Source of the DNA: Pseudomonadota bacterium
GTDB taxonomy: Bacteria; Pseudomonadota; Alphaproteobacteria; Acetobacterales; Acetobacteraceae
Reading direction: 5' to 3'
NCBI GenBank assembly: GCA_021805545.1
Contig: JAJZFB010000023.1
Coordinates: forward strand, 1-64,000
Length of the DNA: 64,000 bases
Part shown: positions 1 to 64,000 of the stretch, in pieces
How positions within the stretch are numbered: the stretch's first letter is position 1
Layout: every line of letters starts with the position of its first letter
The notes under the pieces: generated by a model
Databases searched by the model: none
What the model was told of the DNA's origin: nothing
The model's input: only the letters and a program-made list of their open reading frames with translations
Translations under genes and position numbers: made by a program

Positions 1-706
1 CCTCGTGGAGGATGAGGGTGCGGTCCATGGCGGCGGTGAGGATGGGGTTGGGCTTGTATTCCTGCGGCGGCACCGCGTGGAACATATAGAGGAAGTTTTC
101 CGCGTAGGAGAGGTCGTTGCGCGGATACATGAAGGGCTGGCCGGCATTGTACTTATGCGCCCAGGCCGTGATGGTGGGAATTTTCGCGATCATGCGGAAG
201 GCGGAAATTTCGCGCTGGCGCGGGTCGTGAATATCGATGGAGTCCGGGTAGAAGGCGGACATGGCGCCGACCACCGAGCAGAGCATCGCCATCGGGTGGG
301 CGTCGCGGCGGAAGCCATCCCAGAAGCGGCGGATTTGTTCATGCAGCATGGTGTGCATGGTGACGTGGGTGGTGAATTCCTTGTACTGCGCCTGGTTTGG
401 CAGCTCGCCATTCAGCAGCAGATAGGCGACTTCGAGGAAACTGGATTTCTCGGCCAGTTGCTCGATGGGATAGCCGCGATAGAGCAGGATGCCCTCATCG
501 CCATCGATATAGGTGATGGCGCTCTCGCACGAGGCGGTGGCGCCATAGGAGGGATCGAAGGTGAAGATGCCGAGCTGGCTCTGCAGCTTGCGCACATCCA
601 CGCAATCCGTGCCGAGCGTGCCGCCGAGAACGGGCAGGTCGGCGGATTTATCGCCGAACGTAAGTTTGGCCGTGCCGACCTGTTTGCTGGTTGCCGATGG
701 AGCCAT
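1..706 (-). CDS. gltA: Citrate synthase, N-terminal part (runs off the left edge)
   Basis: First enzyme of the TCA cycle, condensing oxaloacetate and acetyl-CoA in the cytoplasm. The visible ~235 residues start MAPSATSKQ and carry the N-terminal features of the hexameric type II bacterial enzyme: a short beta-rich leader, then the segments [17 protein letters not shown] and [14 protein letters not shown], and later [14 protein letters not shown]. The catalytic C-terminal half lies outside the window. The ATG is preceded by an AAGGGAAGG-like ribosome site. The 139 bp upstream separates it from the divergently read... more exactly same-strand sixA-like gene and should hold its promoter. Identification is firm; only completeness is limited by the window edge. 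Confidence 0.93.
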
Positions 707-845
707 GAGGATTCACCTTCCCTTGATGGTGTTGGGCAGTCTGTACCGGTGTGGGTGCTACACCCGTACAGAGGTATATATGGACACGGTTATTCAATCC
801 TAACTTTCCTGTAAAGCACCCTCGCCGCAACGCAGCAATCGGCGT

Positions 846-1364
846 TCAGGCAAGATCCTTCGGCACCATGTAGCGTTGCAGGCTGTAGCCGCTGGCGCCC
901 AGCTGGTGCCAGGGGGTGCTGATGAGGAATTCCGCCAGGGCAGCGGTGGGAAAACCCTCTTCCAGCCGCTTGCGGTCTCGTTTACCCGGCATTGGGCCGG
1001 CCAAGGACAGGGCGCATTCATGCAGGCCGGGATTATGGCCAATAACCAGGGCGCTGCGCACGGTTTCTGGCAATTCGCGCAAAATCTCGCGGATTTGCGC
1101 GGCGCTGGCCATGTAGAGGGTGGGGATGACGTCTATGTTTGGCCATTCTTCCCATACATTGGCGGCTTCCAGCTGGGCCAGCGTGGCCTGGGTGCGGGCG
1201 GCTGTGGAGACAAGCACAACGTCTGGCGCAAGGCCCGCCTGGCGCATCGCCAAGCCGATGGCGGTGGCGGCCGCGCGGCCGGAATCGGTGAGCACGCGGT
1301 CATGATCTGGGCCTTTGCCCTCGGGTACGGCCTTGGCGTGGCGGAGTAGAATCAACTGGTGCAT
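846..1364 (-). CDS. SixA-like phosphohistidine phosphatase (histidine phosphatase superfamily)
   Basis: A 172-residue cytoplasmic protein of the histidine phosphatase superfamily. The catalytic RHA motif is at residues 8-10 (LILLRHAK), a conserved Arg lies in STAART near residue 57, and the second catalytic His is in VIGHNPGLHE near residue 110. Length and motifs fit the SixA branch, which removes phosphate from phosphohistidine, for example on PTS or phosphorelay proteins. The actual substrate here is unknown. The ATG at 1364 is chosen because the longer open frame lacks homology before it. The gene is divergent from the DUF6134 gene at 1444, with 79 bp between them that must hold both promoters. 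Confidence 0.85.
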   Translation of the reverse strand: MHQLILLRHAKAVPEGKGPDHDRVLTDSGRAAATAIGLAMRQAGLAPDVVLVSTAARTQATLAQLEAANVWEEWPNIDVIPTLYMASAAQIREILRELPETVRSALVIGHNPGLHECALSLAGPMPGKRDRKRLEEGFPTAALAEFLISTPWHQLGASGYSLQRYMVPKDLA

Positions 1365-1443
1365 GTGCTTATATCTTGCAGGCCTACGGCGCCTGCCGCC
1401 CTGGTGCAAGGGGCTGAGGCGATAAGGAAAGAGCGGGGGTTTG

Positions 1444-2124
1444 ATGCAACGGCGCGGCCTGGTCCTGGGTGTTATGGGGGGTGCTGCCGGATGCGCGGCG
1501 GGAAGCGCGCTGCCGGCACGGGCGCAGGCGCGCGGTTTGCCCGTGCCGCCCTCGGGCGAGTTGCGTTTCCAGATATTGCGCAACGGCACGCCCGTGGGGG
1601 AGCACCACCTTTATTTCACCCAGAACGGCAACAGGCTGCGGGTGGACCTTGCCGCGGCCCTGGTGGTGCGCATCGCCGGAATACCCGTGTTTCATTACAA
1701 GGCAGATGCGTGCGAGCATTGGGAGGGCGGGCAATTTTGCGGTGTGGCCAGCAAGGTGGACCATAACGGCGCCCGGCTGCAGGTGCTGGCAAGCCCCATC
1801 GCGGATGGGTTTGCGATAGCCAGCACCAAGGCGGGAGATTACGATTATACGGGCAGCCCGCCCATGATGCCGCTAACCTATTGGAATAAGGCCATGCTGG
1901 AGTCGATGATCCTCAACATCGAAACCGGGCGCCATTATCCGGCCATCGTCAAATCGCCAGGGTGGAATTATCTTACCTCGGCGGAAGGTGAGCGTTTGGT
2001 GGCCCAGCGCTTCGACATATCGGGCAAACTCCACCTCTCGGTATGGTACGACCAGTACGGCCAATGGGCAGGGTTGCAGTTTTATGTGGATGGGGACGTG
2101 ACGTTCCGTAAATTTGTCACCTGA
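1444..2124 (+). CDS. DUF6134-like exported protein
   Basis: A 226-residue protein of unknown function resembling the DUF6134 family. The N-terminus MQRRGLVLGVMGGAAGCAAG has a twin-arginine pair followed by a hydrophobic, small-residue stretch and an Ala-rich ALPARAQA cleavage-like site, so export (possibly by Tat) is likely. The mature part is beta-rich, with GELRFQILRNGTPVGEH near the start, GIPVFHYKADACEHW in the middle, PLTYWNKAML, and a closing WYDQYGQWAGLQFYVDG block. A TTG lies immediately before the ATG; the ATG is preferred. It ends convergent with the small gene at 2320, and the gap carries a hairpin and a dispersed repeat. Confidence 0.7.
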   Translation: MQRRGLVLGVMGGAAGCAAGSALPARAQARGLPVPPSGELRFQILRNGTPVGEHHLYFTQNGNRLRVDLAAALVVRIAGIPVFHYKADACEHWEGGQFCGVASKVDHNGARLQVLASPIADGFAIASTKAGDYDYTGSPPMMPLTYWNKAMLESMILNIETGRHYPAIVKSPGWNYLTSAEGERLVAQRFDISGKLHLSVWYDQYGQWAGLQFYVDGDVTFRKFVT

Positions 2125-2213
2125 AGCGTGGTGTTTATAACCTATGGTTGTACAGACGCTATGCCCGGTACCTCATACTTGGCGCGTGGCCGCCCCGCCA
2201 GCCCCACGCGCGG

Positions 2214-2258
2214 TACCAACGGCTATAAAGGATGAGTCATCCTTTATAGCCGTTGGTA
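2214..2258. repeat. Perfect palindrome, copy 1 of a covarying hairpin pair
   Basis: Two 22-nt arms (2214-2235 and 2237-2258) are perfect reverse complements around a single central G at 2236. The inner core is AAAGGATGA/TCATCCTTT and the outer part is ACCAACGG/CCGTTGGT. A second copy lies at 43942-43996. The two share core and outer parts but differ at two adjacent positions in each arm, in a way that keeps the pairing. There is no run of T after the stem, so it is not a classical intrinsic terminator. Confidence 0.85.
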
Positions 2259-2270
2259 TTAGAGGCGCGG

Positions 2271-2328
2271 TGACTTGAGATGCGCGCGTTGTGCGCGCGA
2301 TTCGAACGTCTGAATCGCGCTAGCTGAA
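2271..2328. repeat. Dispersed intergenic repeat, copy A (shortened)
   Basis: Begins TGACTTGAGATGCGCGCG and continues through a GC-rich hairpin (GCGCGC either side of GTTGT), ATTCGAA, and CTGAATCGCGCT. It matches copies at 13566-13636 and 52445-52573 over its first ~50 nt, then diverges. The right end overlaps the last codons and stop of the minus-strand gene that ends at 2320. The 195-bp gap between the convergent genes is thus filled by the palindrome and this repeat. Confidence 0.75.
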
Positions 2329-2607
2329 TTTTTTTTCGGGATGGCGCAGATGCCAGAGACGTTCATGCGCGGCGACCAGGCTTTCTATGCTTTTACGCCG
2401 GTTGGCGTCGGGCGGAACCGTGCGGCGGGTCAGCATTGTCTCCAAAATTCTGAGTAATTCCTCAGCAATTTCGTAATCGCCCTGGTCGCAGGCGTGGTGG
2501 AAGGCGAGCAGGATTTTATCCGACAGGCGGCGGGTATAGCGGGGCGCCCCGCTTGGGGTGCGGGTGGCGGTTTCCATATTGTCTTCTGCGTCTGTAATGC
2601 CGGCCAT
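2320..2607 (-). CDS. Conserved small protein of unknown function
   Basis: A 95-residue soluble protein. After a variable start, RRLSDKILLAFHHACDQGDYEIAEELL reads as two amphipathic helices, followed by RRTVPPDANRRKSIESLVAAHERLWHLRHPEK. I recall similar small proteins in other Alphaproteobacteria but know no function. No signal peptide or membrane segment is present. An in-frame Met at 2577 (METATRTPS) is an equally possible start. The stop codon lies inside the dispersed repeat copy A. The upstream 200 bp is strongly AT-rich. Confidence 0.7.
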   Translation of the reverse strand: MAGITDAEDNMETATRTPSGAPRYTRRLSDKILLAFHHACDQGDYEIAEELLRILETMLTRRTVPPDANRRKSIESLVAAHERLWHLRHPEKKFS

Positions 2608-2799
2608 CTGCTGAAACCTGTGATCTTGTTAGTGTTTATATATAGAGAGATTTTTCTCTATTGCCGCATTTGAACAGGCTTGTAGAGGGGTTTGTCAAGA
2701 AATATTAGCATATTTTTAGTTAGTGAAACTAAACAGCGAGCTAACCATTGGGAAAGATTATTTAATCAATTTTTACACGAGTCAGTATGGACGCGACAA

Positions 2800-2824
2800 A
2801 ATGAATTTTATTTAATAATTCATT
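2800..2824 (-). terminator. Possible AT-rich hairpin terminator behind nrdB
   Basis: Arms AATGAATT (2800-2807) and AATTCATT (2817-2824) are reverse complements with a 9-nt loop, placed 4 nt after the nrdB stop codon. On the minus strand the stem is followed by TTTTG. The stem is A/T-only except for one pair, so it is weak. The surrounding 2640-2827 block is far richer in A/T than the genes around it, and no gene is visible there. Confidence 0.35.
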
Positions 2825-2827
2825 CTG

Positions 2828-3892
2828 TTACACCGCCGTGGCCCCGGTATCGGGGGAGAAATCGGCGAAGGCGTCTTCCCAACTGCCTGTGGTGGAGGCT
2901 TTGCTGTACTCGGTGGAGCGGTTCTCGAAGAAATTGGCGTGTTCCACCGCGTTCAGCATTTCGTCCAGCCAGGGCAGCGGGTTCTTTTCCACATGGAAAA
3001 GCGGGTTGAGGCTGAGCTGGCCGAGCCGGCGGTCGGCAATGTAGCGGATATAGGTTTTTACCTGCCCGGCGGTAAGCCCTTCCACCGGGCCCAGCTCGAA
3101 GGCAAGGTCGATGAAGGCATCCTCGTGGTCCACAATGGCGGCGCAGGTAAGGTAAATGTCGCGCTTGAGCTCCTCCGTCCAGATTTCCGGATTCTCTGAT
3201 ACAAAACTACGGAACAGGCGCGTGATCGAATCACAATGTAGTGATTCATCGCGGACCGACCAGGTGATGATCTGACCCATGCCCTTCATTTTATTGAAGC
3301 GCGGGAAGTTGAGCAGGATGGCGAAGGACGCGAAGAGCTGCAGCCCCTCGGTGAAGGCGCCGAAGGCGGCCAGGGTCTTGGCGATTTCGTGCTTGCTCTC
3401 AGTGGAGAAGCTGTGCATGAAATCGTATTTGTCCTTCATCTCCTTATACTTCAGGAACGCGGTATATTCGACCTCCGGCATGCCTACCGTATCGAGCAAA
3501 TGGGAGTAGGCGGCGATGTGGACCGTCTCGATATTCGAGAAGGCGGAGAGCATCATCAGCACTTCGGTGGGTTTGAACACCTGGGAGTAGCGCTTCATGT
3601 AGCAGTTATTCACCTCGACATCCGCCTGGGTGAAGAAGCGGAAAATCTGGGTGAGCAGATTGCGCTCGGCGAGGGTGAGGTTTTTGTGCCAGTCCTTCAC
3701 GTCGTCGGCCAGGGGCACTTCCTCCGGCAGCCAGTGGACGCGCTGCTGGGTGAGCCAGGCTTCATAGGCCCAGGGGTAGCGGAACGGCTTGTAAACCGGG
3801 TTTTCCGTGAGGAGATCGAATTTCTGCTCCGTTTCCGCCGCCGGTACGGTAATCTGTCCGTTCATCAAAAAAGCCTTCAATGTCTGTGCCAT
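2828..3892 (-). CDS. nrdB: Ribonucleoside-diphosphate reductase, beta (radical) subunit
   Basis: The 354-residue small subunit of class I ribonucleotide reductase, which houses the diiron-tyrosyl radical used by NrdA to make deoxyribonucleotides. Ferritin-like helices are evident: FTQADVEVNNCYMKRY carries the first carboxylate ligand region, SNIETVHIAAYSHLL holds an E-x2-H iron-ligand motif and the likely radical Tyr, and VRDESLHCDSI supplies the second E-x2-H. The C-terminal tail after WEDAF is acidic and flexible, as expected for docking to NrdA. A CAAGG ribosome site precedes the ATG. nrdA is on the same strand but 640 bp upstream, with a tRNA gene between. Confidence 0.95.
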   Translation of the reverse strand: MAQTLKAFLMNGQITVPAAETEQKFDLLTENPVYKPFRYPWAYEAWLTQQRVHWLPEEVPLADDVKDWHKNLTLAERNLLTQIFRFFTQADVEVNNCYMKRYSQVFKPTEVLMMLSAFSNIETVHIAAYSHLLDTVGMPEVEYTAFLKYKEMKDKYDFMHSFSTESKHEIAKTLAAFGAFTEGLQLFASFAILLNFPRFNKMKGMGQIITWSVRDESLHCDSITRLFRSFVSENPEIWTEELKRDIYLTCAAIVDHEDAFIDLAFELGPVEGLTAGQVKTYIRYIADRRLGQLSLNPLFHVEKNPLPWLDEMLNAVEHANFFENRSTEYSKASTTGSWEDAFADFSPDTGATAV

Positions 3893-4288
3893 TGCCTTGA
3901 TAATACAACATTTAAGGTCGAGCCCATGGTTAATCTCGGACGCTGAGTATTTTATCAGAGATAATCACGGCTAACTTAAATGTACATTGGCTGGGCACAT
4001 GCGATTCCGACAATGCCATGAATCGCTATTTGAATGCGTTCGCTATATTTAGTTGTGGATATTTTGTTCGGCACGATATGTTGATTTTGAGTCATGCTTT
4101 TCCAGTGTAGCTATTTTTTGGCTGCCAAACACTGTCTTTTCCAGATTAGTTTAAATAACATGGAAGACACGCATTTGAATTGCATTCAAGTTGATGCCTA
4201 GTAATAGCTTTGCTACATTTTAAGTGTGGTAAAGCGGGACTCGGAGAGAGTCCTTACTTCACTACGAAAACTGTGAGTTGGTAAAGAT
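3893..4288. other. Gene-free AT-rich stretch upstream of nrdB
   Basis: About 400 bp with no supportable gene and much lower GC than the neighbours. It must contain the nrdB promoter on the minus strand. Two AT-rich segments near 4043-4065 (minus strand ACTAAATATAG and ACAAAATATCC) loosely resemble NrdR-type operator halves. A CAGTGT/ACACTG inverted repeat lies at about 4104-4134. None of these is strong enough to call as a site. Confidence 0.5.
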
Positions 4289-4379
4289 TGGTGGGCCGGG
4301 AGGGACTCGAACCCTCATTCTCCGGATTACAAATCCAGTGCTGTGCGTCCTAGCAGACTTCCAGTTCAGCTACCGGCCC
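4289..4379 (-). tRNA. tRNA-Thr(TGT) with an enlarged D-loop
   Basis: A cloverleaf can be drawn on the minus strand: acceptor GGGCCGG/CCGGCCC, D-stem GCTG/CAGC, anticodon stem CTGGA/TCCGG around loop TTTGTAA (anticodon TGT, Thr), 5-nt variable loop AGAAT, T-arm GAGGG-TTCGAGT-CCCTC, discriminator A and an encoded CCA at 4289-4291. The D-loop is about 23 nt (4344-4366) instead of the usual 7-11. It still holds the GG expected for D-loop/T-loop contact, and the extra part can fold into a small GTCT/GGAC hairpin. It may be a functional unusual tRNA or a decayed one. Confidence 0.7.
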
Positions 4380-4384
4380 ACTAA

Positions 4385-4416
4385 GGGCGCCCAAGAGTTG
4401 CAGCTCTTGGGCGCCC
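4385..4416 (+). terminator. Strong 13-bp hairpin next to the tRNA
   Basis: Arms GGGCGCCCAAGAG and CTCTTGGGCGCCC are perfect reverse complements around a 6-nt loop. On the plus strand the stem is followed by AAAATTTTTT, which is the shape of an intrinsic terminator. There is no plus-strand gene upstream to terminate. On the minus strand the stem lies within about 10 nt of the 5' end of the tRNA and after nrdA, so it could end nrdA transcription or separate it from the tRNA. Confidence 0.6.
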
Positions 4417-4532
4417 AAAATTTTTTAAGAATGCTCAAAGAGAGAATTAAAACACATCTTGTTAGACTTTGTGCTCCTTAATGAGGGGTGGCGATACTCG
4501 CCATAACGAGTGCAGGGCAGCGCCCCTACCTA

Positions 4533-6416
4533 TTACTGACAGGCCAGGCATTCCTCGTAATTCGTGCCCGCCGCCGCCAGCGGTAAGGGGGTGCTGCCAT
4601 CATTGGCTGCCGGTGCGGATGAGAGATCCGCCATTTTTTCGCGCTTCTCCGAGACGTTATCGGCACGCTGGATGGAGAGCGAGCGGCAGTAATAGAGCGA
4701 TTTCACGCCCTTCTTCCAGGCCTGGAAGTGGATTTGGTGCAGGTCGCGCTTATGCACATTGGCCGGGAGGAACAGGTTGATGGACTGGCTCTGGCAGATA
4801 TAGGGCGTGCGGTCGGCGGCGTGCTCGATGATCCAGCGCTGGTCCAGCTCGAAGGCGGTTTTGAACACGTCTTTCTCGTGCTGGGTGAGGAAGCCGAGAT
4901 GCTGCACCGAGCCCTTGGAGGTGGTGATGGAGGACCATGTCTCTTCATCATCACGCCCGTATTGGGCCAGCAGCCTCTGCAGCGCGCGGTTGCGCACGGA
5001 GAAGCTGCCGGAGAGTGTTTTTTGCAGGAACACATTGGCCGCGATGGGCTCGATGCCCGGCGAGGTGTTGCCGGCGATGATGGAGATGGAGGCGGTGGGG
5101 GCGATGGCGATCTTGTGAGAAAAACGCTCCTCGATGCCGTAATCGGCCGCATCCGGGCAGGCGCCGCGTTCTTGGGCCAGTTTTTTGGAAGCCGCATCGG
5201 CCTGGGCGCGGATATGTTTGAACATTTTCACGTTCCACACTTTCGCCATCACGCTTTCCCACGGGATGTTCTGGTCCTGCAGGAAGGAATGGAAGCCCAT
5301 GACGCCCATGCCGACCGAACGCTCGCGGTACGCGGCGTATTTGGCTTTTTCCATGGAATCCGGCGCCTTGCGGATGAAATCTTCCAGCACGTTATCGAGG
5401 AAGCGCATCACATCCTCGATGAACAGCTCATCCTTGTGCCATTCCATCCAGGTTTCCAGGTTGAGCGAGGAGAGGCAGCACACGGCGGTACGCTGCTTGC
5501 CATACTGGTCCACGCCGGTGGGCAGGGTGATCTCGGCGCAGAGGTTGGAGGTTTTTACCTCAAGGCCGGCGAGCTTGTGCTGCTCGGGGCGGGCATTGTT
5601 CACATGGTCGGAGAAGATGAGGTACGGCTCGCCGGTTTCGATGCGCGCGGTGAGGATGCGGACCCAGAGCGCGCGGGCGGAGATGGAGCGCACATGCGCG
5701 CCATCTTTCGGCGATTTCAGTACCCATTGCTCATCGGCTTCCACGGCACGCATGAAGGCGTCGGAGATGAGGATGCCGTGATGCAGGTTGAGCGCCTTGC
5801 GGTTGGGGTCGCCGCCGGTGGGACGGCGGATTTCGACGAATTCCTCGATCTCGGGGTGCCAGACCGGCAGATACACCGCCGCCGAGCCGCGGCGCAGATC
5901 GCCCTGCGAGATGGCGAGGGTGAGGCTGTCCATCACGCGGATGAAGGGGATGATGCCGGAGGTTTTGCCGGCACCTTTCACCTTCTCGCCAATGGAGCGC
6001 AGATTGCCCCAGTAGGAGCCGATGCCGCCGCCCTTGGAGGCAAGCCACACATTCTCGTTCCACAGCCCCACAATGCCGTCCAGGGAGTCCGAGGCCTCGT
6101 TGAGGAAGCAGGAGATGGGCAGGCCGCGCTCGGTGCCGCCATTGGAGAGCACCGGGGTGGCGGGCATGAACCACATTTTCGAGATGTAATCATACAGACG
6201 CTGGGCGTGCGCCTGGTCGTCGCCATAATACGAGGCGACTCGGGCGAAGAGGTCCTGGTAGGTCTCGCCGGGCAGCAGGTAACGGTCGTCGAGCGTGGCG
6301 CGGCCGAAATCGGTCAGCAGCGTGTTGCGGGATTGATCTACGCGGACCTGATGGCGCTCCCGCATCTGGACCGGGGTGTCGAACAGGGCGGCTTCTGGTT
6401 TTGTCATCATGTTCAT
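4533..6416 (-). CDS. nrdA: Ribonucleoside-diphosphate reductase, alpha (catalytic) subunit
   Basis: The 627-residue large subunit of class I ribonucleotide reductase. It reduces ribonucleotides in the cytoplasm with NrdB. The catalytic barrel is recognisable from PATPVLSNGGTERGLPISCF (first active-site Cys), NLCAEI (active-site Cys/Glu), GMGVMGFHSFLQ, and the tyrosine pair VKSLYYCRS. The protein ends EECLACQ, the C-x2-C tail that relays electrons from thioredoxin or glutaredoxin. There is no N-terminal ATP-cone; the barrel begins within about 50 residues, so the usual overall-activity regulation may be missing. Four Met codons lie at the start (MNMM), and the first is used here. Confidence 0.95.
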   Translation of the reverse strand: MNMMTKPEAALFDTPVQMRERHQVRVDQSRNTLLTDFGRATLDDRYLLPGETYQDLFARVASYYGDDQAHAQRLYDYISKMWFMPATPVLSNGGTERGLPISCFLNEASDSLDGIVGLWNENVWLASKGGGIGSYWGNLRSIGEKVKGAGKTSGIIPFIRVMDSLTLAISQGDLRRGSAAVYLPVWHPEIEEFVEIRRPTGGDPNRKALNLHHGILISDAFMRAVEADEQWVLKSPKDGAHVRSISARALWVRILTARIETGEPYLIFSDHVNNARPEQHKLAGLEVKTSNLCAEITLPTGVDQYGKQRTAVCCLSSLNLETWMEWHKDELFIEDVMRFLDNVLEDFIRKAPDSMEKAKYAAYRERSVGMGVMGFHSFLQDQNIPWESVMAKVWNVKMFKHIRAQADAASKKLAQERGACPDAADYGIEERFSHKIAIAPTASISIIAGNTSPGIEPIAANVFLQKTLSGSFSVRNRALQRLLAQYGRDDEETWSSITTSKGSVQHLGFLTQHEKDVFKTAFELDQRWIIEHAADRTPYICQSQSINLFLPANVHKRDLHQIHFQAWKKGVKSLYYCRSLSIQRADNVSEKREKMADLSSAPAANDGSTPLPLAAAGTNYEECLACQ

Positions 6417-6688
6417 CGGGCGGCCTCTCGTTCATCCAAAGCGGAGAGCATAACAACATATAGTTTGCGCGGCGTGCAATCACTACCAGATGTTCAGGGG
6501 TAAGTTTTTTCAGCTTGACGAGTCTGGCCCCGAGTCATCCCCAGGCACAGGCACTTCGTTTACTGTTTGTTCTTTATGGGCGGGGTGTAACCGGGCGTCA
6601 AGTTTTAAGGGCCGCGTGCGAATCGGGGCGGGAGTGTGAAAGATGGATGGCCGGAAAAAGGCGGGGTGTGGTGCCAAAAAACATGTAT
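6417..6688. other. Non-coding stretch upstream of nrdA
   Basis: No gene is supportable in this 272-bp gap. On the minus strand, about 35-50 nt before the nrdA start, AACTATATGTTGTTA resembles an NrdR-type box and overlaps a -10-like TATATG. This is a weak, single-site match. The right part of the gap simply follows the stop codon of the acyltransferase gene. Confidence 0.4.
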
Positions 6689-7756
6689 TCAGAGTATCTT
6701 ACGGGCAAAACGCTGGAGCGGCGCGTCGAACAGGAAGGCGCTGGCGGCGGTGAGAGCCAGGGATGCTGCGAGCAGCAGGAAGAATGTGGGAATGGCGGGG
6801 TAATAGGCCCGCGCCGCCGGGTGAAAGAAAAACCAGGCGGAGAGCAGAAACCCCGGTACGGCATGCATGAGGTAGAGCGGGTAGGACATGGCGCCCAGCG
6901 CCGCGCCGCGCCGGGTAAGGCGCAGATGCCCGCCATGTTCCAGCGCTGCCAGGCTGTAGATGGTGGCGCCGAACGTGGCGGCGGTGAAGGGTAGATGGGC
7001 TGGGGTTGGGTACAGATTGCCCCAGCCACCCAGCCGCAGCGCCCAGGCCAGGGCCAGCAGGGTGAACCCCAGCAGCGGCCACAATATATAGCTGGGAGGT
7101 TTGTGCCGGGCGAAGACCCAGCTTGCCCCCAGCCCGGCGAAGAACATGACATTGTTCAGCGAGAGAAGATGGTCCGCCACGCCGCGCGGCAGGAAAGGCA
7201 GAAGGCTGGCGGCGGGGCCGAAGCCGAGCAGCACCTTACCCCAGGCGGCGGCCAGCAGCAGCGCCCAGCCGGGTAAGAGGACGCGCCTTATATAAGGGAG
7301 CAGGGCCAGGCCGAAGATGATGTAGAAAAGCAGCTCGTAACGCAGCGTCCAGGCCGGGGGGTTAAGCTCGGCAATGTTGCCGGTAAACGGCGCGAGGGTG
7401 AGGATGTTGACGAGGTATGCCCGGCTGCAGCCATTCCACAGCACCGCCAGCATGGGGATGAGCGAAAGCCAGTAAAGCGGGTAGATGCGCCAGAAGCGCC
7501 GCCAGACATAACGCGGCAGGCGCGCGGGCTTACCCGAATCACGCGCATGGGCGTTGTGGATGACGAAACCCGACAGGGTGAAGAAAAACATCACCGCGGC
7601 GGGGGCTGGGGCGGTGAGCAGGGCAGGGCCGAGCTTAAGGCCGGGAATGGTGGTGGAGATATGCTCCAGCGCCACCGTCAGGGCGGCGAGAAAGCGCGCG
7701 ATTTCCAGGCTGATGAATTTTCCGCCGTTACCCGTTTGCTGACGGCTGGATGCCAA
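6689..7756 (-). CDS. Membrane acyltransferase, acyltransferase-3 family
   Basis: A 355-residue polytopic inner-membrane protein of the acyltransferase-3 (OafA/NodX-like) family, which moves acyl groups onto cell-surface sugars. The start ISLEIARFLAALTVALEH carries the early family His, FFTLSGFVIHN is the typical second-helix signature, RRFWRIYPLYWLSL follows, and NPPAWTLRYELLFY matches the conserved W-x-L-x-x-E-xx-FY block. About ten hydrophobic segments are visible. The start is TTG, supported by a GGGAG site 9 nt upstream. The acceptor sugar cannot be told. The neighbours do not form a polysaccharide cluster. Confidence 0.85.
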   Translation of the reverse strand: MASSRQQTGNGGKFISLEIARFLAALTVALEHISTTIPGLKLGPALLTAPAPAAVMFFFTLSGFVIHNAHARDSGKPARLPRYVWRRFWRIYPLYWLSLIPMLAVLWNGCSRAYLVNILTLAPFTGNIAELNPPAWTLRYELLFYIIFGLALLPYIRRVLLPGWALLLAAAWGKVLLGFGPAASLLPFLPRGVADHLLSLNNVMFFAGLGASWVFARHKPPSYILWPLLGFTLLALAWALRLGGWGNLYPTPAHLPFTAATFGATIYSLAALEHGGHLRLTRRGAALGAMSYPLYLMHAVPGFLLSAWFFFHPAARAYYPAIPTFFLLLAASLALTAASAFLFDAPLQRFARKIL

Positions 7757-7809
7757 GCGCGTGTCTCCCTGTGCGGCCTGCGTTGCGTCATGCTTTCAAT
7801 CTGCCATAG

Positions 7810-8080
7810 ATGCAAGCCATGGATAACGAAGCCGCGCATTACCAGGGTTATGTGGATGAACGCAGCACACACCACGTAAAAGGCTGGCTGCGAGACCTGA
7901 ACGATGCGGCGCGGCGGCTGGACTATGAGGTGGTGCTGCCGCAAGGCGCGGGCGAGCGGCCATGGCGGAGAAGCAGGCGTTTCAGATAGAGGTGCGGCAT
8001 AGAGGTTCTCGCAGAGCCATATTCCGATGGCGCTCCAGCGGGCCGGGTTTCTCACCAGCGCGGCATGGCAATGGCTGGAA
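7810..8080 (+). pseudogene. Possible decayed remnant of a GWxxDL-type N-terminal module
   Basis: From ATG 7810, 59 codons read MQAMDNEAAHYQGYVDERST and on through HVKGWLRDLNDAARRLDYEVVLP before a stop at 7987-7989. Past the stop the same frame continues GIEVLAEPYSDGAPAG. The pattern GYVD...V.GW..DL....RRL..EVVLP...VLA..YSDG resembles modules I recall at the start of large acetobacterial and rhodospirillal surface or glycosyltransferase proteins. The remainder is absent and the kinase gene at 8090 begins (opposite strand), so this looks like a broken copy. It could also be a short real protein or chance. Confidence 0.35.
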
Positions 8081-8089
8081 GAGGCGTTG

Positions 8090-9478
8090 TTAGCGCCAGG
8101 CTTTGGCTCTTTGCACGGCGGCGGTAAAACGCGCGCGCCATTCCGCCGTGCTGCCCGCCTTGGGCTGCACCACGCGCTCGCCGCCCGGGCGTTTTATCTC
8201 GCCGCCTGCCGCCATGGCCGCGCAGCCAAAGGCGGTCAGCTCGTCGAATGCGGGAAGGATGAGGCCGCGCTCCAGAACATCCGCCAGGAATTGCACGAAA
8301 TAGGGGCTGCGGGTGAGACCGCCATCTATGGAGATGCGCGGCTTGAGGGGGAGTTTCGCACCCATTGCCGCCACAACTTCTGCCGTGCGCAGGGCGATGC
8401 CTTCCAGCAGGGCCTGGGCCATGTCGCGCTTGGTGGTGCCGGCATCCATGCCGATGAAGATGGCGGCGGCGCTGCGGTCCCAATGCGGGCAGGCGAGGCC
8501 GGAGAGGGCAGGGACGAAAGCAAGATTTTTCGAGATGGCGGGCGGGGCCTCGAAATTTTCAAGTTCCGCGAATGAGCTGAACAGGCCGATGCGCTGGCCC
8601 CATTCCACAGCCGCACCGGCATCGTACACGCCGCCATCCACCGCATAGGCCGCCGCACCGTTGCGCGACCAGGCCAATGTGGGCAGCAGGCCTTGTTCCG
8701 GGGCGTGGATGATCTGGCTGCCCGTGACGGCCAGGGCGAAAGCGCCGGTGCCGAAGGTGATTTTGGCATCGCCCGCCGCGCGGCAGCCATGGCCGTAGAG
8801 CGCGGCCTGCTGGTCCACCAGCGCGGCGCGGATGGGTGTGCCGTTGAATGTGCCGAAATCGCTGGCGGAATCGCGGATTTCCGGCAGGGCCTGCATGGGC
8901 ACGCCGAAAATGCGGCAGAGTCCGTCATCCCATTGGCGGGTGGCGAGGTTCATCAGCGATGTGCGCGAGGCGGTGGTGACATCGGTGGCGAAGACGCCGG
9001 TGAGGCGGTGGAGGAAGAAGGCATCCGTGGTGCCAAGGCGCAGGCGGCCCGCCGCCAGGGCCGCGCGGGCTTGCGGAATCTCGCGCAGAATCCAGGCGAA
9101 TTTCGAGGCGGAGAAATATGCGTCCAGCGGCAGCCCGGCGCGGGCCATTATTTCAGGTGCGGCATCTTGCAGCGTTTCCAGCCAGGCGGTGGTGCGGTTA
9201 TCTTGCCAGACGATGACGGGTGAGAGCGGCGCGCCGGTTACCGCATCCCAGGCCAGGCAGCTTTCGCCCTGGTTGGCGAGGCCAATGGCATCCACCGGCC
9301 CGGCGGCGGCGAGGCAGGCGCGGATGTTTTGCAGCAATTCTTCGGCATCGTGCTCCACCCAGCCAGGTTGCGGGTGATGCTGCGCGTGGCGCATGGCATG
9401 GGCGATGCGCGCGCCGGATTTGTCCAGCAGCAATACCCGCGTGCTGGTGGTGCCTTGGTCGATGGCCGCGATTCTCAC
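8090..9478 (-). CDS. FGGY-family kinase, glycerol-kinase-like
   Basis: A 462-residue sugar/polyol kinase. The N-terminal phosphate-binding block IDQGTTSTRVLLLDKSG is the glycerol-kinase type, QHHPQPGWVEHDAEEL follows, and the second actin-like domain has TFGTGAFALAVTG and ISIDGGLTRSPYFVQF. It is shorter than typical GlpK (~500 residues). The GTG start overlaps the stop of the upstream FAD protein by 4 nt, so the two are translationally coupled. With two GlpA/GlpB-like oxidoreductases in the same operon, phosphorylation of glycerol to glycerol 3-phosphate is the natural reading, but another polyol such as erythritol is possible. Confidence 0.8.
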   Translation of the reverse strand: MRIAAIDQGTTSTRVLLLDKSGARIAHAMRHAQHHPQPGWVEHDAEELLQNIRACLAAAGPVDAIGLANQGESCLAWDAVTGAPLSPVIVWQDNRTTAWLETLQDAAPEIMARAGLPLDAYFSASKFAWILREIPQARAALAAGRLRLGTTDAFFLHRLTGVFATDVTTASRTSLMNLATRQWDDGLCRIFGVPMQALPEIRDSASDFGTFNGTPIRAALVDQQAALYGHGCRAAGDAKITFGTGAFALAVTGSQIIHAPEQGLLPTLAWSRNGAAAYAVDGGVYDAGAAVEWGQRIGLFSSFAELENFEAPPAISKNLAFVPALSGLACPHWDRSAAAIFIGMDAGTTKRDMAQALLEGIALRTAEVVAAMGAKLPLKPRISIDGGLTRSPYFVQFLADVLERGLILPAFDELTAFGCAAMAAGGEIKRPGGERVVQPKAGSTAEWRARFTAAVQRAKAWR

Positions 9479-10674
9479 CGTGCAACCTCCACGGTGATTT
9501 GCGAAACACCTTGTGGCAACCTGATCTGTTCCAGATCGAGCAGCACGCGGCGTTCAGGCAGGGCAGAGAGCCAGCTACGGTAGAGGATGGTTTTGCCCGC
9601 GCGCACGCGCAACTGGCCGCGCGCCGGGGCGGCTACGCGTAATTGCAGCAGCCCGCGCATCTGGGTTACCCGCGCCAGGGTCTGCGGCACGGCATATTTC
9701 AGCCCCTCGCCACAGAGAATCTCAACCGCGCCCTCCATGCTGGGCAGGCCGCCGCAAAGGTCGTCGGCGATGTAATCGGCGATGGCCGTGCCTTCGCGGT
9801 AGCTCCACCCGGCGGTCTCGATCCCGCGCAGCACGTTGCCGGCGGCGAAATAGGCATTGTCGGAACAGCGGCCATACTGGTCCACCACCGGGCCGAGGCT
9901 GTGCGCGTCCACGGCCAGATGCCCCATGCGGGCGAGGCTGGATTCCGGTGTGAACTGGCCGGTGAGCAGCACGCCGTCGCACGTAATTTCGCGCCCATCG
10001 CGCAGGCGCACGCGCTCCACGCGCTCCGCGCCGCAAATTTCCTCGATTTGCGCGCCGTAATGCGTGGGGGTGCGGAGCAGGCGCGGAAGCCAGGCCAAAG
10101 GCCGCCTGGCGGTGGGGCGGTGTCCGGCTTCCAGCATCGCCACGGGGCGTATGCCGTGGCGGCGGCAGGTGAGCAGGGCGGAGAGCGAAACCAGCTCGGT
10201 ACCAGCCACCACGGGGCGGCGGAACGGGGTGGTGCCGTACAAGTATATATGTGCTTGCAGCGCGCCGGTATTCAGCACGCCGAGCGGCCTGTCGCCGCCG
10301 ATGAACCGGGCGGAACGCGGCGATTCGCGCGCGCCGGTGGCCAGCAGCACGCGCAGGGCGCGGAACTCCCGCGGCCCATCTGGCGTGGCTATGTCCAGCG
10401 TCCCGCCAGGGTGCAACCGTACCACGGTGTGGCGGAGCAGAATTTCCACGCCTGCTGCCTCGGCCGCGGCGGCAAGGCGCCTGGCATAGGCGGGGCCGCT
10501 GAGGATGCGGCCAAATTCGTGCATGCCGAAAGGCGGGTGACCGCAATGGCGCGGCACGCCGCCCAGAACCGGCTCGCGTTCCAGAATGGCCACGCGCCCC
10601 AGGCCGCGCGCTTTTAGCCGCAGCGCCGCCGCCACGCCCGCCGGGCCACCGCCGATAATGGCCACGTCAATCAT
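9475..10674 (-). CDS. FAD/NAD(P)-dependent oxidoreductase, partner of the GlpA-like protein
   Basis: A 399-residue flavoprotein. VAIIGGGPAGVAAALRLKARG is the Rossmann FAD-binding motif, ATGARESPRSARFIGGDRP marks the second nucleotide-binding section, and NAYFAAGNVLRGIETAGW is the conserved C-terminal FAD contact. Proteins of this kind pair with a GlpA-like flavoprotein carrying a BFD-type iron-sulfur domain, as in heteromeric glycerol-3-phosphate, opine or cyanide-forming dehydrogenases. It overlaps the upstream gene by 8 nt and the downstream kinase by 4 nt. It has no signal peptide. The exact substrate is inferred only from the operon. Confidence 0.78.
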   Translation of the reverse strand: MIDVAIIGGGPAGVAAALRLKARGLGRVAILEREPVLGGVPRHCGHPPFGMHEFGRILSGPAYARRLAAAAEAAGVEILLRHTVVRLHPGGTLDIATPDGPREFRALRVLLATGARESPRSARFIGGDRPLGVLNTGALQAHIYLYGTTPFRRPVVAGTELVSLSALLTCRRHGIRPVAMLEAGHRPTARRPLAWLPRLLRTPTHYGAQIEEICGAERVERVRLRDGREITCDGVLLTGQFTPESSLARMGHLAVDAHSLGPVVDQYGRCSDNAYFAAGNVLRGIETAGWSYREGTAIADYIADDLCGGLPSMEGAVEILCGEGLKYAVPQTLARVTQMRGLLQLRVAAPARGQLRVRAGKTILYRSWLSALPERRVLLDLEQIRLPQGVSQITVEVAR

Positions 10675-12028
10675 GTGGCGACTCGGCCAAAGGCGGCGTG
10701 ATTTTGCCCGTGGTGAGCGCGGCCAGCGCGGCGTTGCAGTAGAAGCCCTGGCAGCGCCCCATGCCGGCGCGGGTGCGGCGTTTCAGCCCGCCCCAATCCT
10801 GCGCGGGCAGCGGCCCGGCCAGGGCGGCTTCTATCTCGCGGCGCGTTACCAGCTCGCAGTGGCAGATAATCTCGCCATAGCCGGGTTGCTGCCAATCGCG
10901 CTGGCAATGCTCGGCCAGGCGCGGGGCTTGCGGCCATAGGGGGGCTGCCACCTCCTGGTGCGCGCCGCCGTATAATGCCCAGGCGTGCTGCGCCAGGCCC
11001 AAAGCCGCCGTTAGGCCAGTGGAGCGTATGCCGCCCAGGGTGATATAGTTGCGTTCCGGCTCATGCCGCACGCGATAGGCTTTGTCTTCCGTTGCCGGGC
11101 GGATGCCCGCGTAAATGGCGGTTACGGGCATGGTGCGCAGGGCAGGGAGCATTGCCTCCGCCTTGGCCCGCAGAATATGCAGCGTCTCTTCATCGGTCGC
11201 GGCGCGGCCGCGGCTTTCCTGCTCCTCGGCAGTGGGGCCAACCAGCAGATTGCCGAAAATGGTGGGGGTGAGCACGATGCCCTTGGTGTGCGCCTCGGGC
11301 ACTGGCAGCAGAATGGTGCGCAGGAGTTTGGCCGCCGCCTTGTCGAACACCACGAACTGGCCCTTGCGCGGCTTGATGGTGAAATGCCGCGTGCCGGTCA
11401 GGCGTTCATCCACCACGTCACCATACAGCCCGGCGCAGTTTATCACGGTGCGGGCTTGTAGCGCGCCGGTGCTTGTTTCCAGGTGCCAGGTGCCGTGGAA
11501 ATGCCCGGCAAGAACTTCCGTGTTGCGCCGTACCTCGGCGCCGTTTTCCAGCGCTTGTAGCAAATAGGCCAGTGGCGCGCTCCACGGGTCGATGAGGTAT
11601 TCGCCCGGCACGAGCACGCCGCCCAACAGGTTGGGGGCCAGATGCGGCTCGCGGGCCAGGATTTCTTCCGGCGTGATAAGGCGCGCATCGGCCACGCCAT
11701 TTTCGTGCGCTGCCGCCACGATGCCGGGGAGTTTTTCGGCCTGCGCCTTGGCCCAGGCAGCGACGATGGCGCCGCTTTCCAGCAGCGGCAGGCCGAGGCG
11801 CGTGCGGATTTGCAGGTATTCCTGGTAGCCTGCCTGCATGCAGCGCAGCTCCAGGCTGCCAGGCGGGGCGTCGAAGCCCGTATGCAATATGGCGCTGTTG
11901 CCCTTGCTGGCGCCGGAGAGGATGTCCGCGCCTTTTTCCAGCAGCACGGTGCGCGCACCCTGCAGCGTGAAGCGCCGCGCCACCGCGCACCCCACAACGC
12001 CGCCGCCCGCCACTGCTACATCGAACAT
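10667..12028 (-). CDS. GlpA-like FAD dehydrogenase with a BFD-type [2Fe-2S] domain
   Basis: A 453-residue flavoprotein. FDVAVAGGGVVGCAVARR is the FAD-binding motif, SKGNSAILHTGFDAPPGSL matches the glycerol-3-phosphate dehydrogenase/L-2-hydroxyglutarate family, and GGIRSTGLTAALGLA is its C-terminal FAD contact. The last ~70 residues carry the four-Cys BFD-type cluster motif (ICHCE, then MGRCQGFYC), as in anaerobic GlpA. It is first in a three-gene operon with the FAD partner and the kinase, suggesting glycerol 3-phosphate oxidation to dihydroxyacetone phosphate. The divergent Lrp-type gene begins 114 bp away and may control it. Confidence 0.82.
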   Translation of the reverse strand: MFDVAVAGGGVVGCAVARRFTLQGARTVLLEKGADILSGASKGNSAILHTGFDAPPGSLELRCMQAGYQEYLQIRTRLGLPLLESGAIVAAWAKAQAEKLPGIVAAAHENGVADARLITPEEILAREPHLAPNLLGGVLVPGEYLIDPWSAPLAYLLQALENGAEVRRNTEVLAGHFHGTWHLETSTGALQARTVINCAGLYGDVVDERLTGTRHFTIKPRKGQFVVFDKAAAKLLRTILLPVPEAHTKGIVLTPTIFGNLLVGPTAEEQESRGRAATDEETLHILRAKAEAMLPALRTMPVTAIYAGIRPATEDKAYRVRHEPERNYITLGGIRSTGLTAALGLAQHAWALYGGAHQEVAAPLWPQAPRLAEHCQRDWQQPGYGEIICHCELVTRREIEAALAGPLPAQDWGGLKRRTRAGMGRCQGFYCNAALAALTTGKITPPLAESPHD

Positions 12029-12092
12029 GGCGCGAAGGCTCTACCGGCGCTGCTGCCCTGTCAACCGCGCTGCCCCATGGCCCAAACTTGCG

Positions 12093-12111
12093 CGCGCAAT
12101 TATATTGCGCG
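12093..12111. promoter_or_regulatory. Candidate operator in the glpA-like / Lrp divergent gap
   Basis: Arms CGCGCAAT and ATTGCGCG are perfect reverse complements around TAT, centred on 12102. It lies about 65 nt before the GlpA-like start and 32 nt before the Lrp-type start. AT-rich-centre dyads of about 15 nt are usual targets for Lrp/AsnC proteins, and such proteins often control a divergent neighbour and themselves. The role is inferred. Confidence 0.45.
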
Positions 12112-12142
12112 AAACCATAAGGCTTGGGGCAGATAACAGACC

Positions 12143-12625
12143 GTGACAGACGCGCTTATTCTCGACGATCTCGACCGCAAAATTCTGGCTGAATTGCAGG
12201 CGGATGGGCGTATAACCAATGTGGAGCTGGCCCGGCGGGCCGGAATTTCCGCCCCGCCCTGCCTGCGCCGCGTGCGCCGGCTGGAGGAGGCGGGGTATAT
12301 ACAAGGCTACCATGCCGCCACCGACGCGCAGAAGCTGGGCTGGCAGATTGCGTTTTTTGTGATTGTGGGGCTGGAGAGCCAAAAGCAGAGTGTGCTGGAG
12401 GCGTTTGAGGCGCTGGTGGCCACATGGCCAGAGGTGAGGGAGTGCCATATGATACGGGGGGGCGGAGATTTTTTGCTGAAGCTGGTGGCGCGCGATGCGG
12501 CACATGAAAACCAGCTTACAGCGCGCCTGACCAACGCGCCCAGCGTGGCCAAGGTGCAGACGCTGCAAACCATACGCACCAGCCGCGCGCTGGCGGGCGT
12601 GCCGATGGAGCGTAACGGTGGGTGA
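12143..12625 (+). CDS. Lrp/AsnC-family transcriptional regulator
   Basis: A 160-residue DNA-binding protein. LDDLDRKILAELQADGRITNVELARRAG is the Lrp helix-turn-helix start, with the recognition part SAPPCLRRVRRLEEAGYIQGY. The C-terminal RAM ligand-binding fold follows (VRECHMIRGGGDFLLKLVARD). The start is GTG at 12143. It is divergent from the GlpA-like operon and overlaps the next plus-strand gene by 8 nt. A dyad at 12093-12111 in the shared promoter gap is a plausible binding site. The effector, usually an amino acid, is unknown. Confidence 0.9.
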   Translation: MTDALILDDLDRKILAELQADGRITNVELARRAGISAPPCLRRVRRLEEAGYIQGYHAATDAQKLGWQIAFFVIVGLESQKQSVLEAFEALVATWPEVRECHMIRGGGDFLLKLVARDAAHENQLTARLTNAPSVAKVQTLQTIRTSRALAGVPMERNGG

Positions 12626-13535
12626 GGCGCTCATCCTGCTGGCGGCTCTTGCCACCGGCCTGCTGTGCCGGTTTTGGCCTGCCCATCTGCCGTATATTTT
12701 CCCCTTTATTTTTAATCCTTTCATTTTTATTGGCTGCTGGCTGGCCGCGCTATGGTACTGGCGCGGCATGCGGCGCGTGGCGCCGGAGGCCCGGCCCAGC
12801 CGGGTGCGGCAGGGGTTTTTCATTGCCGGGGTCGCGGGCATCTACTTCGTGCTGCAAACGCATTTTGAATATATGTCGCAGCATATGTTCTTCCTTAACC
12901 GTACCCAGGCAGTTACACTTGGCATGGCCGCGCCGTTTGCCATTGCCATTGGCTGGATGGGAGATGTTCTGGCCCTTGGCATGCCGCTTTACGCGCTGCG
13001 CTGGGCCAAGGCCATTTGGGCGCGGGGGAGCTGGCTTGCCCACCCTGTTCCGGCCAGCATCATCTTCCTCACCACCACCGATTTTTGGCTGATCCCGAGT
13101 GTGCATTTCGCCGCCATGCTGGACCCCACGCTATATGCGGTGATGAATATTTCCTGCCTCTCGGGCGGGCTGCTGTTCTGGCTGATGGTGCTGGACCCAC
13201 GGCCGAAGCCGCCGGCGCGTTACTCGTACCTTGTGCGCGGGGCGGCGGGGTTTCTGGTCATGTTCCCGCAAATCGCAATCAGCTCCACCATCGCGCTCAG
13301 CAACCAGGATATATACTCGTTTTACTCCATATGTGGCCGCATCTTTCCCAGCATTTCAGGACATTACGACCAGGTTTTGGGCGGGCTGATACAATGGATT
13401 CCCCCTGGAATGATGAACACGGCGGCGCTGCTGATCTTGCTGAATGCGCTGCGCCTGGTGGAAGAAGAAGCGGACAGGAATTTTGTACCGCCGCCAGGTG
13501 CAAAAATTTATGAGGCGAAATGGACCGGGCGGTAA
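12618..13535 (+). CDS. CtaG (caa3-type)-like polytopic membrane protein
   Basis: A 305-residue inner-membrane protein with about seven to nine hydrophobic segments. HFEYMSQHMFFLNRTQAVTLGMAAPFAIAIG resembles the H-x3-H-M-x6 pattern of the CtaG_caa3 cytochrome c oxidase assembly family. A second cluster HPVPASIIFLTTTDFWLIP fits the family HP-x-x-x-x-x-x-x-x-W region. The GTG start overlaps the Lrp gene stop, so it is probably cotranscribed. No oxidase genes are nearby. Assignment to the family is likely; the role in copper insertion is not demonstrated by the sequence. Confidence 0.6.
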   Translation: MGEALILLAALATGLLCRFWPAHLPYIFPFIFNPFIFIGCWLAALWYWRGMRRVAPEARPSRVRQGFFIAGVAGIYFVLQTHFEYMSQHMFFLNRTQAVTLGMAAPFAIAIGWMGDVLALGMPLYALRWAKAIWARGSWLAHPVPASIIFLTTTDFWLIPSVHFAAMLDPTLYAVMNISCLSGGLLFWLMVLDPRPKPPARYSYLVRGAAGFLVMFPQIAISSTIALSNQDIYSFYSICGRIFPSISGHYDQVLGGLIQWIPPGMMNTAALLILLNALRLVEEEADRNFVPPPGAKIYEAKWTGR

Positions 13536-13565
13536 AGCTATGAGCCTGACCGGCCAGGGCCGGAT

Positions 13566-13636
13566 GGCTTGAGATGTGCTCGCCTTGCGCGCGATTCGAA
13601 AACCTGAATCGCGCTCTGCTTCATTGATTGAGAGCC
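13566..13636. repeat. Dispersed intergenic repeat, copy B
   Basis: Reads GGCTTGAGATGTGCTCGCC, then a GCGCGCGATTCGAA block, CTGAATCGCGCTCTGC and TTCATTGATTGAGAGCCG. It matches copies A (2271) and C (52445). It lies between convergent genes ending at 13535 (plus) and 13621 (minus). Its last ~16 nt are the final codons (ALNQ) and stop of the minus-strand methylase gene. Confidence 0.8.
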
Positions 13637-14346
13637 GCGCCGCCGCGCAGTACGGATTGGGCCGCTCCGGTAAGCCCCGCCTCATCATGCAAAACCAGGC
13701 CGGGCAATATCTTCGCCCCGGCGCGGCTGGCCTTGCGGGCGGTGAGGATGACTATTTTCGCGGCCTGCCCGGCGCGCGGCCATAGGGGCAGCAGTGTTAT
13801 GGCGCCACATTTTTGCGCCCGCAGCGCTGCCGTGGCGCTGGCGAAGCTGGCGGCGGGAAGAATGAGGCTGATGCTGCCTTGTGGCCGCACCACGCGCCCC
13901 AGCTCGCCCAGCCAGCCCTCCAGCAGGCCGGGCCCGGCGCGGTGGGCGAGGTCGCGCGCGGTGTTGGGCGAGGCTGTGTCCGCCGCGTTAAACCAGGGCG
14001 GATTGGCCAGCACATGATGAAAGGATTGCGCGGCGAAGGGAAGGGCGGTGGCATCTGCTTGAATAGCGGAAAGATTAGCCAGTTTATTGATTTTGAAATT
14101 TTCATCGGCCAGACGGGCCAGCGCCGCCACCCGTTCCACCCCTATGCCGCGCAAGCCTGGCACACGCGCCGCCAGGCATAGTAATGCCGCCCCGGCGCCT
14201 GTGCCGGCTTCCAGCACGGCATCTCCCGGCCGGGCCGGCACACAGGCGGCGAGCAGCACGGGTTCGAATCCGCTCCGGTGCCCCGAGGAGAGTTGCCTGT
14301 AAACCAGGCTGTTGCCGAGCAACCCGCCATCCGTCACCGCCGCCAT
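13621..14346 (-). CDS. TrmN6-like SAM-dependent methyltransferase
   Basis: A 241-residue Rossmann methyltransferase resembling tRNA1(Val) adenine-N6 methyltransferases. YRQLSSGHRSGFEPVLLAA fits the family's Q-x-x-x-G-x-R-x-x-x-D/E-x-x-LLA start, VLEAGTGAGAALLCLA is the SAM-binding motif I, and HVLANPPWF is the NPPW/Y catalytic motif of N6-adenine methylases. The start at 14346 is chosen because the motif-bearing part begins here, and the longer frame upstream overlaps the divergent polyprenyl synthase promoter. The last codons and stop fall inside repeat copy B, so the tail GGAALNQ may not be ancestral. Confidence 0.78.
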   Translation of the reverse strand: MAAVTDGGLLGNSLVYRQLSSGHRSGFEPVLLAACVPARPGDAVLEAGTGAGAALLCLAARVPGLRGIGVERVAALARLADENFKINKLANLSAIQADATALPFAAQSFHHVLANPPWFNAADTASPNTARDLAHRAGPGLLEGWLGELGRVVRPQGSISLILPAASFASATAALRAQKCGAITLLPLWPRAGQAAKIVILTARKASRAGAKILPGLVLHDEAGLTGAAQSVLRGGAALNQ

Positions 14347-14412
14347 GTGCTTTTCACCCTTTCCCAAACGCGCTGGATATGGTGGTAACGCAAACAGGTG
14401 TAACAAGTTAGG

Positions 14413-15423
14413 GTGCTTATTGTGGATGGTGGAACGACGGTTGCGGCCGATGCGCTGAGCAGGCTCACCACCTTGCTTGAGCGCGACCTGCTGGCCACGA
14501 ACCAGACCATTATTGCCAGGATGGACAGCCCCGTGGCGCTGATTCCGCAACTGGCGGCGCATCTTGTCGCCTCTGGCGGCAAGCGCCTGCGCCCGCTGCT
14601 GACCCTGGCTACGGCAAAATTATGCGGATATGCCGGAGAGCGGCATATCAAGCTCGCCGCCTGTGTTGAGTTCATCCATACCGCCACGCTGCTGCATGAC
14701 GACGTGGTGGACGAGTCGCGGCTGCGCAGGGGGGCGGCCTCGGCCAACGCCGTGTTCGGCAACAAACCCTCCGTTCTGGTGGGGGATTTCCTGTTTGCCC
14801 GCGCTTTCCAGCTTATGGTTGAGGACGGCGATTTGGAGGTGCTGCGCATTCTTTGCGCCGCGGCCGCCACCATTGCCGAGGGTGAAGTGCTGCAATTAAC
14901 CACGCAGAACGACCTGACGACCTCGGAGGAGCGTTATTTCGAGGTGATTCGCGGTAAAACAGCGGCACTTTTTGCCGCGGCCTGCGAGGTGGGGGGGGTT
15001 ATTGCCGGGCGTCCGGCGGCTGAATGTGCTGCTTTGGCCCGGTTTGGCATGGATTTGGGCATGGCCTTCCAGCTTGTGGATGACGCGCTGGATTACGGTG
15101 CCGACCAGGGCGAGCTGGGCAAAACCGTGGGAGACGATTTCCGCGAGGGCAAGCTGACCTACCCGGTGCTGCTGGCCATCGCCAGCTCCTCGGCCCAGGA
15201 GCGTGTATTCTGGACCCGTACCATTGAGCAGAACGAGCAAACCGAGCCAGATTTGGCGGCTGCCCTGGAGCTGATTAAGCGCCACAACACCATTGCCCGC
15301 ACCATTGCCCGGGCGGATGCGTTTGTGGCCAGTGCTTGCGCCGCCCTGGACGGATTCTCGGACAATGAAATGCGCGCCACCCTGATGGATGTGGCGCGCT
15401 TCACGACGGCGCGGCGGTTTTAG
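14413..15423 (+). CDS. ispB: Polyprenyl diphosphate synthase (octaprenyl-type)
   Basis: A 336-residue trans-prenyltransferase that builds the long isoprenoid tail of ubiquinone. Both Asp-rich motifs are present: LLHDDVVDESRLRRG (first DDxxD-type) near residues 95-110 and LVDDALDYGADQGELGK (second) near 220. GGKRLRPLL near residue 55 binds the allylic substrate. Length and motifs fit the octaprenyl/decaprenyl group. GTG at 14413 starts the frame; a second GTG three codons on is an alternative. It is divergent from the TrmN6-like gene and its stop overlaps the yajC stop by 4 nt tail to tail. Confidence 0.9.
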   Translation: MLIVDGGTTVAADALSRLTTLLERDLLATNQTIIARMDSPVALIPQLAAHLVASGGKRLRPLLTLATAKLCGYAGERHIKLAACVEFIHTATLLHDDVVDESRLRRGAASANAVFGNKPSVLVGDFLFARAFQLMVEDGDLEVLRILCAAAATIAEGEVLQLTTQNDLTTSEERYFEVIRGKTAALFAAACEVGGVIAGRPAAECAALARFGMDLGMAFQLVDDALDYGADQGELGKTVGDDFREGKLTYPVLLAIASSSAQERVFWTRTIEQNEQTEPDLAAALELIKRHNTIARTIARADAFVASACAALDGFSDNEMRATLMDVARFTTARRF

Positions 15424-15752
15424 GAGCTTTTATCTTCGGTCACGCTGGTTATGGTGGTGCGCACCACGTTGACGACGATATTGGGCGCGATCTCGACCTC
15501 GATATTCTCGGCGCCTTCGGCGGCCTTTTTCACCACGCCAACAATGCCTCCGGCGGTGACGACTTTATCTCCGCGTTTGAGCGTGTTGATGCGGGCCTTG
15601 AGCTGCTTTTGCTGCTGCTGCTGCGGGCGCAGGAGCAGAAACCAGAAAGCGCCGCCAATAAGCAGCCAGGGGAGGATTTGCATGGCGATGCCAGCAGCAG
15701 GGCTGGCGGCCAAGCCGGAAGTGGTTTGCGCGTAAGCGGCTGAAATGAGCAT
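15420..15752 (-). CDS. yajC: Preprotein translocase accessory subunit YajC
   Basis: A 110-residue inner-membrane protein of the Sec holotranslocon (SecDF-YajC). One transmembrane helix, ILPWLLIGGAFWFLLLRP, is followed by the family signature RPQQQQQKQLKARINTL and LKRGDKVVTAGGIVGVV. The gene runs away from a DUF815 ATPase gene, a pairing often seen in Alphaproteobacteria. secD is not in the expected downstream position here, because the next gene on the left is the convergent ispB. The start at 15752 gives the usual length. Confidence 0.92.
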   Translation of the reverse strand: MLISAAYAQTTSGLAASPAAGIAMQILPWLLIGGAFWFLLLRPQQQQQKQLKARINTLKRGDKVVTAGGIVGVVKKAAEGAENIEVEIAPNIVVNVVRTTITSVTEDKSS

Positions 15753-15827
15753 TTTTGATCCAGGTTGCCGTTGTTCGCGCCGGACCATAGGGTGCGGCGC
15801 GTGACAGTCAACTAGGATAGACGACGA

Positions 15828-16676
15828 ATGAGCGATGATTACCTGCGCCGGATTGCCGAAGCCCTGGAACGCCTGGCGCCGCCCCCGCCGCGTGTACCAG
15901 ATTTGCGCACGGCGGACGGGTTTGTGTGGCACCCAGAGCGCGGGGAGTTGGCGCCTGTGGATAAAATCGCCCGCGTGGCGCTGGAATTGCTGCGGGGCGT
16001 GGACGCGCAGAAGGAGATTTTGCTGGAAAATACAAGGCGCTTTGCCACCGGCTTGCCGGCCAACAACGCCATGCTGTGGGGCGCGCGGGGCATGGGCAAA
16101 TCGTCTCTGGTGAAGGCGGTGCATGAGGCGGTGAACCGCGAGCAGCCCGGTTCTCTGGCTTTGGTGGAAATCCATCGCGAGGATATTCGTACCTTGCCCA
16201 TGCTGTTGAACCTGTTGCGCCCGGCGCCGCGCCGCTGCGTGATTTTGTGCGACGACCTCTCTTTTGAGAAAGAGGATGCCGATTATAAGGCGCTGAAATC
16301 GGTACTGGATGGGGGAATCGAGGGACGGCCGGAGAATGTGCTGTTCTACGCCACCTCCAACCGCCGCCACCTTATGCCGCGCGACATGATTGAGAATGAA
16401 CGCTCGACCGCCATAAACCCGGCAGAGGCGGTGGAGGAAAAAGTCTCGCTCTCCGACAGGTTTGGCCTGTGGCTGGGCTTCCATAATTCCAGCCAGGACG
16501 TGTTTTTTGCCATGATCGGCGGCTACGCCGCCGCTTACGGCCTGCCCATTGGCACCGAGGCGCTGCACGCCGCGGCTGTGGAATGGAGCATGACCCGCGG
16601 CGGGCGGAGCGGGCGGGTGGCGTGGCAATTTATTCAGGATATTGCAGGAAAGCTGGGTGTGCGCTTGACCGCATGA
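15828..16676 (+). CDS. DUF815-family ATP-binding protein
   Basis: A 282-residue AAA-type ATPase of the DUF815 family. NAMLWGARGMGKSSLVKAV is the Walker A region near residues 79-97, CVILCDDLSFEKED the Walker B region near 140, and VLFYATSNRRHLMPRDM is the sensor segment typical of the family. The function is not established; the family is widespread in bacteria. It is divergent from yajC with a 75-bp gap. tRNA-Ser follows 51 bp downstream. Confidence 0.85.
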   Translation: MSDDYLRRIAEALERLAPPPPRVPDLRTADGFVWHPERGELAPVDKIARVALELLRGVDAQKEILLENTRRFATGLPANNAMLWGARGMGKSSLVKAVHEAVNREQPGSLALVEIHREDIRTLPMLLNLLRPAPRRCVILCDDLSFEKEDADYKALKSVLDGGIEGRPENVLFYATSNRRHLMPRDMIENERSTAINPAEAVEEKVSLSDRFGLWLGFHNSSQDVFFAMIGGYAAAYGLPIGTEALHAAAVEWSMTRGGRSGRVAWQFIQDIAGKLGVRLTA

Positions 16677-16727
16677 GCCGGACTTGGGAAAGGGAGCCAC
16701 GCAGGGTACAACCCGGCGCGGCACCGG

Positions 16728-16817
16728 GGAAGGGTGGCCGAGTGGTTTAAGGCAGCGGTCTTGAAAACCGCCGTGCGTTAACGCGTACCGTGGGTTCGAA
16801 TCCCACCTCTTCCGCCA
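16728..16817 (+). tRNA. tRNA-Ser(TGA)
   Basis: A complete class II tRNA with acceptor GGAAGGG/CTCTTCC, anticodon stem GCGGT/ACCGC around CTTGAAA (anticodon TGA, reading UCA), a long variable arm (GTGCGTTAACGCGTAC), T-loop GTTCGAATC and an encoded CCA. The following 150 bp to the MBL gene stop contains no gene. Confidence 0.97.
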
Positions 16818-16969
16818 CGGCTTTTGAACTTTCCTTGATAAATACAGAAACAATCAAAACCATGTGTTTTTAGGGCAACATCTTTAAGCGTATCAAGGTG
16901 GATAAATCGCAGAATCAATATTATGGAAAGTGGCAATTAACGCATGCGGGCGAGAATTCACGGGGCGCG

Positions 16970-17764
16970 CTAACCCGCCACCTCCAGCACCATCCCGTCA
17001 TATCCCGGCTCCACACCAGGTGGCAGCGCGGCGCGTAGCGTGGCGTAGTCCATCTCGGGGCCCATATGGGTCAGCACAGTGCGGGCTGGGCGAAGCTCTT
17101 CCACCCAGTTTAGCACGGTGGGCAGGCCGGCATGGGTGGGGTGGTCCTTGGACATTGAAAAACAATCGATTACAAGCAAGTCTAAACCTTGCAGCGCGGC
17201 TTTTTGCGCATCGTCCATGCGCACCAGGTCTATGCAATAGGCCATGTTGCCGGTGCGTAGGCCAAGCGTGCGGCTAAAACCGTGGTCCTGGCCCATGGTT
17301 TTTACCACAACACCTTCAATTTCAATCTCTTGCCCAGCAATGATGGTATGGTCCCGCAGCACCGGGCGGCTGTAAAAACTGCCGGTAATGGGGCGGAAAA
17401 CATAGCCGAAACGGTGCTTCAGCTCCTCCCACACATCCGCCGTGGCATAAGCCGGCATGGCGCCGCCCATAAGGCGGTTGAGGATGCGTATATCATCCAT
17501 GCCGGATACATGGTCGGCATGGGTGTGGGTGTAGATCAGCGCATCAATGCGTGGAATGCCGCAGGCGGTGAGCTGCAGCCGCAGCTCTGGCGCGGTATCG
17601 ATAAGAATATATTTATTTTCAGTAGTCTGGAACACGGCGCTAGCACGCGTGCGGCGGTTACGCGGCTCGCTTGGGTCGGTCTTGCCCCAATCACCGCGCC
17701 CGTCCGGACCACCAATCTGCGGCATCCCGGCCGAGCCGCTGGTGCCAAGCAGGATGAGCTTCAT
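16970..17764 (-). CDS. MBL-fold metallo-hydrolase (PhnP-like)
   Basis: A 264-residue metallo-beta-lactamase-fold hydrolase. LGTSGSAGMPQIGG is the beginning typical of PhnP-like phosphodiesterases, IYTHTHADHVSGMDD is the HxHxDH metal motif near residue 80, and later metal ligands fall in VIDCFSM and VLTHMGPEMDY. It is last in a seven-gene operon (mltB-like, rlpA-like, tmk, holB, metG, tatD, this gene), overlapping tatD by 4 nt. The order holB-metG-tatD-MBL recurs widely in bacteria. The physiological substrate, probably a cyclic or nucleic acid-derived phosphodiester, is not known. Confidence 0.85.
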   Translation of the reverse strand: MKLILLGTSGSAGMPQIGGPDGRGDWGKTDPSEPRNRRTRASAVFQTTENKYILIDTAPELRLQLTACGIPRIDALIYTHTHADHVSGMDDIRILNRLMGGAMPAYATADVWEELKHRFGYVFRPITGSFYSRPVLRDHTIIAGQEIEIEGVVVKTMGQDHGFSRTLGLRTGNMAYCIDLVRMDDAQKAALQGLDLLVIDCFSMSKDHPTHAGLPTVLNWVEELRPARTVLTHMGPEMDYATLRAALPPGVEPGYDGMVLEVAG

Positions 17765-18540
17765 GCCGCCTTCTTGAACAAGGTGCGGAAATTGCGCGTT
17801 GTCTGCGCGGCTATCGCATCTTCCGCCAAGCCTTTGATTTCACACAAAACCTTCGCCGTGTGCACGGTATAGGCCGGCTCGTTGCGCTTGCCGCGCAGCG
17901 GCACGGGGGCAAGATAGGGGGCATCGGTTTCCACCAGCAGCCGGTCCAGCGGCACTTGCGCCGCCGCATCGCGCACATTCTGGCCCTTGGGGAAGGTGAG
18001 CATGCCCGAGAAGGAGATATACCCGCCCATCTCCACCGCCGCCTGGGCCAGCTCCAGCCCCGAGGAGAAGCAATGCAGCAGGAAGTCGAAATGCCCGCCC
18101 CTCGCCCGCTCTTCACGCAGGATACGGATCGTGTCGTCATCGGCGTCGCGTGTATGGATGCAGAGCGGCAGGCCGGCGCGTTGCGCGGCGCGGATATTGG
18201 CGCGGAAATTCTCGCCCTGCGCCTCTTTCGGCGCATGGTCGTAAAAATAATCCAGCCCGGATTCACCAATACCGATAACCTTGGGATGCGCGGTCAGCGC
18301 CGCCAGGGCTTCCGGCTCCACCACCGGCAGAATATCGCCCGCATGGTTGGGGTGGATGCCCACCGTGGCCCAGACATTATCAAATTTTTTTGCAATGTCA
18401 ATAGCTTGTTTGCTTTGTTCAAACGTCACGCCAATCGTCACCATCTCCCCTACCCCAGCCGCCATGGCGCGGGCAACCACCTCTTCCACCTCGCCGGGCT
18501 GGTTGAAGTAATCCAGATGGCAATGGCTATCGATCAGCAT
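17761..18540 (-). CDS. tatD: TatD-family metal-dependent hydrolase
   Basis: A 259-residue TIM-barrel amidohydrolase/deoxyribonuclease of the TatD family. LIDSHCHLDYF gives the first H-x-H, IGESGLDYFYDHAPKEAQ the glutamate, LPLCIHTRDAD and FLLHCFSS the middle His ligands, and LLVETDAPYLAP the final Asp. The ATG at 18540 lies inside the end of metG (14-nt overlap). It probably acts as a 3'-5' exonuclease in DNA repair or turnover, as known for the family. Confidence 0.9.
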   Translation of the reverse strand: MLIDSHCHLDYFNQPGEVEEVVARAMAAGVGEMVTIGVTFEQSKQAIDIAKKFDNVWATVGIHPNHAGDILPVVEPEALAALTAHPKVIGIGESGLDYFYDHAPKEAQGENFRANIRAAQRAGLPLCIHTRDADDDTIRILREERARGGHFDFLLHCFSSGLELAQAAVEMGGYISFSGMLTFPKGQNVRDAAAQVPLDRLLVETDAPYLAPVPLRGKRNEPAYTVHTAKVLCEIKGLAEDAIAAQTTRNFRTLFKKAA

Positions 18541-20074
18541 TCTGCTCCTCCACAATGCGAGGAAACAGGCCAGAGGGCGCCGGGAGTGGCGTGGCCTCGG
18601 CCAAGGGAGATTCCAGTATGGCAAGCGAACGATCCGCGCCAACACCCAGATAGTCAAGCAATTTAGCCGCGCTGGCGGGCATGAAGGGCTGTAGCACCAC
18701 GCCAATGCTGCGCAGCGTGGCGCAGAGCGTGTAAAGCACGGAATTCATCCGCACAGGGTCGGTCTTGCGCAGGCTCCAGGGCGCCTGGGCGTCGATATAC
18801 CCATCTGCCGCGCTGATCAGCCGCCAGATTTCCTGCAGCGCCTCGTGGAAGGCCAGGCGGTTGATGGCCGCCCTCACCTTTTCCGGCAGTTCGGCGCCCA
18901 GCGCCAGCAGCGTCAGGTCGGCCTCGTGCAGCGCGCCCTTGGGCGGCACCGCGGCGCCCGCATTCTTGGCGATGAAGGAGAGCGTGCGCTGCGCCAGATT
19001 GCCAAGCCCATTGGCGAGGTCGGCGTTGATGCGCCCCACCAGCGCCTTGCGCGAGAAATCGCCATCATTTCCAAACGGCACTTCGCGCAGCATGAAATAG
19101 CGGAGCTGGTCCAGCCCAAGCTCCTCCACCAGCGGCCGCACATCGATGAAATTGCCGAGCGATTTGCTCATCTTCTCGCCCTCGACCGTCCACCAGCCAT
19201 GGCTGAAGACACGCTTGGGGCAAGGCAGCCCGGCGGCCATGAGGAAGGCCGGCCAGTAAATGGCGTGGAAGCGGATAATCTCCTTGCCAACCAGGTGCAG
19301 GCTGGCCGGCCAGTAATGGAATTTTGCCGCGGATTCATCAGGGTAGCCAACGGCGGTAAGGTAATTCACCAGCGCGTCCAGCCACACATACATCACGTGT
19401 TTCTCATCGCCGGGCACGGGAATGCCCCAGGAGAAGGAAGTGCGGGAAACAGAGAGATCGCGCAGGCCGGATTTGACGAAGGACACGACCTCGTTGCGCT
19501 TGGCCTGGGGCGCGATGAAGCCGGGGTTTGCCTCGTAAAACGCCAGAAGCCTGTCCTGAAAGGCACTGAGTTTGAAGAAATAGCTCGGTTCAACCACCCA
19601 TTCCACCGCCGCGCCGCCGGCCTTGGCGATGCGCGAGCCGTCGGGCTTAAGTTCGGTCTCGTCCTCGTCGTAAAAGGCTTCGTCGCGCACCGCGTACCAG
19701 CCCTCGTAGGCGCCGGGATAGATGAAGCCATTTTCCTGCAATTTCCGCCAGATGGCCTGCGCGGCTAATTTGTGGCGCGGCGCGGTGGTGCGGATGAAAT
19801 CATCATTCGAGATGTTCATCACCCGCGCCATGTCCTGGAAATCGGCGGAAACGCGGTCGGTGAAGTCCTGGGGCGGAATACCGGCCAGGCGGGCGGCGGC
19901 TTCCACCTTCTGCCCGTGCTCATCCGTACCGGTGAGGAAGTACACGTCGTGCCCTTCCAGCCGGTTCCAGCGGGCCAGCACATCGGCCGCGGTGGAGGTA
20001 TAGGCATGGCCGAGATGCGGCGCGCCGTTGACGTAGTAGATGGGCGTGGTGATGTAAAAACTTTGCTTATTCAT
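18527..20074 (-). CDS. metG: Methionyl-tRNA synthetase
   Basis: A 515-residue class I aminoacyl-tRNA synthetase. The HIGH-type motif is APHLGHAYTST near residue 15, and the KMSKS loop is EGEKMSKSLGNF near residue 295. This is the short form: it stops after the anticodon-binding helical domain and lacks the C-terminal EMAP-like tRNA-binding domain. No zinc-knuckle Cys quartet is visible in the connective region. It overlaps holB by 4 nt upstream (ATGA) and tatD by 14 nt downstream. Confidence 0.95.
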   Translation of the reverse strand: MNKQSFYITTPIYYVNGAPHLGHAYTSTAADVLARWNRLEGHDVYFLTGTDEHGQKVEAAARLAGIPPQDFTDRVSADFQDMARVMNISNDDFIRTTAPRHKLAAQAIWRKLQENGFIYPGAYEGWYAVRDEAFYDEDETELKPDGSRIAKAGGAAVEWVVEPSYFFKLSAFQDRLLAFYEANPGFIAPQAKRNEVVSFVKSGLRDLSVSRTSFSWGIPVPGDEKHVMYVWLDALVNYLTAVGYPDESAAKFHYWPASLHLVGKEIIRFHAIYWPAFLMAAGLPCPKRVFSHGWWTVEGEKMSKSLGNFIDVRPLVEELGLDQLRYFMLREVPFGNDGDFSRKALVGRINADLANGLGNLAQRTLSFIAKNAGAAVPPKGALHEADLTLLALGAELPEKVRAAINRLAFHEALQEIWRLISAADGYIDAQAPWSLRKTDPVRMNSVLYTLCATLRSIGVVLQPFMPASAAKLLDYLGVGADRSLAILESPLAEATPLPAPSGLFPRIVEEQNADR

Positions 20075-21051
20075 GACCTGTGCAACTGCGTGAGCGCGAC
20101 GATGACAGCCGCGCGTTTGTCGAGATTGAGGCCGAGAACCTCGCGCTCCATGCGGCCAAACTCCTGCCAGAGCGAGACGGCCCCGGCAAGGTTTGGCACC
20201 CCCCCTGCTCTGGCGGCCTGCCTTGTGCGCGCGGCAAGCCGGGTGCGCAAAAGGGCGAAGAAGGTCTCGAACTTGTCCACCCCTTCAACTGTGCGGGCGA
20301 TGGTGTCGGCCATGGCCTGGGCGCGGGCGGGCGGCACCGGGGCGTCCAGCGCTTCGTCCACCAGCGCGGCAATGGCAATGCCGCCTTCCGCCGCCAGAGA
20401 GAGCGCGGTGCCGATGCTGCCTTCGGCCAGCTCGATGAGCCGCGTCCGCTCGGCCTGGCCCAGCTCGGGCGCGTAGGATGCAAGCAGGGCCTGCATGTTC
20501 GTGTCCAGTAAGGCAGCCATGGGCAGAACGCGGCAGCGGCTGCGTATGGTGGGCAGCAACCGGCCTGGCGTGGCGCTGGTAAGCAGCAATATGGCCCGTG
20601 GTGGCGGCTCTTCCAGCATTTTCAGCAGCGCGTTGGCCGTGTTGGGGTTCATGTCCTCCGCACCATCTATAATTATCACGCGCCAGCCGCCCTCGGCGGG
20701 GGTTAAACGCATGAAGCCATTGGCCGCGCGGATGGTCGCGATGACGATTTCACTTTGCAGCTTCTCCGTCTTCTCGTTCATCCTGCGTTCTACGGTGAAG
20801 AGGTCCGGGTGCGTGCCAGCGGCCACGCGGCGGAAGAGCGGCGCGGATTCGGGTGTAGAGAGATCGGTATTTTGCCCGCCCGCCAGCAGCCAGCGGGCGA
20901 AGCGGTAGGCCAGCGTGGCCTTGCCGATGCCAGGCGGGCCGGTAAACAGCCAGCCATGGTGCAGCCGGCCAGATGAGGCGGCGTGGTGGAGTGCCGCAAG
21001 GGCGGCCTCATGCCCAACAAAATACGGGTTGGCGCGCGGCTCTGGGGGCAT
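20071..21051 (-). CDS. holB: DNA polymerase III subunit delta'
   Basis: A 326-residue clamp-loader subunit. GWLFTGPPGIGKATLAYRFA is the P-loop near residue 40 with the A-T variant common in delta'. VIIDGAEDMNPNTANALLKMLEEPP is the sensor/Walker B block near residue 130, and LLTSATPGRLLPTIRSRC is the SRC-type motif near 165. The protein works with tau/gamma and delta to load the sliding clamp. The start overlaps the tmk stop by 1 nt (TGATG), as expected for the common tmk-holB pair. Confidence 0.93.
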   Translation of the reverse strand: MPPEPRANPYFVGHEAALAALHHAASSGRLHHGWLFTGPPGIGKATLAYRFARWLLAGGQNTDLSTPESAPLFRRVAAGTHPDLFTVERRMNEKTEKLQSEIVIATIRAANGFMRLTPAEGGWRVIIIDGAEDMNPNTANALLKMLEEPPPRAILLLTSATPGRLLPTIRSRCRVLPMAALLDTNMQALLASYAPELGQAERTRLIELAEGSIGTALSLAAEGGIAIAALVDEALDAPVPPARAQAMADTIARTVEGVDKFETFFALLRTRLAARTRQAARAGGVPNLAGAVSLWQEFGRMEREVLGLNLDKRAAVIVALTQLHRS

Positions 21052-21674
21052 CAGCGCCCTGCTCTGGCGCGGATGGCGGCGCGCATCTGTTCCACCACCT
21101 GTTCCGGCGCGGCAGCGGCGTCGATCTGGACGAAGCGCCCCGGCTCGGCGGCGGCGATGCCACGGAAGCCGTGGGTAACGCGGGTGAAGAACCCGGAATC
21201 CATCGCCTCGTACCGGTCGGTGGCGGCGGCCCGGCTGGCCACGCGGGCGCGGGAAATTTCTTCCGGCAGATCGAGCAGGAAGGTGATGTCCGGGTGCAGA
21301 CCGATGAGATGGATAAGCGCTGTGATGGATTCCACCGGCACGCCCAAGCCAGAAGCCTGGTAGGCCATGGTGGAGTCGTAGAAGCGGTCGCAGATAACCA
21401 CCCGGCCCTCGTCCAGCGCCGGGCGGATAACGCGCTCCACATGGTCGGCGCGGGCGGCAAAATGTAGCATGGTCTGGGCCAGCGGCGTTAGCGGAACCTC
21501 GCCCAGCAGCAGGGCGCGAATGGCCTCCGCGCCCGCCGTGCCGCCGGGCTCTCGGGTGAGCAGCACGGGCAGGCCCTCAGCCTCCAGCATTGCCTTCAAC
21601 CCCTGGGCGGCGGTGGATTTGCCAGCCCCTTCGCCACCTTCCAGCGTGATGAAGAGGCCAAGCCGCGCCGTCAT
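21051..21674 (-). CDS. tmk: Thymidylate kinase
   Basis: A 207-residue dTMP kinase needed for dTTP synthesis. FITLEGGEGAGKSTAAQGL is the P-loop near residue 8, LTREPGGT the substrate DR/ER segment near 40, VICDRFYDSTMAYQ the DRF motif near 94, and SRAAATDRYEAMD is the LID region. The start at 21674 sits in an ATGA overlap with the rlpA-like gene stop. The longer frame upstream of it is not supported. Confidence 0.95.
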   Translation of the reverse strand: MTARLGLFITLEGGEGAGKSTAAQGLKAMLEAEGLPVLLTREPGGTAGAEAIRALLLGEVPLTPLAQTMLHFAARADHVERVIRPALDEGRVVICDRFYDSTMAYQASGLGVPVESITALIHLIGLHPDITFLLDLPEEISRARVASRAAATDRYEAMDSGFFTRVTHGFRGIAAAEPGRFVQIDAAAAPEQVVEQMRAAIRARAGR

Positions 21675-22537
21675 CTCACGACGATTTCCGGGTCGGAGAT
21701 GCCATCGGCCAATACCTGCCGGAGTGCTGCATCGGCATCGGCCACGGAATGGTAAGGGCCGATATTCACGGCCCAATAGGGCCGGTCGCCCCCCTCTTGC
21801 GGCACGACGCTGGCTTGCATGGCCGGTACTCTGGCCATGACCCTGAAGGCATCGCTAACCGACCCAAAACCAGGAATTTGCACATAAAGCGGGCCGGGTG
21901 CCGGTGTGCCCTGGGTGATGGTGCCGGGAAGAGTTACATTTTGAATGCCGCTGCCTGTTTGGGCGGCGGGGCCAATCTGCTGCGCGGCACCCTCGGGGCT
22001 GCTGCCCGGCGCGCCCAAGGCCTGCGCGGTAATGCTTGCCACAGGCGCCGCGGTGAGCTTTGGCCCCTGGCCGAGCATGTTGACAAGCTGCATGGAGAGC
22101 GGCTGGTTGAGCTTAACCTCAACCTCCACCACCCCGCCGGGCGGGAACTGGAGCATGCGCGCCACACGCGGGGTAACGGCAAGAATCCGGCCCGGAATAT
22201 CAGGGCCACGGTCATTCACCCGCACATCCATGGACTGGCCCGTGACCAAGTTTGTGACCGTAACAATGCAGGGAAGCTGCAGCACCGGGCTGGCGGCGGC
22301 AAGTGCGCTGGGGCTGAAACGCTCATTATCCGCCGTGTATGGCGGAGCCGTGGCGGGGTCGATGACCGTGGCGAGGCCGGTTGCGTTGTAATCGTTGTAA
22401 TCGCGCGGGTAGCGCCACTCTCCGCCAATTTGGTACGGGTTGCCAACGGTAAACGTAACCGGGCCGGGCGGCGGCGGCACGGGCCGCGCGCAGCTTGCCA
22501 AAAACGCTGAAAGGGCAAGGATAAACCGGTTAATCAT
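21671..22537 (-). CDS. RlpA-like lipoprotein with SPOR-like tail
   Basis: A 288-residue predicted lipoprotein; LSAFLASCARP near residues 9-19 is a lipobox-like signal. The middle part is a double-psi beta-barrel: TGLATVIDPATAPPYTADNERFSPSALAAA and VTNLVTGQSMDVRVNDRGPDIPGRI. It keeps the VNDRGP segment with the catalytic-type Asp but has an altered start of the barrel compared with standard RlpA. A Pro/Gly/Gln-rich linker leads to a C-terminal SPOR-like domain (PLYVQIPGFG through YWAVNIGPYHSVADAD). It probably acts on denuded peptidoglycan at the septum. It overlaps the mltB-like gene upstream by 4 nt. Confidence 0.8.
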   Translation of the reverse strand: MINRFILALSAFLASCARPVPPPPGPVTFTVGNPYQIGGEWRYPRDYNDYNATGLATVIDPATAPPYTADNERFSPSALAAASPVLQLPCIVTVTNLVTGQSMDVRVNDRGPDIPGRILAVTPRVARMLQFPPGGVVEVEVKLNQPLSMQLVNMLGQGPKLTAAPVASITAQALGAPGSSPEGAAQQIGPAAQTGSGIQNVTLPGTITQGTPAPGPLYVQIPGFGSVSDAFRVMARVPAMQASVVPQEGGDRPYWAVNIGPYHSVADADAALRQVLADGISDPEIVVR

Positions 22538-23493
22538 GAAAGAATGGCGCGGCCCAGAGCATCTGTGGCCAGGGCGTAGAAATCGGACGGGTTGTAGCGC
22601 CGGATGACGTAGAAATTATGGTAGGCGAGAAAAGCCTGCCCACCCAATCCGTCGGGCAGAACAAGGGCGGCGGGGAAATCTGGCGGCAAAGGCATGGCGC
22701 CAGGCAGGCGCTGCACACCACGGCCAAGCCAATAGCCAAGGGTGCGGACATTCTCGCGCCCCGTGCCATCGGCGGAATCCAGATGGGCGTAAACCGGCTC
22801 CGAGGCGGGTTGACCGGCATGCCACCCGGCCTTGACCAGGTAATTGGCCATTGAGGCCAGCGCGTCTGCGTTGGAATGCCAAATATCGGGCGCGCCATGC
22901 CCCGAAAAGCAGATGGCGGTGGAGAGATAGACGCTGGGCATGAATTGCGGTTGCCCCATGGCCCCGGCGTAAGACCCCGTAAGCTGCCCCACCGGCGCGT
23001 CACCGCTGGCGATGATCTGCATCGCCTTGACCGCCTCATGCGCGAAATAGCTGCTGTTGCGGTCCCAGGCGAGCGTTGCCAGCGCGTCGATGACGTAAAA
23101 ATCGCCCTGTGACGCGCCGTAATTGGTTTCCAGCCCCCAAATACCAAGCATGGACCCGGCGGCGACACCAAAACGGCTGGTGATGGCCGCAAACAGGTCT
23201 TGTGTGTCCGCATATTTGGCCTGGCCATCGGCAATGCGCGTGGCGCTGAGCACATGCGACGAATAGGTGGCGAAGGTTTCCGTGAACTCAGGCTGGTTAT
23301 GATCCAGCCTCAGCACCGTGGCATTGGGGGCGTTAAGCCCGTTCAACGCCTGGGTAACCACCAAGCCAGGAATGCCGCTGGCCAGCGCCCTCTGGCGCAG
23401 CCCGTAGAGAAAACGGGCATAATCGGCGGCGGAAGCAGCCCGGGGCATAGCCAGGGCAAGGGGGAGTCCGGCAAGGAGGGTACGGCGCTTCAT
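22534..23493 (-). CDS. Lytic murein transglycosylase, MltB-like
   Basis: A 319-residue exported peptidoglycan lytic transglycosylase. A signal peptide is clear (MKRRTLLAGLPLALAMPRAASA). GIWGLETNYGASQGDF carries the catalytic Glu near residue 125, GSYAGAMGQPQFMPSVYL is the conserved GQ-FMPS block, and NVRTLGYWLGRG and YHNFYVIRRYNPSDFYAL are typical of MltB-type enzymes. It is first in the seven-gene operon and is divergent from the YcgN-like gene at 23605. With the RlpA-like neighbour it forms a cell-wall remodelling pair. Confidence 0.88.
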   Translation of the reverse strand: MKRRTLLAGLPLALAMPRAASAADYARFLYGLRQRALASGIPGLVVTQALNGLNAPNATVLRLDHNQPEFTETFATYSSHVLSATRIADGQAKYADTQDLFAAITSRFGVAAGSMLGIWGLETNYGASQGDFYVIDALATLAWDRNSSYFAHEAVKAMQIIASGDAPVGQLTGSYAGAMGQPQFMPSVYLSTAICFSGHGAPDIWHSNADALASMANYLVKAGWHAGQPASEPVYAHLDSADGTGRENVRTLGYWLGRGVQRLPGAMPLPPDFPAALVLPDGLGGQAFLAYHNFYVIRRYNPSDFYALATDALGRAILS

Positions 23494-23604
23494 GCGGCAA
23501 TTCTGCCATGCCGTACCGTGCCGCCGCAATGGCGCCGCATCTTAATTCTGTGGCGCCATTTCTATTTGCCAGGCCCCGCGGCCAGCTTGTATCCTGGGGG
23601 CAGA

Positions 23605-24057
23605 ATGGAATTTTGGCGCGAAAAAACCTTGGCAGAGATGAGCCGTGCGGAGTGGGAAGCGCTTTGCGACGGGTGCGGGCGCTGCTGCCTGCACAAATTA
23701 CGCGACGAGGCGACGGATGAACTGAGCTTTACCAACGTGGCCTGCCGCTTGCTGGACGTAACCACGGGCCGCTGCTCCAGCTATAAAAACAGGCGCGAAT
23801 TTGTGCCCGACTGCGTGCAGCTAACCCCAAAGAGGTTGCGCAGCATTGACTGGCTTCCGCCCTCTTGCGCGTACCGGCTCATCGCGGAGGGTAAAAATTT
23901 ACCGGCCTGGCACCCGCTGCGCTCCGGCCGGGCGGAAAGCGTGGTGGAGGCCGGAGCCTCGGTGGCCGGGCGCTGTATAAGCGAGCGCGAGGCTGGACGG
24001 CTGGAACACCATCTGGTGGAATGGCCGGCCCAGATGCCAAAACCGGCACGCAAATGA
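23605..24057 (+). CDS. YcgN/UPF0260-like cysteine-cluster protein
   Basis: A 150-residue cytoplasmic protein of the YcgN (UPF0260) family. Cysteines occur in the family pattern: LCDGCGRCCLHKL near residue 20, FTNVACRLLD, GRCSSYKNR, FVPDCV, and LPPSCAYRL. These are thought to bind a metal centre, but no function is established. The start ATG gives the typical length. It overlaps the next gene by 4 nt if that one starts at 24054. Confidence 0.85.
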   Translation: MEFWREKTLAEMSRAEWEALCDGCGRCCLHKLRDEATDELSFTNVACRLLDVTTGRCSSYKNRREFVPDCVQLTPKRLRSIDWLPPSCAYRLIAEGKNLPAWHPLRSGRAESVVEAGASVAGRCISEREAGRLEHHLVEWPAQMPKPARK

Positions 24058-24761
24058 AACTGGAAGCCCAAACCACCGAAATGCTGCCGGTGGGGGGCGT
24101 GCTGACAGCCGTGGCCTTCCGCCGCTCAGAACGGGCGCGCAAGATTTCGCTCCGTATAGACCCGAAATTCGATGGGATTCTCATCACCCTGCCCCTGCGT
24201 GTTTCCCGCCAGGCGGGGCTGGCATTGCTGCGCCAGCACGAGCATTGGGCGGCAGAGCGCCTGGCTGCCCTGCCCCGCCCCGTACGTTTTGCCGCCGGGG
24301 CCGAGGTGCCGGTGGGCGGCGTGCCACATAGTGTGGTGCCAGTGCCAGGGGGGCGCGGCGGGGCATGGATTGAGTCCGGGCGGATTTTCGTGGCGGGCGA
24401 GCCGGAATTTTTGGCCCGCCGCCTGACCGATTGCCTGAAGCACCTGGCCCGGCAGAAACTGACTGCGCTGGCGATGGAAAAAGCCGTGGCCGCGGGTATT
24501 AAGCCGCGTGCCGTGCGGGTTAAGGACACACGCACACGCTGGGGGTCTTGCGCGCCTGATGGCACGCTGGCCTTTTGCTGGCGGCTGGTCTGCGCCCCAG
24601 AGTTTGTGCAGGATTACGTGGTGGCGCACGAGGTGGCACATTTGCGGCATATGAACCATGGCCGCCAGTTCTGGGCACTTACCGCCACGCTAACGCCGCA
24701 CCGCGATGCAGCCAATGACTGGTTGAACAATAACGGTCTCGAGTTGCTTCGGCTGGGTTGA
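24054..24761 (+). CDS. YgjP-like (DUF45) M48-type metallopeptidase
   Basis: A 235-residue protein of the YgjP/SprT-like zinc peptidase group. RTRWGSCAPDGTLAFCWRLV is the highly conserved R-WGSC block, and VVAHEVAHLRHMNHGRQFW contains the HExxH zinc motif and the downstream H-x6-W. The ATG at 24054 forms an ATGA overlap with the previous stop; an in-frame ATG at 24021 would add 11 residues. No membrane segment is seen. The cellular substrate is unknown. Confidence 0.85.
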   Translation: MKLEAQTTEMLPVGGVLTAVAFRRSERARKISLRIDPKFDGILITLPLRVSRQAGLALLRQHEHWAAERLAALPRPVRFAAGAEVPVGGVPHSVVPVPGGRGGAWIESGRIFVAGEPEFLARRLTDCLKHLARQKLTALAMEKAVAAGIKPRAVRVKDTRTRWGSCAPDGTLAFCWRLVCAPEFVQDYVVAHEVAHLRHMNHGRQFWALTATLTPHRDAANDWLNNNGLELLRLG

Positions 24762-24790
24762 GCCCCCGGGCGCGCCGGGGCGCTGGTGGC

Positions 24791-26884
24791 TCAGTTCGAC
24801 GGCAATGTTGCCAGGGCACGCTCGGCACGGCCCGGCAGAATGATGCCATGACACAGGCTTGGTTTATACGATTCCGCATGGTTGGGAGAGCACACCGGCG
24901 GCGGGTAATTAACCTGGCTGTGCAGCAGCGAGAGCTGGTAGTAGGTGCGCGCCGCACTATACATGCCGGCCTGCTGCGCGGCCACGCCCAGATAATAGTA
25001 GCCAATATCATTGCCGCCCACCGATTTGATGACGGTATTCGACAGCGCCTTGGCATCATGTGTTTTGGCAGCCGTGGCCATGGCCATGGCGGTTTTCGCG
25101 CTGGTGGAACCATCTGAAGGCAGGCGGGTTTTACCCATGGAAAAATCTTCGTAAGAACTCCCGCTCAGCGGTGTGGGTGCTGGCGGCAGGGCGGGTGGCG
25201 CTTCCTTCTTCTCGGCGGTTTTGCTGTCGTTTTTGGCAGCTTCCTTGGCCGGTGGCGCATTGGCGGCTTCAGTAAGTTTGTCGGCCTCGTCAGCGCCAGC
25301 GGATTCGGCTGTCACGTTCGGCGCGCTCATGGCGGGGCGGGCCTGGGCAGCCGCGGCAGCGGCAGCCTCGGCGGCTTGTTTGGCCGCGGCTTTGCTTTGC
25401 TGGGCAGCCTTGGCCGCGGCGTCTTTGGCGGTATGCTCCTGCGCGGCCTTCAGCGCGGCTATCTGTGCTGCCTGGGCGGCGGCGGCCTCTTGGGCTTGCT
25501 GCGCGGCTTGAGCAGCCTCGGCCTCCTGCGCGGCTTGGGCGGCTTCTTTCTCGGCTTCCTGGGCGGCTTGTTCCTGGGCGGCTTGCTGCTGGGCGGCAGC
25601 GGCTTCCTGGGCTGCCTTTTCAGCCGCCTTCTTGGCTGCTGCTTCTTGCGCGGCTTTTTCGGCGGCAGCTTTGGCTGCTGCTTCCTGCGCGGCTTTTTCG
25701 GCGGCTTGCTGGGCGGCTTGCTGGGCGGCTTGCTGCGCCGCCGCTTGTTGCGCGGCGGCTTCCTGCGCGGCCTTCGCTGCAGCGGCGGCTTTTGCCGCCT
25801 CGGCCTGGGCTTGTGCCTCGGCCTGGGCTTGCGCCTGTTGTTGCGCCTGGCTGGGCTGCGCGGTGGCTTGCGCCACAGGCTGGGGTGCGGAGGCCTGGCT
25901 GGAATTTTGCTGCGGCGCGGGGCTGGGCGCGGGGCTGGGCGCGTGTTTGCCGCCATGCATGAGCGCGAAAGCACCAACACCGATGAGCAGCACGGCCCCT
26001 GCCCCTATTCCGGCCATCAACCCAGCCTTGCTCTTGGCTTGCTGCACCGGCGGCGGCGCCACCTTGGCGGGTGAAGGTGGCGTGCCCAGCATATATTCAT
26101 TACGGATTGGGTCTGATATGGCCACATGATTCTGGCCAGCGAAATTATACAAAACGATGCGCGCGGGCAGGAACACGATATTGCATTCACGCTGATAATT
26201 CACATCGCCGATTTCGAGCTTCTTGGCGGTCTCGTATGTTTTGGCGTGTTCCTTCAGCCAGTCGATCCCGCGGTCGCTGACATATTCATCAACAAGCCGG
26301 TTCAGCACTTCACGGTTGATGGGCGCTGGCGCGCTTGCCGCGGCTTCGGCGGCGGGAAAGCCGCGGCGGAGCAACTGGTCGAGCGCATTGGCGGCCTCAT
26401 GCAAAAGCGGTTTGGCTGCTCCCAGCGCCTCTTCGCCGAAGGCGCGCAATATACCCTTGAAGGAGGTGCTGTACTCACCGCTTTCGGGGAAGTATTCGTA
26501 ATAATCCTCGCGGTTTGGGCTGCGCGGGGCGGGTGGCAGCGCGTAGGTCTCGCCCCGCTCGCGCGCCGCTTGGTATTTCTTTTCCTCTAGCTGGTAGGCC
26601 TGATAATCGCGCTCATATTGGCGCTGGTCGCGTTCATACACCAGGCGCTGGAACGACCCCCGCAGCAGGCTCCATCGGCCCGCGCTGTCCACGCTGGTGA
26701 CCGACATGGGCAGGAGCACATCCGTTATGCTGGCGATGGTGATCGCGCCCTCAATGTCGGCACCGGTGAGCCCCCCCGTGCGCAGCCAGTTGCGGAACAC
26801 AATTTCGGTTTCGGACTTGGATATGGCGGGCTGGGCAAGAAGATAAACCTCTCTGTCCATGACAACCCGAATATCATTATCCAT
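24791..26884 (-). CDS. Large membrane-anchored protein with an Ala/Gln-rich helical stalk
   Basis: A 697-residue protein I do not recognise. Residues 1-280 form a charged soluble part without known motifs (it includes DQRQYERDYQAYQLEEKKY and a Pro linker near 270). Residues ~287-309 are one hydrophobic, Gly/Ala-rich membrane segment. Residues ~340-516 are almost only Ala, Gln, Glu and Lys, with AAQEAAA-type repeats expected to form a long helix as in TolA. The C-terminal ~130 residues contain a TPR-like block (GYYYLGVAAQQAGMYSAARTYYQLS). No Sec signal is present, so the N-terminal part should be cytoplasmic and the stalk periplasmic. Both flanking genes face away in function. Confidence 0.75.
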   Translation of the reverse strand: MDNDIRVVMDREVYLLAQPAISKSETEIVFRNWLRTGGLTGADIEGAITIASITDVLLPMSVTSVDSAGRWSLLRGSFQRLVYERDQRQYERDYQAYQLEEKKYQAARERGETYALPPAPRSPNREDYYEYFPESGEYSTSFKGILRAFGEEALGAAKPLLHEAANALDQLLRRGFPAAEAAASAPAPINREVLNRLVDEYVSDRGIDWLKEHAKTYETAKKLEIGDVNYQRECNIVFLPARIVLYNFAGQNHVAISDPIRNEYMLGTPPSPAKVAPPPVQQAKSKAGLMAGIGAGAVLLIGVGAFALMHGGKHAPSPAPSPAPQQNSSQASAPQPVAQATAQPSQAQQQAQAQAEAQAQAEAAKAAAAAKAAQEAAAQQAAAQQAAQQAAQQAAEKAAQEAAAKAAAEKAAQEAAAKKAAEKAAQEAAAAQQQAAQEQAAQEAEKEAAQAAQEAEAAQAAQQAQEAAAAQAAQIAALKAAQEHTAKDAAAKAAQQSKAAAKQAAEAAAAAAAQARPAMSAPNVTAESAGADEADKLTEAANAPPAKEAAKNDSKTAEKKEAPPALPPAPTPLSGSSYEDFSMGKTRLPSDGSTSAKTAMAMATAAKTHDAKALSNTVIKSVGGNDIGYYYLGVAAQQAGMYSAARTYYQLSLLHSQVNYPPPVCSPNHAESYKPSLCHGIILPGRAERALATLPSN

Positions 26885-27176
26885 GACGGCCTGCTCCCTG
26901 AGCGCTTATCGTTAGGCGTTCCGTCTACCACAGCGGGACAGGCTTATGAAGTCCCTGCAATATACTGGTGGGGTAAATTATTGCGCTCCACGCCGGTTGA
27001 ACATGGTTTTTCGCGGGATTTTGCCGCCGGCGCGGTTTTATGTTGCATCGCAACAAAGCGATGCTGGAATGGCGCGGTCTGGCAATATGTAATTTTCACG
27101 CGTATTTGCGGGGTGCTTTGCGCTCTTGCTACACTTGCGGCGGCGCCGCCAGACGCGGGGCGAAAGGAGCGCAACG

Positions 27177-28124
27177 ATGCTGCCATTACGTGAATTGGGA
27201 CGATCAGGGATCGACATTCCTCCCGTGATTCTGGGGGGCAACGTGTTTGGCTGGACGGCGGATACCGCCACCTCGTTCCGCGTGCTGGATGCGGCGCTGG
27301 AACGCGGGCTGAATGCCATCGACACGGCCGATGCCTATTCCCGCTGGTTGCCAGGCCATGCCGGCGGCGAATCCGAGGCGATACTCGGCGTGTGGATGAA
27401 GGAGCGGCAGAATCGCGATAAGTTGATTATCGCCACCAAGGTGGGGCTGGACATGGGCGCTGGTAAGGAGGGCCTGTCGCGCCAGCGTATTTTTCAGGCC
27501 GTGGATGAATCGCTGATCCGGCTGCAGACCGATTACATAGACCTGTACCAGGCGCACCGCGACAAGCCTGCCACGCCTCTTGAAGAGACGCTGGGGGCGT
27601 TCACCGATCTTATCAAGGCTGGCAAGGTGCGTGCCATCGGCGCTTCCAATTATACGGCCCCACGCATGGCCGAGGCAGACTCTATCAGCAAGGCCAACGG
27701 GCTGGCGCGGTTTGAGAGCCTGCAGCCCTTGTATAATTTAATGGAACGCACCGAGTATGAGGGCCCGTTACAGGATTTCTGCGTGGCCAGAAATGTGGGA
27801 GTTATAAATTATTACGCCTTGGCGGCTGGGTTTCTCACCGGCAAATACCGCAGCGTGCAAAATTCCTCCGGGCCGCGCGGGGGCACGGTACGAAAATATT
27901 GCAACGAAAAGGGCTGGGCCGTGCTGGCGGCGCTGGACAAGCACGCTGCCCGGCTAGGCGGCACACCCGCGCAACTGGCCATTGCCTGGGTGCTGACGCG
28001 GCCAGGAATCGCGGCGCCAATTGCCAGCGTGACGAAGGTGGAACAGTTGGATGACCTGGTGAGGGCGGCAATGCTGAAGCTGGACGCGGCGGCGCTGACG
28101 GATTTGGAAGCCGCAAGCGCGTGA
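27177..28124 (+). CDS. Aldo/keto reductase
   Basis: A 315-residue NADPH-dependent oxidoreductase with a TIM barrel. GRSGIDIPPVILGGNVFGW opens the domain, GLNAIDTADAYS has the catalytic Asp and Tyr, KLIIATKVG the catalytic Lys, and DLYQAHR carries the catalytic His position. GASNYT and SVTKVEQLDDLV complete the cofactor site. Start ATG at 27177 follows an AAAGGAGC ribosome site. It belongs to the YghZ/IolS-like group; the substrate is unknown. It overlaps the following methyltransferase by 4 nt. Confidence 0.88.
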   Translation: MLPLRELGRSGIDIPPVILGGNVFGWTADTATSFRVLDAALERGLNAIDTADAYSRWLPGHAGGESEAILGVWMKERQNRDKLIIATKVGLDMGAGKEGLSRQRIFQAVDESLIRLQTDYIDLYQAHRDKPATPLEETLGAFTDLIKAGKVRAIGASNYTAPRMAEADSISKANGLARFESLQPLYNLMERTEYEGPLQDFCVARNVGVINYYALAAGFLTGKYRSVQNSSGPRGGTVRKYCNEKGWAVLAALDKHAARLGGTPAQLAIAWVLTRPGIAAPIASVTKVEQLDDLVRAAMLKLDAAALTDLEAASA

Positions 28125-28948
28125 GTGTGGACCGCATCCGCCATTTGCTGAGACGCCTTGCGGGGCTTGAAGCTGCCCCGCCATGTTCTGCCCTGCCCCC
28201 GCTTGAGCCTGATATGCCGCTGCGCGATACGGTGATGCGCGGGTGGTTCAACTCTGCAACGGGCGAGCTGGTTCCGAATTTTCCGGTAGGGCCGGATGAT
28301 GTGGTAGCGGATATAGGCTGCGGTGATGGCGGCCATGCCCGCTTCTGCGCCAGCCGCGGCGCCCGTGTGATATTGGCCGATATAGACCCGGCGGCGCTGG
28401 CCGAAGCCACGAAGCGCGTGGCCGCCGAACCCGCCTGCCCAGGGCATGAAAGCCATCTGACGGATTGCGCCCCCTTACCGGTAGCCAGTGAGAGTGTAAC
28501 CCGGGTGATTTGTACCGAGGTGATCGAGCATGTTGAAGACCCCGCGCAGCTCATGGCGGAACTGGCGCGGATCGGGCGGCCTGGCGCGCTCTATCTCATC
28601 GCCTGCCCCGCGCCAGGTTCGGAAGAGATACAAAAACGCCTTGCTCCCGCCTCGTATTTTCAAAAGCCAAACCATTTGCGGATCATCCAGCCCGATGAGC
28701 TGGATGGCTATGCCGTGGCAGCGGGGCTGCGGGTGGAGGGGCGGTTCAGCTCCGGTTTCTACTGGTCCATCTGGTGGGCCTTGTTCTGGGCCGCCGGTGT
28801 TCCTTTCGAGCGTCCAACCCATCCGCTACTAGAGAGCTGGGCGCGGACGTGGCAAATTTTACTGGACCAGCCAGGCGGCCCGGCCGTGAAACATGCGCTG
28901 GATGACCTGCAGCCCAAAACCCAGATGGTGCTGGCACGAAAGCCGTAA
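28121..28948 (+). CDS. Class I SAM-dependent methyltransferase
   Basis: A 275-residue protein. VADIGCGDGGHARFCASRGA is SAM-binding motif I, VILADIDPAAL motif II, and VTRVICTEVIEHVEDPAQLMAEL is the post-I block common to UbiE/UbiG-like methyltransferases. RLAPASYFQKPNHLRII is a typical downstream element. The start is GTG overlapping the aldo/keto reductase stop. The C-terminal half has Trp/Phe-rich stretches that could bind a membrane or lipid substrate. The substrate is not deducible. Confidence 0.82.
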   Translation: MSVDRIRHLLRRLAGLEAAPPCSALPPLEPDMPLRDTVMRGWFNSATGELVPNFPVGPDDVVADIGCGDGGHARFCASRGARVILADIDPAALAEATKRVAAEPACPGHESHLTDCAPLPVASESVTRVICTEVIEHVEDPAQLMAELARIGRPGALYLIACPAPGSEEIQKRLAPASYFQKPNHLRIIQPDELDGYAVAAGLRVEGRFSSGFYWSIWWALFWAAGVPFERPTHPLLESWARTWQILLDQPGGPAVKHALDDLQPKTQMVLARKP

Positions 28949-28991
28949 TCCTTCGCGGACAGAGCTTGATCCACCGCCCGCCATTGTGCCG

Positions 28992-29741
28992 TTACATATA
29001 AATACCACCGTTTACATTGATCTCCTGCCCGGTGATGTAACCCGCTTTGTCAGAGCAAAGAAATTCGCACGCATAAGCAATATCTTCCGGCGTGCCTGCG
29101 CGGGCGATGGGAATGTGCTGCGCGAGCACCTCGATGGGCGGCACCTCGCCCGCCGCGGCGCCTTTGCGGGCCAGGGGCGTATCCACCAGCGAGGGCGGAA
29201 TGGTGTTGGCGGTGATACCATGCTTGGCCAGCTCGCGCGCCAGCGCCTTCGTCAGGCCGATAACGCCGCCCTTGGCCGCCGAATAATGCGCGCGGTCCGA
29301 GGAGCCCCATTGCGCCGCATTAGAGGAGATGGTGACGATACGCCCCCATTTGCCCGCCACCATGTCGGGCACAGCCGCCTGGATGGTATGGAACACGCCG
29401 GTGAGGTTCACGTCGATCATCCGCTGCCAGACTTCAACCGGCATGGAGATGAAATCTTCCGCCTTCGAGATGCCGGCATTGGCAATAACGATGCTGATGG
29501 GGCCAAGCTCTTTGCGGATGGCGGCATAGGCGCTGTCGATCTGCGCGCGATGGGAAACATCGGCCTTGGCGGCGTATATTTTGGCACCCTTGGCGCGCAA
29601 GGCGCCGGCCTCGCGCTGCAGGGCGTCCTCCTGCACGTCCAGCATGGCCACCGGGTGGCCATTAGCGGCAAAGAGCTGGCAAATGCCCAAGCCCATGCCG
29701 GAGGCACCGCCGGTAACGACGACGGCACGATTCTGATTCAT
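28992..29741 (-). CDS. Short-chain dehydrogenase/reductase
   Basis: A 249-residue SDR of the classical FabG-like type. VVTGGASGMGLGICQLF is the cofactor-binding motif, IVIANAGIS the NAG motif, ISSNAAQWG the catalytic Ser region and YSAAKGGVIG the catalytic Tyr-x3-Lys; GQEINVNGG ends the domain. An acidic residue after the second strand (LDVQED) suggests NAD(H) rather than NADP(H). It is the last gene of the ferredoxin-P450-SDR set (19 bp after the P450), so it probably oxidises the alcohol made by the P450. The substrate is unknown. Confidence 0.88.
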   Translation of the reverse strand: MNQNRAVVVTGGASGMGLGICQLFAANGHPVAMLDVQEDALQREAGALRAKGAKIYAAKADVSHRAQIDSAYAAIRKELGPISIVIANAGISKAEDFISMPVEVWQRMIDVNLTGVFHTIQAAVPDMVAGKWGRIVTISSNAAQWGSSDRAHYSAAKGGVIGLTKALARELAKHGITANTIPPSLVDTPLARKGAAAGEVPPIEVLAQHIPIARAGTPEDIAYACEFLCSDKAGYITGQEINVNGGIYM

Positions 29742-29760
29742 GTTTCTCTCCCGTTTATAA

Positions 29761-31035
29761 TTAGTGGCGCGGCGTGAGTTTGAGCCGCAGCTCCTCCAGC
29801 CCGCGAATAATAAAGCTGGGTTCATAAGCCAGCCTGCGCGCGCCGCGCGGGCCATGCACTGTTTCGTCCAGATCGATATACGAGGTTTTTTGCAGGAATT
29901 TTTCCAGCACGATGCGCGTTTCCACCCGTGCCAGCGGCGCGCCGATGCACACATGCGCGCCACGCCCGAAGGCAACATGCTCCTTGATCTTTGGCCGCCC
30001 GATGATGAACTCTTGCGGATTCTCAAACCGGCGCGGGTCGCGGTTGGCGGCGGCGAAGGAGATCATCACCTTGGTGCCGATGGGGATCTCCACGCCGCCT
30101 ACCTTGGTGGTCTTACGCGCCAGGCGCGAGGTCATCTTGGTGGAGCCTTCCAGGCGCAGCACTTCCTCGATGAAATCCGGCAGCAGCGAGGAATCGGCGC
30201 GCAGCCGGTCCTGCAGGCCGGGCTGCTCGACGATGAAACGCATGGCGTTGCCCAGCAGCTTGGCCGTGGTGTCCTGCCCAGCACCGAACAGGAAGGTCGA
30301 GAGGCGCACAAGCTCGGCAATGTCCGGCTTGGTGCCGTCCGGATAGCTGGCGGCGGCGAGTTCGCTCAGCACGTCGCCGCGCGGGGCCTGCATGCGCTCC
30401 ATAAGGTAGTTCACGAAGAAGCCGGCCATGACCACAAGCGGCTGGTTCTGGCCGGTTCGCTCCTGTTCATCTAGGCTGCCGGGCGGCACGCCTTCGGCGA
30501 TAACTTTCATGAAATGGTCGCGGTCGTCTGGCGGCACGCCGAGCAAATCGGCGACGACCAGCGTGGCGAAGGGCACGTTGATGTCCTTGATGAGGTCGCA
30601 TCCGCCATTGGCCACGGCATCGGCTGCCAGCTTACCGGCCAGCCCGGTCATGTACTCCTCATTGGCCTTCAGGCGCGAGGGGGTGAAAAGGCGGCTGAGC
30701 AACGCGCGTGAATTGGTGTGTGGCTTATCATCGCGCGCCACCAGCAGGTCACCACCCAGGAATTGCGCGCGGTGCGCCTCTATCTGGCCGGTAAGGTCGT
30801 CACCTTCGGGCGTGAAGGGTAACGGCATGGCGGCACCGCCAGTGGAGACGGCGGAGGAGAAATCCACCGTGTTGTTCAGCACTTCCAGCGCCTCAGCAAA
30901 GCCGGTCACAACGAATATGTCGCGCCCCGGCAGACGGTAAACAGGGCCTTTCTCGCGCAGCGCCTCAAAATAGGCATACGGGTCGAGCAGGATGGAATGA
31001 TCGGTGAAATAGTCGCGGTCGGCCAGATCTTGCAT
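29761..31035 (-). CDS. Cytochrome P450
   Basis: A 424-residue soluble bacterial class I P450. FLFGAGQDTTAKLLGNAM is the I-helix oxygen-activating motif, EEVLRLEGSTKMTSRLARK has the E-x-x-R, and FGRGAHVCIGAPLARVETR is the heme loop with the axial Cys near residue 357. It inserts oxygen into an unactivated carbon. Electrons should come from the adjacent [2Fe-2S] ferredoxin, 37 bp upstream in the same operon; no ferredoxin reductase gene is in the window. The substrate class cannot be told. Confidence 0.93.
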   Translation of the reverse strand: MQDLADRDYFTDHSILLDPYAYFEALREKGPVYRLPGRDIFVVTGFAEALEVLNNTVDFSSAVSTGGAAMPLPFTPEGDDLTGQIEAHRAQFLGGDLLVARDDKPHTNSRALLSRLFTPSRLKANEEYMTGLAGKLAADAVANGGCDLIKDINVPFATLVVADLLGVPPDDRDHFMKVIAEGVPPGSLDEQERTGQNQPLVVMAGFFVNYLMERMQAPRGDVLSELAAASYPDGTKPDIAELVRLSTFLFGAGQDTTAKLLGNAMRFIVEQPGLQDRLRADSSLLPDFIEEVLRLEGSTKMTSRLARKTTKVGGVEIPIGTKVMISFAAANRDPRRFENPQEFIIGRPKIKEHVAFGRGAHVCIGAPLARVETRIVLEKFLQKTSYIDLDETVHGPRGARRLAYEPSFIIRGLEELRLKLTPRH

Positions 31036-31072
31036 TATTCAACTCCGGATTTTCTTGGACGTTTGGTTCGGA

Positions 31073-31390
31073 TCAATCCTCGTCGGCGATGGTCACGCGC
31101 AGCCCATCCAGCTTGCTGGTGATGAGTATCTGGCAGCCCAGGCGCGAATGCTCGTTGCGGCGCATGGAACCGTCCAGCAGCTCGCTTTCGTCCTCGCTCA
31201 TCTCGCCAGCAGCCGCCATCCAGCCAGGATCGACATGCACATGGCAGGTGGCGCAGGAACATACGCCGCCGCACAGGGCCAGCAGGCCCTCCAGCCCGGC
31301 ATCGCGTATGGCCATCATAACCGTGGTGCCGGGTTCGGCATTCAGGGTGTGGGTTTCACCTTTGGCGGTGGTAACAAAGATTTGCGGCAT
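31073..31390 (-). CDS. Adrenodoxin-type [2Fe-2S] ferredoxin
   Basis: A 105-residue plant/adrenodoxin-fold ferredoxin. Cluster Cys residues are in LALCGGVCSCATCHVHV (C-x5-C-x2-C) near residues 40-49 and RLGCQI near residue 86. RNEHSRLGCQI is the usual end of this class. It lies directly upstream of the P450 gene on the same strand and is its likely electron donor. It is divergent from the first TetR gene with about 70 bp between the two, which is where control would act. Confidence 0.92.
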   Translation of the reverse strand: MPQIFVTTAKGETHTLNAEPGTTVMMAIRDAGLEGLLALCGGVCSCATCHVHVDPGWMAAAGEMSEDESELLDGSMRRNEHSRLGCQILITSKLDGLRVTIADED

Positions 31391-31461
31391 TTATTCAGGC
31401 TCATTCTATGTTAGGCGGGAAACATGCGCACCATTATGGCGGCGCGGCCAGAGGTTAAGAG

Positions 31462-32106
31462 ATGAAGACAAAACAGGCCAGACAATCCCCAGCCAATGTA
31501 TGCGACACTATGGCGCATACACCGGCTGGCACGGTGCCGTCAAGCGTAACAGACCCGCGCGCGATAAAATCCGGTCAGGCCTTGCGCGCCGCCATGCTGC
31601 GGCTGCTGGAGCGCAAACCGCTTGAGCAAATCACCATCCGCGAGATTGCCGCCGAGGCTGGTGTGCATTACGCCACGTTCTTCCGCCACCACCCCACTAA
31701 GGAAGCGCTGCTGGATGATGTGGCGGCGGACCAGATCGCCCAGCTGGTGGGGCTGACCCTCCCTGTGCTGGATGAAGCTGGCGGCGATGCCTCTTTTCTG
31801 GCCCTGGCGGCTTATGTGAATGAGCATCGCAGCCTGTGGACCATATTGCTGACTGGCGGCGCCGCCGCTTCCATGCGGGCGGCGTTGCTGCGTATCTCGC
31901 AACGGGTGGCGGCGGAACGCGCGCCCACGGAAAGCTGGATACCAGTGGACCTGGCCGTAACCTGTACGGTGACCTTGATTGTGGAAATTCTCTCCTGGTG
32001 GCTGCGCCAGCCGGAGGAGGCGTTGAGCGTGGCGCAGGCGGCGCGAATTTTGCACCGGCTGGTACTCTCCTCCACGATCACCGGCGCGGTGGAGGCGCTG
32101 GCATGA
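31462..32106 (+). CDS. TetR-family transcriptional regulator 1
   Basis: A 214-residue TetR-type repressor. The DNA-binding domain is ITIREIAAEAGVHYATFFRHHPTKEALLDDV, near residues 55-85, after an unusually long N-terminal tail (about 40 residues). The C-terminal part has the hydrophobic effector-binding helices. An internal ATG at residue 17 (MAHTPAG) is an alternative start. It is divergent from the ferredoxin-P450-SDR operon and followed by a second TetR gene with a 4-nt overlap. Confidence 0.85.
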   Translation: MKTKQARQSPANVCDTMAHTPAGTVPSSVTDPRAIKSGQALRAAMLRLLERKPLEQITIREIAAEAGVHYATFFRHHPTKEALLDDVAADQIAQLVGLTLPVLDEAGGDASFLALAAYVNEHRSLWTILLTGGAAASMRAALLRISQRVAAERAPTESWIPVDLAVTCTVTLIVEILSWWLRQPEEALSVAQAARILHRLVLSSTITGAVEALA

Positions 32107-32699
32107 GCCGCGCGGCAACCGCACCGCGCCGCTATAAGGGGTTCGATGAAACCCATCAGGTTCTCATTGAAGCGGCCGTAAGATTGATTGCCGAACGCGG
32201 GGTGGACGCGCTCTCGCTCTCGGCCCTGGCGCGGGCGGCCGCGGTAAACCGCACCACCGTATATTACCATTTCAAAGACAGGGACGCGCTGGTCGCGGCG
32301 GTCAAAAGCTGGTCCTCGGAGCAAATTCTGCAGGCCTTCCGGCACGATCTGCCCCAACAGCAGCGCCTGGAACACGTCACGCGCTTCGTTCTCGCCAACC
32401 CTGAGATCATGGGGCTGTGGATCGAGGACTTCATTTCCCCTGGCGGCATCCATACCGTCTACCGCCATTGGGACGAGCTGGTGGCGGGGATAAGGGCGCA
32501 TTTCGGCAGAATATCCCCCGGCGAGGAGGTGGACGCTGAAGTTTATTGTGTGCAGCTTCTCACAAGTGCCTTCATAGGCCCGCGCGTGTTCCGCAACAGG
32601 GTGAATGGTACGGTAGGCGACGAAGACATTGTGCGCCGCTTCTGTGCGGAGCAGCAACGCGTATTGCGGCGCGACGGGCTGCTGACACTGGATGGATGA
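32103..32699 (+). CDS. TetR-family transcriptional regulator 2
   Basis: A 198-residue TetR-type repressor. LSLSALARAAAVNRTTVYYHFKDRDALVAAV is the helix-turn-helix near residues 37-67. The ligand-binding half follows. It starts in an ATGA overlap with regulator 1. Its last 10 nt are the left arm of a 20-bp perfect inverted repeat that stands 39 nt ahead of the Rieske oxygenase gene. That arrangement suggests it could control the oxygenase. The effector is unknown. Confidence 0.88.
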   Translation: MSRAATAPRRYKGFDETHQVLIEAAVRLIAERGVDALSLSALARAAAVNRTTVYYHFKDRDALVAAVKSWSSEQILQAFRHDLPQQQRLEHVTRFVLANPEIMGLWIEDFISPGGIHTVYRHWDELVAGIRAHFGRISPGEEVDAEVYCVQLLTSAFIGPRVFRNRVNGTVGDEDIVRRFCAEQQRVLRRDGLLTLDG

Positions 32700-32733
32700 T
32701 TTTACAACAACGCTGTTGTAAAATCATCCATCC
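32690..32733. promoter_or_regulatory. 20-bp perfect inverted repeat before the Rieske oxygenase
   Basis: Arms at 32690-32709 and 32714-32733 are perfect reverse complements around ACGC. The core is TTTTACAACA/TGTTGTAAAA. The left arm includes the stop codon of TetR regulator 2. It is 38 nt before the oxygenase ATG. The size is suitable for a TetR operator, but it could also form a hairpin in the tetR-oxygenase transcript. No T-run follows, so it is not a typical terminator. Confidence 0.6.
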
Positions 32734-32771
32734 TGCCGTATCTTCCGGGTCAGACAAGCCCAGAGGTACCC

Positions 32772-33974
32772 ATGAACAACATTGCCAGCACCGCCATGCC
32801 GGGTTTTAGCCCAGTACCGGCGGAGAGTGTGGCCTGGCTCGGTACGGCCCCGGTGCCCGCCGCGCCTTATTACAGCCCAGCCTATTACGAGCTGGAGCGC
32901 GAAGCGGTATTCCGCCGCTCATGGCTGCAGCTCGGCCATGTGAGCGAGCTGCCGGAGCCGGGCAGCTTCATCCGCCGCGAGGTGGAGGTGCTTAAGGCAT
33001 CGGTATTGCTGGTGTGCGGGCGCGATGGGCAGATCCGTGCGTTCCATAATGTATGCACCCATCGCGGCACGCAGCTTGTCGAGGCAGAAGCCGGGCGGGC
33101 GGGTAATTTTTCCTGCCCCTATCACCGCTGGAGCTTCTCAACCGATGGCCGGCTGCTCTCCGCCCCGGATTTTGAGAGCTTCGGCCTGACGAAAGAGGAA
33201 TGCGCCCTGCCCGCCATCGCGCTGGAAATTTGCGGCGGGCTGATTTTCGTCAATTTCGCGCCGAAGATAAGCCTGCGTGAAGAGATGGGGCCGTTCGCGG
33301 ATTGGCTGGAGAAGTTTCCCTGCGCCCAGGCCACGCAATTTTCGGAATATGTGTATGAAATAAACGGCAACTGGAAACTGACCTACGATAACTTCCAGGA
33401 AAATTATCATCTGCGCTTCATCCATCCGCGCACGGGCGGGGCGGCGGTAAGCGATGAGAATCCGTTTGGTTACCCGGTGAAATACGGGTTTCACGGGCCG
33501 CACCGCACGCAAACCATCTGGAGCAACCCGAATGTGAAACCCACGCCGCTACAGGCTATTTCCTTCGGCAAGGGCGCGCAGTTTGCCATGGCGGACGGGC
33601 TGGCCGGGCCTCACGCGCGCGATTATCTGGCGCTGTTTCCTAATTTTTTCGTCATTGGCACGCCAGCGCAATCTTTCTCGCATACCATCTGGCCGCTTGG
33701 GCCGGAACGCTCGCGCGGCGTAATACGCCTGTACTGGAAAGGTGAGGATGATTGCGCGAGCCGGCGCTTTGCGCGCGAATACGCGCTGGCGAGCGCGCGC
33801 GATATTCATGCCGAGGACCGCGCCGTAATTGAGGCCGGGCAGCGGGGTTTGAGCAGCGGGGCGCTGAAGTATGTTCATTTCCAGGTGCAGGAAGCCCTGT
33901 GCCGGCATTTATTCAACAACGTGAATGAACGGGTTGAGGCGTATAAAGCCGAATTGGCAGGAGGCGCGGCATGA
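32772..33974 (+). CDS. Rieske non-heme iron oxygenase, alpha subunit
   Basis: A 400-residue ring-hydroxylating oxygenase. The Rieske cluster is bound by CTHRG (C-x-H) near residue 95 and CPYHRW (C-x2-H) near residue 116. The mononuclear iron motif is YDNFQENYHLRFIHP (two His) near residue 207, as in aromatic-ring dioxygenase and demethylase alpha subunits. No beta subunit gene is next to it, so it may be a homotrimeric type. A good GAGG ribosome site precedes the ATG. It should take electrons from a reductase/ferredoxin; the adrenodoxin-type ferredoxin nearby is the only one in the window. Confidence 0.92.
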   Translation: MNNIASTAMPGFSPVPAESVAWLGTAPVPAAPYYSPAYYELEREAVFRRSWLQLGHVSELPEPGSFIRREVEVLKASVLLVCGRDGQIRAFHNVCTHRGTQLVEAEAGRAGNFSCPYHRWSFSTDGRLLSAPDFESFGLTKEECALPAIALEICGGLIFVNFAPKISLREEMGPFADWLEKFPCAQATQFSEYVYEINGNWKLTYDNFQENYHLRFIHPRTGGAAVSDENPFGYPVKYGFHGPHRTQTIWSNPNVKPTPLQAISFGKGAQFAMADGLAGPHARDYLALFPNFFVIGTPAQSFSHTIWPLGPERSRGVIRLYWKGEDDCASRRFAREYALASARDIHAEDRAVIEAGQRGLSSGALKYVHFQVQEALCRHLFNNVNERVEAYKAELAGGAA

Positions 33975-34309
33975 GCGCGCTTCTGCCGGATGGCTTTGCG
34001 GCGCTGGAGCCGTTTGTGGCGCGCTGGGCGGTGCCCGGCACCGCGGCACGGGCGGCACGGCGGGGCGAGAGCAGCGCCGAAGAACGCGAGGCGTTTTACG
34101 GCGTGGCCAAGGATAAGCTGCTGCCTGCCCTCGCCTACTTGGATGGCAAGAAGCTGGAGGCGTTTGACGCGGCGGATAACAGGCTGATGGATATGATGCT
34201 GAGCCTGGCCCATGTGGCGCTGGCCGTGGAAGGGCTTGGCGATGACGAGCCGCGCCATGCGGAAATGCGGCGCCATATGCAAATTACACGCTCACCCGCA
34301 GGCGTTTAG
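33971..34309 (+). CDS. Small conserved partner of Rieske oxygenases, unknown function
   Basis: A 112-residue soluble protein overlapping the oxygenase stop by 4 nt. It reads LLPDGFAALEPFVARWAVPGTAARAARR and KLLPALAYLDGKKLEAFDAADNRLMDMML. I recall similar small proteins next to Rieske oxygenases in sphingomonads and related bacteria, with no assigned role. No motif points to catalysis. The coupling suggests it assists or completes the oxygenase system. Confidence 0.65.
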   Translation: MSALLPDGFAALEPFVARWAVPGTAARAARRGESSAEEREAFYGVAKDKLLPALAYLDGKKLEAFDAADNRLMDMMLSLAHVALAVEGLGDDEPRHAEMRRHMQITRSPAGV

Positions 34310-34319
34310 GGCGCAACAA

Positions 34320-34346
34320 AAAACCGGGCCAAAAAGCCCGGTTTTT
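34320..34346. terminator. Bidirectional intrinsic terminator
   Basis: Stem AAAACCGGGC / GCCCGGTTTT with a CAAAAA loop, followed by T on the plus strand and A before it on the other, lies between two convergent genes (plus gene ending 34309, minus gene ending 34363). It should end transcription from both sides. Confidence 0.85.
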
Positions 34347-34362
34347 CTATGTTCGAGGATGA

Positions 34363-35220
34363 TTACGCCACGTCGAACGGCTCTTCGCCTTCCAGCTTGG
34401 TGCGGATCATCATGCGGCCGCAATTCGGGTCATAGGCTTCGGCGCGATGCATGGTGCCGGTATTGTCCCAGATAATCATATCACCCACTTTCCACTCGTG
34501 GCTGTAGGTGAACTGCTCGCTGGTGGCCCACTCGCGCAGGCCATGAATGAGGCGGGCACTCTCGGCATAGTCCACACCCGCCACATGGTGCGCCGTGCAG
34601 CCCAGCACGAGGGATTTACGGCCAGATTTATGCGTCCACACCAGCGGCAGCTCTTTTTCACCAATGCGCTGCATGCCTTCCAGCTTGGCCAGGCTGGGTT
34701 CCGGCTCGTAATAAAACAACGATGCCCAGGGGGCGTGCAGAACGCGCAGTTCTTCGATCTGCGCCTTCTTCTCTTCCGGCAGATCCTCGTAGGCGGCATA
34801 GGTGTTGCACACGCTGGTATTGCCGCCCCAGGTAGCGGGCACCTTGCAGGAGAGCAGCGAGGCGAGGATGGGCACGTCGTTGCGGGTGCCGTCGATATGC
34901 CAATAGAGCGAACCTTTCAGATACTCGGCGCTCTGCGGGTTCTCTTTCACATCCAGCGTGATCTTGGTCACTTCATTGTTATTGCCAAAGCCTTCCGGCG
35001 CGAAGGTGCCAATGGTCTTGGTGAAGGCAATCTGCTCTGCCGGCGTGAAGCTGATTTCTGGAAACACAAGCACGCCACGTTGCTCCAGCAGCTCCCGGAT
35101 GTCCGCCGCATGGCCGCCGGCCAGCAGCTCTTCCTTGCTGTTGAGGATGCGCGTGCCGATCTTCGGCTTAATCTGCTCATGGCGCAGTACGGTAGCGGGG
35201 GCCTTTGTGGCGGCGGACAT
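34363..35220 (-). CDS. TauD/TfdA-family 2-oxoglutarate dioxygenase 1
   Basis: A 285-residue Fe(II)/2-oxoglutarate-dependent dioxygenase. YWHIDGTRND holds the H-x-D iron pair near residue 105, GTMHRAEAYDP the distal His near 256, and RMMIRTKLEG the Arg that binds 2-oxoglutarate. These enzymes hydroxylate or cleave compounds such as sulfonates or phenoxyacids; the substrate here is not evident. The gene is divergent from a second TauD/TfdA gene, with 306 bp between that hold a promoter and a small dyad. Confidence 0.88.
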   Translation of the reverse strand: MSAATKAPATVLRHEQIKPKIGTRILNSKEELLAGGHAADIRELLEQRGVLVFPEISFTPAEQIAFTKTIGTFAPEGFGNNNEVTKITLDVKENPQSAEYLKGSLYWHIDGTRNDVPILASLLSCKVPATWGGNTSVCNTYAAYEDLPEEKKAQIEELRVLHAPWASLFYYEPEPSLAKLEGMQRIGEKELPLVWTHKSGRKSLVLGCTAHHVAGVDYAESARLIHGLREWATSEQFTYSHEWKVGDMIIWDNTGTMHRAEAYDPNCGRMMIRTKLEGEEPFDVA

Positions 35221-35420
35221 TCGGACAGCTCCTAATTTTATCGCGGAATGTATGTCAGCTTATCCTGTGCGGCATTGCCGCTAAAAAATCAAGTTGAGCC
35301 GCTTGCTTGTGCACCACCCCAGCAAAGAGGGCAGCGCTTTGCGCGGACCGCCGGTAAATTTGTGGCGTAAAACGCGCGGCTGCTGCGCCGGAACCGAAAG
35401 GCTGAAATTTATAATTCCTC

Positions 35421-35448
35421 TTGTGCCACGCGCTGGTAGGTTTATTAT
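35421..35448 (+). promoter_or_regulatory. Candidate sigma-70-type promoter for dioxygenase 2
   Basis: TTGTGC (35421-35426) and TATTAT (35443-35448) are spaced by 16 nt, about 80 nt before the dioxygenase 2 start. The inverted repeat that begins at 35448 would lie on the transcription start. The match is reasonable but not tested. Confidence 0.4.
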
Positions 35449-35482
35449 GTTACTCACGATAGTATTGTATTACCCAGTAACA
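35448..35482. promoter_or_regulatory. Candidate operator between the two dioxygenases
   Basis: TGTTACT (35448-35454) and AGTAACA (35476-35482) are reverse complements 21 nt apart, one to two helical turns, in the 306-bp divergent gap. The rest of the gap (35221-35420) has no gene and no clear signal. Confidence 0.4.
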
Positions 35483-35526
35483 CAAAGGGCGCTCCGAAGA
35501 GCGGCCTCAGGGCAGGAGTGATAAAA

Positions 35527-36474
35527 ATGAGTTCAATCCAGGTGCGCCCGCTTCGCGGCGATCTTTCATTTGGCGCCCGCGTCGCGGGGCTGACATGGGA
35601 TAATATCAACGACCCGGCAGTGCGTAAGCAGCTCAACGATGTTTTCGAAGACCGCGGCATGATCGTGTTCGAGAAGGTTGAGCAGACCAGCAAATTCCAG
35701 GTCGCCATCTCAGAAGTGTTCGGCCCGCTGAAGGACCATCCGGTGAAGATGGTGGAGCGCCTGGACGGCGAGAATCTTCCCGGCGTCATCACCATCCGCA
35801 CGGACCCGAATGCCGGCATGGTGGAGATTGACGGCAAGAAGCTGCTCACCTGGCAGCCCTGGCACTTCGACCATAGCTATAATAACGAGCTGAACCGCGC
35901 CGGGGTGCTGCGCGCCCAGACCATTGCCCCCGATGGCGGCATGACCGGGTTTGCGGACGGCATCCAGCTTTACAAGGATCTGCCGGAAGATGTCCGCAAG
36001 AAGTTGGAAGAGCTGACGGTCATCTATTCGCTGGATCTGGATTATTCCCGCCAGCCTTACGGCCTGCCGAAGAACTTTAAGGAGATTAGCGGCAAGGGCG
36101 AGGCGCTGCGCAAGGCCGCCGAACAGCTTCCGCACGCGCTGCACCCGGCCGTGTGGACACGCAAGACCGGCGAGAAGGTGGCCCACATCTCCCCCTATGG
36201 CGCGCGCGGCTTTGCGGGCAAAACCAAGGAAGAGAACGACAAACTCTTCCCCGAGCTGTGGGACGCAGTGGAAAAGCACCTCACCCCGTTCTTCCACCAA
36301 TGGTCGGAGGGCGACATGGTGATCTGGGACAACTGGCGCATGCTGCACATGGCCACGGGTTGCGATCCTTCCTATGACCGCATCATGCACCGCACCACCA
36401 TCAAGGGCGATTACGGCCTGGGCCGCTGGGAAACCGAGCCGAAAACCCAGTCCACCGCCGATGCGATGGCATAA
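35527..36474 (+). CDS. TauD/TfdA-family 2-oxoglutarate dioxygenase 2
   Basis: A 315-residue Fe(II)/2-oxoglutarate dioxygenase. QPWHFDHSYNN holds the H-x-D pair near residue 116, MLHMATGCDPS the distal His near 277, and DRIMHRTTIKG the cosubstrate-binding Arg. It has PLRGDLSFGARVAGLTW at the start, common in this family. The ATG at 35527 is preferred to the GTG at 35518 because of a GGAG site 9-10 nt before it. It differs clearly from dioxygenase 1, so the pair may act on successive intermediates or on different substrates. Confidence 0.88.
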   Translation: MSSIQVRPLRGDLSFGARVAGLTWDNINDPAVRKQLNDVFEDRGMIVFEKVEQTSKFQVAISEVFGPLKDHPVKMVERLDGENLPGVITIRTDPNAGMVEIDGKKLLTWQPWHFDHSYNNELNRAGVLRAQTIAPDGGMTGFADGIQLYKDLPEDVRKKLEELTVIYSLDLDYSRQPYGLPKNFKEISGKGEALRKAAEQLPHALHPAVWTRKTGEKVAHISPYGARGFAGKTKEENDKLFPELWDAVEKHLTPFFHQWSEGDMVIWDNWRMLHMATGCDPSYDRIMHRTTIKGDYGLGRWETEPKTQSTADAMA

Positions 36475-36497
36475 GCCGGGCCACGGCAGCTGAGTAA

Positions 36498-36529
36498 GCA
36501 AACCCGCAGGTTATGCCTGCGGGTTTTGC
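36498..36529 (+). terminator. Intrinsic terminator after dioxygenase 2
   Basis: Stem GCAAACCCGCAGG / CCTGCGGGTTTTGC with loop TTATG, 23 nt after the stop, followed by a T-rich TTTATTT. The 100 bp beyond it to the next gene contains only a GC-rich partial dyad. Confidence 0.85.
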
Positions 36530-36633
36530 TTTATTTACCCCTACGGCTTTCACCGCCTCGCCGCGGCGGCGATACGGGCCTAACCCCGTAGTATTCCTTG
36601 CACGTTATGTACGCGCTTGCGGCACTCGCCCCA

Positions 36634-37674
36634 TCAGCACTCAATCGATTCGCCATTCCGCCATTGGCGCAGCACCAGGTAGCGCCCGTGCAGCGCGCCG
36701 CGGTCGTAATGGCCAAAGCCCAGCACTGTGCCATCATACCCCTCGGCGGCGGGCAGAAATTTTATTTGCTCCAGCCCTTCCCTCACACCTTCGCGCGTGC
36801 GCTCCGGCGCGCGGGCCAGGCCCTCTGCCATTAGCCGGCCAAGGTCATACCCTTTTGCCGCAGCCAGCGCGCCGCGGGGCGGAATATTATGCGCCCGGCG
36901 CAGCGCGGCCAGGGTGCGGTTGCCATCCGCATGCATGTCCACATAGCGCCAGCCATCAACCGCCTGGGCAAAATCCGGCGCGTAGCCGCGAATACCTGCC
37001 GTGTTCATGGCGCGCGGGCCGGTGTAATTCGCGGCACTCAGCGCGCGCGCAATGGCGGGTGCCGCCACGCCCAGGCCAAGATACAGCACGGCATCGGGGC
37101 GGGATTCGAGCAGCGAGGCGGCGTCCACCGCTTCAGCCATGGGCGGCAGAGATGCGGCGGCGCAGATGGTGAGGCCGAGAATCTCAGCCTCTAGCTGCAA
37201 AAACTGAAAATGCCGCCGCCCGATGGGCGAGCGGTCATAGGCCACGCCCACGCGCTTAAAACCATTGGCGTGCAGATATTGCGCAAGCAGAATCGACTCA
37301 TCCTCGTGCGAGCCAACTTGCAGATGAAACATATATTTGCCGCGCGCCCGTTCCGACCCGGCCCAGTTGATGGTGGGAATGGCATGCCGCTTCGCGCAGG
37401 GGGTGGCCACGAGGGCATTATCGCCAATGGCGGGGCCGATAATAAGCAGCACATCCTGCCCGGCCAAACTGGCATAGGCGCGCTCCACCGCGGCGGCGGT
37501 GCCCGAAGGCAGGCCAAGCCCGCAGCCATAAACAAACTCCACATCGCGGTCGAGCCGGCCATTTCCAATCAGTTCATCGGCGGCAACGCGCAGCCAATGC
37601 TCTATGTTCAGCGCGCTGGCCGGGCTGGCGGCCATGTCGTTGAGAATCCCAACGCGGAAGGGTGCTATTGTCAT
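36634..37674 (-). CDS. Ligand-binding protein of the branched-chain amino-acid-type PBP fold, no signal peptide
   Basis: A 346-residue protein with a type I periplasmic-binding fold (Peripla_BP_6-like): FRVGILNDMA, then ALNIEHWLRVAADE, VLLIIGPAIGDNALV, IPTINWAGSERARGKYMFHLQVG and RVGVAYDRSPIGRRHF. Normally such proteins are exported, but the frame from ATG 37674 (MTIAPFRVGI) begins directly with the first beta strand. No upstream in-frame segment encodes a signal peptide. It may be a cytoplasmic sensor or accessory protein for the adjacent catabolic genes. No ABC transporter genes are nearby. Confidence 0.75.
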   Translation of the reverse strand: MTIAPFRVGILNDMAASPASALNIEHWLRVAADELIGNGRLDRDVEFVYGCGLGLPSGTAAAVERAYASLAGQDVLLIIGPAIGDNALVATPCAKRHAIPTINWAGSERARGKYMFHLQVGSHEDESILLAQYLHANGFKRVGVAYDRSPIGRRHFQFLQLEAEILGLTICAAASLPPMAEAVDAASLLESRPDAVLYLGLGVAAPAIARALSAANYTGPRAMNTAGIRGYAPDFAQAVDGWRYVDMHADGNRTLAALRRAHNIPPRGALAAAKGYDLGRLMAEGLARAPERTREGVREGLEQIKFLPAAEGYDGTVLGFGHYDRGALHGRYLVLRQWRNGESIEC

Positions 37675-37788
37675 TGGGGGCGTGTCCTCGTTTTGGGGCA
37701 AGGACTAACGCCGCGCCTAAAGCTGGGCAAGCCGCAGCAGCAACCAGCCCGGCAGATGGATTGCTTCGCTGCGCCAGCAAAGACGGTA

Positions 37789-38322
37789 TCAGGCGGCTGG
37801 CGCTTTCAACCGCTCGCGGAACGCCTTGCGCAATTTCGCGATCTTGGGCGCGATAACCGCCTGGCAGTAGCCGGACCAGGGGTTATTCACGAAATAATCC
37901 TCATGCTCCTTCTCTGCCGGGTAGAATATCGTCAGCGGCGCGATTTCGGTGACGATTTTGCCCCAATGCGGGGTGAATTTCTCCACCGCGGCCTCGGCTG
38001 CCGCGTGCTGCGCGGGCGAGGTATAGAAAATAGCCGAACGATATTGCGTACCCACATCCGCCCCCTGGCGGTTGAGCGTGGTGGGGTCGTGGATGGTGAA
38101 GAACACATCCAGCAGATCGGAAAAGGAGATTACCGCGGGGTCGAATTCCACCCGCACCACCTCGGCATGGCCGGTGGCGCCGGAGCAAACCTGCTTGTAG
38201 GTTGGGGTTTCCGTGCTGCCTCCGGCATAACCGGATTTCACGTTCAGCACGCCTTTCAGTTCATCATAAGCGGCTTCCAGGCACCAGAAGCACCCGCCCG
38301 CCAAAACCGCGATTTCAGACAT
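37789..38322 (-). CDS. msrA: Peptide-methionine (S)-S-oxide reductase
   Basis: A 177-residue enzyme that repairs oxidised methionine. AVLAGGCFWCLEAAYDEL carries the catalytic GCFW Cys near residue 11. KSGYAGGSTETPTYKQVCSGATGHAEVVRVEFDP is a family hallmark, and HDPTTLNRQGADVGTQYRSAIFY is the core block. It overlaps the upstream EVE-domain gene by 8 nt, so the two are an operon. Confidence 0.95.
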   Translation of the reverse strand: MSEIAVLAGGCFWCLEAAYDELKGVLNVKSGYAGGSTETPTYKQVCSGATGHAEVVRVEFDPAVISFSDLLDVFFTIHDPTTLNRQGADVGTQYRSAIFYTSPAQHAAAEAAVEKFTPHWGKIVTEIAPLTIFYPAEKEHEDYFVNNPWSGYCQAVIAPKIAKLRKAFRERLKAPAA

Positions 38323-38731
38323 TCACCCCTCCCATCTCGCACAGCATCGTCCAATGCGCAGCACTTACCGGCCCAACCGAGAGGCGGGATTGCCGGAGCA
38401 GCGCCAGCTCGGCAAATCTGGGGTCGGCTTTGATGGCCGCAAGGGTGACGGGAGTCTTGAGCGGCTTCACCGCCTTCACATCCACGCACACCCAATCTCC
38501 GCTCTCGGCCGTGGGGTCGGGGTAGGCCTCTTTCACCACCTGCACGATGCCAATAATTTCTTTACCGGTATTAGAGTGGTAGAAAAAGGCGTAATCGCCT
38601 TTTTTCATGGCTTTCAGGTTGAGCTTGGCCGTGTGGTTACGCACCCCGGTCCACGGCTCCACGCCGTTTTTCACCTGCTGGTCCCAGGAGAAGGCATCGG
38701 GTTCGGATTTGATGAGCCAATATTTTATCAT
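38315..38731 (-). CDS. EVE-domain protein
   Basis: A 138-residue protein of the EVE (DUF55, thymocyte nuclear protein 1-like) family. YWLIKSEPDAFSWD is the canonical start and WTGVRNHTAKLNLKAMKKGDYAFFYHSNTGKEIIGIVQV the central PUA-like fold. EVE domains bind modified bases in nucleic acids; the bacterial role is unclear. It is the first gene of a pair with msrA, and divergent from ccmC. Confidence 0.9.
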   Translation of the reverse strand: MIKYWLIKSEPDAFSWDQQVKNGVEPWTGVRNHTAKLNLKAMKKGDYAFFYHSNTGKEIIGIVQVVKEAYPDPTAESGDWVCVDVKAVKPLKTPVTLAAIKADPRFAELALLRQSRLSVGPVSAAHWTMLCEMGGVNV

Positions 38732-38789
38732 GCTGTAACTTTATCTCAAATATCCCCGCCTTCAAATCGCGGCGTTAATGGAATAAGGG

Positions 38790-39572
38790 ATGCGTATGAA
38801 TGAGGACGTCCTGCCCGCTGGCCGGCCCGCGAGAGCTGGCGGCTGGCTGCATTATCTGGCGAATCCGGCGCGGTTTATGCGCGTTGCGGTACCCACCCTG
38901 CCCTGGCTTTCGGGCGCGGCGTTATTGCTGTGCGTGGCGGGAATCATCTGGGGCTATCAGTTTGCCCCAGCCGACTGGCAGCAGGGTGATGCCGCGCGCA
39001 TTATGTACGTGCATGTGCCCGCGGCCTGGGTGGCCATGGCGGGCTATGCGGCCCTGGCGGTATGCTCGCTGTTCTCGCTGGTCTGGCGGCACCCGCTGGC
39101 GGATATTGCCGCGGAGGAAATTGGCCCTGTCGGGGCGGGTTTCACGGCTTTGTGCCTCATTTCTGGTTCGCTCTGGGGGCGGCCAATGTGGGGGGCGTAC
39201 TGGGTGTGGGATGCCCGGCTTACCTCGGTGCTTATTCTGTTCTTTCTCTATCTGGGCCATATCGCGCTCATCCGCGCGTTCGACAACAAATCCCATGGCT
39301 ACAGGGCCGCTGCAATCCTGGCGCTGGCCGGAGCGGTTAATCTGCCCATCATCGTCTATTCAGTGCAATGGTGGAACACGCTGCATCAGGGCAACACCAT
39401 CTCCTTCACGGGCGGGTCGAAAATTTATATCACCATGCTCTACCCGCTGCTTATTTCCACTCTTGGCTTTTATCTCGCCTTTATCGCCATGGTGGTGGCG
39501 CGAATCTGCGCCGCCATTTGCGAGCGTAAAACCGCCAGTGCCCTGCTGGCCGCAGCGGAGGAACGAGCATGA
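38790..39572 (+). CDS. ccmC: Heme exporter permease CcmC
   Basis: A 260-residue inner-membrane protein with six hydrophobic segments. It transfers heme to CcmE in cytochrome c maturation. MYVHVPAAWVAMAGY is the first conserved periplasmic His region, and WGAYWVWDARLTSVLILFF is the Trp-rich WWD-type heme-handling motif. A second Met two codons later is another possible start. It begins a ccmCDEFGHI run; ccmA and ccmB are not in the window. Confidence 0.93.
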   Translation: MRMNEDVLPAGRPARAGGWLHYLANPARFMRVAVPTLPWLSGAALLLCVAGIIWGYQFAPADWQQGDAARIMYVHVPAAWVAMAGYAALAVCSLFSLVWRHPLADIAAEEIGPVGAGFTALCLISGSLWGRPMWGAYWVWDARLTSVLILFFLYLGHIALIRAFDNKSHGYRAAAILALAGAVNLPIIVYSVQWWNTLHQGNTISFTGGSKIYITMLYPLLISTLGFYLAFIAMVVARICAAICERKTASALLAAAEERA

Positions 39573-39697
39573 ATCCCTGGCCGTTCATCAATGGCGCCTA
39601 TGGTGCCGCGGTGCTGTTTCTGGCAGGTGCGGGGTGGCTTAGCCTGGCACGTTACCGGCGCGCGCGCCGCCGCCTGGCCGCGGTGGAAAAACGCTAG
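39569..39697 (+). CDS. ccmD: Heme exporter protein CcmD
   Basis: A 42-residue protein with one membrane helix (YGAAVLFLAGAGWLSLARY) followed by a basic tail RRARRRLAAVEKR. CcmD helps release holo-CcmE from the CcmABC complex. It overlaps the end of ccmC by 4 nt and its stop is immediately followed by the ccmE ATG. It is too short for usual ORF cut-offs; size, topology and position identify it. Confidence 0.85.
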   Translation: MNPWPFINGAYGAAVLFLAGAGWLSLARYRRARRRLAAVEKR

Positions 39698-40201
39698 ATG
39701 CGCCCCCCCAAGCGCCGCCGCCTTTACCTTGTGCTGGCTTGCGGCCTGTGTTTTTCGGCGGCCGTGGCGCTGGGGCTGGCCGCGTTTTCCTCCTCGCTCA
39801 CCTATTTTCTCTCGCCACGCCAGCTTGTGGCCAAACCGCCGCCCACGGGGCAAAGTTTCCGGCTGGGCGGCATTGTCCAGGTAGGGAGCGTGTCCACCAC
39901 GCTCTCGGGCACTACCCCCACCACGCATTTTGCCGTTACCGATGGCCAGGCGGCGGTGAACGTCATCTACACAGGCGTGCTGCCCGATTTGTTCCGCGAG
40001 GGGCAGGGCGTGGTGGCCATAGGCTCGATGGGCCCAGGCGGCGTGTTTGTGGCTGACGAAGTGCTGGCCAAGCACGGCGCCGCCTATATGCCCAAGGATG
40101 TTGAGCAGGCGCTGAAAGAAGCCGGCAAGTGGAACCCGAAATTCGGCCCGCCGCCCGCCGCCAGCACATGGAACACAATGCAGGTAAAGGCAGGCTCATG
40201 A
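39698..40201 (+). CDS. ccmE: Heme chaperone CcmE
   Basis: A 167-residue periplasmic protein, anchored by an N-terminal helix (residues ~10-32). The OB-fold has FRLGGIVQVGSV, THFAVTDGQAAVNVIYTGVLPDLFREGQGVVAIG and VFVADEVLAKHGAAYMP, the last containing the heme-binding His near residue 126. It carries heme from CcmC to CcmF/CcmH. Its stop overlaps the ccmF start (ATGA). Confidence 0.93.
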   Translation: MRPPKRRRLYLVLACGLCFSAAVALGLAAFSSSLTYFLSPRQLVAKPPPTGQSFRLGGIVQVGSVSTTLSGTTPTTHFAVTDGQAAVNVIYTGVLPDLFREGQGVVAIGSMGPGGVFVADEVLAKHGAAYMPKDVEQALKEAGKWNPKFGPPPAASTWNTMQVKAGS

Positions 40202-42162
40202 TCCCAGAACTTGGCCATTTCGCACTGGCTTGCGCCGTGGCCCTGGCTTTTGCCCAGGGCGTGGTGGGTATTTTCGGACCGTCTTTGCGCGATGCGCGGG
40301 CCTTGTACGCCGCGCCATTGCTGGCCTGCAGCCATTTCGCCGCCTTGGCCGGGTCGTTTCTGGCACTGGTATGGGCGGGTGTGGTGTCCGATTTCACGGT
40401 GGAGAATATCGCCGATTTCTCCTCCTCCGCCACGCCGCTTCTGTACCGGATCACGGGCATATGGGGGAACCATGATGGCTCCATGCTGCTGTGGTGCGTC
40501 ATTCTCTCTCTGTGCGGGCTGGCGGTGGCCTTATTTGGCGGCAATCTGCCCGCAAGCCTGCGCGCGCGGGTGCTGGGTGTGTTGGGGCTTATTTCGGGCG
40601 GCTTCCTGCTCTTTACCCTTACTGTATCCAACCCATTTACTCGGCTCTGGCCGCCGCCGCTGCATGGCGCGGGCATGAACCCGATTTTGCAGGACCCTGG
40701 CCTCGCCTTCCACCCGCCGGTTCTCTACACCGGCTATGTCGGGTTTTCGGTGGCCTTCGCCTTCGCCATCGCCGCGCTTATCGAGGGACGGGTGGATGCC
40801 GCGTTTGGGCGCTGGGTGCGGCCCTGGGCGCTGGTTTCCTGGTGTTTCCTTACCGGCGGCATCGCGCTGGGGAGCTGGTGGAGCTACTACACGCTGGGCT
40901 GGGGCGGGTATTGGTTCTGGGACCCGGTGGAAAACGCCGCTCTGCTGCCCTGGCTCACCGGCACGGCGCTGCTGCATTGCTCCATCGTGGTGGAGAAGCG
41001 TGAAGCGCTCAAGGCCTGGACCGTGCTGCTGGCCATTGCCACCTTCTCGCTCTCGCTTTCCGGCACGTTTCTGGTGCGCTCGGGCATACTCAATTCAGTG
41101 CATAGCTTTGCCGAGGCGCCGAATCAGGGGCTGTTCATTCTGGCCCTGCTGGCAATCACCATTGGCGGCTCTCTGCTGCTGTTTGCCATACGCGCGCCGG
41201 TGCTGGCGGCATCGGGCATTTACGCGCCCATCTCGCGCGAGAGCGCGCTGGTGCTGAACAATGTATTTCTCTGCGCCATTACCGCCGTGGTGTTCACCGG
41301 CACGCTCTACCCGCCTTTCGCCAACCTGCTGTTTGGTGTGCAGCTTTCCGTTGGCGCGCCGTTTTTCAACCAAACTGTTCTACCCCTTGCCGCGCCCATT
41401 ATCATCGCCATGGGGTTCGGCCCGCTGCTGGCCTGGAAGCGGGCGGATTTTGCCCCCGTGCTGCAACGGCTTTATCTGGCCGGCGGCGTGGCGGCCGTGG
41501 TGTTTCTGGTTATGGCGGCCAACCGGCATATCATCGCCGCCTTGGGGCTGGCTGGCGGCGCCTGGGTGGTTATGGCTGCACTTACCGACCTCGCTCAACG
41601 CACGCGGTTGTTCCGTGTGCCCTTGGGGCAGTCCGCGGCACGGTTTTTCACCCTGCCCCGCGCCTCCATTGGCGCGGCGCTGGGGCATATTGGCTTTGGC
41701 GTAACAGTGCTGGGCATTGCGGGCATGACACTGGCGGTGCAAAGCGTGGTTGTACTGCAACCGGGGCAATCCACAAAACTCGGCGGTTATGTTTGGACGC
41801 TGCAGGACATACACAGCGCACCCGGGCCAAATTACACGCAGCGCGTGGCCGATATTACCGTGGCGGACAAAAGCGGCGTGTTCCTCAGGCTGCATCCATC
41901 CCGCCGCTTTTTTGCCGCGCAAGGCACAATCACCAACGACGCCGCCATTCATACAAACGGGTTCAACGACCTTTACGCGGTATTTGCCAGTGAGCTCCCA
42001 GGGGGCGGCGCGGAACTGCGCCTGAACGAGCAGCCCATGGCGCCGGAAATCTGGATTGGCGGGCTCATCATGGCGCTGGGCGGGTTCTTCTCGCTCTCAG
42101 ACCGGCGGCTGCGTGTGGGCGCGCCGGCGCGCAAGCGCGTGGCGGCGGCGGTGGCTTCATGA
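40198..42162 (+). CDS. ccmF: Cytochrome c heme lyase subunit CcmF
   Basis: A 654-residue polytopic membrane protein that ligates heme to apocytochrome c. WGNHDGSMLLWCVILS is an early conserved heme-handling motif, LLYTGYVGFSVAFAFAIAAL-like helices follow, and GWGGYWFWDPVENAALLPWL is the WWD domain near residue 240. The start is ATG 40198; upstream in-frame codons belong to the ccmE reading region. It has about 14 hydrophobic segments. Confidence 0.95.
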   Translation: MIPELGHFALACAVALAFAQGVVGIFGPSLRDARALYAAPLLACSHFAALAGSFLALVWAGVVSDFTVENIADFSSSATPLLYRITGIWGNHDGSMLLWCVILSLCGLAVALFGGNLPASLRARVLGVLGLISGGFLLFTLTVSNPFTRLWPPPLHGAGMNPILQDPGLAFHPPVLYTGYVGFSVAFAFAIAALIEGRVDAAFGRWVRPWALVSWCFLTGGIALGSWWSYYTLGWGGYWFWDPVENAALLPWLTGTALLHCSIVVEKREALKAWTVLLAIATFSLSLSGTFLVRSGILNSVHSFAEAPNQGLFILALLAITIGGSLLLFAIRAPVLAASGIYAPISRESALVLNNVFLCAITAVVFTGTLYPPFANLLFGVQLSVGAPFFNQTVLPLAAPIIIAMGFGPLLAWKRADFAPVLQRLYLAGGVAAVVFLVMAANRHIIAALGLAGGAWVVMAALTDLAQRTRLFRVPLGQSAARFFTLPRASIGAALGHIGFGVTVLGIAGMTLAVQSVVVLQPGQSTKLGGYVWTLQDIHSAPGPNYTQRVADITVADKSGVFLRLHPSRRFFAAQGTITNDAAIHTNGFNDLYAVFASELPGGGAELRLNEQPMAPEIWIGGLIMALGGFFSLSDRRLRVGAPARKRVAAAVAS

Positions 42163-42716
42163 GTCCGTTGCGCCGCCGCCTGTTATTTGGCGTGCCTTTG
42201 GTTCTGGCCGTTGCGGGTGGCGAGGGCTTTTACGTCCTGCTGCGCCGCATGCGGAATAATGAATACGACCCGCATGCCCTGCCCTCTCCGCTTATTGGCA
42301 AGCGGCCGCCCGCGTTTTCGCTGCCCGGCATTGCGGGCATGCGGGGTTTTGCCAATACCGATATCGCGGCACCGCCCAGGCCGATGCTGGTGAACTGGTT
42401 TGCTTCCTGGTGCATGCCCTGCGCCGAGGAGGCGCCGCTTCTCGGTCAGCTCGCGGCTGGGGGGCTGAGCATTTGGGGCATCGCCTATGAGGATGACGCG
42501 AAAAGCCTGCAGGCGTTTTTGGCCCAGAATGGGAATCCCTACCAGCGCCTGGCCAGCGATGCGAGCGGTACCACCGCCATCAATTGGGGCGTTTATGGCG
42601 TGCCTGAGACATATTTCATCGATAAATCGGGCATCGTGCGCTGGCGCTATGCTGGCGCGCTGACACCAGAAATTGTAAAGAGCACGCTCAACCCGTTGCT
42701 GGAGCGTTATTCTTGA
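42159..42716 (+). CDS. ccmG: Thiol:disulfide interchange protein CcmG/DsbE
   Basis: A 185-residue membrane-anchored periplasmic thioredoxin. After one N-terminal helix, FSLPGIAGMRGFAN leads into LVNWFASWCMPCAEEAPLL with the redox C-x2-C (CMPC) near residue 85. GVYGVPETYFIDKSG is the cis-Pro region. It keeps the heme-binding Cys of apocytochromes reduced. It overlaps ccmF and ccmH by 4 nt each. Confidence 0.93.
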   Translation: MSPLRRRLLFGVPLVLAVAGGEGFYVLLRRMRNNEYDPHALPSPLIGKRPPAFSLPGIAGMRGFANTDIAAPPRPMLVNWFASWCMPCAEEAPLLGQLAAGGLSIWGIAYEDDAKSLQAFLAQNGNPYQRLASDASGTTAINWGVYGVPETYFIDKSGIVRWRYAGALTPEIVKSTLNPLLERYS

Positions 42717-43159
42717 GGCGGCTTCTCCTGCTCCTGTGTCTGCTCCCCGCCTTCGCCCTGGCCCAGACCATGATAACGCGAGACGGCGTAACGCTGACAC
42801 CACCGCAAGAAAAACGCGCCGAGGCCGTTGGCGGCCAGTTGCGCTGCCTGGTGTGCCAGAATGAGAGCATCGAGGAGTCCAACGCCAAGCTGGCCGCCCA
42901 GTTGCGCGGGATTATCCGCACGCAGGTAAAACAAGGCGTGCCAGATAAGCAAATTCTGGCTTACATGGTGCAGCGCTACGGTATTTTCGTGCTGTTAAAA
43001 CCGCCATTTTTACCGCTTACCTGGCTGCTCTACGCCATGCCCGTACTGGCGCTGGCGGTAGGGTTCGCCGCTTTCTGGTTTGGGCGGCGGCACGGCAATG
43101 CCCCTAAACCATTGGATGAGGCAGAGGCCGCGCGGCTGGAAGAGTTGTTACGAGAATGA
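42713..43159 (+). CDS. ccmH: Cytochrome c biogenesis protein CcmH
   Basis: A 148-residue membrane protein. A signal-like segment (RRLLLLLCLLPAFALAQ) is followed by LRCLVCQNESIEESNAKLA with the conserved redox LRCxxCQN motif, and later one transmembrane helix (LPLTWLLYAMPVLALAVGF). The start is TTG overlapping the ccmG stop by 4 nt. It acts with CcmG in apocytochrome reduction. Confidence 0.92.
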   Translation: MRRLLLLLCLLPAFALAQTMITRDGVTLTPPQEKRAEAVGGQLRCLVCQNESIEESNAKLAAQLRGIIRTQVKQGVPDKQILAYMVQRYGIFVLLKPPFLPLTWLLYAMPVLALAVGFAAFWFGRRHGNAPKPLDEAEAARLEELLRE

Positions 43160-43779
43160 TTTTGTTCATCATGCTGGGCATTGCCCTGCTGCTTACCGCG
43201 CCGCTTTTATTTGCATTCCGCCGCCCGCGCAAACAGCATAGCCGGCGCGAGGCCGCCCTGGCCTTGCACCGCGCCCAGCTTGCCGAGCTGGCGCGCGACC
43301 GCGAGGACGGACGCATTGGCGAGGTTGAATACAAAGCCGCCATGCTTGAGGTTGAACGCCGCCTGCTGACCGCCGATGCCACCACCATGCCGGAGATGAG
43401 TGGCGATGCCAGGCCGCTGCTCATCGCCACCATCATTGCCATGCCTGTTGCGGCTTTTGCCCTGTACCTGCCAGGCAGCACGTATAACGTGCCATCTGAA
43501 CCGCACTCACAATGGATGGCACAGGAACAAACGGAGCAAACCCGTCTGGCCCAGCTCATCGCCATGCTGCGCGCGCATCTGGCCGGCATTGACCCGAATT
43601 CGGTTGATGCCAGCCAGGGGCAGGCGTATCTGGCTGAAGCATTATCAGAACAGGCCGGGGCCATAACGCCCGAGGCGCTCGCCTTGTTCCGGCAATCGCT
43701 GCTCCATGCGCCGGCAGGCGCAAGCTGGCGGCCACTGGATGAACAGCGCATTGCCCAAGCCACGGGCGCTTCGCCGTAG
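43156..43779 (+). CDS. ccmI: Cytochrome c biogenesis protein CcmI-like
   Basis: A 207-residue protein. An N-terminal membrane helix and [41 protein letters not shown] form the CcmI N-terminal module, and a second helix is at [20 protein letters not shown]. The periplasmic part is short and has only about two TPR-like helices ([30 protein letters not shown]). Full CcmI proteins are often longer, so this is a compact version. It overlaps ccmH by 4 nt. Confidence 0.85.
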
Positions 43780-43790
43780 GAGACAAGAGC

Positions 43791-43946
43791 ATGGATAAAA
43801 ACATCGATAAGAGCATGGATAAAACCAAGCCTGAAACGGCGCAAAAACCGCTTCCGGAAATGCCCAAGGAAATTGGCGGCCCCACCGGGCCGGAGCCAAC
43901 ACGATATGGCGATTGGGAAAAAAACGGGCGCTGCACCGATTTTTAA
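43791..43946 (+). CDS. DUF1674 / succinate dehydrogenase assembly factor 4-like protein
   Basis: A 51-residue protein too short for common ORF cut-offs. The C-terminal half [20 protein letters not shown] plus GRCTDF is the DUF1674 signature, the family of eukaryotic Sdh8/SDHAF4. Those proteins bind flavinated SdhA and help assembly with SdhB. The N-terminal half is a short Lys/Asp-rich repeat (KNIDKSMDK). It follows ccmI by 11 bp, behind a GGAG site. Its last codon and stop are the beginning of palindrome copy 2. sdhE, the other SDH assembly factor, is 4 kb away. Confidence 0.85.
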
Positions 43947-43996
43947 GACCAACGGGCATAAAGGATGAGTCATCCTTTATGCCCGTTGGTCTTAAA
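43942..43996. repeat. Perfect palindrome, copy 2 of the covarying hairpin pair
   Basis: Two 27-nt arms (43942-43968, 43970-43996) are perfect reverse complements around a central G at 43969. The core AAAGGATGA/TCATCCTTT and outer ACCAACGG/CCGTTGGT are the same as in copy 1 at 2214-2258. Between them copy 1 has CT paired with AG, while this copy has GC paired with GC. The palindrome includes the stop codon of the SdhAF4-like gene. Both genes around it are on the plus strand. Confidence 0.88.
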
Positions 43997-44029
43997 GCCC
44001 GATGCGCCAATAAGCGGAGGAACCAGGGC

Positions 44030-44326
44030 ATGAATACTCTGAGCATCACATTTCTGGGCGCGGCTTTCGCCATTTTAATCGCGTTTTTCGTGGTGCCGAT
44101 GGTGGCTGGCGGCAGCACCGATATTTGCAAGGATGTCGAGTCTCATGACGTGCAATCCGCCGCCTCAAGCATTGCCGGCAACGATTCGGGGGCGATGTAT
44201 AACGTCATCAACGCCATCGGGCAGGCTGGCGTAACTGGCAATATCGAGCGTTATCAACAGCGCTCGGCCCACCCGAACATTCCGCCCGTGGTAAGCTGCG
44301 CGGCCGCGTTTTGGCGGTCATTATAG
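44030..44326 (+). CDS. Small membrane-anchored protein of unknown function
   Basis: A 98-residue protein. Residues 5-27 (SITFLGAAFAILIAFFVVP) are hydrophobic and serve as a signal anchor, and the rest is soluble with two Cys (DICKDVE and VVSCAAAFW), so a periplasmic disulfide is possible. A GGAGG ribosome site lies 11 nt upstream. I recognise no family. It ends 7 bp before the convergent mfd stop. Its position after the ccm genes suggests but does not prove an envelope role. Confidence 0.6.
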   Translation: MNTLSITFLGAAFAILIAFFVVPMVAGGSTDICKDVESHDVQSAASSIAGNDSGAMYNVINAIGQAGVTGNIERYQQRSAHPNIPPVVSCAAAFWRSL

Positions 44327-44333
44327 GCCCTCG

Positions 44334-47300
44334 TCACGCTGGCTTTTCCAGTTTCGCCAATTTTACCAGGGCGCCCAGCACATCACGGGCAATTTTCATC
44401 CGCGCTGCCACATCCATCTCGCGTGTTACCACCAGCTTTTGGTCTGGCCGCAATTTAACCACGCCGCCGCGGGAGGAAATCCATTGGATCAACCCGGCCG
44501 GGTTGGCAAAATCATTCTTGCGGAAGGCAATCACCATGCCTTTCGGCCCGGCATCCAGCTTCTCCACATTCGCGGCCCGGCAGGCGCGTTTCAACGCCAC
44601 GGTTTCCAGCAGGTTTTCCACCTCGGCCGGTAGCGGGCCAAAGCGGTCCGCCAGTTCGGCGGCCAGCGCCTCGCTCTCGGCATCCGTGCTCAGCGCGCCG
44701 ATGCGCCGGTACAGCCCGAGCCGCACGGGCAGGTCGGCCACGTATGTTTCGGGGATGAGCACCGGCAGGCCGAGGTTGATGTTGGGCGTCCAGTCGCGCT
44801 CCACCACTTTTTCCTTATTGCTGGCGCGCAGCTCGTTCACCGCGTCCTCCAGCATCTGCTGGTACAGCTCGATACCAACTTCGCGGATATGGCCCGATTG
44901 CTCGTCGCCCAGCAAATTGCCCGCGCCGCGCAAATCCAGGTCGTGGCTGGCCAGGGTGAAGCCCGCGCCAAGCTGGTCGAGCGTCTGCATCACTTCCAGC
45001 CGTTTCTCGGCGGCGGCGGAGAGGCGATGCTGCGGCGGCCAGGTAAGGTACGCATAGCCGCGCTGCTTGCCGCGCCCCACACGCCCGCGCAACTGGTACA
45101 GGCTGGCCAGGCCGAACATATCGGCGCGGTGCACAATCAGCGTGTTCACCGCCGGCATATCCAGTCCGGATTCCACGATGTTGGTGGCCAGCAGAATATC
45201 GTATTTACCCTCGCCAAACTCGGTCATTACCCGTTCAAGTTCGGACGGCGCCAGGCGCCCATGCGCGATAACGGTGCGTATATCCGGCGCGATCTCGCGC
45301 AGGCGCGCGGCCACGGAATCCAGATCCTCGATGCGCGGCACAACACAGAAAATCTGCCCGCCACGGAATTTTTCACGCGCGATGGCTTCGCGGATCACCA
45401 GCGAATCAAACGGCATGATGAAGGTACGCACGGCGAGGCGGTCCACCGGCGGGGTGGTGATGAGCGAGAGGTCGCGCACACCGGTAAGCGCAAGCTGTAA
45501 CGTGCGCGGAATGGGCGTGGCGGTGAGGGTGAGCACATGCACGTCGGCTTTAAGCTCTTTCAGCCGCTCCTTATGCTTCACGCCAAAATGCTGCTCTTCA
45601 TCGACGATGAGCAGGCCGAGATCGGCAAATTTCACGCTCTGCGCCATCAACGCATGTGTGCCGATAACAATGTTGATGCCGCCATCGGCCAGGCCGTCGC
45701 GCACCTTTGTGGCGTCCTTGGCGGTAACGAGGCGCGAAAGCTGCGCCACTTTCAGCGGCAGCCCCTCGAACCGCGCGGAAAAGGCGCGGCAATGCTGGCG
45801 CGCGAGCAGCGTGGTGGGCACCACCACCGCCACCTGCGTGCCGGCCATGGCGGCAACGTAAGCCGCGCGCAGCGCCACCTCGGTTTTGCCAAAGCCCACA
45901 TCGCCGCAAATCAGCCGGTCCATGGGCTTGCCGGCAGCAAAATCCTCCAGCACGTCGGCAATGGCCTTCGCCTGGTCCTCGGTCTCGGTATAGGGGAAGC
46001 GGGCGCAGAATTCGGCGAACAACCCGTCTTCCGGTGTCAGCAGCGGGGCCTCGCGCATCTGCCGCTCGGCGGCCAGGCGGATAAGGCCCGCCGCCATGTT
46101 CTGGATACGGTTTTTGGCCTTGGCCTTGCGCGCCTGCCACGAGGCACCGCCGAGCTTGTCGAGCGCCACGCCATCCGTCTCATTACCAAAACGCGAGAGC
46201 AGGTCGATATTCTCAACGGGCAGAAACAGCTTGTCGCCGCCATCGTAAAGCAGTTTCAGGCAGTCATGCGCGGCGCCGTTCACCGTTACCGCTTCCAGCC
46301 CCGCATAGCGGCCAATGCCATGGTCCTGGTGCACCACCAGGTCGCCTTCCTCAATCTCCGTCGCGTCGGCGATAAACTGGTCGGCGCGTTTCTTGCGCTT
46401 GGGCGGGCGGGCGATGCGGCTGCCGAGAAGGTCCTGCTCCGAAACCACCGCCAGGCGGCCGGTTACAAAGCCCCGCTCCAAGGGCAGTACGGCCAGCGCC
46501 ACCACGCCCGGCGGCAGGGCGCGGGCTTCGTCGGCGGTGGCGATGGGGCGTATATCGCGCAGCCCATGCTCTTTCAGCATCAGCGTCAGGCGCTCGCGCG
46601 AGCCAAAGCTCCAGGCGGCGAGAATAACGGTACGGCCAGAAGCCGCCCATTTGCCCTTCAGCCCGGCAAACCCGTCCATGGCCGCCATGGGCTGGCCGGT
46701 GAGGATAGGGCCGGGGCGGCCGCCAATATCCACGCCCTGCGCCCCGCCATCGGGGCGGGAGAATGGCGTAATCTCGAAGCACGGCCCCTTGGCCAAGGCG
46801 GCGTCCCAGCCCTCGCGGTCCAGGTACAACATGCCGGGCGGGATGGGGCGGTAGATTGGCTCGCCCGCCCGCGCCGGGGTGCGGCGCTCGGCGTAATGGT
46901 CGGCAATCAGCTCCAGCCGCGCCGCCACGGCGCCCTCGGCCTGGTGGTCCAGGCTTACCGAGGCACCGGGGAGATAATCGAAAATACTCTCCATGGTCTC
47001 GGCGAAAAGCGGCCCGTAATGCTCGATGCCGGGGTGGCGATGGCCTTCTGAGACGGAAGCATAGAGCGGGTCCTTCACAGATTCCGGCCCGAACAGCTCG
47101 CGCCAATTGGTGCGGAAGCGCGCGATGGAAGCGGAATCGAACGCCACTTCCGAGGCGGGATGAAATTCCAGCACCGGCACAGCCTCGCCGGAACGCTGGG
47201 TCTCGGGGTCGAAGCGGCGGATGCTCTCGATCTCATCGCCAAACAGGTCGATGCGCACCGGGGCGGCGGCACCGGCGGGAAAAACGTCCAGAATCCCGCC

Positions 47301-47759
47301 ACGGCGGGAGAATTCCCCTGCCTCCATCACCGTGCCGGTATGGCGGTAGCCGTCAGCCTCCAGGAAGGCGGCAATATCGGACAGAGACACAGCATCGCCC
47401 TTGGCCAGCCGCATGCCAGCTCCCGCCAGCACCGCGCGTGGCGGCAGTTTTTGCAGCGCCGCGTTGGCGGTGGTCAGCACAATACGCTTGGCCCCGGGCA
47501 AGGCCTGCAACCGGCTCAGCGCGGCAATACGGTCGGCAATAATCCCGGCATTGGGAGAAACGCGGTCATAAGGCAGGCAGTCCCACGCGGGGAACGCCAC
47601 AACCTCTATCTCCGGCCCGAAAAAAGCAATCTGTTCGGCCAAGGCGGCCAGGCGCGTGTCATCGCGCGCGATATGCAGAACCGTCCCGTCATGCTCGCCC
47701 GCGCGGCGCACCAGCACCAGCGCGTCCACCCCCTCCGGGGCACCGTAAACAGGAATCAT
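44334..47759 (-). CDS. mfd: Transcription-repair coupling factor
   Basis: A 1141-residue SF2 translocase that removes stalled RNA polymerase and recruits UvrA. The N-terminal UvrB-like domain covers residues 1-~330 (YDRVSPNAGIIADRIAALS). The RNA-polymerase-interacting domain follows (EIEEGDLVVHQDHGIGRYAGL near 500). The helicase motifs are GDVGFGKTEVALRAAY (Walker A), VDEEQHFGVKHK (DEEQ box), TLTATPIPRTLQLAL and QLRGRVGRGKQRGYAYL. The TRCF C-terminal domain is complete. The start overlaps the sdhE stop (ATGA), so sdhE-mfd form an operon. Confidence 0.96.
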   Translation of the reverse strand: MIPVYGAPEGVDALVLVRRAGEHDGTVLHIARDDTRLAALAEQIAFFGPEIEVVAFPAWDCLPYDRVSPNAGIIADRIAALSRLQALPGAKRIVLTTANAALQKLPPRAVLAGAGMRLAKGDAVSLSDIAAFLEADGYRHTGTVMEAGEFSRRGGILDVFPAGAAAPVRIDLFGDEIESIRRFDPETQRSGEAVPVLEFHPASEVAFDSASIARFRTNWRELFGPESVKDPLYASVSEGHRHPGIEHYGPLFAETMESIFDYLPGASVSLDHQAEGAVAARLELIADHYAERRTPARAGEPIYRPIPPGMLYLDREGWDAALAKGPCFEITPFSRPDGGAQGVDIGGRPGPILTGQPMAAMDGFAGLKGKWAASGRTVILAAWSFGSRERLTLMLKEHGLRDIRPIATADEARALPPGVVALAVLPLERGFVTGRLAVVSEQDLLGSRIARPPKRKKRADQFIADATEIEEGDLVVHQDHGIGRYAGLEAVTVNGAAHDCLKLLYDGGDKLFLPVENIDLLSRFGNETDGVALDKLGGASWQARKAKAKNRIQNMAAGLIRLAAERQMREAPLLTPEDGLFAEFCARFPYTETEDQAKAIADVLEDFAAGKPMDRLICGDVGFGKTEVALRAAYVAAMAGTQVAVVVPTTLLARQHCRAFSARFEGLPLKVAQLSRLVTAKDATKVRDGLADGGINIVIGTHALMAQSVKFADLGLLIVDEEQHFGVKHKERLKELKADVHVLTLTATPIPRTLQLALTGVRDLSLITTPPVDRLAVRTFIMPFDSLVIREAIAREKFRGGQIFCVVPRIEDLDSVAARLREIAPDIRTVIAHGRLAPSELERVMTEFGEGKYDILLATNIVESGLDMPAVNTLIVHRADMFGLASLYQLRGRVGRGKQRGYAYLTWPPQHRLSAAAEKRLEVMQTLDQLGAGFTLASHDLDLRGAGNLLGDEQSGHIREVGIELYQQMLEDAVNELRASNKEKVVERDWTPNINLGLPVLIPETYVADLPVRLGLYRRIGALSTDAESEALAAELADRFGPLPAEVENLLETVALKRACRAANVEKLDAGPKGMVIAFRKNDFANPAGLIQWISSRGGVVKLRPDQKLVVTREMDVAARMKIARDVLGALVKLAKLEKPA

Positions 47760-48031
47760 GTGCGGTTCAGCGCCGCCTCGCGTATGCGGCGGAGCATAAG
47801 GCTGTCGGCATAGGCGGGAATGGGTTTGCGCCCTGTCAGCCAGTCTGCCAGCTCGGCATCGGGAAATTCCATGACGCCTTCCAGCTCATCGAGTTCCGCC
47901 TCGGTCATGCCCGCGATTCGCGCTTTCACGAAATCGCCAATCAGCAAATCATTCTCATACGTGCCCCGGTGCTGGGCGCGGTAGATAAGGCGGCGGCGGC
48001 GATTATCGAGTGGTGGCGTGTCGTCTGTCAT
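47756..48031 (-). CDS. sdhE: FAD assembly factor SdhE
   Basis: A 91-residue YgfY/SDHAF2-family protein that promotes covalent attachment of FAD to SdhA. RRRRLIYRAQHRGTYENDLLIGDF holds the conserved RGxxE motif (RGTYE) near residue 23, and FPDAELADWLTGRKPIP is the typical C-terminal block. The ATG at 48031 is chosen; a Met 11 codons upstream would overlap the divergent recG start. The sdhE-mfd order next to recG is common in Alphaproteobacteria. Confidence 0.92.
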   Translation of the reverse strand: MTDDTPPLDNRRRRLIYRAQHRGTYENDLLIGDFVKARIAGMTEAELDELEGVMEFPDAELADWLTGRKPIPAYADSLMLRRIREAALNRT

Positions 48032-48062
48032 GGTCGGCTTGCGGTATAGGCGCGGTTTGGCC

Positions 48063-50129
48063 ATGAGTCAGCATGTGAGTGTGGAAATTCTGGCCCCTTT
48101 GCGCGCGCCGCTCTCCAGCCTGCAAGGGCTGGGGCCGCGCCTGTCGGTGCTTATGGCGCGGCTGGTGGACGGCAACACCGTGCGCGACGTGCTGTTCCAT
48201 CTGCCGGTGGATTTCATGGACCGCCGGGCCACGCCGCGCATTGCCGAGGCCCGGCCGGGCCAAGTGGCCACGCTGCGGGTGGAAGTCATCCGTCACGAGC
48301 CGCCGGCCAAGAAAACCCAGCCCCACCGTGTGATTATCGGCGATGGCAGCGGCTTTGCCGAAATCGCGCTGTTCCACGCCGCCCGGCTCACGCAATACCC
48401 GGTGGGGGCCAAGCTGATCGTCTCCGGCAAGCTGGAAACATTTGCTGACCGGCTGGTGATTCACCACCCCGACTACGTGGCCAATGCGCTGCGCGAGGAT
48501 GAATTCCCATGGATAGAGCCGGTCTGGCCGCTAACGGCGGGGATTGTGCCGCGCGTGATGCGCCGCGCGGCACTGGGCGCGCTGGCCGTGTTGCCGGATC
48601 TGCCCGAATGGCAGGACAAAACCCTGCTCCGTGCCCGTAAATGGCCCGGCTTTGGCCAGGCGCTGCGCGCCCTGCATGCCCCGCGCGAAGTGCCGGACAA
48701 AACCCCCTATGAGCGCCTGGCCTATGACGAGCTTCTGGCCCGGCAGATCAGTTTTGCCATTGCGCGCGGCCTGCGCCGCCGCCGTGCCGGGCGCGCGCTG
48801 CAAGGTGCTGGGCGGCTGCGCGCCGTGGCGCTGAAGCGCTTTGGCCATAGCCCTACGGCAGGGCAGTTACAGGCTTTGGCCGAAATAGACTCCAGCATGG
48901 CCGCCCCCTACCAGATGCTGCGCCTGCTGCAAGGCGATGTCGGCTCCGGCAAAACCCTGGTGGCGCTGCTGGCCTGCCTGCGCGCGGTGGAAGCCGGCAC
49001 CCAGGCCGCCATAATGGCGCCCACCGAGGTGCTGGCGCGGCAGCATCTGGCCACGTTCTCGCGCCTCTCGCCCGTGCCGGTGGGGCTGCTTACGGGCAAT
49101 GTAAAGGGCACTGAACGGCGGCGAATTCTGGCCGGGCTGAAAGACGGCACCTTGCCTATCGTCATCGGCACACATGCCATCTTCCAAAAACAGGTTGAGT
49201 TCCACGATCTCGGCCTTGCCGTGGTGGACGAGCAACACCGCTTCGGCGTGGATCAACGCCTGGCCCTTGGTAAAAAAGGCCAGACCACCGACATGCTGGT
49301 GATGACCGCCACCCCCATTCCGCGCACGCTGCTGCTAACGCATTGGGCCGAGATGGATGTGTCCCGCATTACCGAAAAGCCGCAAGGACGCGAGCGCATT
49401 ACCACCACGATGCACAGCCTGGCGGAGCTGGAGCGGGTGGAGGAGGCCATTGCCCGCATGATTACGGCGGGCGGGCGTGTGTATTGGGTATGCCCGCTGG
49501 TTCAGGAATCGGAGCTGATAGACCTGACAGCCACGCAAGTGCGCTTTGCCCGGCTGCGGCAGCGTTTTGGCGATGATGTGGTGCTGGCGCATGGCCAGAT
49601 GGATGCCACCCAGCGCGACGCGGCACTGGCCGGATTTGCCGCCGGGCGGGCGAAGATTCTAGCCGCCACCACGGTGGTGGAGGTGGGGGTGGATGTGCCG
49701 GAGGCTAACGTAATGGTGATAGAACATGCCGAACGCTTTGGCTTGGCGCAGTTGCACCAGCTACGCGGCCGCGTGGGGCGGGGTACACAAAAAAGCTACT
49801 GCCTGCTGCTGCACGACGAGAAAATGGGCACAATGGCACGCAAGCGGCTCGCGCTGCTGCGCGATACGGATGACGGGTTTCTCATCGCCGACGAGGATTT
49901 TAAGCAGCGCGGCGCGGGAGATTATTTGGGCACGAAGCAATCCGGCATGCCCGGTTACAGGCTGGCCAACCCCGAGAAACACGAAGCGCTGCTGAACATG
50001 GCGCGGCAGGATGCGGTAATGCTGCTGCAGCGCGACCCAAGGCTGGAAAGTGAACGCGGCGCGGCGGTGAAAGTGCTGCTGCATTTGTTTGACCAGCGCG
50101 AGGCGATTGAAACTGTGAGAGCCGGGTAA
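48063..50129 (+). CDS. recG: ATP-dependent DNA helicase RecG
   Basis: A 688-residue SF2 helicase that remodels stalled replication forks. The N-terminal wedge domain (residues ~50-150) has an OB-fold. Helicase motifs are LQGDVGSGKTLVALLA (Walker A), VVDEQHRFGVDQR (DEQH box), VMTATPIPRTLLLTHW, and QLHQLRGRVGRGTQKSYC (motif VI). The ATG at 48063 is divergent from sdhE with about 30 bp between. Its stop TAA overlaps the NUDIX ATG by 1 nt. Confidence 0.95.
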   Translation: MSQHVSVEILAPLRAPLSSLQGLGPRLSVLMARLVDGNTVRDVLFHLPVDFMDRRATPRIAEARPGQVATLRVEVIRHEPPAKKTQPHRVIIGDGSGFAEIALFHAARLTQYPVGAKLIVSGKLETFADRLVIHHPDYVANALREDEFPWIEPVWPLTAGIVPRVMRRAALGALAVLPDLPEWQDKTLLRARKWPGFGQALRALHAPREVPDKTPYERLAYDELLARQISFAIARGLRRRRAGRALQGAGRLRAVALKRFGHSPTAGQLQALAEIDSSMAAPYQMLRLLQGDVGSGKTLVALLACLRAVEAGTQAAIMAPTEVLARQHLATFSRLSPVPVGLLTGNVKGTERRRILAGLKDGTLPIVIGTHAIFQKQVEFHDLGLAVVDEQHRFGVDQRLALGKKGQTTDMLVMTATPIPRTLLLTHWAEMDVSRITEKPQGRERITTTMHSLAELERVEEAIARMITAGGRVYWVCPLVQESELIDLTATQVRFARLRQRFGDDVVLAHGQMDATQRDAALAGFAAGRAKILAATTVVEVGVDVPEANVMVIEHAERFGLAQLHQLRGRVGRGTQKSYCLLLHDEKMGTMARKRLALLRDTDDGFLIADEDFKQRGAGDYLGTKQSGMPGYRLANPEKHEALLNMARQDAVMLLQRDPRLESERGAAVKVLLHLFDQREAIETVRAG

Positions 50130-50554
50130 TGTCCCCCTACCCCGCGCATCCGCGAATCGGTGTCGGCATCATCCTGCTGCGTGGCCATGATGTTCTGCTC
50201 ATCCGCCGTGGCCGCCCGCCGGGGGCCGGCCAATGGTCGCTGCCCGGCGGCAAGCAGGAGCTGGGCGAGACCGCCGAGGCCGCGGCGCGGCGGGAATTGC
50301 TGGAGGAAACAGGGCTGAGCTGCGGGGCGCTCACCATGGTGGCCCACGCCGATTCCATCACCTATGACGATGCCGGGCGGGTGGAGTACCACTACACCAT
50401 TCTCGATTTCGCGGCGCGCTACGCGGGTGGCGAGCCTGTACCCGGCGACGATGCGGATGGCTGCGCCTGGGCCAGCCCAGAAGAGCTGGACGGGTATGGT
50501 TTATGGAACGAAATCCGCCGCGTGATTGAGCTGGCGCGCTGTGCTCAGCTATAG
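50129..50554 (+). CDS. NUDIX hydrolase
   Basis: A 141-residue NUDIX protein. GGKQELGETAEAAARRELLE continuing EETGL is the complete Nudix box (G-x5-E-x7-REUXEEXGU) near residues 40-62. It resembles ADP-ribose or MutT-like pyrophosphatases (RRGRPPGAGQWSLPGG). The start overlaps the recG stop (TAATG). The exact nucleotide substrate is not determined by the motif. Confidence 0.9.
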   Translation: MSPYPAHPRIGVGIILLRGHDVLLIRRGRPPGAGQWSLPGGKQELGETAEAAARRELLEETGLSCGALTMVAHADSITYDDAGRVEYHYTILDFAARYAGGEPVPGDDADGCAWASPEELDGYGLWNEIRRVIELARCAQL

Positions 50555-51021
50555 AACAGCAATTCCAGCGCGTTAGTGAAACGCTTGGCCGACGGGCTGG
50601 TGGTGGAGATGAAATAATCCTCCAGCTCGCCCTTGCGGTTGATGAGATATTTATAAAAATTCCAGCGCGGCTTGGCGAAAAACCCGGCCTCGCCCGCCAC
50701 CCAGCGGAAGAACGGATGCGCGTCTGGCCCCTTGGTTGTCTCCTTGCTCATCATGGGGAAGCTCACGCCATAATTAAGCTCGCAAAAACTGCCGATTTCA
50801 TCCGCCGAGCCTGGCTCCTGCTTGCCGAAATCGTTACACGGCACGCCGATAATGACGAGATCGGGGAATTTTTTGGTCAGTGCCTGCAGCCCCGCATATT
50901 GCGGGGTAAAGCCGCATTTGCTGGCGGTGTTTACCACCACCATGGGCTTGCCCTGGTGCTGGGCCAGCGGATACGGCTCCCCCTTGAGGGTTGTGAACGA
51001 ATAATCATAGGCGCTGGCCAT
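50545..51021 (-). CDS. Glutathione peroxidase (BtuE-like)
   Basis: A 158-residue thiol peroxidase. VVVNTASKCGFTPQYAGLQ has the catalytic Cys (in place of selenocysteine) near residue 37, IIGVPCNDFGKQEPGS the conserved Gln region, and PRWNFYKYLINRKGE the WNF active-site Trp. It ends 10 nt inside the convergent NUDIX gene. It reduces peroxides, probably using thioredoxin or glutathione. Confidence 0.93.
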   Translation of the reverse strand: MASAYDYSFTTLKGEPYPLAQHQGKPMVVVNTASKCGFTPQYAGLQALTKKFPDLVIIGVPCNDFGKQEPGSADEIGSFCELNYGVSFPMMSKETTKGPDAHPFFRWVAGEAGFFAKPRWNFYKYLINRKGELEDYFISTTSPSAKRFTNALELLFYS

Positions 51022-51049
51022 TTTCCCCCCCGGACCTTACATTCGTGTC

Positions 51050-51838
51050 ATGAGCACTGAAGCACCGATTGATGCGCTGATCAACGTAATGGCGGCGCTG
51101 CGCGACCCGGACACAGGCTGCCCCTGGGACCGCGCGCAGGATTTTGCCAGCATCGCGCCCTACACGATTGAGGAGGCCTACGAGGTGCGGGCCGCCATTG
51201 AAAGCGGCGGCCCGGCGGAGCTTAAGGACGAGTTGGGGGACCTGCTGTTCCAGGTGGTTTACCATGCAAGGCTGGCCGAAGAACGCGGCTGGTTCAATTT
51301 CAGCCAGGTAGCCCAGGCGGTTACGGATAAGATGGTCCGCCGCCACCCGCATGTGTTTGGCGATGAAGCCGCGCGCACAGCCAGCGCCCATAGCGCAAGC
51401 TGGGAAGCCCAGAAAGCCGCCGAGCGCGCGGCCCGCGCCGAAAGCGGCGTGCTGGCCGGTGTGGCCCATGCCCTGCCCGCCCTGCAGCGGGCACAAAAAC
51501 TAACCGCCCGCGCGGCCCGGGTTAAGTTCGACTGGCCAGATGCCGGCGCGGTGCTGGACAAGCTGGACGAAGAAACCGCCGAGCTGCGCGCCGAGCTGCC
51601 GGAGATGGATAAAGCGCGCCTGCGCGACGAGCTGGGTGATATGCTGTTCGTGCTCGCCAATTTGGCCCGCAAGCTGGGGCTGGAGGCAGAGGATTGCCTG
51701 CACGGCGCGAATGAGAAATTTATACGCCGTTTTGGCGTGATAGAGGCAGCACTGGCGGCACAGGGCAAAACCCCCGCCGAATCGAGCCTGGATGAGATGG
51801 ATAAATTGTGGAACGCCGCGAAGAAGGAGGGGCTATGA
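51050..51838 (+). CDS. mazG: Nucleoside triphosphate pyrophosphohydrolase MazG
   Basis: A 262-residue housecleaning enzyme that hydrolyses abnormal or excess NTPs. Two MazG domains are seen: DPDTGCPWDRAQDFASIAPYTIEEAYEV with ELKDELGDLLFQVVYHARL in the first half, and LDEETAELRAELPEMDKARLRDELGDMLFVLANLARK in the second. The E-x2-E...E-x2-D metal motifs are kept. It overlaps the carbonic anhydrase start by 4 nt and is divergent from the glutathione peroxidase gene. Confidence 0.94.
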   Translation: MSTEAPIDALINVMAALRDPDTGCPWDRAQDFASIAPYTIEEAYEVRAAIESGGPAELKDELGDLLFQVVYHARLAEERGWFNFSQVAQAVTDKMVRRHPHVFGDEAARTASAHSASWEAQKAAERAARAESGVLAGVAHALPALQRAQKLTARAARVKFDWPDAGAVLDKLDEETAELRAELPEMDKARLRDELGDMLFVLANLARKLGLEAEDCLHGANEKFIRRFGVIEAALAAQGKTPAESSLDEMDKLWNAAKKEGL

Positions 51839-52437
51839 AGACGTTGATGGAGGGATATGACCGGTTTCGTGCAGGCTATTGGCGCGCGCACGAGGCGTTA
51901 TATTCCAGCCTGGCGCGCGAAGGCCAGGCTCCACCCGCCATGGTGATTGCGTGTGCGGATTCACGCGTTGCCCCGGAGATGATTTTTGACTGCGCGCCGG
52001 GCGAGATTTTCGTGGTCCGCAACGTTTCCGCCCTGGTGCCGCCTTACGAGCCGGACGACAACAAGCATGGCACCTCGGCGGCCCTGGAATTTGCCGTGAC
52101 CGCGCTGAATGTGCGTACCATCGTGGTGATGGGCCATACACGCTGCGGCGGCATACGCGCGCTGATGCAGCCAAATGGACGGCATGGCGACTTTATCGAA
52201 TCCTGGATGGAGATTGCGAAAACCGCACGCCAGCGCGTGTGCGATTCGCCTGATGCCGGAGATGATTTCGACAGTAAGTGCCAAGCCTGCGAGCGGGAAG
52301 CCATCCGCGTATCCTTGGCGAACCTGATGACTTTTCCGTGGATTGCCGGGCGTGTGAAGGCCGGGACGCTCACGTTGGCAGGGCTGCATTTTGATGTGGA
52401 AAACGGAACATTGCAGGAGGTTGGCGCTTTGCCGTAG
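51835..52437 (+). CDS. Beta-class carbonic anhydrase
   Basis: A 200-residue zinc enzyme interconverting CO2 and bicarbonate. The zinc ligands are in VIACADSRVAPEMIF (Cys and the catalytic Asp-Arg dyad, near residue 39) and MGHTRCGGIRAL (His and Cys near 99). FVVRNVSALVPPY is the usual core. The ATG at 51835 gives ATGA overlap with mazG. The repeat copy C begins a few bases after its stop. Confidence 0.92.
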   Translation: MKTLMEGYDRFRAGYWRAHEALYSSLAREGQAPPAMVIACADSRVAPEMIFDCAPGEIFVVRNVSALVPPYEPDDNKHGTSAALEFAVTALNVRTIVVMGHTRCGGIRALMQPNGRHGDFIESWMEIAKTARQRVCDSPDAGDDFDSKCQACEREAIRVSLANLMTFPWIAGRVKAGTLTLAGLHFDVENGTLQEVGALP

Positions 52438-52444
52438 AGCACGA

Positions 52445-52573
52445 TGACTTGAGATGCGCTCGCTTTGCGAGCGCTTCGAAAGTCTGCATCGCGCTCTACC
52501 TCATTGATTGAGAGCCGGATTGAGATTTCAGACCGGATCACAACGTGATCCGCTCTAAAATCATCCGGCTCTC
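52445..52573. repeat. Dispersed intergenic repeat, copy C (longest)
   Basis: Starts TGACTTGAGATGCGCTCGC, with a perfect GCGCTCGC/GCGAGCGC hairpin, then CTTCGAAAGTCTGCATCGCG, and CTCTACCTCATTGATTGAGA. The part GAGAGCCGGAT (52510-52520) is mirrored by ATCCGGCTCTC (52563-52573). Between these is a second dyad, CGGATCAC/GTGATCCG (52534-52552). Copies A, B and D share parts of it. It begins 8 nt after the carbonic anhydrase stop. Confidence 0.82.
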
Positions 52574-52589
52574 AGGCGTTACCCTCATT

Positions 52590-52718
52590 CCTGTACACGC
52601 AGGCCTGTACACGCAGGCCCGCAACGGCCACGCGGCAGTGCCCGGCTTACGAGCCGGGCACGATCCGCCCATATGGATAGGCCGCCACAATAGGCCGCCA
52701 CATGAATAGGCCGCCACA
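52590..52718. repeat. Cluster of short tandem repeats beside tRNA-Pro
   Basis: Two tandem copies of CCTGTACACGCAGG (52590-52617), a 10-bp hairpin GTGCCCGGCT/AGCCGGGCAC with a 4-nt loop (52638-52661), and three copies of ATAGGCCGCCACA (52677-52689, 52690-52702, 52706-52718). Together with repeat C they fill the 330-bp gene-free gap between the carbonic anhydrase and tRNA-Pro. Confidence 0.8.
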
Positions 52719-52769
52719 ATATGCCAATGTAGTGATGATGCGATGCCGGGGGGGGGATTTTTGGGAAAA

Positions 52770-52846
52770 TGGTCGGAGCGGCGGGATTCGAACCCACGAC
52801 CCCCAGTCCCCCAGACTGATGCGCTACCAGGCTGCGCTACGCTCCG
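52770..52846 (-). tRNA. tRNA-Pro(GGG)
   Basis: A 77-nt cloverleaf on the minus strand with acceptor CGGAGCG/CGCTCCG, D-arm AGCGCAGCCTGGTAGCGC, anticodon loop CTGGGGG (anticodon GGG), T-loop GTTCGAATC and encoded CCA. CAGCCTGG in the D-loop is typical of tRNA-Pro. The 97 bp to the MerR-like gene stop contains nothing visible. Confidence 0.95.
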
Positions 52847-52942
52847 AACCGTGGCCCGAGGCTCTAGCAGCCCCAAGCCGGGCCGCCAAGTGGGGGGCAA
52901 GGCTTATTTCGCCGTGGAGAGATTTTCCTTCCGGCGCGGCGT

Positions 52943-53560
52943 TTAGTCCAGCAGCCGCCGCAACTCTTCCAGCGCGCTCAGCGTCTGGGTGAGAAGGCCG
53001 CGCAACCGTTCGGTCTCGGGGTCGTTTTTCGGGCGCAGGCGGAGCTGCGCGGTGCGGGGCGGCGGTAAGCCGGCGGGCATATCGGTATTCTGTAGCTCCA
53101 GGCCGGGAATAGGCAGTTCCGGCAGGCTGAGGGCGGCTGACTTCCTCATGGCAGACTCCTCCGTCTCCATCCCGCCGCGCTCAGCCGAAGCCTTGGCACG
53201 CTCCTCGGCATTCGCCGGAGGGATATTATCGTGCAAGGCACCGCCACCTTCGCGCAGCAGGCGCTGCACACCTTTAATTGTATAGCCGTGAGTATATAGC
53301 AAATCGGCGACGCGGCGCAGTAATTGCACGTCCTCGGGCCGGTAATAGCGCCGCCCGCCGCCACGCTTCAGCGGGCGGACCTGCGGGAACTTGGTTTCCC
53401 AGAAGCGGAGCACATGCTGGGGCACATGCAGCTCATCGGCCACTTCGGAAATCGTCCGGAAAGCGTCTGCGGTTTTACGGAGGCGGGTGCGCCCGGCATC
53501 GGCATTCAGCCCGTCTTCGTCCTCCGCGTTGAAATCATCTTCATCAACCATGCGGACCAT
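52943..53560 (-). CDS. MerR-family transcriptional regulator
   Basis: A 205-residue DNA-binding protein. [45 protein letters not shown] is the winged HTH near residues 34-80. The rest is low in known motifs, with acidic and Pro-rich linkers and a C-terminal helix [10 protein letters not shown]. This type follows ihfA in many Alphaproteobacteria and is not a metal sensor of the classic kind. ATG 53560 is used (GGAA upstream); ATG 53551 is another option. Its target genes are not evident. Confidence 0.87.
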
Positions 53561-53583
53561 CAAATTTTCCGTAAATTATAGTT

Positions 53584-53886
53584 TTAAGGGCGGATTGGTG
53601 ATTCTTGATTGACCGCGTCGCGAAGCATTTGGCTGGGGCGGAATACCAGCACGCGGCGCGGCAAAATGGGGACTTCCACCCCTGTTTTGGGATTGCGGCC
53701 TATGCGCCGGCCTTTTTGGCGCACAGAAAATGTCCCGAAACCACTGATTTTAACTGATTTTCCAACTTCAAGCGCCTGAGCGATCCGGTCCAGGACCAGC
53801 TCAAGTAAATCCGCCGATTCGTGGCGGGACAGGCCTACTGCGGCGTAAATCGCCTCGGTCAGCTGAGCGCGTGTCAAAGTGTTCAT
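53584..53886 (-). CDS. ihfA: Integration host factor subunit alpha
   Basis: A 100-residue DNA-bending protein of the HU/IHF family. [21 protein letters not shown] forms the helical dimer part, [20 protein letters not shown] the saddle and arm, followed by [20 protein letters not shown]. The Pro at the arm tip suits kinking of DNA. It is in the usual plsX-fabH-ihfA-merR order. The 145 bp before fabH's stop is AT-rich and should hold its promoter. Confidence 0.95.
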
Positions 53887-54031
53887 TTTACAAGATTAGC
53901 AGGTTATGCCTAAGAATCAACAACAACGCGCGCGAATCGCGAGGGATTCGCACGGAGTTTTTATAATAATTTGTTTTTGAAAGCCTTTTTGCCGATCACT
54001 GAACCGTGATCGTGTCTTTACCAAATCAAAA

Positions 54032-55015
54032 TTATATACGCAGTAAGGCGGAGCCCCATGTCAAGCCCCCGCCCAATGCTTCCAGCAGCACCAAGGCGCC
54101 GGGCTTTATGCGCCCGCCGGCAATGGCTTCATGCAATGCCAAGGGGATGGACGCGGCAGACGTGTTGGCGTGTTTATCCACTGTTACCACCACACGCTCG
54201 GGCGGCAGGCCCAGTTTTTTGCCCACACCGTCGATGATGCGCTTATTGGCCTGGTGCGGCACCAGAAAATCGATATCGGCCGCGGCAAGCCCGTTGGCGG
54301 AAAGCGCCTCGGTCACGGCGCTGGAGAGCAGGCTGACCGCGTGGCGGAACACTTCCCGCCCGTTCATCACCAAATGCCCTGGCATCTCGCGCCTGCCGGT
54401 GGCGCCGTCCACGTATAATATGTCGCCCAGCCGTCCATCGGCGTGCAGATGGGTGGAGAGCAGCCCCGCGCCGTCTTTTGCCACATTCCGTGCCTGCAGC
54501 AGCACGGCGCCCGCCCCGTCGCCAAACAGCACGCAGGTGCCCCGGTCCTCGAAATTGAGGATGCGGGAATAGACCTCCGTGCCAATAACCAGCACGCTCT
54601 CCACCTGGCCTGCGCGGATCATCGCATCAGCCACTGAAAGGCCGTAGATGAAGCCCGAGCAGGCAGCGGCCAGGTCGAAGCCAAACGCCTTGCTGGCCCC
54701 TAGCATGGCCTGGATTTGCACCGCCGTGGCGGGAAAGGCGTTATCGGGCGTTGAGGTACCAACAATAATGGCCCCCAGCGCCTCGGGCGCCAGCCCAGCG
54801 GCGCTTAGTGCCTGGCGCCCGGCCTCGGCACCCATGAAGCTGGCGGTTTCATGCGGGGCGGCGAAGTGACGCTGCTTTATGCCCGTGCGCTCGGTAATCC
54901 ATTCATCGGATGTATCGACACGTTTGGCCATATCTTCATTGGTGACAATCTGGGCGGGCAGATATGTGCCCGTTCCGGTAAGCACGGCGCGGCGGATGAG
55001 TGCGGGATCAGACAT
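54032..55015 (-). CDS. fabH: 3-oxoacyl-ACP synthase III
   Basis: A 327-residue ketosynthase that starts fatty-acid synthesis from acetyl-CoA and malonyl-ACP. The catalytic triad is Cys in DLAAACSGFIYGL (near residue 113), His in VPHQANKRI (near 250) and Asn in KHANTSAASIPLAL (near 280). GGGLTWGSALLRI is the standard C-terminus. It overlaps the end of plsX by 8 nt. Confidence 0.95.
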   Translation of the reverse strand: MSDPALIRRAVLTGTGTYLPAQIVTNEDMAKRVDTSDEWITERTGIKQRHFAAPHETASFMGAEAGRQALSAAGLAPEALGAIIVGTSTPDNAFPATAVQIQAMLGASKAFGFDLAAACSGFIYGLSVADAMIRAGQVESVLVIGTEVYSRILNFEDRGTCVLFGDGAGAVLLQARNVAKDGAGLLSTHLHADGRLGDILYVDGATGRREMPGHLVMNGREVFRHAVSLLSSAVTEALSANGLAAADIDFLVPHQANKRIIDGVGKKLGLPPERVVVTVDKHANTSAASIPLALHEAIAGGRIKPGALVLLEALGGGLTWGSALLRI

Positions 55016-56060
55016 TTTGCTCAGATGGCAGCTCGGCGGAGAGCAAAGCAAGGTCCATGGCCGCCAGCCCTTCGGCAATCCGGCTATTAAAATCGTTTGC
55101 AACCATATCCAGTGCCACATCCACGGCATGGGCAAAGCCCAGGGCATCGGTTCCGCCATGAGATTTGACGACAACCCCGTTCAGGCCCAGCAGCACGGCG
55201 CCGTTATAGCGGCGCGGGTCCAGCGTGTCTTTCAACCGGCGCAGAGAACCGCGGGCAAACAGATAGCCCATTTTGGCGAATGGCCCGGCCTCGAACACTT
55301 TACGGATAAGGCCGCCGACGAATTTCAGCGCCCCCTCACCCGTTTTTAGAGCCACATTGCCGGTAAACCCGTCCGTGACGATGACATTCACCGTCCCCCC
55401 GGCAATGTCGTGCCCTTCCACAAAGCCATAAAACTGCTGGCCGATGGGGCTTTCGCGCAGCGCGGCGGCTGCCTGGCGCAGCGTTTCATCGCCTTTGCCT
55501 TCCTCGGAGCCAATATTGAGCAGGCCGATGCTGGGCTCTGGCAGGCCGAGCGCCACTTTGGCGAAAAGCTGGCCCATGAGGGCAAATTCAACAAGGTTGC
55601 GGGCGTCGTAAACCACGTTCAGGCCAAGATCGAGCATCACCACATCGCCCCGGGCCGATGGCGCCGTTGCGGCCATGGCGGGGCGGTCTATGCCCTTCAG
55701 GGTTTTGAGCACGATTTTGGAAAGGGCGAGCAGCGCTCCCGTGTTGCCGGCGGAAATAACCCCCGCGGCCTCGCCTGATAATACGGAATCGATGGCCCGG
55801 CGCAGCGAAGAGTCGCGCAGCCGCAGCGCCACTGTCGGCTTCATGTCACCTGATATGGTTTCCGCCGCATGGCGCAGCTCGCATTGCCCCTTCAGCCGCC
55901 TGGACGAGGCAATAAGCGGGGCCACACGGGCTTCATCGCCAAACACCAAAAACCGCGCCGCGGGATGGCGTGCGCAGGCAATATCAAGCCCGGAAATAAT
56001 AGCTTCCGGGGCGTGGTCGCCGCCCATGGCATCGACAGCCAGTATATCGCTCCGGCTCAC
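55008..56060 (-). CDS. plsX: Phosphate acyltransferase PlsX
   Basis: A 350-residue enzyme that makes acyl-phosphate from acyl-ACP for phospholipid synthesis. LAVDAMGGDHAPEAIISG is the diagnostic start, VISAGNTGALLALSK, LLNIGSEEGKGDE, and VIVTDGFTGNVALKTGEG are conserved blocks. The start is GTG at 56060. The chain rpmF-plsX-fabH-ihfA is the classical arrangement. Confidence 0.95.
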   Translation of the reverse strand: MSRSDILAVDAMGGDHAPEAIISGLDIACARHPAARFLVFGDEARVAPLIASSRRLKGQCELRHAAETISGDMKPTVALRLRDSSLRRAIDSVLSGEAAGVISAGNTGALLALSKIVLKTLKGIDRPAMAATAPSARGDVVMLDLGLNVVYDARNLVEFALMGQLFAKVALGLPEPSIGLLNIGSEEGKGDETLRQAAAALRESPIGQQFYGFVEGHDIAGGTVNVIVTDGFTGNVALKTGEGALKFVGGLIRKVFEAGPFAKMGYLFARGSLRRLKDTLDPRRYNGAVLLGLNGVVVKSHGGTDALGFAHAVDVALDMVANDFNSRIAEGLAAMDLALLSAELPSEQNV

Positions 56061-56105
56061 TGCATACCTCGGGCGTTCCCTCTCGCCGCTTGCGCCGCTT
56101 ACAAT

Positions 56106-56309
56106 TTAGACGCGGATAACGCCCTTGGCTTCCTTGCCGGCGCCCACAACCTCACGGTTGTCGTAGTGGCCGCAATGCGCGCAAACATGGTGGGGGCGCT
56201 TCAGCTCGCCGCAATTTGCGCATTCGGCATGCGCTTCAGCGCGCAGCGCGTGGTGGCTGCGGCGCATCCCGGCACGGGATGGAGAGGTTTTACGCTTGGG
56301 AACGGCCAT
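56106..56309 (-). CDS. rpmF: 50S ribosomal protein L32
   Basis: A 67-residue ribosomal protein. [20 protein letters not shown] is the typical basic start and [20 protein letters not shown] follows the zinc-ribbon region, where the first Cys pair is reduced to ECANCGE. It is 45 bp upstream of plsX and 121 bp downstream of the YceD-like gene. Confidence 0.96.
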
Positions 56310-56430
56310 GGGACAACGCCTTAAAATTTGGTCAGGTGATTAGGAAGGCGCGGGTTAGCAGAGGTCCCCGCACATCGCAAGTCATACGAGCAATGAGCCT
56401 GGCACAAGGACGTGCAATATCATCCGCTTG

Positions 56431-56955
56431 CTAGGAAATACCACTGAATTTGCCCTTTAGCGCGGCAAATGGGCTGCTCCCGCCATCCGTGGCTTCACCT
56501 GGCAATTCTGCCCCTGGCTTGCGCGGGTACGGGTCCAGCGCCAGGGCCAGTTGCTCGGCCAGGGCCTCGCCCAGGTCGATCACCTCATTCTCATAAGGTA
56601 TCTCATCGGGGCCTTCCAGGGAATCGGGAGCAAACTCGCCGGCCTCGGTGCCGGCCTCGGTGAAGGACTCGGCGGGTACGAAGCGCAGCTCCGCCGTTTC
56701 GGTAATCTCCGCCTCGAACGCCTCGTTGCTGACGGCGCAAAGCTGCGTCACCCTGGCCTGCATGCTTAGATGCGCGCCAATAACCCCGCCACGCTCATGG
56801 CGCAGGGTGAATTGCCCGCTCAGCGCGGCTATGGCGGGCAAGCCGAAGCGCCGCGCCAGGGCAGCGCGCGCATCCTCATCCGCCATAAGGGTAAAGGATT
56901 GCGCCGCGCCATGAATATGACCAGCTTTTACTGGCTTGCTGAATTCCGTGCTCAT
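56431..56955 (-). CDS. YceD/DUF177-family protein
   Basis: A 174-residue protein of the DUF177 family, which precedes rpmF in most bacteria and is linked to 23S rRNA/ribosome assembly. LSMQARVTQLCAVSNEAFEAEITE is the conserved R-x-x-x-x-C-V/A-x-x-x-x-E block, IPYENEVIDLGEALAEQLALALDPYPRKPG the DL-E-x-x-x-E-x-x-x-LALP-like block, and SPFAALKGK the C-terminal FAxLxxL motif. Two earlier in-frame Met codons exist; MSTEFSKP is chosen. Confidence 0.85.
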   Translation of the reverse strand: MSTEFSKPVKAGHIHGAAQSFTLMADEDARAALARRFGLPAIAALSGQFTLRHERGGVIGAHLSMQARVTQLCAVSNEAFEAEITETAELRFVPAESFTEAGTEAGEFAPDSLEGPDEIPYENEVIDLGEALAEQLALALDPYPRKPGAELPGEATDGGSSPFAALKGKFSGIS

Positions 56956-57083
56956 TGGCGCTATATAGAGCCTGTGCATTGACAGTTAAGCCCCCGCCGT
57001 GAGACCTCACGGCACATAAGCAGGGCCGTGAGGCCCAACCGTGCCGCCGGGAGTGGCGGTGCAGATATTCGAGGACCAGATTC

Positions 57084-57611
57084 GTGCGCCCTGCCAAGCT
57101 GACCACCCCTTTTTTATTCGCGGCAATGCTCGTTTTGCCGGGCTGCGCGGTGTTTTCCGACGCGCCGCATTATCGTGGCATTGCTGTTTCCCGGCACGAT
57201 ATTAAAGAACTGACGCCCGGCCTCTCGCGGCAGGACGATGTGGAGGCCGTGCTTGGCCCGCCGACTTTCATCCCGCCATTCAACCAGAATGACTGGGTGT
57301 ATGTGGCGCAGGTCACCAAGATGCGCATTGGCCGCACCGAAGGGGTGAATAGCCAGAATGTGGTGGTGGTGGCCTTTAATAGCGATGGCACGCTGAAAAG
57401 CGTGACGGAAAAAAATCTCAAATCCGCTATTCCGGCCTCCATGGAGCAGCACACAACGCCAGTGCCGGGCGGTTCGGCCGGCTTTATCCAGCAGCTTATC
57501 GGCGGGGTGGGCAGCTACAACCCGCTGGGTGCGGCGCAAGATACCAGCGCTGGCGCCGCTACCCCGGGGGCCAATGTTGGCAGCAGCGGCAGCTCTGGCA
57601 CGGGGTTTTAG
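57084..57611 (+). CDS. bamE: Outer membrane protein assembly factor BamE-like lipoprotein
   Basis: A 175-residue lipoprotein of the BAM complex. The signal ends in LVLPGCAVF (lipobox), and the SmpA/OmlA fold follows: IKELTPGLSRQDDVEAVLGPPTFIPPFNQNDWVYVAQ. The C-terminal ~70 residues are a low-complexity Gly/Ser/Ala tail not common to BamE. The start is GTG. It is divergent from the YceD-like gene, 128 bp away. Confidence 0.87.
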   Translation: MRPAKLTTPFLFAAMLVLPGCAVFSDAPHYRGIAVSRHDIKELTPGLSRQDDVEAVLGPPTFIPPFNQNDWVYVAQVTKMRIGRTEGVNSQNVVVVAFNSDGTLKSVTEKNLKSAIPASMEQHTTPVPGGSAGFIQQLIGGVGSYNPLGAAQDTSAGAATPGANVGSSGSSGTGF

Positions 57612-57612
57612 C

Positions 57613-59202
57613 ATGCGGCGGCGGGAACTGGTTATTGGCGGGGCTTTGGCGCTTGGCGGCGCGGCGGCCAGGGCGCAGGCGCTTGTGGGTGCGCCGCCAG
57701 TTTCCTCCCCCATCGCCGCACCAGCCCCTAACCCTCAGGCGGCCTGGCTGGACGACAAAATTGGCCCAGGCTTCTCGCGTAGCGTGATTATCCGCTGGGG
57801 CGACGGTGTAATGCCCAGCTCGCCCCCCTTCAAACCCGCCGCCATGAACACGGCGCAGGCCGATGGCCAGTTTCCCTACGATGGCGTGCTCGCCGGGATG
57901 ATTAATCCACCGCCCGCCGAAGATGGCACGCCCCGCTTGGTGATGGTGGTGGCAACGCCGGATATTCCCGCGCGCATGGTGTTCCCCTCGGGCCAGGATC
58001 AGCCCGTTATCGCCGGGCGCATGCAGGGCGTTACGGTGGTGAACCTGCAATATCTGGGCGGGCGCTGGGTGACGGTGGATGGCGGCTATCAGTCACGCCG
58101 CTTGTCCGATTCCGTGCTCTGTGCCCTATCTGGCCCCGCGGCGGCCCAAGTGGGCAGCACAGTACAGGGGATACTCGCCCCCGCCGCGGGCTGCCCCACC
58201 CCCTGGAGCAGCGTGCTGCTGGCCGAGGACCACACGGCACAATGGCTGAAGCGCCTGGAAGACGTGGGGTACGGCTATGGCGACCCGGCCCAGGCCGCGC
58301 GTTTTGGCTGGCTGGTGGAGCTTAAGCCGCTCGACCCCAATAATATTCCCGTTAAACGCACGGCGCTGGGGCGCATCGCGCGCGGCGGCGTGGCCGCCAC
58401 ACAAACGGCAGATGGCCGCCCGGTGGTGTTTTTCACCCAGGACTCGGCATCCGGCGCGTTGTTCCGCTTTGTTGCCGCCACCAACGCCACCGATGGCTCG
58501 GCGCTGGATTCCGGCCAGCTCTCGGTGGCGCAAATCTCCGGTGTGAACATCAACTGGGTGAATTTGGGCACGGATGTGCCCACCCTTGCCGGCCTGGCAG
58601 GCGCGGCGCAGGCGGCGGGCGCGGAAATGTTCGATTCGCCCGGCGGGCTGGCGCTGAGCGCGGATGGCAGCACGCTTTATATGGCCTGCAGCGGCAACCC
58701 AGACCGCGCCAGCCCGGATGCGCTTAACCCGCGCGCGGGGGATGATAACGGCCATGTCGTCATCTTCTCCATCCCCGGCGGCGATGTGACCGCAAGCACT
58801 TTCGGCGCCGGCCTGGCGCTGGTGGCGGGCAACCCGGCCACGGCCCAAGGCACACAATACCCCGATAGCTCCACTTGCTGGCTGCGCAAGCCACGCACCC
58901 TCTCGCTGGACAAGAATGGCCAGCTCTGGATTGGCACGAACCAGGGCGGAGACACATCGCAAACAGCGGATGGGCTGTTCATTCTGCCGCAGGACGGCCC
59001 TTTGCGAATGGCTTACCTCGCTCCCGCGGGCGCGGCCATTGGCGGTGCGGCGTTCGATCCCGGCACGCATACCGTGTTCGGCATGGTGCGCCACCCTGGC
59101 GCCACACCCGGGGCCAGCTTTTTCAACCCGGCAACGCGCTGGCCGACCCTACGGCCCGATATGCCGCCGCAAAGCACAGTGGTGGGTCTGGCGGCGGCAT
59201 GA
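57613..59202 (+). CDS. PhoX-like (DUF839) exported protein
   Basis: A 529-residue protein of the PhoX/DUF839 family. MRRRELVIGGALALGGAAARAQA is a Tat-type signal. In the mature part, CPTPWSSVLLAEDH is the family's TPWGT...EE-like segment, ARFGWLVELKPLDP and KRTALGRIARGGVA the R-x-GW-VE-D / LGRF blocks, and FDSPGGLALSADGSTLYMACSG a beta-propeller blade. PhoX proteins are calcium/iron phosphatases; whether this one is active is uncertain because some ligand residues differ. It lies 1 bp after bamE. Confidence 0.75.
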   Translation: MRRRELVIGGALALGGAAARAQALVGAPPVSSPIAAPAPNPQAAWLDDKIGPGFSRSVIIRWGDGVMPSSPPFKPAAMNTAQADGQFPYDGVLAGMINPPPAEDGTPRLVMVVATPDIPARMVFPSGQDQPVIAGRMQGVTVVNLQYLGGRWVTVDGGYQSRRLSDSVLCALSGPAAAQVGSTVQGILAPAAGCPTPWSSVLLAEDHTAQWLKRLEDVGYGYGDPAQAARFGWLVELKPLDPNNIPVKRTALGRIARGGVAATQTADGRPVVFFTQDSASGALFRFVAATNATDGSALDSGQLSVAQISGVNINWVNLGTDVPTLAGLAGAAQAAGAEMFDSPGGLALSADGSTLYMACSGNPDRASPDALNPRAGDDNGHVVIFSIPGGDVTASTFGAGLALVAGNPATAQGTQYPDSSTCWLRKPRTLSLDKNGQLWIGTNQGGDTSQTADGLFILPQDGPLRMAYLAPAGAAIGGAAFDPGTHTVFGMVRHPGATPGASFFNPATRWPTLRPDMPPQSTVVGLAAA

Positions 59203-59207
59203 TCCAG

Positions 59208-59239
59208 ATCATCCGGCTCTGAATCAATGAAGTAGAGCG
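59208..59239. repeat. Dispersed intergenic repeat, copy D (partial, inverted)
   Basis: ATCATCCGGCTCTGAATCAA followed by TGAAGTAGAGCG is the reverse complement of the 3' part of copies B and C, with one or two changes. It begins 5 nt after the PhoX-like stop and lies in the gap before the convergent thioesterase gene. Confidence 0.7.
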
Positions 59240-59311
59240 GTGCGGCATATGATGCTGGGAGATAAGGCCGCGCGTGTTTGCGGGTGAGCAGAACGCACCG
59301 CCTGGCCATGC

Positions 59312-59746
59312 TCAAACGGGTGGCTTGAACATCAGCGTTTCCAGCACCGCGCGCGTGGCCGGGGTAATTGGCGCCGGGCGATGGGCGTGCTTGTCCACCT
59401 GCACCATCACGCTTTGCGCGGAAACCACGCAAATATCGTTGTTGAACAAGGCCTGGTGCAGAACCATCGAGCTGGTGCCGATGGATTTAACCGCCGTGCC
59501 AACATGCACCAAGCCTGGCCAGCGCATCTCGTTGCGGTAATCTATCTCGATACGCGCGATGACGAAGGTGAATTGCTCGTGATTCCAGGCATCGATCTGC
59601 GGATGGCTGAGCAGCCCGGCCCGGCCGGTTTCCAGCAACGTAACATAGACGGCGTTGTTGATATGGCCCAGCGCGTCCATGTCGCCATAACGCAGCTTGT
59701 CATAATCCTTGAACGGAAAATCTTCGAGTTTCAGCAGGCTGGTCAT
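59312..59746 (-). CDS. Hotdog-fold acyl-CoA thioesterase
   Basis: A 144-residue 4-hydroxybenzoyl-CoA-thioesterase-type protein. LRYGDMDALGHINNAVYVTLLETGRAGLL has the conserved R-x-x-D-x-D-x-x-GH-N-N-x-x-Y pattern with the catalytic Asp near residue 25. It hydrolyses acyl-CoAs; the substrate is unknown. It lies 7 bp downstream of the FAD oxidoreductase and is probably in its operon. Confidence 0.88.
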   Translation of the reverse strand: MTSLLKLEDFPFKDYDKLRYGDMDALGHINNAVYVTLLETGRAGLLSHPQIDAWNHEQFTFVIARIEIDYRNEMRWPGLVHVGTAVKSIGTSSMVLHQALFNNDICVVSAQSVMVQVDKHAHRPAPITPATRAVLETLMFKPPV

Positions 59747-59753
59747 GGGCTCC

Positions 59754-61136
59754 TCAGGGAATGGTTTTACCGGGATTAAACAACCCGGCGGGGTCGAACG
59801 CCGTTTTCAGGCGGCGCATCATGGAAAGCGCCTCAGGCGATTTATGCGCCGCCATGCTGTTCAGGCGAAACTGCCCAACGCCATGCTCGGCCGAAAAACT
59901 GCCGCCAAGCTGCACGGCAAGGCACTCCACGGCGCTGGTGATGGCGGGTTTGTTGAGATCCGCCAGCGCCATGCCCCCGGGCGGGCGGATATTGATGTGC
60001 AGATTGCCATCGCCCAGATGGCCGAAAATATTGAGGCGGCAGCCGGCGAAATCGCGGGCGATAAGCGTCTGCGTGGCCGCCACCATTTCCGCCATGCGGC
60101 TGAGCGGCACGGAAATATCATGCTTCACCGCGCCACCCGCGTGCAGCTCGCCTTCCGGTATGGCCTCGCGCAGCCCCATGAGCATTTTGCGTTGCTGGCT
60201 GGACTGGGCAATGACCGCATCCAGCGCCGTGCCCTCGGCCATCGCCTCTTCCAGTGCACGCTCGATAAGAAGCTGCGGCGCGGCATCTTCCTCCAGCGCG
60301 GAGACTTCCAGCAGCAGGTAAGATGGCGCCTTGAAAGGCGGCGTGCCGCCGAGATGGATGGCCTCATCCGTCATGAACTCGCACAAGGTAAGCGCCGGGC
60401 CGGCGCTGGCGCGCACAGCCTGGAACAGCGCCATGGCATCCGCCGCCGTGCCTACCCCCACCAGCGCGGTGGCCACGGCGCGCGGCGCCGGGTGCAGGCG
60501 CAGGCACGCGGCGGTGATGATGCCGAGCGTGCCCTCCGCGCCGATGAAAAGCTGCTTGAGGTCGTAGCCCGAATTGTCCTTGGGCAGCGCGTTCAGCCCA
60601 TGCCAGATGGTGCCATCCGCCAGCACCACCTCCAACCCCAGTACCTGGGCGCGCATATTGCCGTAAGAGAGCACCTGCACCCCGCCCGCATTGGTGGAGA
60701 TGGCGCCGCCAATCTGCGCCGTGCCATCGGCCGCGAAGGACACGGGAAAAAGCCGCCCGGCTTCCGCCGCCGCTTGCCGCAGCCTGGCAAGCGGCACCCC
60801 AGCCTCGGCAATGGCGCAATTAGCCGCAAGATCAAGGCCGCGGACCTGGTTCATGCGGTTGAAGCTGAGGATGAGCTGCGCCCGCCCCGCAATGGGCACG
60901 CCGCCCGCCACCAGCCCGGTATTGCCGCCCTGGGGCACGATGGCGGCATTATGGGCGGCGCATAATTTTACAATTTCAGAGACTTGTTCCGCAGTTTTGG
61001 GGAAGGCCACGGCCACAGCCGGGTTTTGCGCAAGGCCGCGCCAATCGCGCTCGAACGGGGCGCGATCCCCTGGCGTGGTGAGAACGCCGCCTTGGCCGAG
61101 CAGCGCGCTAAGGGCGGTAAGCAAGGGCATGACCAT
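59754..61136 (-). CDS. FAD-linked 2-hydroxyacid dehydrogenase (GlcD/D-2-HG dehydrogenase type)
   Basis: A 460-residue FAD oxidoreductase with an N-terminal FAD_binding_4 part and C-terminal FAD_oxidase_C part. VPQGGNTGLVAGGVP is the pyrophosphate-binding block, QIGGAISTNAGGVQVLSYGNMRAQVLGLEVVLADG the core, GAEGTLGIITAACLRLHP follows, and FGHLGDGNLHINI plus SAEHGVGQF are the metal/substrate motifs of the C-terminal domain. It is similar to D-lactate, glycolate and D-2-hydroxyglutarate dehydrogenases. A TTG at 61166 could extend it by 10 residues; ATG 61136 is preferred. Confidence 0.88.
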   Translation of the reverse strand: MVMPLLTALSALLGQGGVLTTPGDRAPFERDWRGLAQNPAVAVAFPKTAEQVSEIVKLCAAHNAAIVPQGGNTGLVAGGVPIAGRAQLILSFNRMNQVRGLDLAANCAIAEAGVPLARLRQAAAEAGRLFPVSFAADGTAQIGGAISTNAGGVQVLSYGNMRAQVLGLEVVLADGTIWHGLNALPKDNSGYDLKQLFIGAEGTLGIITAACLRLHPAPRAVATALVGVGTAADAMALFQAVRASAGPALTLCEFMTDEAIHLGGTPPFKAPSYLLLEVSALEEDAAPQLLIERALEEAMAEGTALDAVIAQSSQQRKMLMGLREAIPEGELHAGGAVKHDISVPLSRMAEMVAATQTLIARDFAGCRLNIFGHLGDGNLHINIRPPGGMALADLNKPAITSAVECLAVQLGGSFSAEHGVGQFRLNSMAAHKSPEALSMMRRLKTAFDPAGLFNPGKTIP

Positions 61137-61185
61137 TAGGTTGGGTTGGCGCGCCTTATTGGTCAAGGCGCCCTGCCCTGGGCGC

Positions 61186-61932
61186 TTACTTGGCCTTGTT
61201 CAGTTTATGCGCCAGCGCCTCTTCCGCCGTGGCAACACCGCCATGCGCAGCACTCCAGGCCATTGGGTTTTCCAGAAATTTACGCACACCGGAAAGCGCT
61301 GCGTCGGAGAAATAAGAGTGCGATTTGGCCGCTTCCAGCACATCCCACCAGGTGCAGAGATGGTGCAGGGCGATGTCCATGCTCTTCAGCGTTTCGAACG
61401 AGCCGGGGAACACGCCATAGAAGAACACGACGAAGGTGTGGTTGCAGATGGCCCCGGCCTCGCGCAGCGCCTTGGCGAACTGGATTTTGGAGCCGCCATC
61501 GGTGGTGAGGTCTTCCACCAGCAGCGTGTTCAGCCCGTCCGGCACGTCGCCTTCAATAAGGGCATTGCGGCCAAAGCCCTTGGGCTGTTTGCGCACATAG
61601 GCCATGGGGGCGTGCATGCGCTCGGCAATCCAGGCGGCGAAGGGAATGCCCGCCGTCTCGCCGCCGGCCACGGCCTGAATGGCCTCGATGCCGACATGGC
61701 GGGCGATTTTCTCCACCGCCAGATCGCAGATTTTGGCGCGCGCGCGGGGGAAATAGATGATCTTGCGGCAATCTATATAGACAGGCGATTTCCAGCCGGA
61801 GGTGAGCGTGTAGGGCTCCTCGGGCCGGAAATTCACGGCCTTGATCTCCAGCAGCAGTTTTGCCGTGGTCAGGGCCGCGTCCCGGTCCCAATCCGTCGCC
61901 CAGTCGATCTTCGCCGCAATTCGCCCGCTCAT
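61186..61932 (-). CDS. pyrE: Orotate phosphoribosyltransferase
   Basis: A 248-residue PRTase that makes OMP from orotate and PRPP. TSGWKSPVYIDCRKIIYFP is the orotate-binding segment, AGGETAGIPFAAWIAERM the core, AYVRKQPKGFGRNALIEG the flexible Lys loop, and NTLLVEDLTTDGGSKIQFAKAL the PRPP motif. The C-terminal extension (about 50 residues after WWDVLEA) is seen in some alphaproteobacterial enzymes. ATG 61932 is chosen. It is divergent from icd with 160 bp between. Confidence 0.93.
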   Translation of the reverse strand: MSGRIAAKIDWATDWDRDAALTTAKLLLEIKAVNFRPEEPYTLTSGWKSPVYIDCRKIIYFPRARAKICDLAVEKIARHVGIEAIQAVAGGETAGIPFAAWIAERMHAPMAYVRKQPKGFGRNALIEGDVPDGLNTLLVEDLTTDGGSKIQFAKALREAGAICNHTFVVFFYGVFPGSFETLKSMDIALHHLCTWWDVLEAAKSHSYFSDAALSGVRKFLENPMAWSAAHGGVATAEEALAHKLNKAK

Positions 61933-62092
61933 TACATGCTCCTTGACACGCCAGCCCCCGCAATATCGCGGCGGCGGCGTTACGTCCATGGCCCAAAACC
62001 GCGCATTTCCGCTGTGCCTCTAACCTATACGTTAGGCTTGTGTGGCGGCGCTGGGGTGATATTGAGGGGGCGCATTTCCTGGAGAAAGTTAT

Positions 62093-63307
62093 ATGGCCAA
62101 GATTAAAGTTAAAAACCCCGTGGTGGAAATGGACGGCGACGAGATGACCCGGATTATCTGGGGCTTCATCAAGGACAAGCTGATTCTGCCATACCTGGAC
62201 ATCGACCTGAAATATTTCGATCTTGGCATTGAGCACCGCGACGCAACCAATGACCAGGTGACCATCGATTCCGCCCTGGCCACCAAACAGTATGGCGTGG
62301 CCGTTAAATGCGCCACCATTACCCCAGACGAGGCGCGGGTTGAGGAATTCGGCCTGAAGAAGATGTGGCGCAGCCCCAATGGCACCATCCGCAACATTCT
62401 GGATGGCACGATTTTCCGCGAGCCTATTATTTGCGCGAACGTACCGCGCCTGGTGCCGCATTGGAGCCAGCCGATTGTGATTGGCCGCCATGCCTATGGC
62501 GACATCTACCGTGCCGCCGAGACCAAAATTCCCGGCCCGGGCAAGGTGAGCCTGGTGTACCAGCCGGCTGACGGCAGCGAGCCGACGGTGCTGGAAGTGC
62601 ATGACTTCAAAGGCCCGGGCTGCGCGCTTGGCATTCATAACACCGTTGCCTCGATAGAGGGGTTTGCCCGTGCCAGCTTCAATTACGGCCTGGCCCGCAA
62701 TTTCCCCGTCTATCTCTCCACCAAAAATACTATTCTCAAAGCCTATGACGGCACCTTCAAGGATACGTTCCAGGCGGTGTTCGACAAGGAATTCGCCGAT
62801 AAGTTCCAGAAGGCGGGGCTGACCTATGAGCACCGGCTGATTGACGACATGGTGGCCTGCGCCCTGAAATGGGAAGGCGGCTATGTGTGGGCCTGCAAGA
62901 ATTACGACGGCGACGTGGAATCCGACATTGTGGCGCAGGGTTTTGGTTCGCTGGGCCTGATGACCTCGGTGCTGCTGAACCCGGATGGCTCGGTTGTGGA
63001 ATCGGAAGCCGCGCACGGCACGGTGACGCGCCATTACCGCGAGCACCAGAAGGGCCGCACCACCTCCACCAACCCCATCGCCTCCATCTTTGCCTGGACG
63101 CGCGGGCTGGTATACCGCGGCAAGTTTGACGGCACGCCAGACGTGACCGCCTTTGCCGAAACGCTGGAGCGGGTGTGCATAGAGACCGTGGAAGCGGGCT
63201 ATATGACAAAGGATTTGGCGATACTGATTGCCAAGGACGCGCCGTGGCTGAACACGCAGGCGTTTTTGGATAAGATCGACGCTAATTTGCAGGCGGCGAT
63301 GAAGTGA
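62093..63307 (+). CDS. icd: Isocitrate dehydrogenase (NADP-dependent)
   Basis: A 404-residue homodimeric isocitrate dehydrogenase of the type shared with eukaryotes. [16 protein letters not shown] is the start hallmark, [20 protein letters not shown] appears as [19 protein letters not shown] (isocitrate-binding Ser/Arg), [26 protein letters not shown] has the metal-binding Asp, and [12 protein letters not shown] the NADP-binding loop. A GGAGAAAG ribosome site is in place. It turns over isocitrate in the TCA cycle next to citrate synthase at the other end of the window. Confidence 0.96.
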
Positions 63308-63315
63308 TGCGGCAA

Positions 63316-63348
63316 GGGCCGGTGGTATGATGCCACCGGCCCTTTTTT
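63316..63348 (+). terminator. Intrinsic terminator after icd
   Basis: Stem GGGCCGGTGG / CCACCGGCCC with a 7-nt loop and a T6 run, 8 nt after the icd stop. The T-run abuts the stop codon of the convergent gene. Confidence 0.93.
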
Positions 63349-64000
63349 ATACCGCTATGTCTTCTTCCTTGAATTCCCGGACGAGACGCGTGGACTCAAA
63401 ACGGGCGATTGCCTCTGCTTGTTCTGCCCGGTAGCGCTGTTCAACTTCAACATTCCAGTGATCGCCGATTTTTTGTATTTCATCGCTGGCCGGGGGTTCA
63501 GGCAATTTCTGCACATCACCAAGCCCCAGACGATCAAAGAAATGCTGCACTACGGCCTGACGGTTTTTTACCATTGTTTCGTACCGGAGATTGCTGAATG
63601 TGCGCCCCCACGTGCGTAGAAGTTTGATGTTGTCGTTTTCTTGCGCGTGAATGTGTGCGAGCCACTCGGTAATTTTCTCTGCATCATAGAGGGGCGTGGA
63701 AGGAGCGCCATTTTCAGTCGAGTGATAGCGGCCAGAGCTAACCGCGCGATAGAGGGAGACTGCCTGCGCGACTATATTTTCGCGCCAAAGATTAAAATAG
63801 ACCGTAGCTTCGTTAAAGCTGCTAAAGAATTCCGTTTCGCCGAGCAATTCGATATCAATGTGCCGGGCCTCCATGCCAAATACACCGTTCTGTGTTTTGT
63901 TGCAGCATTGCAGAATAGATAGAAATGCTCTTGCTTCATTGGCGTTGAGCCCCCTTGCCACATCACGCACGAAGTCTGGGTTGATATACTCCTCAGGGTT
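63347..64000 (-). CDS. Stf0-like sulfotransferase, C-terminal part (cut by right edge)
   Basis: An open frame of 217 codons running off the window; in-frame sequence continues upstream of the first GTG (NPEEYINPDFV), so the start is outside. VYFNLWRENIVAQAVSLYRAV resembles the R-x-x-K/N-x-x-QA-S-x-x-RA block of Stf0 trehalose sulfotransferases, and DRLGL, ARFESTRLVREFKEE fit the family's C-terminus. It has fewer G/C than its neighbours. It would move sulfate from PAPS to a sugar or other acceptor; no sulfation genes are visible in the window. Confidence 0.6.
   Translation of the reverse strand, partial: NPEEYINPDFVRDVARGLNANEARAFLSILQCCNKTQNGVFGMEARHIDIELLGETEFFSSFNEATVYFNLWRENIVAQAVSLYRAVSSGRYHSTENGAPSTPLYDAEKITEWLAHIHAQENDNIKLLRTWGRTFSNLRYETMVKNRQAVVQHFFDRLGLGDVQKLPEPPASDEIQKIGDHWNVEVEQRYRAEQAEAIARFESTRLVREFKEEDIAV

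Follow-up and report, generated by a model that had tools for sequence, protein, structure and literature searches.

The window, by which we mean the whole 64-kb stretch of DNA that was analysed, contains four copies of a dispersed repeat, A to D (Table 1). Each of them lies, as the initial annotation had stated, between the end of a plus gene on its left and a minus gene or the minus-strand tRNA-Pro on its right, the right-hand neighbour of copy A being an ORF without Pfam match. The position of copy C after a plus gene and before tRNA-Pro was likewise confirmed: The plus gene encodes a carbonic anhydrase, and its TAG stop codon (52435-52437) consists of the TA at the 5′ end of copy C and the subsequent G, such that the stop codon forms the left edge of the repeat. 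The TA at the opposite, 3′ end of copy C now reads CA. Copy B stops at GAGAGCCG, and the stop codon of a minus methyltransferase-domain gene (13621-13623) is located within its spacer. Copy A ends with ...CTGAATCGCGCTAGC and lacks the last block, and copy D comprises 26 nt that are 92% complementary to copy B (I13). A pattern of unit 1 (up to three mismatches) matches A, B, and C, a pattern of the spacer matches B and C, and neither has a single match in 100 shuffles of the window. The sequence blocks originally described as common to A-D are thus present and not due to chance; the claim was overstated, however, insofar as A, B, and D are truncated and only C is complete, and the second large palindrome of copy C, which constitutes its unit 2, had been missed.

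Table 1. Coordinates of the repeat copies and of neighbouring features in the window. Scores are those of the covariance model.
Feature	Position	Strand	Description
Palindrome of the second family	2214..2258	.	immediately left of copy A; its 22-bp arms are perfect (D9, I25)
Copy A	2262..2322	+	unit 1 only; 54.0 bits, E 1.6e-14
Uncertain ORF	2320-2607	-	terminates at the right edge of copy A
Copy B	13562..13637	+	unit 1 and spacer, right unit lost; 69.0 bits, E 5.5e-19
ORF	24791-26884	-	contains low-complexity direct repeats
Low-complexity direct repeats	25215-25843		GCGGCTT-rich
Palindrome of the second family	43948..43990	.	flanked by two weak plus ORFs from the gene finder
Copy C	52435..52574	+	only full-length copy in the window (~140 bp); 158.7 bits, E 9.6e-46, copy C being itself one row of the model
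Copy C, unit 1	52435-52498		
Copy C, spacer	~52499-52508		
Copy C, unit 2	~52509-52574		large palindrome
Short repeated ATAGGCCGCCACA units	52670-52740		between copy C and tRNA-Pro
tRNA-Pro (ggg)	52770..52846	-	right of copy C
Copy D	59208..59236	-	weak spacer remnant, ~29 bp; 18.8 bits, E 5e-4

Other palindromes accompany the repeat. The second family in Table 1 (TACCAACGG...CCGTTGGTA) was matched 29 times across the window and 77 fetched stretches of the same genome; TACCAACGG adjoins a fragment of an IS630 transposase of this genome (L058), and an IS630 transposase gene broken in two (L059) has one such palindrome between its parts. A third family (TAGTGT...ACACTA; 12 matches) and a fourth (TAGAGCATTT/AAACGCTCTA; 23 end matches), noted at L155, L148, L169, and other loci, abut the repeat at shared CTAG or TTAG sites in several loci, resulting in mosaics.

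Family Size and Twin-Hairpin Architecture

The genome-wide search with a covariance model that the initial annotation had proposed as a check identified a real family instead of chance similarities: 91 non-overlapping copies with at least 50 bits are found in the 2.79-Mb genome. Of the first 30 loci, 21 entered the underlying alignment (A1); seven of the others were cut by contig ends, one was a near-duplicate of another locus, and one was missed by the script. From 151 model matches, 106 were picked by eye, a choice that omitted the weakest rows as well as the majority of overlaps on opposite strands and yielded 103 non-overlapping ones. A blastn search with copy C produced 89 alignments in the same genome, many of which correspond to both strands of one palindromic copy. 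Because several of the 96 contigs of the assembly end inside copies, the true copy number may be higher than counted. Within the genus, 31 of 38 genomes (own included) are matched by the model with an E-value of 1e-5 or lower and seven are not. A pattern scan of one genome per species for 84,980 species, a collection that may lack the own genome and very close ones, returned 21 stretches, all of them from MAGs titled Acidocella, Rhodospirillales bacterium, or Proteobacteria bacterium, and a comparison with Rfam at gathering scores recovered tRNAs only. An artefact of the fragmented assembly, for which the contigs ending in copies might speak, as well as chance similarity are refuted by the shuffle and genome counts, and we assign them a practically negligible probability.

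A full young copy measures about 140 bp and is organised as TA-GAGCGCGATGAC, hairpin 1, GTCTGAATCGCGCTCTA, a spacer of about 10 bp, TTAGAGACGGATTCAGA, hairpin 2, and ATCATCCGGCTC-TA. Its terminal inverted repeats TAGAGCGCGATGAC and TAGAGCCGGATGAT are imperfect, and among the matches listed many such pairs measure about 139 bp end to end. The element is short, non-coding, and multi-copy, as is characteristic of a MITE. The reference young copy is predicted to form two independent hairpins on either strand (-82 kcal/mol, z -11.7, none of 200 shuffles as low), and most species representatives give the same twin hairpins as single minimum-energy folds, some of them pairing the four feet differently.

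The two stems covary across species. In an alignment of 15 of 22 species representatives (A2; several of the seven left out have eroded or truncated ends), 28 of 58 pairs have changed on both sides, in 89 cells, and 90.0% of the cells pair, the structure having been written from one of the 15 sequences. None of 500 shuffles, which ignore relatedness, reaches any of these three figures, and sliding the structure yields 3 to 11 doubly changed pairs. The four feet are near-invariant: Changes on both sides affect 2 and 1 pairs in helices 1 and 3, compared to 13 and 12 in the stems. Each foot helix contains one unpaired position, which recurs at the same place in 11 and 13 of the 15 sequences, respectively, and a 3-nt TGA/TCA bulge is present in the first inner foot of 14 and in the second inner foot of all 15. 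The second inner foot moreover carries GATTC in every one of the 15 representatives, and the first carries GAATC in 12. At least two GANTC sites are found in 18 of 21 copies of the own genome, and copy C of the window has none. The density amounts to about 2.5 per full copy in these 21 copies versus 132 per 64-kb window; with 143.7 sites expected in the window, the latter count provides no clear signal of a GANTC depletion that would indicate methylation.

The covariation of the stems reflects either selection on a hairpin that is recognised in transposition or self-templated repair of the palindrome. Since the feet, their unpaired positions, and the bulge with its GANTC are kept while the stems vary freely but stay paired, the hairpins themselves might be the recognised units: Transposition would then read a folded strand, and methylation of the inner feet by CcrM might gate it and thereby couple it to the cell cycle. 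We regard this as speculative and rather unlikely. The species-specific stems on conserved feet, which extend across most of the genus, constitute a natural series in which selection and self-templated repair can be compared as causes of paired palindromes.

Placement at Gene Ends and Insertion at TA

Genes were called by a codon-usage finder that had been trained on the window, and the context of 75 of the 91 copies was thereby resolved: 42 lie in convergent gaps, 31 in tandem gaps, one in a divergent gap, and one inside a gene, the other 16 being located at contig edges. The placement statistics exclude these 16 and the copy inside a gene. The convergent excess (42 of 74 copies vs 12 of 64 window gaps, Fisher p 5e-6) shows that the bias initially noticed from four copies holds genome-wide, and it is accompanied by a divergent deficit relative to the window gaps (Fisher p 6e-4), which comprise 12 convergent (four of them holding A-D), 40 tandem, and 12 divergent ones. 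Merging neighbouring copies (41 convergent, 31 tandem, 1 divergent) leaves this result unchanged. In the window and the fetched stretches together, gaps free of the element number 27 convergent, 187 tandem, and 62 divergent, a baseline that excludes copy-bearing gaps and therefore exaggerates the contrast. Within tandem gaps, 24 of 31 copies are closer to the 3′ end of the upstream gene, the median distance being 28 bp from the upstream gene end and 121 bp from the downstream start.

Such a distribution might be expected of a bidirectional transcription terminator, as had been suggested in the initial annotation, or of an RNA 3′-end stabiliser that is kept between convergent genes. The strong twin hairpins on both strands, the covariation of their stems, and a T-run that follows copy A at some distance from the stem are in line with this role. 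However, none of A-D is among the 35 terminator-like sites in positions 1500-20500 and 45000-64000, and the inter-hairpin spacer, which lies 3′ of hairpin 1 or 2 depending on the strand, has no T-run, the outer sides being dependent on the flanks. The window copies thus do not have the intrinsic-terminator signature of a stem with a U-rich tract. Moreover, 31 of 75 resolved copies occupy tandem gaps, a close relative lacks copies at the corresponding positions (see below), seven of the 38 genomes have no model match at E 1e-5, and an enrichment at 3′ ends is expected of any tolerated insertion. A terminator role is consequently not supported, and we consider it improbable.

The comparison with relatives points to a mobile element. 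The joined flanks of 25 loci (9 + 16) were sought in congeners, mainly in G017, with flanks that are 87-96% identical at informative sites; seven candidates per genome were scored for the first nine loci, and 40 in each of two genomes for the other 16. G017 has an element-free site at at least six of the 25 loci, only two of which are clean on both sides: At C34:8930, the own sequence CCT-TA-GCGCG...GGC-TA-GCCC faces the empty site CCTTAGCCC, and at C34:34825, AGC-TA-AGCG...CTC-TA-AGG faces AGCTAACG, each empty site containing a single TA. The TA was duplicated on insertion, which is clean in these two cases; the other four sites are eroded or partial. Of these, C19:58807 is eroded on one side and C91:3347 is eroded, at C65:43983 the right foot of the own copy is lost, and at C37:16462 both the repeat and a neighbouring palindrome are missing from G017. 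The target lies mostly within YTAR, as judged by inspection of the element ends; IS630 itself prefers CTAG.

The region of copy B spans 108 bp in the own genome and 23 bp in G017, where the copy appears to be either absent or deleted. At C56:37845 the situation is ambiguous, and at C34:168013 G017 keeps a remnant. For C36 and C53, junction-spanning matches were obtained only in the distant G025 (77% and 70%), with no clean site; C80 and C86 gave one-sided matches, C49:129259 and C34:122726 matches of the left flank only, and the remaining loci, copy C included, no usable site among the matches listed. In G018, the flanks of C27:32710 and C73 are 100% identical to those of the own genome, which is due to either recent transfer or mixed binning. 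The G018 stretches that are 100% identical beside two copies are located on G018:C53 (L272, L274) and G018:C82 (L269), and other flank matches in this genome reach about 74-93%.

The flanking TA is frequently part of a stop codon. It is identical to the TA of a gene's stop in 22 of the 55 copies for which an end could be recognised, namely at 14 of 38 recognisable 5′ ends and 8 of 27 recognisable 3′ ends, a count that would also include genes cut short by insertion. Both backgrounds indicate an enrichment: The window contains 28 stop TAs versus 308 non-coding TAs (one-sided binomial p 1.5e-10), and the element-free surroundings contain 157 versus 1134 (Fisher p 4e-7). At C34:8930, C34:34825, C19:58807 (each TAA), and C65:43983 (TAG), the element-free relative has a stop at the same place, and therefore the element landed on an existing stop there; a stop at the corresponding position is also found at C49:129259 and C34:122726, where the left flank alone aligns. 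The termini usually read TA-G, whereby the stop stays TAG, and some read TA-A, whereby it stays TAA. The tolerance at gene 3′ ends is probably explained in part by the TA-G end, which regenerates a stop. This provides a sequence-level reason for the build-up of bacterial MITEs at gene ends, as the terminus of the element rebuilds the stop on which it lands. The alternative interpretation offered at the outset, a mobile element tolerated only at gene ends, is largely borne out by the element-free TA sites, the avoidance of divergent gaps, and the 3′-end preference in tandem gaps; the word "only" does not hold, given the 31 of 75 copies in tandem gaps and the one inside a gene.

The repeat is therefore probably a TA-targeting, non-autonomous MITE of the IS630/Tc1 type with a twin-hairpin body, which is present in about ninety copies in this Acidocella-type genome and tolerated at gene 3′ ends. 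An IS630-type enzyme would mobilise it in trans; its insertion at TA duplicates the TA, which is the behaviour of IS630/Tc1-mariner transposases. Where the element enters a TAA or TAG stop codon at its TA, a stop remains; insertions in genes or promoters would presumably be purged, and those at stops and in convergent gaps would survive. Consequently, the repeat would be found between gene ends partly because it lands on stop codons and rebuilds them.

Candidate Mobilising Enzymes

Mobilisation by an IS630-type enzyme is suggested by the TA duplication and by the TAGAGC ends that are common to two types of IS630 elements of the genus and the repeat. According to an excerpt of PMC2170065, an IS630-family transposase inserts at TA with TA duplication in vitro. 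The IS630 elements with TAGAGC ends at TA measure 1.05-1.07 kb and occur at five loci in two types (L062, L087; L066, L067, L069). Beyond TAGAGC, their ends share only scattered bases with the repeat; another short repeat of the own genome (TAGAGCATTTTCCGATC...) closely matches one IS630 end. Of the 31 genomes with the repeat, 22 have a match to IS630 (PF13358), as do 5 of the 7 without it (own and 37 congeners, many of the assemblies being incomplete), so that IS630 presence does not track the repeat. Foot-pattern searches in 14 genomes (6 + 8) retrieved no autonomous element with full feet among the matches listed, and scanning the loci of the best IS630 matches for TIRs gave no parent.

Other leads likewise gave no parent. 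DDE_Tnp_1 (PF01609) transposases have three matches in the own genome; two of these loci contain a lone TAGAG-type motif, and none has an inverted pair. The one close inverted pair of feet that was inspected, at G034:C49 (same site at G012:C185), consists of two repeat copies that flank ordinary genes.

A simple TIR model does not need the inner feet, which are nevertheless about as conserved as the outer ones, and a duplicated TA is by itself compatible with both a DDE transposase and a single-strand mechanism for which TA is target as well as terminus. A rival reading takes the repeat for a REPIN-like hairpin dimer that is moved as single-stranded DNA by an IS200/IS605-type (RAYT, HUH) transposase. 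In this respect, its two imperfect inverted hairpins with conserved feet, the foot mismatch at the same place in most species, and the 3-nt bulge are suggestive, and GTAG REPs often provide TAG stops according to an excerpt of PMC3733652. Yet Y1_Tnp, the domain of such enzymes, has no match in the own genome and only weak ones in 5 of 38 genomes; beside these five Y1_Tnp genes there are only loose TAGAG or TCAGAC matches, none at one of the genes, and no feet. Furthermore, the units comprise about 63 nt instead of 20-40, and the foot reads TAGAG instead of GTAG. We consider movement by a RAYT very unlikely and retain the TA-targeting MITE of the IS630/Tc1 type as the preferred reading.

Relation to Known Repeat Families

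One of the closest known counterparts is RUP of Streptococcus pneumoniae, a non-coding element of 107 bp with 108 intergenic copies, a TA target, and TIRs like those of IS630-Spn1, as described in an excerpt of PMC2229807; it is over-represented in convergent gaps according to an excerpt of PMC3049150. The element described here is likewise short, non-coding, and mostly intergenic, with a TA target and a convergent-gap excess. It differs from RUP in two respects: The genome with RUP also contains an IS of highly similar TIRs, whereas here the TAGAGC terminus alone matches, and the twin-hairpin element is made up of two complete hairpins whose four feet are conserved.

In architecture, it resembles CIR, an alphaproteobacterial intergenic repeat of about 110 bp in which a linker joins two long inverted-repeat arms and which carries GANTC (excerpt of PMC2229807). 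Both have two arms joined by a linker, apart from a few species representatives that fold otherwise, and both contain GANTC. In CIR, which was compared by its description in that excerpt, this site is located at or partly in the terminal loop, whereas it is found here at the bulge of the inner foot. CIR is also named in the accessible part of a 2024 review (PMC10969869), which describes MITEs as mostly intergenic.

GTAG and CGTC REP dimers are inverted hairpin pairs that reside mainly in tandem and convergent gaps, as stated in the excerpt of PMC3733652; the present element differs from them in unit length, foot sequence, and TA duplication, and no RAYT was found in its own genome. For pneumococcal BOX and SPRITE, a passage of PMC3049150 reports convergent-gap enrichment; of 58 CDSs that overlap BOX, 36 take their stop codon from the repeat. 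The SPRITE stem is followed by a U-rich tract, in contrast to the twin-hairpin copies of the window, in which none was seen.

No description of the Acidocella family was found in titles and abstracts of the open-licence literature. A convergent-gap bias, stop-donating repeats, and twin-arm repeats with GANTC are already known from other systems, whereas the Acidocella-type family itself, its covarying twin hairpins, and its empty sites are new.
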